Positions 1 through 22,952 of a stretch of 22,952 nucleotides of DNA are shown piece by piece; the first letter of the stretch is position 1; each line of letters starts with the position of its first letter. Origin of the DNA: a virus; IMG/VR virus record IMGVR_UViG_3300017771_000120, positions 1 through 22,952 of that record; one strand, 5' to 3'. The translations under genes were made by a program, and so were the position numbers. Below the pieces are notes generated by a model. That model made no database searches and had not been told where the DNA came from. It saw only the letters and a program-made list of their open reading frames with translations.

Positions 1-141
1 ACACATGAGATTCATCTCATACAGCAAGAAGAAGACGGTACGATAAAGATATACTTAGAGAATGATGACGCAGAAGTATTGATGTGGAAATCATTTACTC
101 CTACTATGCCTGTGTCAATCGAGTACAACATTTACTTCTAG
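1..141 (+). CDS. 3' end of an unidentified phage protein (partial)
   Basis: An open frame enters from the left edge and ends at the TAG at 139-141, giving the last 46 residues of a protein. The tail is acidic and rich in beta-branched residues (it ends MPVSIEYNIYF). No family is recognisable from so short a piece. The next gene starts one base after this stop, so the two are almost certainly co-transcribed, which would make this an upstream member of the packaging and assembly operon. The absence of stops across the 46 codons and the tight junction support a real gene; the function is unknown. Confidence 0.6.
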   Translation, partial: THEIHLIQQEEDGTIKIYLENDDAEVLMWKSFTPTMPVSIEYNIYF

Positions 142-142
142 G

Positions 143-712
143 ATGCGTTCGCCATTCGACTTTATTGTTAAGCCTGTCGATGGTAGACGTTACGCCAATA
201 CAAAAGACATTGGTGGTGTTGAGTTTATAACTAGCACATCAGACGAAGACCACAAGTCAGCTAACAGATACGGAGAAGTAATCGCTACACCTCTAGGGTA
301 CGAAGGCCCTATTAGTGTTGGCGATGTTATGCTTGTACACCATAACGTATTCAAGTTTTATAACGATATGAAAGGTGTGCAGAAAAGCGGGCGCTCTTGG
401 TTCAAGGATGACTTGTTCTTTATTGACGACATGCAGCACTACATGTATCACAACGGTAAGGAGTGGAATACTGTAGGTCATTACAGTTTCATTGAGCCTG
501 TAGCCATGGAGCAGCATGATGATGAGTTATTCAAGAACGTAAAGGAGCTACCGCTTACAGGTAAGATGAGATACCCAAGTGAATCTATGAGAGCTGTGGG
601 TATTGAAGAAGGGGATACAGTAACGTATTACCCTGATACGGAATACGAGTTCATCGTAGAAGATGAAAAGCTATACCGCATCATGGATAGACATTTAACA
701 GTTAAGCTATGA
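143..712 (+). CDS. GroES-like co-chaperonin homologue, apparently two barrels
   Basis: A 189-residue protein that resembles GroES/Cpn10, the lid of the GroEL chamber. In the first half, FDFIVKPVD matches the first GroES strand, GGVEFITS followed by a polar stretch (about 24-42) lies where GroES has its GroEL-binding mobile loop (GGIVL), RYGEVIATP (43-51) matches the GEV-AVG strand, and ISVGDVMLVHH (57-67) matches VKVGD-V-F. From about 115 (YSFIEPV) the pattern seems to restart: GIEEGDTVTYY and EYEFIVEDEKLYRIMDRHLTV match the end of a second GroES-like barrel. Bacterial GroES is about 97 residues, so 189 fits a tandem copy. Phage co-chaperonins such as T4 gp31 help the host chaperonin fold the capsid protein, which fits the place just before the head genes. 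The stop overlaps the next start (ATGA). The family call is by pattern only. Confidence 0.7.
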   Translation: MRSPFDFIVKPVDGRRYANTKDIGGVEFITSTSDEDHKSANRYGEVIATPLGYEGPISVGDVMLVHHNVFKFYNDMKGVQKSGRSWFKDDLFFIDDMQHYMYHNGKEWNTVGHYSFIEPVAMEQHDDELFKNVKELPLTGKMRYPSESMRAVGIEEGDTVTYYPDTEYEFIVEDEKLYRIMDRHLTVKL

Positions 713-996
713 CAAACGAAGAATTAAGACTACAGATTATTGCAGCAGGTAAGAAAGCTGTAGAGCATCTTATCAAGGTTGCCAACAAGGATATCATCAA
801 GAACATTGATGTTACCGACGAGCTTGCTGCTGACAAATTAAAGAATGCTGCGGCTGCTAAGAAGCTAGCTATCTTTGATGCATTTGAAATCCTAGCGAGA
901 GTAGAAGCAGAGAAGACAGCTATCGAGCAGTCAAAAGGAAAAGGTTCACGAGTAGATAGTAAACAAGGTTTTGCAGAAAGAAGAAGTAAGAAGTAA
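709..996 (+). CDS. Small helical basic protein, candidate small terminase subunit
   Basis: A 95-residue, highly charged, Ala/Lys/Glu-rich protein predicted to be nearly all helix, with a basic tail (KGKGSRVDSKQGFAERRSKK). It starts inside the stop of the GroES-like gene and ends seven bases before the likely ATG of the large terminase. Tailed phages usually keep the small terminase subunit, which recognises viral DNA and recruits the large subunit, directly upstream of the large one. Position, size and helical content fit that role, but I see no clear helix-turn-helix and no sequence signature, so the assignment is by position only. It could instead be an unrelated small assembly factor. Confidence 0.45.
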   Translation: MTNEELRLQIIAAGKKAVEHLIKVANKDIIKNIDVTDELAADKLKNAAAAKKLAIFDAFEILARVEAEKTAIEQSKGKGSRVDSKQGFAERRSKK

Positions 997-1003
997 CGAG
1001 CTT

Positions 1004-3220
1004 ATGGTCACGGTAGATTCTACCGTACCTAAGAAGACCCTCACGCAAATCAATAAGCGTAGAGGTTGGGATTATGGCTACAATAAAGAATACGATATTG
1101 TAATCATTTCTAAAGATGGAACTCTCGGTGACGTGGTTGAGATATCAGGACTACGCATCGGGCTTCCTGTTGCACCTGAAACTGTATGGGCTAGAAGTAG
1201 CAAGAAGGCAGAGCAGTATTGGGAGCGTCAGGATTTACCACAGCAGCTATCAAAGATTAGTAGCATATTCCAATGGAATGAACATCCTAAAGAATTTAAG
1301 GAGATGTGGGTAGACTACATCGAGGGAGAGTTTGACGCTAGAGAGAAAGGCTTTTGGTTCATGAACAACGGGGAGCCTACATACGTTACAGGCGGGCACT
1401 ACATGTATATACAGTGGTCAAGTATTGACGTAGGTTATGCAGACTTCCGTGAGGCTAACAGAATATTCTACATATTTTGGGAGGCGTGTAAAGCAGATAA
1501 GCGTAGCTTCGGAATGAACTACTTAAAGATTCGTCGTTCAGGATTCTCGTTTATGTCTTCAGCGGAATGTATACACCAAGCTACATTAGCTAAGGATTCC
1601 CGTGTAGGTATATTATCTAAGACAGGTTCGGATGCTAAGAAGATGTTCACGGATAAAGTAGTTCCTATGAATATCAAACTACCATTCTTCTTCAAACCAA
1701 TACAGGACGGTATGGACAGACCAAAGACTGAGTTGGCTTACCGTATCCCTGCAGCTAAGATTACCAAGAACAATATGCACGAGTCTGAGGACGAGGAGCT
1801 GATGGGTCTTGATACAACAATCGATTGGAAGAATACAGACGATAACTCTTACGATGGTGAGAAGCTATTACTCATGATACACGATGAGAGTGGTAAGTGG
1901 GTTAAGCCTAATAACATTCTAAACAATTGGCGTGTAACTAAAACATGTCTACGTGTAGGTAGTAAGGTTATCGGTAAGTGTATGATGGGTTCTACCTGTA
2001 ACGCTTTAGCTAAGGGTGGTGATAACTTCAAGAAGATGTACGAGGACTCTAACTGTGCAGAGCGTAGTGCTAACGGACAGACTAAGAGTGGCTTATACTC
2101 TATCTTCATTCCTATGGAATGGAATATGGAGGGGTTCATTGATAGATACGGTAGACCTGTGTTCAGTAATCCTGAGAAGCCTATCATGGGTGTAGACGGA
2201 GAGATGATTGAGCAGGGAGCTGTAGACTATTGGGAGGCTGAGGTTGATGCATTGAAGGATGACTCTGATGCACTAAACGAATTCTACCGTCAGTTCCCAC
2301 GTACAGAGCAGCACGCATTCCGTGATGAGGCTAAGAACTCTATCTTCAACCTAACTAAGATATACCAACAGATTGACTTTAACGACCAAGCTATTGAGGC
2401 TCACTACGTTACTAGAGGCTCATTCTCTTGGAAGAACGGTATCAAGGATACAGAGGTTATCTTCTCTCCTAACAAGGCGGGTAGATTCATGGTGTCATGG
2501 ACACCTGAAAAAAGATTACAGAATAATGTAATCACAAAGAACGGTATCAAGTATCCGGGTAATGAACACATCGGTGCATTCGGATGTGACTCGTATGATA
2601 TCTCAGGTACTGTAGGAGGAAGAGGTTCTAATGGTGCATGTCATGGGCTTACTATGTTTAACATGGACAATGCTCCTAGTAATGAGTTCTTCTTGGAGTA
2701 CATAGCTAGACCACAGACAGCAGAGATATTCTTTGAAGATATACTTATGGCATGTATATTTTACGGTATGCCGATACTATGCGAGAACAACAAGCCTAGA
2801 TTACTTTATCATTTCAAGAACAGAGGCTACAGAGGGTTCAGCATGAATCGTCCCGATAAAGCCTATACGAAGCTCTCTAAGACAGAGAAAGAGCTTGGGG
2901 GTATACCTAACTCATCTGAGGATGTAAAGCAGGCTCACGCGGCCGCTATTGAGTCCTACATAGAAAAGCATGTTGGATATGATAACACAGGTACGTACAG
3001 AGCTAGTGATGATATAGGACAGATGCCGTTCATTAGAACATTAAATGATTGGAGCAAGTTCGACATATCTAATCGTACAAAGTACGATGCCTCTATATCT
3101 TCAGGGCTAGCTATCATGGCGTGTCAGAAGCACTTGTATCAGCCTGTCAAAAAGGAAAAGAAAATAAGTGTTACCTTTGCTAGATATAATAACTCAGGTT
3201 TAAGAAGCGAAATTTTCTAA
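1004..3220 (+). CDS. terL: Terminase large subunit (packaging ATPase and nuclease)
   Basis: The motor that cuts concatemeric phage DNA and pumps it through the portal into the procapsid. Numbered from the ATG at 1004 (738 residues), a degenerate Walker A lies at about 176-185 (KIRRSGFSFM, keeping R-SG-S but not the canonical GKS/T) and a clear Walker B at 288-295 (LLLMIHDE). The C-terminal RNase H-like nuclease has candidate metal-binding acids in FGCDSYD (about 529), ILCENN (about 594) and KYDASISSGLAIMA (about 695). An in-frame TTG at 971 would add 11 residues and overlap the upstream gene; ATG 1004 is preferred because it leaves a 7-base gap and does not need a rare start. The length is somewhat above the 450-650 residues common for this family. 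The portal ATG follows the stop directly. Confidence 0.9.
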   Translation: MVTVDSTVPKKTLTQINKRRGWDYGYNKEYDIVIISKDGTLGDVVEISGLRIGLPVAPETVWARSSKKAEQYWERQDLPQQLSKISSIFQWNEHPKEFKEMWVDYIEGEFDAREKGFWFMNNGEPTYVTGGHYMYIQWSSIDVGYADFREANRIFYIFWEACKADKRSFGMNYLKIRRSGFSFMSSAECIHQATLAKDSRVGILSKTGSDAKKMFTDKVVPMNIKLPFFFKPIQDGMDRPKTELAYRIPAAKITKNNMHESEDEELMGLDTTIDWKNTDDNSYDGEKLLLMIHDESGKWVKPNNILNNWRVTKTCLRVGSKVIGKCMMGSTCNALAKGGDNFKKMYEDSNCAERSANGQTKSGLYSIFIPMEWNMEGFIDRYGRPVFSNPEKPIMGVDGEMIEQGAVDYWEAEVDALKDDSDALNEFYRQFPRTEQHAFRDEAKNSIFNLTKIYQQIDFNDQAIEAHYVTRGSFSWKNGIKDTEVIFSPNKAGRFMVSWTPEKRLQNNVITKNGIKYPGNEHIGAFGCDSYDISGTVGGRGSNGACHGLTMFNMDNAPSNEFFLEYIARPQTAEIFFEDILMACIFYGMPILCENNKPRLLYHFKNRGYRGFSMNRPDKAYTKLSKTEKELGGIPNSSEDVKQAHAAAIESYIEKHVGYDNTGTYRASDDIGQMPFIRTLNDWSKFDISNRTKYDASISSGLAIMACQKHLYQPVKKEKKISVTFARYNNSGLRSEIF

Positions 3221-5656
3221 ATGAAAGACGTAAAAGTTAACATAACGGCAGGCTCATTCCCAAGTCAGCTTGCTAAGGATTCCGAGAAAGCGACACCGGA
3301 ATTTGGATTAAAGGTTGGACAGGCTATTCAGTACGAATGGTTCAAGAAAGATGGAGGAGGTGCACGCTTCTATAACCAATGGGATGAATTTCACAGAAGA
3401 CGTTTATACGCTAGAGGCGAGCAATCTGTTTCTAAGTATAAGCAAGAGATGGCGGTAGATGGAGACCTAAGTTACTTAAACCTAGATTGGACTCCTGTAC
3501 CTATTCTTCCAAAGTTTGTTGACATCGTAGTTAACGGAATGTCTAATAGAATGTTCTCACCGAAAGCTTATGCTCAAGATGCCATGTCGCAGGCAAAGAG
3601 AACAAAGTATCAAGACATGGTGGAAGGGCAAATGGTTGCAAAGGATGTGCTTCAAGCTGTTGAGAAAGGAACAGGCATGAATCCTTTTACAATGCCCGCT
3701 GACGAACTACCTGCAAATGATGAAGAAATGCAGTTGTATATGCAGCTTAATTACAAGCCTGCTATCGAAATTGCAGAGGAAGAGGCCATCTCTACTGTAT
3801 TCGCCGAGAACAAGTATGACGACGTAAGAAAGCGTCTTGATATGGATACTGCTGTTCTAGGTATGGCTGTTGCTAAGCACAGCTTCTTACCGGGTGCGGG
3901 CGTAAAGATTGAATACGTTGACCCGGCTACTGTAGTACATAGCTACACAGAGTCACCAAACTTTGAAGACTGTTTCTATTGGGGAGAGGTAAAGACTGTA
4001 CCTATTTCTGAAATCAGAAAGATTGACCCAAGCATTACTAACGCAGACCTTCAGGAGATTGCAGAGTCAGGACAGAATTGGCATAACTACCACACCACTG
4101 CTCAGCACTTTGACGGTGATGTATTTGAGAGAGACACAGTATCTCTTATGTACTACAACTACAAGACTACAAAGACTTACACATACAAAAAGAAGAACCT
4201 TGCTAACGGAGGTACTCGTATCATTGAGAAGGGTGAGGATTTCAATCCGCCTACAGAGATGATGGAGGAAGGGAACTTCGAAAAGATTACTAAGACTATT
4301 GACGTTTGGTACTCAGGCGTAATGGTTCTAGGAACAAACAAAATTATTTCGTGGAAGCTAGAAGAGAACATGGTAAGACCTAAGTCTTCTTCACAGCACG
4401 CTATGCCAAACTACGTAGCTGTAGCTCCTCGTATGTACAAGGGTAGAATCGAATCTCTAGTACAGCGTATGATTCCATTCGCTGATTTGATTCAGATTAC
4501 TCACCTTAAGTTACAACAGGTTATCTCACGTACAGTGCCGGACGGTGTATACATTGATGCTGACGGATTAAACGAGGTAGACCTAGGTAACGGAGCTGCT
4601 TACAACCCACAAGACGCTTTACGTTTATACTTCCAAACAGGTAGTGTAATCGGTAGAAGCTCTACAGTTGATGGAGAGTTTAACCACGGTAAGACTCCAA
4701 TCCAACAGCTTACATCTAACTCAGGAGCTAGCAAGACATCGATGCTCATTAACAACTACAACCACTACTTGGGCATGATTCGCTCAGTGACAGGTTTGAA
4801 TGAAGCTAGAGATGGTTCTACTCCTGACCCTCATGCGTTAGTTGGCGTGCAGAAATTAGCTGCACTAAACTCTAACACTGCTACTCGTCACATTCTTGAC
4901 GGTGGTCTATACATCTACAGAACATTAGCTGAAGCTATCTCTTACAGAGTAGCGGACATTCTAGAGTTCTCTGATTTCGCTGACGACTTTGCGAATAAGA
5001 TTGGTAAGTACAATGTATCAATCCTTAGAGATATGTCTGACCTCTACTTATATGATTTCGGAATCTTTATTGAGGTTGCACCGGACGAAGAGCAGAAGCA
5101 ACAGCTAGAACAAAACATTCAGATGGCTCTATCTAAGAACGATATCCATTTAGAAGATGCAATAGATATTCGTGAGCTTAAGAACATTAAGCTTGCAAAC
5201 CAATTACTTAAGGTAAAGCGTGTACGTAAAGCTGAGAAAGAGCAGGCAGACAAAGCTCAACAGCAAGCGATGCAAGCACAGATTCAACAGCAGTCTCAAC
5301 AGCAAGCAGCTCAAGCAGCAATGCAGAAGTTGCAGCAAGAGACTCAGGCTAAGATTCAGTTAGTACAGATGGAGGCTCAGTTAGCTATTCAGAAGACACA
5401 GGCTGAAGTAGAGGCTAAGAAGCAGTTGATGGAGAAAGAGTTCCAATACCAAATGCAACTAGCTAACGCTACTAACGAAGGGTTAACAGATAGGGAAGCT
5501 GCAAGGGAAGATAGAAAGGATGCTAGAGTAGACAAGCAGTCTAGTCAGCAGAGCAAGCTAATCGACCAAAGAAAGAACAACTTACCTCCTACAACTTTCG
5601 AGTCTAACGAGGACAGCTTAGATGGATTTGACCTTAGCGAATTCGACCCTCGCTAA
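3221..5656 (+). CDS. Portal protein with long Gln-rich C-terminal tail
   Basis: A protein of 811 residues that would form the dodecameric ring at one capsid vertex through which DNA enters and leaves. Supporting signs are its position between the terminase and the scaffold/capsid genes, its size, and portal-like segments such as DMDTAVLGMAVAKHSF (about 206-221) followed by EYVDPATVVHSY. Residues about 676-757 form a very Gln/Ala-rich stretch built largely of CAG and CAA codons, predicted as a long coiled coil. This may correspond to the C-terminal helical barrel known from P22-type portals, which projects into the head. The final 50 residues are charged and then acidic. The start lies directly after the terminase stop, so translational coupling is likely. 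A promoter for the next unit lies just behind the stop. Confidence 0.85.
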   Translation: MKDVKVNITAGSFPSQLAKDSEKATPEFGLKVGQAIQYEWFKKDGGGARFYNQWDEFHRRRLYARGEQSVSKYKQEMAVDGDLSYLNLDWTPVPILPKFVDIVVNGMSNRMFSPKAYAQDAMSQAKRTKYQDMVEGQMVAKDVLQAVEKGTGMNPFTMPADELPANDEEMQLYMQLNYKPAIEIAEEEAISTVFAENKYDDVRKRLDMDTAVLGMAVAKHSFLPGAGVKIEYVDPATVVHSYTESPNFEDCFYWGEVKTVPISEIRKIDPSITNADLQEIAESGQNWHNYHTTAQHFDGDVFERDTVSLMYYNYKTTKTYTYKKKNLANGGTRIIEKGEDFNPPTEMMEEGNFEKITKTIDVWYSGVMVLGTNKIISWKLEENMVRPKSSSQHAMPNYVAVAPRMYKGRIESLVQRMIPFADLIQITHLKLQQVISRTVPDGVYIDADGLNEVDLGNGAAYNPQDALRLYFQTGSVIGRSSTVDGEFNHGKTPIQQLTSNSGASKTSMLINNYNHYLGMIRSVTGLNEARDGSTPDPHALVGVQKLAALNSNTATRHILDGGLYIYRTLAEAISYRVADILEFSDFADDFANKIGKYNVSILRDMSDLYLYDFGIFIEVAPDEEQKQQLEQNIQMALSKNDIHLEDAIDIRELKNIKLANQLLKVKRVRKAEKEQADKAQQQAMQAQIQQQSQQQAAQAAMQKLQQETQAKIQLVQMEAQLAIQKTQAEVEAKKQLMEKEFQYQMQLANATNEGLTDREAAREDRKDARVDKQSSQQSKLIDQRKNNLPPTTFESNEDSLDGFDLSEFDPR

Positions 5657-5675
5657 TGGTTTAAATTCTTTTCAT

Positions 5676-5683
5676 TAACTTTG
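5676..5683 (+). promoter_or_regulatory. Bacteroidota-type -7 promoter element before the scaffold and capsid genes
   Basis: TAACTTTG matches the TAnnTTTG consensus of the primary sigma factor of Bacteroidota. It lies 26 bases before the ATG at 5710 in the only gap between the portal and scaffold genes. No convincing -33 TTTG is visible. It would give the scaffold and capsid genes their own transcript with an A/T-rich leader. Confidence 0.6.
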
Positions 5684-5709
5684 CGGTATTAAATTAAAAT
5701 TCTAAATAA

Positions 5710-6933
5710 ATGGAACTAAAAGTTAAAGCAGTAGATACACCGGAGACTAAATCGGTGCAAGAAGTGGAAGAGCAGCTAATCGCTGAGGCGGAGGCTCGAC
5801 ACGAAGGCAAGGCTGTTGAAGCTACAGAAGAGGAAGCTCCTGTTGCTGAAGAGTCAAACAATGAGGGTGAGATTCCCGTAGTTAGATTAGGCGCTACTGA
5901 GCCTGAAGCTACAGAGACTGAAGAAGTGGTTTCTGAAGAGGTTACTGAAGAAGTAGCTAAAGAGGAAGCTGTTACAGACACAAACGACACAGAACCTTCT
6001 ATCGCAGAAGGAGACGTTCTTTCTTTCCTAAAAAGCAAATACGGTAAGGATGCCGCAACTTTGGATGAGTTATTCAATAGTTCTGAGAGTTCAGATTCTA
6101 AAGAAGAACTTCCTGAAGATGTAGCTGCTTACCTACAATATAAAGAAAAGACAGGGCGAGGCATGCAAGACTACCTTAAATTAAACCGTAGTTTCGAGGA
6201 TGCTGACCCTGACACTTTGCTCAAAGAATACTTATCTGATACTGAGACTGACCTTGATGCTGAAGACATCAATGACTTACTAGAAGAGTACAACATCGAC
6301 GAAGATGTTATGTCAGACAAAGAGGTTCGTAAGATTAAGAGAGCAAAGAAAAGAGCAGTGGCGAAAGCTAAGGAATACTTCACTGAACAATCTAAGATGT
6401 ACGCAGAGCCTACAGAGACTGTAGCAAACTCTACAACATCACAAGACAGCGAAGCTCTATCAGCTTACCGTCAATCTCTAAAAGATGCGCAAACGCAAGC
6501 TGAGGCTAATGCAGCTAAGTCAGCGGCTTTCGATAAAGCTACTGATAATGTTTTCAACGGAGACTTCAAAGGTTTTGATTTCAGTGTTGACGGCAAAAGC
6601 TTCACATACAATGCGGGAACTGCATCTGAGCTGAGGTCAGCTCAATCAACTCCTATGAACTTTATTGGTAAGTTTATGGACGAGAGTGGTATGATTTCAG
6701 ACGCAGCAGGATACCATAAGGCACTTGCTGTAGCCATGAACCCTGAGAAGTTTGCACAGTTTTTCTTCGAACAAGGGCAAGCTAACGCAACGGACAATGT
6801 ATTACGTAATACCAAAAATATTAACATGGGTACACGTACTGCACCGGAAGTAGCATCTAAGGGTGGCACAACTATTAAGTCTATACCAACATCGCATGGT
6901 AAAGGTCTTAAGATTAAAAGTAGAAAACGTTAA
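5710..6933 (+). CDS. Putative capsid assembly scaffolding protein
   Basis: A 407-residue protein with a strongly acidic, Glu-rich and low-complexity first third (about 1-110), a charged helical middle that includes a very basic helix (KIKRAKKRAVAKAK, about 207-220), and a basic, Gly/Lys-rich C-terminus ending KGLKIKSRKR. Scaffolding proteins are typically encoded just before the major capsid gene, are helical and charged, and bind the capsid protein through a basic C-terminal region; this protein fits all three. I see no protease motif. It shares a promoter (5676) with the capsid gene, whose start lies 43 bases downstream. The call rests on position and composition rather than on a recognised signature. 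Confidence 0.65.
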   Translation: MELKVKAVDTPETKSVQEVEEQLIAEAEARHEGKAVEATEEEAPVAEESNNEGEIPVVRLGATEPEATETEEVVSEEVTEEVAKEEAVTDTNDTEPSIAEGDVLSFLKSKYGKDAATLDELFNSSESSDSKEELPEDVAAYLQYKEKTGRGMQDYLKLNRSFEDADPDTLLKEYLSDTETDLDAEDINDLLEEYNIDEDVMSDKEVRKIKRAKKRAVAKAKEYFTEQSKMYAEPTETVANSTTSQDSEALSAYRQSLKDAQTQAEANAAKSAAFDKATDNVFNGDFKGFDFSVDGKSFTYNAGTASELRSAQSTPMNFIGKFMDESGMISDAAGYHKALAVAMNPEKFAQFFFEQGQANATDNVLRNTKNINMGTRTAPEVASKGGTTIKSIPTSHGKGLKIKSRKR

Positions 6934-6976
6934 ACACAAAACGTCCTAACGGACACAAACTAAAAACAAAAACAAA
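6934..6976 (+). promoter_or_regulatory. A-rich leader with small hairpin before the capsid gene
   Basis: The 43-base gap holds a short perfect stem, GTCC (6943-6946) with GGAC (6951-6954) closing a TAAC loop, followed by a run of almost only A and C up to the capsid ATG at 6977. There is no Shine-Dalgarno and no TAnnTTTG. A-rich unstructured leaders are known to aid translation initiation in Bacteroidota, so this is probably a translation enhancer for the most abundant virion protein. The hairpin could also protect or process the transcript, but it is short. Confidence 0.4.
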
Positions 6977-8362
6977 ATGGCAGGTTCATTAAACGTTGGA
7001 GGTGTAGCATTACAGCCTTCACACGAACAAGTTGCTCTAGCTAGCAATTACATCACAAACATGGATTTCCTTTCACAGTACTTACCTGATACACATGAGG
7101 CTGAGTTCGAGCGTTACGGAAACCGTTCAGTATCTTCTTTCCTTCGTCTTGTTGGAGCTGAGATTCCTTCTAGCTCTGACCTTATCAAGTGGACTGAGCA
7201 GGGAAGACTTCACGTTAAGTACACTAACTGTGCATCTGACGCAGCTGCTGCTGCTGACACAGCTACTATCACTATCAGTGATTCTATCACTAACGGTGTA
7301 GCTATCCGTGTTGGTCAGACAGTTATGGTTTCTGACAACGGAGGTTCAGGTTCAAACAAAGCTATCGTTACTGCTGTAGATACTTCTGCACAGACTATCG
7401 ACGTTGCTTACTACGAAGCAGGTGGACAAGTATTCGCTGCTGCTGATACTCTTACTGTATTCATCTACGGTTCTGAGTTCGGTAAAGGAACTAACGGAAT
7501 GCAAGGTTCTAACGAAGCACAGGTTGACATCTTCGAAAACAGCCCAATCATCATCAAGGACAAGTACGCTGTAAGCGGTTCTGATATGGCTCAAATCGGA
7601 TGGGTTGAAGTAGCTACTGAAAACGGTGCTTCAGGTTACCTATGGTACTTAAAGTCTGAGCACGAAACTCGTCTTCGTTTCGAGGATTACCTAGAGACTG
7701 CAATGATTGAAGCTGTTCCTGCTGAGGCAAACGGTGGAGCTATCGCTGCAGGTGCTAAGGGTACTGAAGGTGTATTCCACGCTGTTGAAAACAGAGGAAA
7801 CCTTTGGTCAGGTGGTAACCCAACTTCTCTTGCTGAGTTCGATGATATCGTTGCTCGTCTTGACAAGCAGGGTGCTATCGAGGAGAATGTTCTTTTCGTT
7901 AACCGTGAGTTCGGTTTCAACATCGACGACATGCTAGCTGCACAAAACTCTTACGGAGCAGGTGGTACTAGCTACGGTCTTTTCGATAACGATAAGGATA
8001 TGGCTCTTAACCTTGGATTCGACGGATTCAGAAGAGGTTACGACTTCTACAAGACTGATTGGAAATACTTAAACGATGCTTCAATGCGCGGAGATTTAGG
8101 TTCTGATAACGTAAACGGTATGTTAGTTCCTGCAGGTTCTACAACTGTATACGACCAAGTTCTTGGTAAGAACGCTAAGCGTCCATTCCTTCACGTTCGT
8201 TACAGAGCTTCACAAGCTGAAGACCGTAAGATGAAGACTTGGATTACAGGTTCTGCAGGAGGTGCACAGACTAGCGACCTTGATGCTATGGAAGTTAACT
8301 TCCTAAGCGAGAGAGCTGTTTGTACTCTTGGAGCAAACAACTTCGTTCTTTTCACTGACTAA
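6977..8362 (+). CDS. Major capsid protein
   Basis: A 461-residue protein that would form the icosahedral shell. Evidence is the position directly after the scaffold and before the connectors, the length typical of an HK97-fold capsid protein, and capsid-like organisation: an N-terminal arm with aromatic helices (about 20-60), a beta-rich inserted segment (about 94-166, with VGQTVMVSD and AIVTAVDTSAQTIDV) that looks like a small SH3/KOW-type barrel, then the main body with long helices and a Gly-rich region (DMLAAQNSYGAGGTSYGLF). Its codons favour CTT, CGT, GTT, AAC and TTC more than the neighbouring genes do, as expected for the most highly expressed protein. A strong terminator follows the stop. 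No protease-cleaved delta domain is obvious; the separate scaffold makes one unnecessary. Confidence 0.85.
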   Translation: MAGSLNVGGVALQPSHEQVALASNYITNMDFLSQYLPDTHEAEFERYGNRSVSSFLRLVGAEIPSSSDLIKWTEQGRLHVKYTNCASDAAAAADTATITISDSITNGVAIRVGQTVMVSDNGGSGSNKAIVTAVDTSAQTIDVAYYEAGGQVFAAADTLTVFIYGSEFGKGTNGMQGSNEAQVDIFENSPIIIKDKYAVSGSDMAQIGWVEVATENGASGYLWYLKSEHETRLRFEDYLETAMIEAVPAEANGGAIAAGAKGTEGVFHAVENRGNLWSGGNPTSLAEFDDIVARLDKQGAIEENVLFVNREFGFNIDDMLAAQNSYGAGGTSYGLFDNDKDMALNLGFDGFRRGYDFYKTDWKYLNDASMRGDLGSDNVNGMLVPAGSTTVYDQVLGKNAKRPFLHVRYRASQAEDRKMKTWITGSAGGAQTSDLDAMEVNFLSERAVCTLGANNFVLFTD

Positions 8363-8383
8363 TATCAGTATAGATAAAGTTTT

Positions 8384-8418
8384 AAAGGGCTGTCCTTCGG
8401 GATGGCCCTTTTACTTTT
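8384..8418 (+). terminator. Intrinsic terminator after the capsid gene
   Basis: A 12-bp stem (8384-8395 with 8400-8411, including two G-T wobble pairs) closed by a TTCG tetraloop and followed by a T-rich tract. The stable C-TTCG-G loop and the GGGC/GCCC core make it a convincing rho-independent terminator that isolates the capsid transcript. Confidence 0.85.
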
Positions 8419-8436
8419 CGATTAAATTCTCTGTAT

Positions 8437-8444
8437 TATATTTG
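8437..8444 (+). promoter_or_regulatory. Bacteroidota-type -7 promoter element
   Basis: TATATTTG matches TAnnTTTG, lies just behind the capsid terminator, and is followed by a 31-base A/T-rich leader before the ATG at 8476. A weak TTTTC lies near the expected -33 position. It should drive the single gene that follows. Confidence 0.65.
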
Positions 8445-8475
8445 CATAGTAATTAATTTTTTAAATCAAATTCAA

Positions 8476-9225
8476 ATGAGCAAGGACAGCAAGTTCACAG
8501 ATAAGCACTACAGGCTTACACGAGGTAAAGCACCTCTTTCTTTTACATTACCATCACGTAACTCTAAGCGTTATGCACTTCTTCACTTCGATGAGAAGCA
8601 AGGATACAACCGTGCGCTACGTTACGCTACTAACCAAAAGTCTCCTTACGAGGACGAGCAGGACGGTAATGCAGTACTAGCACCTATCGTATTTACTGAT
8701 GGTCTATTACACGTACCAAAACAAAACCAAGTACTACAACACTTCCTTTCTATTCACCCATTGAACGGCGTTAAGTTCGAAGAGGTAAACAACGAGAAGA
8801 CGGCTAAGGAAGAAGTAGCAAACTTAGATATAGAAGTAGACGCTCTTATTGAGGCACGTAGCCTTTCTACAGATATGCTAGTAACAGTAGCTCGTATCCT
8901 ATTCGACGCAGATGTTGATATGATGACTACATCGGAGCTTAAGCGTGACGTATTAGTATTCGCTAAGCGTGACCCACGTACATTCCTTTCAATCGTAACA
9001 GACCCTGAGCTATCGTTCAACGGTACGGTTGCTTCGATTATGGATTCAAAGCTATTAGTATTCCGTAACAATAAGAGAGAGGTATACTTCAACACTCCTT
9101 CTAATAAGAAGCGTATGATGACTATCCCATTCGGTGAAGACGAAATGACAGCTATCTCTGCTTACTTTAAAACAGACGAAGGTCTAGAACAGTTTGAGGG
9201 TTTAGAAAAGCTTCTAAACGCTTAA
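8476..9225 (+). CDS. Unidentified virion-associated protein encoded after the capsid gene
   Basis: A 249-residue soluble protein of unknown function. The first 90 residues hold the most distinctive segment, with ALRYATNQKSPYEDEQDG (about 42-59) and PIVFTDGLLHVPKQNQVLQHFL. From memory, very similar segments occur behind the capsid gene in other Bacteroidota phages. The middle (about 128-180) looks helical, with SELKRDVLVFAKRDPRTFL recalling small helix-extended-loop-helix modules. The end is mixed alpha/beta. The gene forms a transcription unit alone between a promoter and a terminator, next to the capsid gene, which suggests a stoichiometric structural role such as an auxiliary head or head-completion protein. 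There is no signal peptide or membrane segment. Confidence 0.6.
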   Translation: MSKDSKFTDKHYRLTRGKAPLSFTLPSRNSKRYALLHFDEKQGYNRALRYATNQKSPYEDEQDGNAVLAPIVFTDGLLHVPKQNQVLQHFLSIHPLNGVKFEEVNNEKTAKEEVANLDIEVDALIEARSLSTDMLVTVARILFDADVDMMTTSELKRDVLVFAKRDPRTFLSIVTDPELSFNGTVASIMDSKLLVFRNNKREVYFNTPSNKKRMMTIPFGEDEMTAISAYFKTDEGLEQFEGLEKLLNA

Positions 9226-9245
9226 GATTAGTAACTCATGATATG

Positions 9246-9278
9246 AAGGGGAGGGCTTAATTGCTCTCCCTTTTTTTT
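9246..9278 (+). terminator. Intrinsic terminator with T8 tract
   Basis: Stem GGGAGGGC (9249-9256) with GCTCTCCC (9263-9270), one G-T wobble, TTAATT loop, followed by eight T residues (9271-9278). The stem can extend into the T tract through A and G residues at 9246-9248. It ends the single-gene unit upstream. Confidence 0.85.
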
Positions 9279-9281
9279 GCG

Positions 9282-9289
9282 TATCTTTG
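9282..9289 (+). promoter_or_regulatory. Bacteroidota-type -7 element six bases before a start codon (5-base gap)
   Basis: TATCTTTG matches TAnnTTTG, with a TTG at 9261-9263 18 bases upstream as a possible -33 element inside the terminator stem-loop. Only TAGCT separates it from the ATG at 9295, so the transcript should start at or within a few bases of the start codon. The promoter also shows that an upstream in-frame TTG at 9277 is not the real start. Confidence 0.65.
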
Positions 9290-9294
9290 TAGCT

Positions 9295-10038
9295 ATGATT
9301 AACAACGTAAGGAAAACAGTACTTTCTATCCTCAACAAGAATAACTACGGTTATATCAGCCCTGACGACTTTAACATGTACGCTAGAGTTGCACAGCGTG
9401 AGATATTTGAGGATTACTTCCACAGGTTTAATAAGGAGAATAATAAGATTAATGCTCGTATGTCAGGTTCAGGACATGCGGACATACAGGCTAGAATCAA
9501 TGGAGAGGTTGATAAGTTCACCGTTGTAGAGAAGCCGTCTTTTATTACTGATAATCAGTTCGCTCTACCATCTCCTCTAACTAACGGGGATGATATGTTC
9601 AAGATTGTTTCTGTAACTACAGAACAGCAAGCAGGTGACGGTACTTACTTTTTTAAAGCAGAGGCTAGTAAGGTTTCTAATCTAGAGCTAAGAAGACTAG
9701 GTGCTTCTAATTTATTAGGTGCTGCATCTTACAATCCTATGTACACTGTCAATGGTGATACATTTACTATGGCGGGAGACAACTACGTAACGAACGAGGT
9801 TGTTCTCGAATACATCAGATACCCTAGAGACCCTAAGTGGACTTACTTAAACATTGGTGCAGGCGAGCCTATCTTTGACCAAACGGCAAACGACTACCAA
9901 GACTTTGAGATTGGGGAAGCAGAAGAGACTGAGTTAATCAACAAGATTTTGCAAATGGCAGGTATGTCTATTAGAGATATACAAGCAGTGCAAGCAGCAG
10001 GTCAAGAAGAAGTAGAACGTAAAACAGAACAGCAGTAA
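9295..10038 (+). CDS. Putative head-tail connector (ring/adaptor) protein 1
   Basis: A 247-residue protein starting MINNVRKTVLSILNKNNYG. The first 50 residues form helices with the order N-GY-SPDDFN-YA-VAQREIFEDYF, a pattern I associate with neck proteins of Bacteroidota podoviruses. A beta-rich middle and a helical, charged C-terminus (about 205-247) follow. Position between the head genes and the nozzle-type protein points to a connector ring beneath the portal, similar in role to P22 gp4 or T7 gp11, but no diagnostic motif is visible. The ATG at 9295 is chosen because the promoter lies immediately before it; the longer TTG start at 9277 would be upstream of transcription. The stop overlaps the next ATG by one base (TAATG). 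Confidence 0.6.
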   Translation: MINNVRKTVLSILNKNNYGYISPDDFNMYARVAQREIFEDYFHRFNKENNKINARMSGSGHADIQARINGEVDKFTVVEKPSFITDNQFALPSPLTNGDDMFKIVSVTTEQQAGDGTYFFKAEASKVSNLELRRLGASNLLGAASYNPMYTVNGDTFTMAGDNYVTNEVVLEYIRYPRDPKWTYLNIGAGEPIFDQTANDYQDFEIGEAEETELINKILQMAGMSIRDIQAVQAAGQEEVERKTEQQ

Positions 10039-10868
10039 TGCCTTTATTAACAGAGTTTAAATACTACCTAAACAGTGGGTCGCAGCCTCTTGACGAAAAT
10101 TGGGGAAGCTATCAGTACACACCGTTATCTGACATCATCAATAACTACATATTGGTATACATGGGGAATCAATCGTTAGTGAACAATGTTCCTAACCATG
10201 TTGTTTTATTCCATGCCAAGAGAGCTGTGCAAGAATTGCACTATGATGCTTTCAAAGAAGTTAAAGCTATGGAGCTTAAGGTAGAGGATTCATTGCGTTT
10301 TATTTTACCTAGAGACTATGTGAACTATGTTCGCATTTCTTTAGTTAAGGAAGGTATCTTATACCCACTACAGCAGAACACTCAGATTCTAGGAGCTACA
10401 TCTTACGAACAGGAGGCAGACGGCGAGCTAGTATTTGACAGCGGCTCATTAGTTCCAATCGAGTCTAGCTTAGACGCAGCGGATGGGGCTAGAGTATTCC
10501 AATTCGGTAGAGGTTCTGACGCTCAGTTCTCTAATCAGAATCCGGGATTCATCATCGACAAGGCTAGAGGAGTTATTAACTTTACTTCAGAAATGTCGGG
10601 TGAGAGCTGTATAGTAGAGTACATCACAGATGGTATGGAATCAGGAGACCCGTCTGAGATTTCCGTAAACAAACTATTTGAAGATTATATTTACGCTTAC
10701 ATTACTTACGCTATCCTTGATTCAAAGCTAGGTGTACAAGAGTACGTTATACGTAGAGCACTAAAGAAGAAGACAGCTCTTCTTCGTAATGCACGTATCC
10801 GTATTAGTGATATGCACCCATCTCGTCTACTTCAGACACTTCGTTCACAGGGAAACACGATTAAGTAA
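10038..10868 (+). CDS. Putative head-tail connector / tail tubular-type protein 2
   Basis: A 276-residue protein with an N-terminal helical bundle (DIINNYILVY and HAKRAVQELHYDAFKEVKAMELKV, about 37-83), a beta domain that begins LRFILPRDYVNYVRISLV (about 87-104), and a C-terminal helical segment ending in a basic stretch. An early helical bundle followed by a P-DYV-Y-R-S strand is typical of tail tubular protein A and P22 gp4-like adaptors of short-tailed phages. It overlaps both neighbours by one base through TAATG junctions, so the two connectors and the nozzle-type protein are probably made by coupled translation. The connector class is fairly secure from context; which ring it forms is inference. 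Confidence 0.6.
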   Translation: MPLLTEFKYYLNSGSQPLDENWGSYQYTPLSDIINNYILVYMGNQSLVNNVPNHVVLFHAKRAVQELHYDAFKEVKAMELKVEDSLRFILPRDYVNYVRISLVKEGILYPLQQNTQILGATSYEQEADGELVFDSGSLVPIESSLDAADGARVFQFGRGSDAQFSNQNPGFIIDKARGVINFTSEMSGESCIVEYITDGMESGDPSEISVNKLFEDYIYAYITYAILDSKLGVQEYVIRRALKKKTALLRNARIRISDMHPSRLLQTLRSQGNTIK

Positions 10869-13800
10869 TGGCTAACTTAAATAGAACATTTGTTAAGGGT
10901 AAAATGAATAAGGCGCTCAATGAGCGCTTAACTCCTAGTGGGGAATACCTAGATGCCACTAACATCAGAATAAACTCTTCAGAGGGCTCTGAAGGCGGTG
11001 TATTGGAAAATACAAAAGGTAATGATAAGCTTACCGATATAACTATCGATAATGTAGCCCCTACCGCTGCAGTGTGTATTGGTTCGTTTGAGGACGGTGC
11101 TAACGAAACTATCTATTGGTTCGTTACTGCAGATTACAATTCTGTGCACACATCAAACAAGGCGGACTTTATTCTGTCGTACAATATGCTTACTGACGTA
11201 ATGACATACCACGTCATCAGTATGCAAGACCCTAATGACGCAGACAAGACAGTATTAAACTTCAGTGAGCAGCACCGTATCAATGGTGTAAACCTTATTG
11301 AAGATATGTTATACTTTACGGATGGATACAATCCACCAAGAAAGATTAACGTAAAAAGAAATTACCCTAGACCATTATTCGCTAGCTCGTATGCAGATAC
11401 AGTTTCTGCTGATGAGTACAATGTAATCAAGCGTCCACCTATGAGTGCACCTACAGTTACAGGTATTGCATCACAGGATTCGAATGATGACTTTATGAAA
11501 GATAAGTTTATCTGTTTCGCATACAGATACAAGTATCAAGATGGTGAGTACTCTGCTACATCACAATTCTCTGAGCCTGTATTCAAGCCTGAGGATTTCG
11601 GACTAGAGTTCTCTACTATGCTTAACGCAGGTGTAAACAATACATACAACTCTGCAGCTGTACAGTTCGAGACAGGAGACCACACAGTAATTGGTATCGA
11701 CATCCTATACAAAGAGATGGGAGAGAACATCATTAAGATTGCTGACAAGATTGACAAGGCAACGGATGGTGTAGCTAACGATGCTACTAACGTTTACATC
11801 TTTGATGATAGTAAGGTTTTTACAATCCTACCTGACTCAGAGATTCTAAGATTATACGATAACGTACCTAAGACAGCTAAGGCTCAGACCATTATGAGTA
11901 ACCGTCTTGTTTACGGTAACTACACTGAAGGGTACGACCTTAAGGATTCTAACGATAATAACATAAGATTAGATTACCACACGTACCTAGGTTCTAACGC
12001 TATTAGCTTTGAGAGCGCTCCTACACATATTGCGGTAGGTGTTGATTACGGTAACTCACAGAATGATGATACTGCATTCTACGTAGACCTTACAGGCGTA
12101 GACCTTATAGAAGGACACGTTCTAGATTTTGACATCTCTTACGAAGGAGGTTCTGTGTTTGGTTCATCAGGTATATCTGTTGACTCTCCACAGCAGTTCT
12201 CTTTCTCTTACGCACTTCCTCAGACATTCAACAATGTTTCTGAGTTGTTTGCGTCTCAAGACTTCAAGAACAAGGTAGGTACACTAAGTACTATCAAGCC
12301 TGTATACCATGCTACTGACGATACGTCATGTGACGGTAATACATTTACAGATGCATTCTTCTGTAGCATACCTGCTACTAACGGAAGTAAGACTAAGTAC
12401 AACAGTTGGTCAGGTAGCTTTGGAACTCCTGTATTCTTAAATGCAGGTAGTGAAGCTATTGAAACTGCAGACGCAGGCATCTTCAACGGTAACACAGAAG
12501 TAGTTAGGATTGAGCTACCTACTATGTCTTACGCTTCTAACCCTGCTAGCCCTTCATCATTTAGTTTCCAATCATTTGATATTACTAATGTTGATGTTTC
12601 AGTATCTAGTAACGCAGGTGGTGAGAGCCTTAAGTCTAACCGTAGCTACGAGGTAGGTATTGTTTACATGGACGACTACGGACGTAGTACTACTGCATTA
12701 GTTAGTAGAGACAATAACGTAAGAATAGATATTAGCAGGTCAGACCTGCAGAACTCTATCAACGTAGAGATACCTACTACACAGAAAGCTCCGGCTTGGG
12801 CTAGTAAGTACAAGTTCGTTATTAAGGAAGACAAGTCTGACTACGACACTGTATACTCATCTACATACTACAAAGATTCTAACTCACGCTACAGCTACAT
12901 TATGCTAGAGGGTGAGAATGCAGCTAAGGTTGAAGAAGGTGATATCCTTATTGTAAAGACAGACCAAGGTGGTGCTGTGAATACTGTAAAGGAAATATCT
13001 ATACTAGAGAAGAAAGGTCAGGAAGCAGGATTCATTACAACAGTTAACGGTGACGGTCAGGAGATAACTCCTTACGGTGGAGTATACGCTAAGGTTGATG
13101 CATCAGAGATTTCATTACCTCAAGACGGTAGTGCAATAATAGATATACCATTTATCGGAGACAACGCTACATCAGGTGGTGATATTGAGGAGCAGTTCCC
13201 TAGAGCAGAGATAGGCCCGTTCTTAGACGAAGAGGGTAACGAGCTACCTATGCAAGCAGGAGCTAGAGCTAAGATGGAGTTTGAGTTCTCTAGACTAGGA
13301 AGCGGTGATGGTAACAATTCTTGCGAGAGAAGACTATACACGCTTATCTTAGATGTAACAGCTCAGACAGACTATGCTAACTTCAGAGAGTTTTGGATTG
13401 GTGAAGGTATCGGTTCATTACTTAATCAAGGGATACAAGACGTAGGTGCAGGAGGTGACGACATACAGAACTCTGACTTCTTCCCTGAAGCTATACTTAC
13501 ATTCGATGAGTTCCAAGGAACTGCAGGTACAACACTAGACCTAGAAGGAAGTACTAACACAAACAAGTTTGCATTCTTTACTAAGAGTAACGGATTCACT
13601 TACTTAGGTGTTACAGGAGCTAGAGCTTGTGGTATTTCTCAGTCTAAGCAATCTAAGATTAAAGGTTCTTTTGTTATTATCCCTAAGTCGGACACTATTG
13701 CATTTGAGACTAAGTCTGCAGACGCACTAGCAGATATATGGTACGAGAACGAACAGTCGTTTGATATTGCTAATGGACTACACTTAGGTAACGTTCAAAG

Positions 13801-15538
13801 CCAAACAGCTAACGACAGCGCTATCATCGCTACATCATTCTTCAACTGTTACTCATACGGTAACGGTGTTGAGTCTTACAAGATTAACGATTCTATTATC
13901 GGAAACAAACTTAAGTTCGGTAACAGAGTTACATCTACACAGGCGCAAGAGTACAAGGAGGCACACAGATTTGCAGACCTTACGTACAGTGGTGTATTCA
14001 ATGACGAGTCTAACATCAACAGACTAAACGAGTTCAACGGAGGACTACTTAACTTCAAGGCATGTGAAGATTTATACGGGCCTATCGAAGTTATCGACGC
14101 ACGTAGAACAGATATACTAGTATTGCAGGAGGATAAGATTTCTACAGTACTAGCAGGAAAGAACTTACTATCTATGTCTGACTCTGTACAGGGCGGAGCA
14201 TTAGCTTCTGTACCTGAGGTACTAGGTCAGCAGTTAGCTAGACATGAAGAGTTCGGTATTAGTAATAACCCTGAGAGCTACGCTAGCTACGGCGGTATCA
14301 AGTACTTCACAGATGTGAAGAGAGGTGCTGTGCTTAAGTTAGCAGGAGAACAGCTTGCACCTATTTCAAATGCAGGCATGGGAGATTTCTTTAGAGCTCA
14401 GTTCATTGAGGATTCTACTACTCAGAAGTTAGGTGGTTACGACCCTTACATGAAGGAGTACGTAATATCTAACATCGGAACAGAGCAGGCAGGTAGCTCT
14501 ACAAGCATTGAGTGTGGTAATACTCTATCCCTCAGCTTAGAGGCTGATGAGGTGTTTACTCTTACCGTATCATACGATAACCTTATTGGTGTAATAGACA
14601 ATACTGTTACCTCTACAGGAAACGCTACTATCGTTTCTAACTACGACGGAACACAACAGGCTACAGGTATAAGTACAGGTATCAACAGCTTAGCTCAGAT
14701 TAACAAGGATGATGCTGACATTAGCACTGTTACTTACACTATCACTGCAGGTGGTAGCGAGACTACTATTGTAATAGAGTCAGGATGTGTATCTACACCA
14801 TCGTTAGATGTTATTCAGGTTGTGATTACTGACAATGGTAATGACAAAAAGAGCACATTAGCTGAGTACTACGTTAACGGAACAGCAGAGGATTCTCCTC
14901 TAGTATCTCAATGGACAGAGTTCCTTGAAGATGAGAGTGTTGACAACGTAGTATCTAAGTATGTATCTTACACAGGTCAGGTCGGTTCAGGCTCTATACC
15001 TGATGCGGGTAATACTGTATACGTACAGGTTAGAGAAAACAACCTAACTACTTTCGAGTTTGATGCAGCTGCCAACAACAGACTGTTAGCTCTTAAGACT
15101 AGCACTAACCTTACGGATTCTGAAGCAGACATAGACACTATGCTTTCTTCAGCAACAGAGATAACTAACGTAACTCAGTTAGCTACAGCGCCTAACGGCG
15201 ATGAAGTTTGGCAGGGTAGCTTTACATTAAGCGACACACCAAGTGACGATAAGCTGTACTTGATTTACGATTTAAGAACATATAATAATGCTATGCTTTC
15301 TTTTGGTAGCACTCTTGAAGATTCTTGCTGCAATCAAATCTGCGGTTCAGGGTCAGGAAACTACTCAGTAATAAACGGAACTTCAGGAAGTATTTCCGTA
15401 ACATACACTCCTGTAGGTGGTTCTCCAACTACTGTAGTTCTAGGAGCTAATCAGAATGCTACGTACATCTCAGAAGTAGAACCTACTACATCAATACTAT
15501 CTAGCAGAATAACTGTAACACTAATAAGTTGTAATTAA
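10868..15538 (+). CDS. Giant nozzle/stabilization-type tail protein (P22 gp10 or T7 gp12-like)
   Basis: A 1556-residue, almost entirely beta-rich protein. The N-terminus KGKMNKALNERLTPSGEYLDATNIRI (about 10-35) carries the pattern of the tail stabilization/nozzle family: N-D/N-ER-P-GEY-DA-N, followed by a Gly-rich turn and repeated beta segments expected of a propeller. These proteins close the DNA channel at the tail tip and carry fibres; the equivalent in crAss-like phages is called the muzzle. T7 gp12 is about 790 residues, so this one is roughly doubled. From about 1210 to the end the protein changes: a Cys followed by Ig-like strands, a Cys-closed segment, and a C-terminal CCNQIC (about 1487) with a Gly/Ser-rich beta module ending LISCN. 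That part may be an adhesin-like extension. No internal stop or frameshift is seen. Confidence 0.7.
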   Translation: MANLNRTFVKGKMNKALNERLTPSGEYLDATNIRINSSEGSEGGVLENTKGNDKLTDITIDNVAPTAAVCIGSFEDGANETIYWFVTADYNSVHTSNKADFILSYNMLTDVMTYHVISMQDPNDADKTVLNFSEQHRINGVNLIEDMLYFTDGYNPPRKINVKRNYPRPLFASSYADTVSADEYNVIKRPPMSAPTVTGIASQDSNDDFMKDKFICFAYRYKYQDGEYSATSQFSEPVFKPEDFGLEFSTMLNAGVNNTYNSAAVQFETGDHTVIGIDILYKEMGENIIKIADKIDKATDGVANDATNVYIFDDSKVFTILPDSEILRLYDNVPKTAKAQTIMSNRLVYGNYTEGYDLKDSNDNNIRLDYHTYLGSNAISFESAPTHIAVGVDYGNSQNDDTAFYVDLTGVDLIEGHVLDFDISYEGGSVFGSSGISVDSPQQFSFSYALPQTFNNVSELFASQDFKNKVGTLSTIKPVYHATDDTSCDGNTFTDAFFCSIPATNGSKTKYNSWSGSFGTPVFLNAGSEAIETADAGIFNGNTEVVRIELPTMSYASNPASPSSFSFQSFDITNVDVSVSSNAGGESLKSNRSYEVGIVYMDDYGRSTTALVSRDNNVRIDISRSDLQNSINVEIPTTQKAPAWASKYKFVIKEDKSDYDTVYSSTYYKDSNSRYSYIMLEGENAAKVEEGDILIVKTDQGGAVNTVKEISILEKKGQEAGFITTVNGDGQEITPYGGVYAKVDASEISLPQDGSAIIDIPFIGDNATSGGDIEEQFPRAEIGPFLDEEGNELPMQAGARAKMEFEFSRLGSGDGNNSCERRLYTLILDVTAQTDYANFREFWIGEGIGSLLNQGIQDVGAGGDDIQNSDFFPEAILTFDEFQGTAGTTLDLEGSTNTNKFAFFTKSNGFTYLGVTGARACGISQSKQSKIKGSFVIIPKSDTIAFETKSADALADIWYENEQSFDIANGLHLGNVQSQTANDSAIIATSFFNCYSYGNGVESYKINDSIIGNKLKFGNRVTSTQAQEYKEAHRFADLTYSGVFNDESNINRLNEFNGGLLNFKACEDLYGPIEVIDARRTDILVLQEDKISTVLAGKNLLSMSDSVQGGALASVPEVLGQQLARHEEFGISNNPESYASYGGIKYFTDVKRGAVLKLAGEQLAPISNAGMGDFFRAQFIEDSTTQKLGGYDPYMKEYVISNIGTEQAGSSTSIECGNTLSLSLEADEVFTLTVSYDNLIGVIDNTVTSTGNATIVSNYDGTQQATGISTGINSLAQINKDDADISTVTYTITAGGSETTIVIESGCVSTPSLDVIQVVITDNGNDKKSTLAEYYVNGTAEDSPLVSQWTEFLEDESVDNVVSKYVSYTGQVGSGSIPDAGNTVYVQVRENNLTTFEFDAAANNRLLALKTSTNLTDSEADIDTMLSSATEITNVTQLATAPNGDEVWQGSFTLSDTPSDDKLYLIYDLRTYNNAMLSFGSTLEDSCCNQICGSGSGNYSVINGTSGSISVTYTPVGGSPTTVVLGANQNATYISEVEPTTSILSSRITVTLISCN

Positions 15539-15539
15539 T

Positions 15540-16469
15540 ATGGGAGTAATATCTACATACTACATAAACAGTAGCTCATACGCAGACGCTACAGGAGTAT
15601 TCACAGATGCGGCACTAACGACTGTCGCACCTGATGGATACTACGCAATGGACGGAATAACTAGGCAGCTAGTTAACGGAGTGCTAGGCTCTCCTGTTGA
15701 CTGTGTTGATTGCTCTCCAACGTGCGGAACTAACACCATCACTGTTATCAACGGTCAAGGTGTATACCAATTCACAGCGTTCGTAGGTGAAGACCCGGGA
15801 GCTGTTAGGATAGACTTCGACACAGATGTTGACTCTAACGCAGGATTTAGAATCATGCAGTTAGGTACTACAGTAAATAAGGTCTCTACGAAGAACTTAG
15901 GTTTACTGCAAGCTACAGGTGCTAACCCTGTATACATAGGCGACAGCTCTAGTTATGCAGGCTCATCACAGTTTTTAGATATATTCGAGCACAACGGATA
16001 CGAGTTCGAGGATTCAGGGGCTAACTCAATCAGAACACCAAACGCAGGTTCTAACTTCACTAACGCTATTCATCACGGTGGTGCTGTTATGACTTACGGT
16101 AAGATAAGCTCTACAGTTAATACGGTATTCCTAGAGGTAGAAGCACCTAGACCAAACACTACGTTCTCGTTTAGATTCGGATGTGCTACACTTCTTAACA
16201 ATTTCCTTAGAAGTACTCCTGTTGCTGCTACTCAAGCAGACGCATGTAACAAAACAACTATCGCTTCAGCTGCTTACGTTCAGTCAGTGAACGGTGACCC
16301 GGGAGTATACGGTAGTACTAGCGCTACACCGGGGCTATACGACTTCGTATTCTCAGACCCGTTTGCTCTTAACGCATTAGGAGACGGGCACTACAAGATA
16401 TCAGACACCAATACTATTGAAGTACAGGATGGTGTGATAATAAGCATAGACACATGCGGAGGCGCATAA
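15540..16469 (+). CDS. Beta-rich tail or appendage protein with duplicated terminal module
   Basis: A 309-residue protein, probably a tail or fibre component. It starts one base after the stop of the giant protein. Residues 16-55 (FTDAALTTVAPDGYY, then NGVLGSPVDC) and 266-306 (FSDPFALNALGDGHY, then DGVIISIDTC) are diverged copies of one module: a phenylalanine-x-D turn, L, DGxY, and a valine-rich strand ending in Cys. Between them is a beta-sandwich-like domain with GAVRIDFD and a late FGCATLL segment. Cysteines 55, 58 and 62 form a tight cluster (C-x2-C-x3-C). From memory, this module is common in tail proteins of Bacteroidota phages; its biochemical role is unknown to me. There is no signal peptide, as expected for a cytoplasmically assembled virion part. 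Confidence 0.55.
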   Translation: MGVISTYYINSSSYADATGVFTDAALTTVAPDGYYAMDGITRQLVNGVLGSPVDCVDCSPTCGTNTITVINGQGVYQFTAFVGEDPGAVRIDFDTDVDSNAGFRIMQLGTTVNKVSTKNLGLLQATGANPVYIGDSSSYAGSSQFLDIFEHNGYEFEDSGANSIRTPNAGSNFTNAIHHGGAVMTYGKISSTVNTVFLEVEAPRPNTTFSFRFGCATLLNNFLRSTPVAATQADACNKTTIASAAYVQSVNGDPGVYGSTSATPGLYDFVFSDPFALNALGDGHYKISDTNTIEVQDGVIISIDTCGGA

Positions 16470-16479
16470 AAGAAAAGAC

Positions 16480-17277
16480 ATGGCACAATTCACAGTAACA
16501 TACAGCGAATCAGTACAAGGATTCCCATCGTTCTACTCATTCATCCCTGAGGAGATGATTGGCATGAATAACAGGTTCTTCTCTTTTAAAGGCGGAGAGC
16601 TATACATCCACAACTCTGATGATGTGGATAGAAATAATTTCTACGGAGAGCAGTTCACTAGTAACGTGAAGCTTTCTGTAAATGACAAGGTAATGGATAA
16701 TAAGATATTCAAGACAGTAAACCTAGAGGGGACTCACCCTTGGGATGTACTTATTGAATCTGATATCCAAGACACAGGTAATATAGATAGCGAATGGTTC
16801 GTTAAGACTGAAGGAAGTTTTAGAGCATTCGTAAGAAATTCAGGAGGTGACCCTATCGGTGCTGCTGACCTTCCCTTACGTTCTATGAACGGCATCGGTA
16901 GGGCATCTTACTTTATTGTTGGAGCAACATCTGCTTCACCTGTATTCCCTCTGTCAGTACAGCTTGATAATGTATCTGTAGGAGACACTATCTACTACGC
17001 ACAGGATACAGACAACTACGCTACTACATACAAGTGGGGAACAGTAACAGCTTGGGTTCCTAACTACGGTACGCAGATAATGACTTTAATCATTGATAAC
17101 ACTGCAGGTAACCCTAACCCAACAGTTGTTGACCCAATGGTATTCGCAGTTAAGAATGCTGTAGCAGAATCACACGGTGTTTTAGGGCACTACGGAATCA
17201 TTGATATAACTAATGACGCAACGGAAGCTATTGAACTATTGGGAGTTGAGACCGAGGTTATGATTAGCAAAGCGTAA
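16480..17277 (+). CDS. Conserved tail-associated structural protein
   Basis: A 265-residue beta-rich protein. Its opening, YSESVQGFPSFYSFIPEEMI (residues 8-27), followed by GMNNRFFSFKGGELYIHN and NNFYG, is a pattern I recall from virion proteins of crAss-like and other Bacteroidota short-tailed phages; I cannot name the exact position in the particle. A middle segment (about 99-120) has SEWFVKTEGSFRAFVRN. Residues 150-215 look like a small barrel (VGDTIYYA, KWGTVTAWV, TQIMTLIID). It is the last gene of the unit that begins at 9295. A short purine stretch (AAGAAAAG) lies a few bases before the ATG. The function is structural by context; enzymatic activity is not suggested by any visible motif. 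Confidence 0.55.
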   Translation: MAQFTVTYSESVQGFPSFYSFIPEEMIGMNNRFFSFKGGELYIHNSDDVDRNNFYGEQFTSNVKLSVNDKVMDNKIFKTVNLEGTHPWDVLIESDIQDTGNIDSEWFVKTEGSFRAFVRNSGGDPIGAADLPLRSMNGIGRASYFIVGATSASPVFPLSVQLDNVSVGDTIYYAQDTDNYATTYKWGTVTAWVPNYGTQIMTLIIDNTAGNPNPTVVDPMVFAVKNAVAESHGVLGHYGIIDITNDATEAIELLGVETEVMISKA

Positions 17278-17284
17278 TTTGTTG

Positions 17285-17292
17285 TATATTTG
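17285..17292 (+). promoter_or_regulatory. Bacteroidota-type -7 element five bases before a start codon
   Basis: TATATTTG matches TAnnTTTG; TTTCA separates it from the ATG at 17298. No good -33 TTTG is visible at the right distance. No terminator lies between the upstream stop (17277) and this element, so it adds transcription to a unit that may also receive read-through. It predicts a leaderless or almost leaderless mRNA. Confidence 0.6.
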
Positions 17293-17297
17293 TTTCA

Positions 17298-17702
17298 ATG
17301 CTACACACACACAGCCTTAAGGAAACGGATTACGATAATCTACTCATCGGATGGTGGGAAGATTGGGGGTTCGTTCCACCAATGAAAGACTTTCTACCTG
17401 ATAATGCCACCGGCGGTCTTATGGTATACGACGGAGAAGTCCCTGTTTGCGCAGGATTCTTATACGAGACCAACTCTAGCACCGCTTGGATAGAGTGGAT
17501 AATATCAAATAAGCAGTATCGAGGTAGCCGTAGGAAGACGGCTATCTCTCTGCTGCTTGCTAACTTAGAAGAACTCGCTAGGGATAAAGGATTTAGCTTT
17601 ATCTTTGCGAATAATAATAACCGCCATCTAATTGGCCACTATGTAAACAATGGTTTCATGAAAGGTCAGACAGATAGCACAGAACTTATAAAGGTAATAT
17701 AA
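17298..17702 (+). CDS. GNAT-family N-acetyltransferase
   Basis: A 134-residue protein with the GNAT fold, which transfers an acetyl group from acetyl-CoA to an amine. Order of signs: beta strands around GGLMVYDGEVPVCAGFLYE (about 39-57), the strand AWIEWIIS, then the acetyl-CoA pyrophosphate-binding loop QYRGSRRKTAISLLL (73-87, matching Q/R-x-x-G-x-G/A with a modified second Gly) leading into the helix LANLEELARDKGF, then FIFANNNNRHLIGHYVNNGF (101-120), the usual last strand-helix with a Y-xx-GF ending. The substrate cannot be read from sequence. Lying between tail and ejection-protein genes, it may modify a virion protein or a host protein. It has its own promoter; the putative ejection-protein gene starts one base after its stop. 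Confidence 0.75.
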   Translation: MLHTHSLKETDYDNLLIGWWEDWGFVPPMKDFLPDNATGGLMVYDGEVPVCAGFLYETNSSTAWIEWIISNKQYRGSRRKTAISLLLANLEELARDKGFSFIFANNNNRHLIGHYVNNGFMKGQTDSTELIKVI

Positions 17703-17703
17703 C

Positions 17704-18498
17704 ATGGGATTAGGAACAGCAGCAACACTTAGCTTGGTATCAAGCGGTGCACAGGCAGGAATGTCTTTTGCGCAGGTACGTAAGCAACAGAAGCTTATTG
17801 ACGATGCGCAGACAGCAGCTACAGAAGCTCTAGCATCAGCTCAAAATAAATTGGATGTAAACTTCCAAGAGCAAACGTCTATTGCTAAGCAGGCTTACGA
17901 ATTAGAAAGAGAAGCAGGACTTGTTGCTTCAGCTCAAGCTACAGAAGCAGGGATGCAAAGCGAGAGAGGTGCAGCAGCTACAGCAGGTAGAGTACTTGCA
18001 GCTACTAACCAAGCGCAAGCAAATGTTTCTGCACGTATGGAACAAGACATCGTGGATAGAGATAAAAGAATCGCTGATGAAGAGTCTAGACTACGTGATG
18101 AAAAAGTAGAGATTGATAAGGCTATCGCAACAGGAGCACAGCAAGCTATTGCAGACGCACAGGCAGCTAAGACTTCTGCGATGATGACAGGTATGGAAGG
18201 AGTGATGAGTGGTGTTGGAACTGCATTTGAGAATAGCGCCCTATTCAAGCAAGACTTCGGTATGCAAAGAGCAGGCGCTTCAGGTGTTAGCTTTTCAGAG
18301 CAGGAGGCAACAGACTTCAATAAGCTAGGTGACTTCACTCTTGACGAAACAGGTTCATTGCCTGACTTCGGTTCTATGACAGAGAAAGACTTTAAGAAAT
18401 TCAAGAGAGGACTTAGCGATGAGCAGTGGGCTATGATTTCTAACAATCAGTCTTACATAGATAATATCTCAGGTTCAGCAGATTCAACAATTCAATAA
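17704..18498 (+). CDS. Putative internal virion (ejection) protein, T7 gp14-like type
   Basis: A 264-residue protein with a short Gly/Ala-rich N-terminus (GLGTAATLSLVSSGAQAG), then a long helical, Ala/Gln/Glu-rich region (about 20-160) predicted to be coiled coil, a small Gly/Met-rich segment (MMTGMEGVMSGVGTAF, about 160-175), and an acidic C-terminus ending in polar residues. T7 gp14 and its relatives, which form part of the channel extruded through the outer membrane at infection, show this N-terminal small-residue stretch plus long helices. No sequence signature proves it, so the role is inferred from composition and from its place before two more large virion proteins. Confidence 0.5.
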   Translation: MGLGTAATLSLVSSGAQAGMSFAQVRKQQKLIDDAQTAATEALASAQNKLDVNFQEQTSIAKQAYELEREAGLVASAQATEAGMQSERGAAATAGRVLAATNQAQANVSARMEQDIVDRDKRIADEESRLRDEKVEIDKAIATGAQQAIADAQAAKTSAMMTGMEGVMSGVGTAFENSALFKQDFGMQRAGASGVSFSEQEATDFNKLGDFTLDETGSLPDFGSMTEKDFKKFKRGLSDEQWAMISNNQSYIDNISGSADSTIQ

Positions 18499-18499
18499 A

Positions 18500-20425
18500 A
18501 TGACTTTTTACAAATACCAAAAACAAGAGGTCAGTGATATGCAAGCTGACCTAGGCAAACTAGGCACACAGTTCCGCAAGGAGGTAGATACCATTGCTAC
18601 ACAGCGTCAGGCACAGCGTGACGAGATAGAAGCTAACTATCAAGAGCTTAAGAACAAGATTGAGTCAGAGTCTCCATTAGGCTCTCACGCAGGCGCTAAC
18701 GAAGCTATGGCTAGGTTTAGTGCTGATGCAGCTCAGAAAGCATTAGAGATGAACCGTCGTATGAGAGCAGGAGACATTGAGCCTTCTGCTAATACAGCGT
18801 TCATGACTAACCTTAAGTCTTCTACAGAGAACATGTTCAAGGTTGGACAAGACTTCCAAAACAACTACAAAGAGGTTATGGATAGACACCTTGAAGGTGG
18901 AGCGGGTGCAGCTGAGGAATTGGCTTACCTAGAGGCAGCAGAATTATTCAATGCAAAGGGTGAACCTTTCGTTGGAGCAGACGGTCAGGTATTCCTTGCA
19001 GTGAGAGGAGGTGACGGTAAATTAGATACACAAAACCCAATCAGTTTAGCACAAGCGCAAGCAGCTGCTACACAGAGGGTTGACAAGTTTGATATGAGTG
19101 TTAGCTCTGCAAAGGTTGCAGACGCACTTGATAAGCCATGGGTTGAGGCTGTTCGTTCCGGTAAGGTAAAGACTGTTGAGGATGCGAGAAATAACCCTGC
19201 GTTCAATAGCGCACTAGAAAAGATGATTGATGCGGATTTATCTACACCATCTGCACTTACATCAATTCTACTAGACAACGCTTCGGGATACGAGTATGAT
19301 ATCACAGGTACGAAGACAGGTGATAACGTTATTCAAGCCAAGTACAATGAGAACTCAGGTCGTTTCGAGCCTGTTCTTACTGAGGCTCAAGAAGATGCAG
19401 CAAAGAATATCTATGCTGATACTATCCTAGCGCAAATTGGACGTAAAGAAACTGCGGTCGAAAAAACTCAAGAGTGGGAGCTTAACAGAGGAGAAGGTAA
19501 GAAAGAGTTTAGAGACAACATTTCTATGGCATCAAAGCTTTACAGAGGTTCTGCTGATGAAATCATGGCAGCTCGTGAATACTTCGTTGGTCTTAATTCT
19601 AGGATTAAGAACATTACTCGTACACTAGACGGTGTTATTGTTAACTACATTGGTGACGACGGACAGAGCGTTTCTAATACTGTCAGCTTCAAGACACCAT
19701 CGGGGTCATTCAAGACTGAGGCAGACTTCATCCGTTCTCTTACAGAGCTTACAGGTGACGGCGACGTGGATGATGCAATCAGAAGATTAAACATCAGAGG
19801 TAACAAGCCAACAGGTCACTCATCTACAGAAGGTGCTAGCAGAACTGTTACTAAGGATAGAGTAATCGATAAAGGCTACGGAGAGATAGAGTTAGATATT
19901 GCAGGTCAAGATAAGCTTGTAACTATCGACACAGCTGTAGATGATATCAACGTATCAGGTGAGGTGTTTGCAGGTAATACATCAGACAGACGTATTATCA
20001 CTGATGGTTTCACTGAGGTAGCTAACGAGGTATTCGGTAACCTAAGCGGTGACAAGACAAGCGGAATGGTTGTCGGAGCTGTTGATGATGATTACCGTCA
20101 GTTCGAAATCTACATACCATCTGTAATGACAGGCCCTCTATACCTACAGGTTGAAGAGAATGATGAGATGATGAAGACTAGATTGAAGAATGCTATGAAG
20201 CAAATCTATGATTCAGCTAACCTAGGAAAAACTATTACTCCTAATGACCTAGCAGAAGCTATGGGTCAAAACCCTAGTAGCCGTGCATTCCAATCTCGTA
20301 ATGAGATGCTATACAAGAGACACGGTCACTCTTGGAACGGTGGAGACGGAGAGTTCGGTAGCGGAGGACAAAGCCTAACTACTACGAAAGGAGGTGGTGC
20401 TTCATCTACTAGATTCAATAAATAA
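18500..20425 (+). CDS. Putative internal virion protein, unknown function
   Basis: A 641-residue soluble protein. Residues about 1-60 and 65-140 are charged helices (QADLGKLGTQFRKEVDT; then repeated Ala/Met/Arg helices). The middle alternates Ala-rich helices with beta segments, including GEPFVGADGQVFLAVRGGDG (about 155-174). The last 45 residues are Gly/Ser/Thr-rich and end in basic residues (GGGASSTRFNK). It starts two bases after the preceding gene and is followed by a terminator, so it shares the transcript that starts at 17298. Size, helical content and location between two other candidate ejection proteins suggest a T7 gp15-type counterpart. I do not recognise the family, and no catalytic motif is evident. 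Confidence 0.5.
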   Translation: MTFYKYQKQEVSDMQADLGKLGTQFRKEVDTIATQRQAQRDEIEANYQELKNKIESESPLGSHAGANEAMARFSADAAQKALEMNRRMRAGDIEPSANTAFMTNLKSSTENMFKVGQDFQNNYKEVMDRHLEGGAGAAEELAYLEAAELFNAKGEPFVGADGQVFLAVRGGDGKLDTQNPISLAQAQAAATQRVDKFDMSVSSAKVADALDKPWVEAVRSGKVKTVEDARNNPAFNSALEKMIDADLSTPSALTSILLDNASGYEYDITGTKTGDNVIQAKYNENSGRFEPVLTEAQEDAAKNIYADTILAQIGRKETAVEKTQEWELNRGEGKKEFRDNISMASKLYRGSADEIMAAREYFVGLNSRIKNITRTLDGVIVNYIGDDGQSVSNTVSFKTPSGSFKTEADFIRSLTELTGDGDVDDAIRRLNIRGNKPTGHSSTEGASRTVTKDRVIDKGYGEIELDIAGQDKLVTIDTAVDDINVSGEVFAGNTSDRRIITDGFTEVANEVFGNLSGDKTSGMVVGAVDDDYRQFEIYIPSVMTGPLYLQVEENDEMMKTRLKNAMKQIYDSANLGKTITPNDLAEAMGQNPSSRAFQSRNEMLYKRHGHSWNGGDGEFGSGGQSLTTTKGGGASSTRFNK

Positions 20426-20471
20426 TAAATAGCGGTTTCTAACCCATAGAATACTACTATATTACCTAAGT

Positions 20472-20507
20472 AAGGCCCTGCGAACTTCGCGGGGCTTTAT
20501 GTTTTTT
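20472..20507 (+). terminator. Intrinsic terminator before the last gene
   Basis: An 11-bp stem (20472-20482 with 20488-20498, two G-T wobbles) with an AACTT loop, then ATG and a run of six T residues (20502-20507). The preceding 46 bases (20426-20471) show nothing notable. The T run merges with the next promoter. Confidence 0.8.
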
Positions 20508-20511
20508 GTAT

Positions 20512-20519
20512 TATATTTG
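20512..20519 (+). promoter_or_regulatory. Bacteroidota-type -7 element four bases before a start codon
   Basis: TATATTTG matches TAnnTTTG and is separated from the ATG at 20524 by TTGC. It lies five bases behind the T run of the terminator. No clear -33 element is seen; the expected position falls in the terminator stem. The transcript should start at or next to the start codon. Confidence 0.65.
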
Positions 20520-20523
20520 TTGC

Positions 20524-22952
20524 ATGGTTAACGAAGAAGCAATTAAGCATTCGTACAGTCAGTTTCAAGGAACAGGATACGCTGACAGCTACGAGGACTT
20601 TAAGGAATTATTATCTACTAACAACGAGGCAGTTGAGCACGCATACAGCTTGTTCACTGAGACAGGATACGTTGACTCTATTGATGACTTCAAGACATTG
20701 ATGGGTCTTAGTGCTCCTATACAAGAAGAAGTAGTAGAAGAAGTAAAAAAAAAAGATTCTACGGAATTACCTTCGGAAGATGGTTCATTGGAGTCGGGAG
20801 ATTCTGAGCCGCAGATTACTGAGCCTGAGGTAACTCCAACACTAGCACCGTCTAAGCCTACGTTCACAGGAACTAATGGCGACAAGGTAGACCTATGGGT
20901 GCAAGATACAAGCAATCCTTCTAAGTGGGTAAACAAGTTCGATGAGGACGACGTTGCTACGTTCAGCAACTCTAACCTATCTTATTGGGGACAAGATGAT
21001 AAGTCTGAGAAGTATTGGGAGGACGAGGCAGGTGTACTATACAACATCAACGGTGAGGTAGTTAACTACTACAACGACCCACGTACAGACGACAAGTCAC
21101 CTAACCCTGACTCTGCACAGTTCCAAGCTAACGTAAAGCAACAAGAGGAGCGTGAGCTAAAGTCTCAGGCTGAAGCAACAGAGGCTGAAGATAAGGAGGA
21201 TAAGAAAGCAGCTGAGCGTTCAGAGCTTCTAACTTCTGATGAGTTCCAAGCAGACCTTTCTACTATTAACACACAGTTAATGGGTAAGGAAGATGAGGTT
21301 AAGCTTGATGAATTAAGAAAGACATTTGATAAGTACGGTATTGACGTTGCATTAGATAGCGGTAGTAGAACATCTACTATCGTATTATCTGCTGACGGTG
21401 TTGAAACTGTAATAGATACTAATTCATTATTTGGATTAGGTGATGACGAAGAAGCTACTAAGGCTAGACAATTCGTTGAAGACCATGCTAAAGTAGTTAA
21501 GCAGGTCGAGATAGAAAATTTTGAGGAACAGGCTTTAGCTGTAGAGCAGTCGCGTTCCGGTGGTCGATTAAACTCTGACGGTACTAAGTCTTCCGTTAAC
21601 CTTACTACTTATGAAGAGGATGGTGTATACAAGGTTGTTCCTACCTTGTTCCCAATCGACCCAAACATTCAGTCTACTAGACCGGACAGATGGTACGACC
21701 TAGCAGGCAATATGGAGGAGGCTAAGGAGCTCGCAGCAGAAAGAGGCGAGTTATATACCTTTGACTCGAAAGAAGAGGCTGAGCGCTTCGCAAATGGCGG
21801 ATGGGAGACTGCTGATACATCTGACGCTAGACGTAAGCAGGTGTATGAAGAAGCAGGTTTTGACTACAGCGCACACGCTGAAGAGGATGAGAAGTACAGA
21901 GCATCAAGAGACCTTATGCAACTTATTGGTGCACAACACCACGATAAGTTTGATGGTAGAGGTTTAGGTGTTTCACTAGACGAAGCCATCTCTTACAGAG
22001 GCGGACAGTTAGTACTTGGTGGACAAGTTCCTGAGCACGTATTAAAGCATTACCCACAGTTCTTTATTGAGGGCGGGGCTAGATGGGCTACAAATGTAGA
22101 AGACCAAATCTCAGGTCTTCAGCAGGACAATGATTTATTGATTGATAGAGTATTCGACAACCCTGAACTAGAAGCTGCTAGAGAAAAGGCAGATATGGTT
22201 ATGCAACAGGAGTTCGATAAGAAGAGAGGTAAGGCTATCTCTGTTAAGCAGAGCAGCATGAAGATGATTGATGATGCTAACAACCTTGCAATGGAATTGT
22301 TCGAAGGCAAGACTCTTGAGGAGCTTACGGACTACACGCCTGCTGATGAGGTGGAGGCGCAGAACATGCAGTTAGTTCAGGATATGGTTATCCAAGCTAA
22401 CATAGATTCTAACTTAGCATCTCGCCACTACGAAAACGCACACAGCTACTACGACAAGAAGTTCAATGAAGCTATGGCTACTGAGGTGACAGAAGGTTGG
22501 GAAGGAACTAAGGCTGCTTGGAGCAATGGATGGAATCAAGGTAAGGCTGCTGAGTCAGTACTACTATTGAGCATGAACCTTATGGCTGATGATACAGACC
22601 TAGAGGATGCAGCATACGATGTGGCGGAAAGATTAAGCTCTGACAGAAAAGCGGAGTCTGTACATATGGCTAGATACCAAGCTGCTGTAGGCAACAGAGA
22701 GATATTCAAGGCCATTGATACTCCTGAAGACTTCCTACAGTGGAGTGTTGACCTAGCGTCTAGCTCACTTTCTATGATGATGCCGTACGGTAGTTGGATT
22801 GTTGGAGGTTCTGTAACTACAGGAGCTGCTGTAGGTTCAGCTATACCGGGATACGGAACATTAGCAGGTGGTGCTAAAGGACTTGAGCTAGGTATGGGTG
22901 CTACTTCATTCGCTATGGAGTACACTAACGCAGTACTAGATGTAGCAGGAGA
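20524..22952 (+). CDS. Large internal virion (ejection) protein, 5' part (truncated by window end)
   Basis: An uninterrupted frame of 809 codons runs off the right edge. The N-terminus has two copies of a 30-residue repeat (EAIKHSYSQFQGTGYADS, then EAVEHAYSLFTETGYVDS; about 4-30 and 34-60). An acidic, Pro-containing linker follows (about 64-120), then a Trp-rich segment and charged helices. Residues about 340-428 (GGRLNSDGTKSS, VVPTLFP, EEAKELAAERGELYTF, EEAERFANGGW) resemble a small accessory domain I recall from phage transglycosylases and internal virion proteins. The final visible part (about 740-809) is hydrophobic and Gly/Ala-rich, suggesting membrane interaction. Position, size and domains suggest a T7 gp16-type protein ejected into the host; the catalytic domain, if any, lies beyond the window. 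It has its own promoter behind a terminator. Confidence 0.6.
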   Translation, partial: MVNEEAIKHSYSQFQGTGYADSYEDFKELLSTNNEAVEHAYSLFTETGYVDSIDDFKTLMGLSAPIQEEVVEEVKKKDSTELPSEDGSLESGDSEPQITEPEVTPTLAPSKPTFTGTNGDKVDLWVQDTSNPSKWVNKFDEDDVATFSNSNLSYWGQDDKSEKYWEDEAGVLYNINGEVVNYYNDPRTDDKSPNPDSAQFQANVKQQEERELKSQAEATEAEDKEDKKAAERSELLTSDEFQADLSTINTQLMGKEDEVKLDELRKTFDKYGIDVALDSGSRTSTIVLSADGVETVIDTNSLFGLGDDEEATKARQFVEDHAKVVKQVEIENFEEQALAVEQSRSGGRLNSDGTKSSVNLTTYEEDGVYKVVPTLFPIDPNIQSTRPDRWYDLAGNMEEAKELAAERGELYTFDSKEEAERFANGGWETADTSDARRKQVYEEAGFDYSAHAEEDEKYRASRDLMQLIGAQHHDKFDGRGLGVSLDEAISYRGGQLVLGGQVPEHVLKHYPQFFIEGGARWATNVEDQISGLQQDNDLLIDRVFDNPELEAAREKADMVMQQEFDKKRGKAISVKQSSMKMIDDANNLAMELFEGKTLEELTDYTPADEVEAQNMQLVQDMVIQANIDSNLASRHYENAHSYYDKKFNEAMATEVTEGWEGTKAAWSNGWNQGKAAESVLLLSMNLMADDTDLEDAAYDVAERLSSDRKAESVHMARYQAAVGNREIFKAIDTPEDFLQWSVDLASSSLSMMMPYGSWIVGGSVTTGAAVGSAIPGYGTLAGGAKGLELGMGATSFAMEYTNAVLDVAG
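20533..20703 (+). repeat. Tandem 30-codon repeat at the start of the large virion protein
   Basis: Two copies (20533-20613 and 20623-20703) encode EAxxHxYSxFxxTGYxDSxxDFKxLx, with identical residues at about half the positions. The period is exactly 30 codons (Ala6 aligns with Ala36). The nucleotide sequences have diverged much more than the protein, indicating an old duplication under protein-level selection. Confidence 0.8.

Follow-up and report, generated by a model that had tools for sequence, protein, structure and literature searches.

Three promoter-like boxes in the late region of a marine podovirus stand only 4 or 5 bases ahead of an ATG, and the question they raise is whether the corresponding mRNAs begin at the start codon itself. 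The window, that is, the whole stretch of DNA that was analysed, is a viral fragment of 22,952 bases. Its genes code for a GroES-like protein, the terminase and portal, a scaffold, the major capsid protein, tail proteins, a muzzle-like protein and an acetyltransferase, and it ends within the gene of a large ejection-type protein. The order TerL, portal, capsid and tail is common to Podoviruses of Flavobacteriia (relatives of Elemovirus, Pervagoviridae and Pachyviridae), as judged from PHROG matches and from gene order in MW202828, elemoE and phi38:1. The labels scaffold and ejection come from gene order and from the original prediction; the scaffold protein matches a PHROG without function and the ejection protein matches none. 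The closest named phages are MW202828 (67% capsid identity), Maribacter phage Panino, the Flavobacterium elemo phages and Cellulophaga phages such as phi38:1, so that the host is very likely a flavobacterium.

Relatives of the capsid gene (L259-L265) lie on contigs binned in Bacteroidetes MAGs and on others whose MAGs bear the names Pelagibacter, Woesearchaeota, Aliivibrio and Pseudomonadales, and these assignments outside Bacteroidetes look like mis-binning. The protein encoded at 16480-17277 matches the C-terminal domain of the crAss muzzle (PF25729, E 1e-15), which points to a crAss-like tail tip in this group of podoviruses. The promoters, terminators and genes considered here are as follows.

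5676..5683, plus strand: -7 box TAACTTTG of the scaffold/capsid operon, 26 nt to the ATG at 5710, leadered
8437..8444, plus strand: -7 box TATATTTG of the gene for a 249-aa protein, 31 nt to the ATG at 8476, leadered
9245..9274, plus strand: intrinsic terminator, 12 bp stem and T-run, immediately ahead of the tail-gene promoter
9282..9289, plus strand: -7 box TATCTTTG of the tail gene, followed by TAGCT and the ATG at 9295 (5 nt)
9295..10038, plus strand: virion structural (tail) protein gene with predicted leaderless AUG (PHROG 14543)
17285..17292, plus strand: -7 box TATATTTG, 7 nt past the preceding stop codon, followed by TTTCA and the ATG at 17298 (5 nt)
17298..17702, plus strand: GNAT-like acetyltransferase gene with predicted leaderless AUG (PF00583, PHROG 17252)
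20470..20500, plus strand: terminator stem of 14 bp, then TGTTTTTTG, called from its fold
20512..20519, plus strand: -7 box TATATTTG, followed by TTGC and the ATG at 20524 (4 nt)
20524..22950 (runs off the window), plus strand: large ejection-type protein gene with predicted leaderless AUG, called from its position before the end of the late region

Promoter boxes and their position

Direct reading confirmed the original prediction that the boxes at 9282, 17285 and 20512 are followed by 5, 5 and 4 bases before ATG, and all five boxes listed match TAHHTTTG, a refined consensus taken from PMC6847099. Transcription in F. johnsoniae starts 4-5 nt past the -7 box, and its -33 motif is weak, with none clear (PMC6847099); the box of F. 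psychrophilum occupies positions -12 to -5 (PMC9723704). Because the published start lies 4-5 nt after the box, the 5' end predicted for the three mRNAs coincides with the AUG. The leaders of 26 and 31 bases proposed at 5676 and 8437 turned out to be distances from box to ATG, and the leaders predicted there are of about 21-22 nt and 26-27 nt, respectively. An exact TTG 17-22 nt upstream of the box was found only at the 9282 promoter (TTG at 9261), which is also the only site that matches a strict -33/-7 pattern, and a generic scan for sigma-70 promoters was uninformative (38 found vs 41 expected). The motif TAnnTTTG is not enriched across the window (22 matches vs 16.7 expected), therefore the signal resides in the position of the box: three boxes were seen at a spacing of 3-7 nt from a start codon, whereas 0.03 would be expected by chance from the plus-strand density of TAHHTTTG over 16 gene starts and 5 offsets.

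We consider it highly probable that the three sites are late promoters yielding leaderless mRNAs and that their spacing is held to two states. The primary sigma factor of the host, of the sigma-ABfr type with a TAHHTTTG -7 box, would read all three promoters, and RNA would start 4-5 nt past the box, at or beside the A of the AUG, leaving the tail, acetyltransferase and ejection mRNAs leaderless. Ribosomes would then recognise a 5'-terminal AUG, not the A-rich, Kozak-like leader found on the scaffold/capsid mRNA of the same phage. The terminators upstream of 9282 and 20512 would block read-through, which probably leaves the leaderless mRNA as the chief message of these two genes; 17285 has no terminator, and the acetyltransferase is thus probably translated from both a leaderless mRNA and the upstream polycistronic mRNA. 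With leaders of about 4-9 nt being avoided, presumably through selection against them, spacing would be limited to 3-7 nt or to some 14 nt and more. The sequences, their conservation, the bimodal spacing and the start codons come from the present data, and the distance from box to transcription start comes from the literature on Flavobacterium, the host of this contig being judged from its phage relatives; from these we infer where the mRNAs actually begin, that initiation is leaderless and why intermediate spacings are rare.

Conservation of the junctions in relatives

The tail-gene junction was surveyed in 80 viral contigs and 3 phage records, and nearly all of them have a terminator, then the box and a start that reads ATGAT(T/A). 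In the window, positions 9236-9281 fold with -19.7 kcal/mol (z -4.05), and in nearly all relatives a comparable terminator stem stands ahead of the tail-gene box. Of 90 distinct upstream sequences, 23 have the box at 4-5 nt, one at 7 nt, 54 at 12-19 nt and five farther away, while seven are boxless; these tail-gene figures exclude the per-family count given below, in which family 0 has spacings of 27-41 nt (merged or differently called ORFs). The T-rich tail of the terminator is kept before the box in the 76 distinct boxed upstream sequences, where the fourth base, C or A, is the only box position that varies freely, the invariance of TA, TTT and G being imposed by the search pattern itself. 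By their predicted 5' ends, 65 of 103 distinct tail orthologs are leadered (12-32 nt) and 32 leaderless, and on the tree of these 103 distinct proteins the two states require about 10 changes, of which well supported branches impose at least 4 to 5. In an elemo phage of Flavobacterium sp. BAL314 the tail box stands 19 nt from the ATG and the acetyltransferase box 4 nt, and in phi38:1, which infects Cellulophaga baltica, the tail box stands at 21 nt. Nearly all orthologs, leaderless and leadered, begin with MIN or MID from residue 1, and the next in-frame start of the tail gene lies 27 codons downstream.

The gene after 17285 had been assigned to the tail and ejection operons, but it actually codes for a GNAT-like acetyltransferase, with a weak match to PF00583 (E 6e-4) that falls slightly short of the curated cut-off. 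A box lies 3-8 nt ahead of its ATG in 47 of 49 distinct relatives, which makes it the most consistently leaderless gene of the set as far as prediction goes. Its promoter occupies the roughly 20 nt that separate the preceding stop codon from the start codon, and fold analysis detected no terminator ahead of it; since the box follows right behind that stop, the upstream mRNA can serve this gene as well. Spacings of 6-7 nt are common for this gene among relatives and, if the transcription start is fixed, would imply leaders of 1-3 nt, which counts against strict leaderlessness. No alternative start was found between the stop 11 codons upstream and codon 28. As for the gene at 16480, its orthologs in one group of relatives (e.g. 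L066 and L071) carry TAAATTTG 6-7 nt ahead of the ATG, a leaderless-type promoter that is conserved in that group and absent in the window.

At the ejection-gene junction, positions 20470-20511 fold with -22.3 kcal/mol (z -5.57). A search for related loci with the 20524 protein gave no match, and relatives of this junction were reached via the neighbouring genes. In the nearest of them (L255, 64% in the preceding gene), the stem is followed by TATATTTG and by an ATG at 4 nt, and the two proteins have the N-terminus M(V/I)NE in common. Boxes were also found in L102 and L108 (TAAATTTG) and in L118, L120 and L126 (TATTTTTG), all at 4 nt. The box ahead of the ejection gene is missing in most relatives and, where present, always lies at 4 nt. 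Alignment of the junctions in related phages, which had been proposed as a check, therefore gave a conserved spacing for the acetyltransferase gene and for boxed ejection genes, but two spacings for the tail gene.

In 63 of 69 relatives the scaffold-gene box stands 14-27 nt from the ATG; none is closer than 14 nt, and the gene is leadered in every relative with a detected box. Its presence beside leaderless-type genes agrees with the claim that two modes coexist in the same phage. The gene at 8476 is boxless in 84 of 93 distinct relatives; in most relatives the region of window positions 8384-8475 holds a terminator and an AT-rich leader with no recognisable promoter. Because of this absence of the box, the gene is, on sequence comparison, poor support for a conserved two-mode design. 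The suggested division, with leaderless tail and ejection genes and leadered head genes, held for the scaffold gene but not for the tail gene, most of whose orthologs are leadered as counted above, and it did not survive for the ejection and 249-aa genes, whose promoters at 20512 and 8437 are absent in most relatives. A further box, TACCTTTG at 3172-3179, falls inside the terminase gene at its 3' end, 41 nt ahead of the portal ATG, and 52 of 62 relatives have a box 40-45 nt from that ATG; this could be an internal promoter, or it could merely reflect a protein motif conserved at that place.

Two spacing states and rival explanations

Over 1343 distinct phage gene starts, boxes were found 87 times at 3-7 nt, 6 times at 8-13 nt and 72 times at 14-18 nt, against a background of about 2 per 5 positions, although the leaderless proportion is inflated in this set, as the loci were fetched through these very genes. 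Related control motifs were flat across spacings. One count per spacing per gene family gave 23, 6 and 21 for the same three ranges (P 6e-5 vs uniform), and gene starts called on about 1.6 Mb from four flavobacterial genomes gave 22, 9 and 36 (P 1e-5). Counts of box plus ATG made in 60 host genomes with no gene calling were too noisy and were dropped. Judging from box positions, the host family uses both modes, with predicted leaderless starts the fewer, and the mode is thus no special trait of this phage. ATG starts peak clearly at 3-7 nt, while GTG and CTG starts show practically no such peak and TTG starts occur a few times at 4-5 nt. Ahead of leadered phage starts, A occupies positions -10 to -13, with 93% A at -12 in a set dominated by few gene families; this region raises translation in F. 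johnsoniae, and leaderless starts have no space for it.

The prediction of leaderless mRNAs is well supported by the conservation of box, spacing and start codon in relatives, together with the published distance from box to transcription start. We give rather little credence to the possibility that the boxes are promoters but that mainly read-through polycistronic mRNA with internal initiation serves these genes, the leaderless transcript being minor. Most of the 17298 mRNA could come from the upstream operon by read-through, since the acetyltransferase promoter has no terminator ahead of it, and the ejection-protein gene is promoterless in most relatives; however, strong terminators stand ahead of 9282 and 20512, as well as of the tail promoter in almost all relatives, and a minor transcript would hardly need a conserved box and spacing. 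Slightly less probable still is that the tight spacing is a by-product of genome compaction and of short intergenic regions, with leader length being neutral. Intergenic regions are short in this phage, the acetyltransferase one especially, but compaction predicts a smooth spread, whereas phages have next to no boxes at 8-13 nt and hosts have a deficit there, and two discrete states were attained about ten times for the tail gene.

It is very improbable that the true start codons lie elsewhere and that the mRNAs have normal leaders. An in-frame TTG occurs 6 codons upstream of both 9295 and 20524, within the promoter region, but a TTG upstream of the transcription start is not on the mRNA; the downstream candidates are 27, 28 and 42 codons away, and tail orthologs begin with the same ATG in either mode. 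The least credible reading is that of chance matches to an AT-rich motif, for the window-wide count of TAnnTTTG, which does not exceed expectation, is set against a position-specific enrichment over background and control motifs and against the recurrence of the same box, behind a conserved T-rich terminator tail, in the 76 distinct tail upstream sequences. Both misplaced starts and chance are nearly excluded, and late promoters with leaderless mRNAs remain our preferred explanation. A bolder idea, which we regard as unlikely, is that spacing could be a two-state evolutionary switch that moves late genes between the 5'-terminal AUG and the A-rich leader routes; if so, leaderless messages might stay translatable, or differ in timing, under limiting host initiation during infection.

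Comparison with known systems

Translation in Bacteroidetes proceeds without Shine-Dalgarno signals. Leaderless mRNAs are already known there as a minority (about 4-5.5%), with 5.5% in F. psychrophilum (PMC9723704) and about 3.7% of 5' UTRs shorter than 10 nt in B. thetaiotaomicron (PMC7366714), and an early survey described leaderless signals in 1 of 37 Bacteroidetes/Chlorobi genomes, in 2.4% of its genes (Zheng 2011, PMC3160421). What appears to be new is the conservation of predicted leaderless starts in flavophage late genes and the two-state spacing; a search of the open-access literature, which is a weak indication, found no report of either. In the literature searched, leaderless initiation in Bacteroidetes had been counted before, but not as a conserved feature of particular genes. 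This phage group offers natural matched pairs, with the same tail gene, terminator and box at two spacings (4-5 or 14-17 nt) and about ten switches between them, so that both what short leaders cost and how leaderless initiation proceeds in Bacteroidetes can be tested directly. Annotation of start sites and promoters in flavophages is also improved.

As in Deinococcus-Thermus (PMC12340547), Actinobacteria and other groups (Zheng 2011, PMC3160421), the box adjoins the start codon and the mRNA would begin at the AUG, but the leaderless genes of those groups are abundant and carry a -10 element of the sigma-70 type, whereas here the box is the Bacteroidetes TAHHTTTG, ahead of phage late genes. 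The Crassvirales phage crAss001, which infects Bacteroides, also carries TAnnTTTG boxes ahead of late genes, but these stand about 19-35 nt from the ATG of annotated starts, with no convincing leaderless case among them. The closest likeness is to the mapped Bacteroidetes hosts, which have the same type of sigma factor and box, the Flavobacterium distance from box to transcription start and no Shine-Dalgarno signal. In those hosts leaderless mRNAs belong to a minor share of genes, whereas here the predicted leaderless mode is found in the same phage genes across distant relatives, alternating with the leadered mode.
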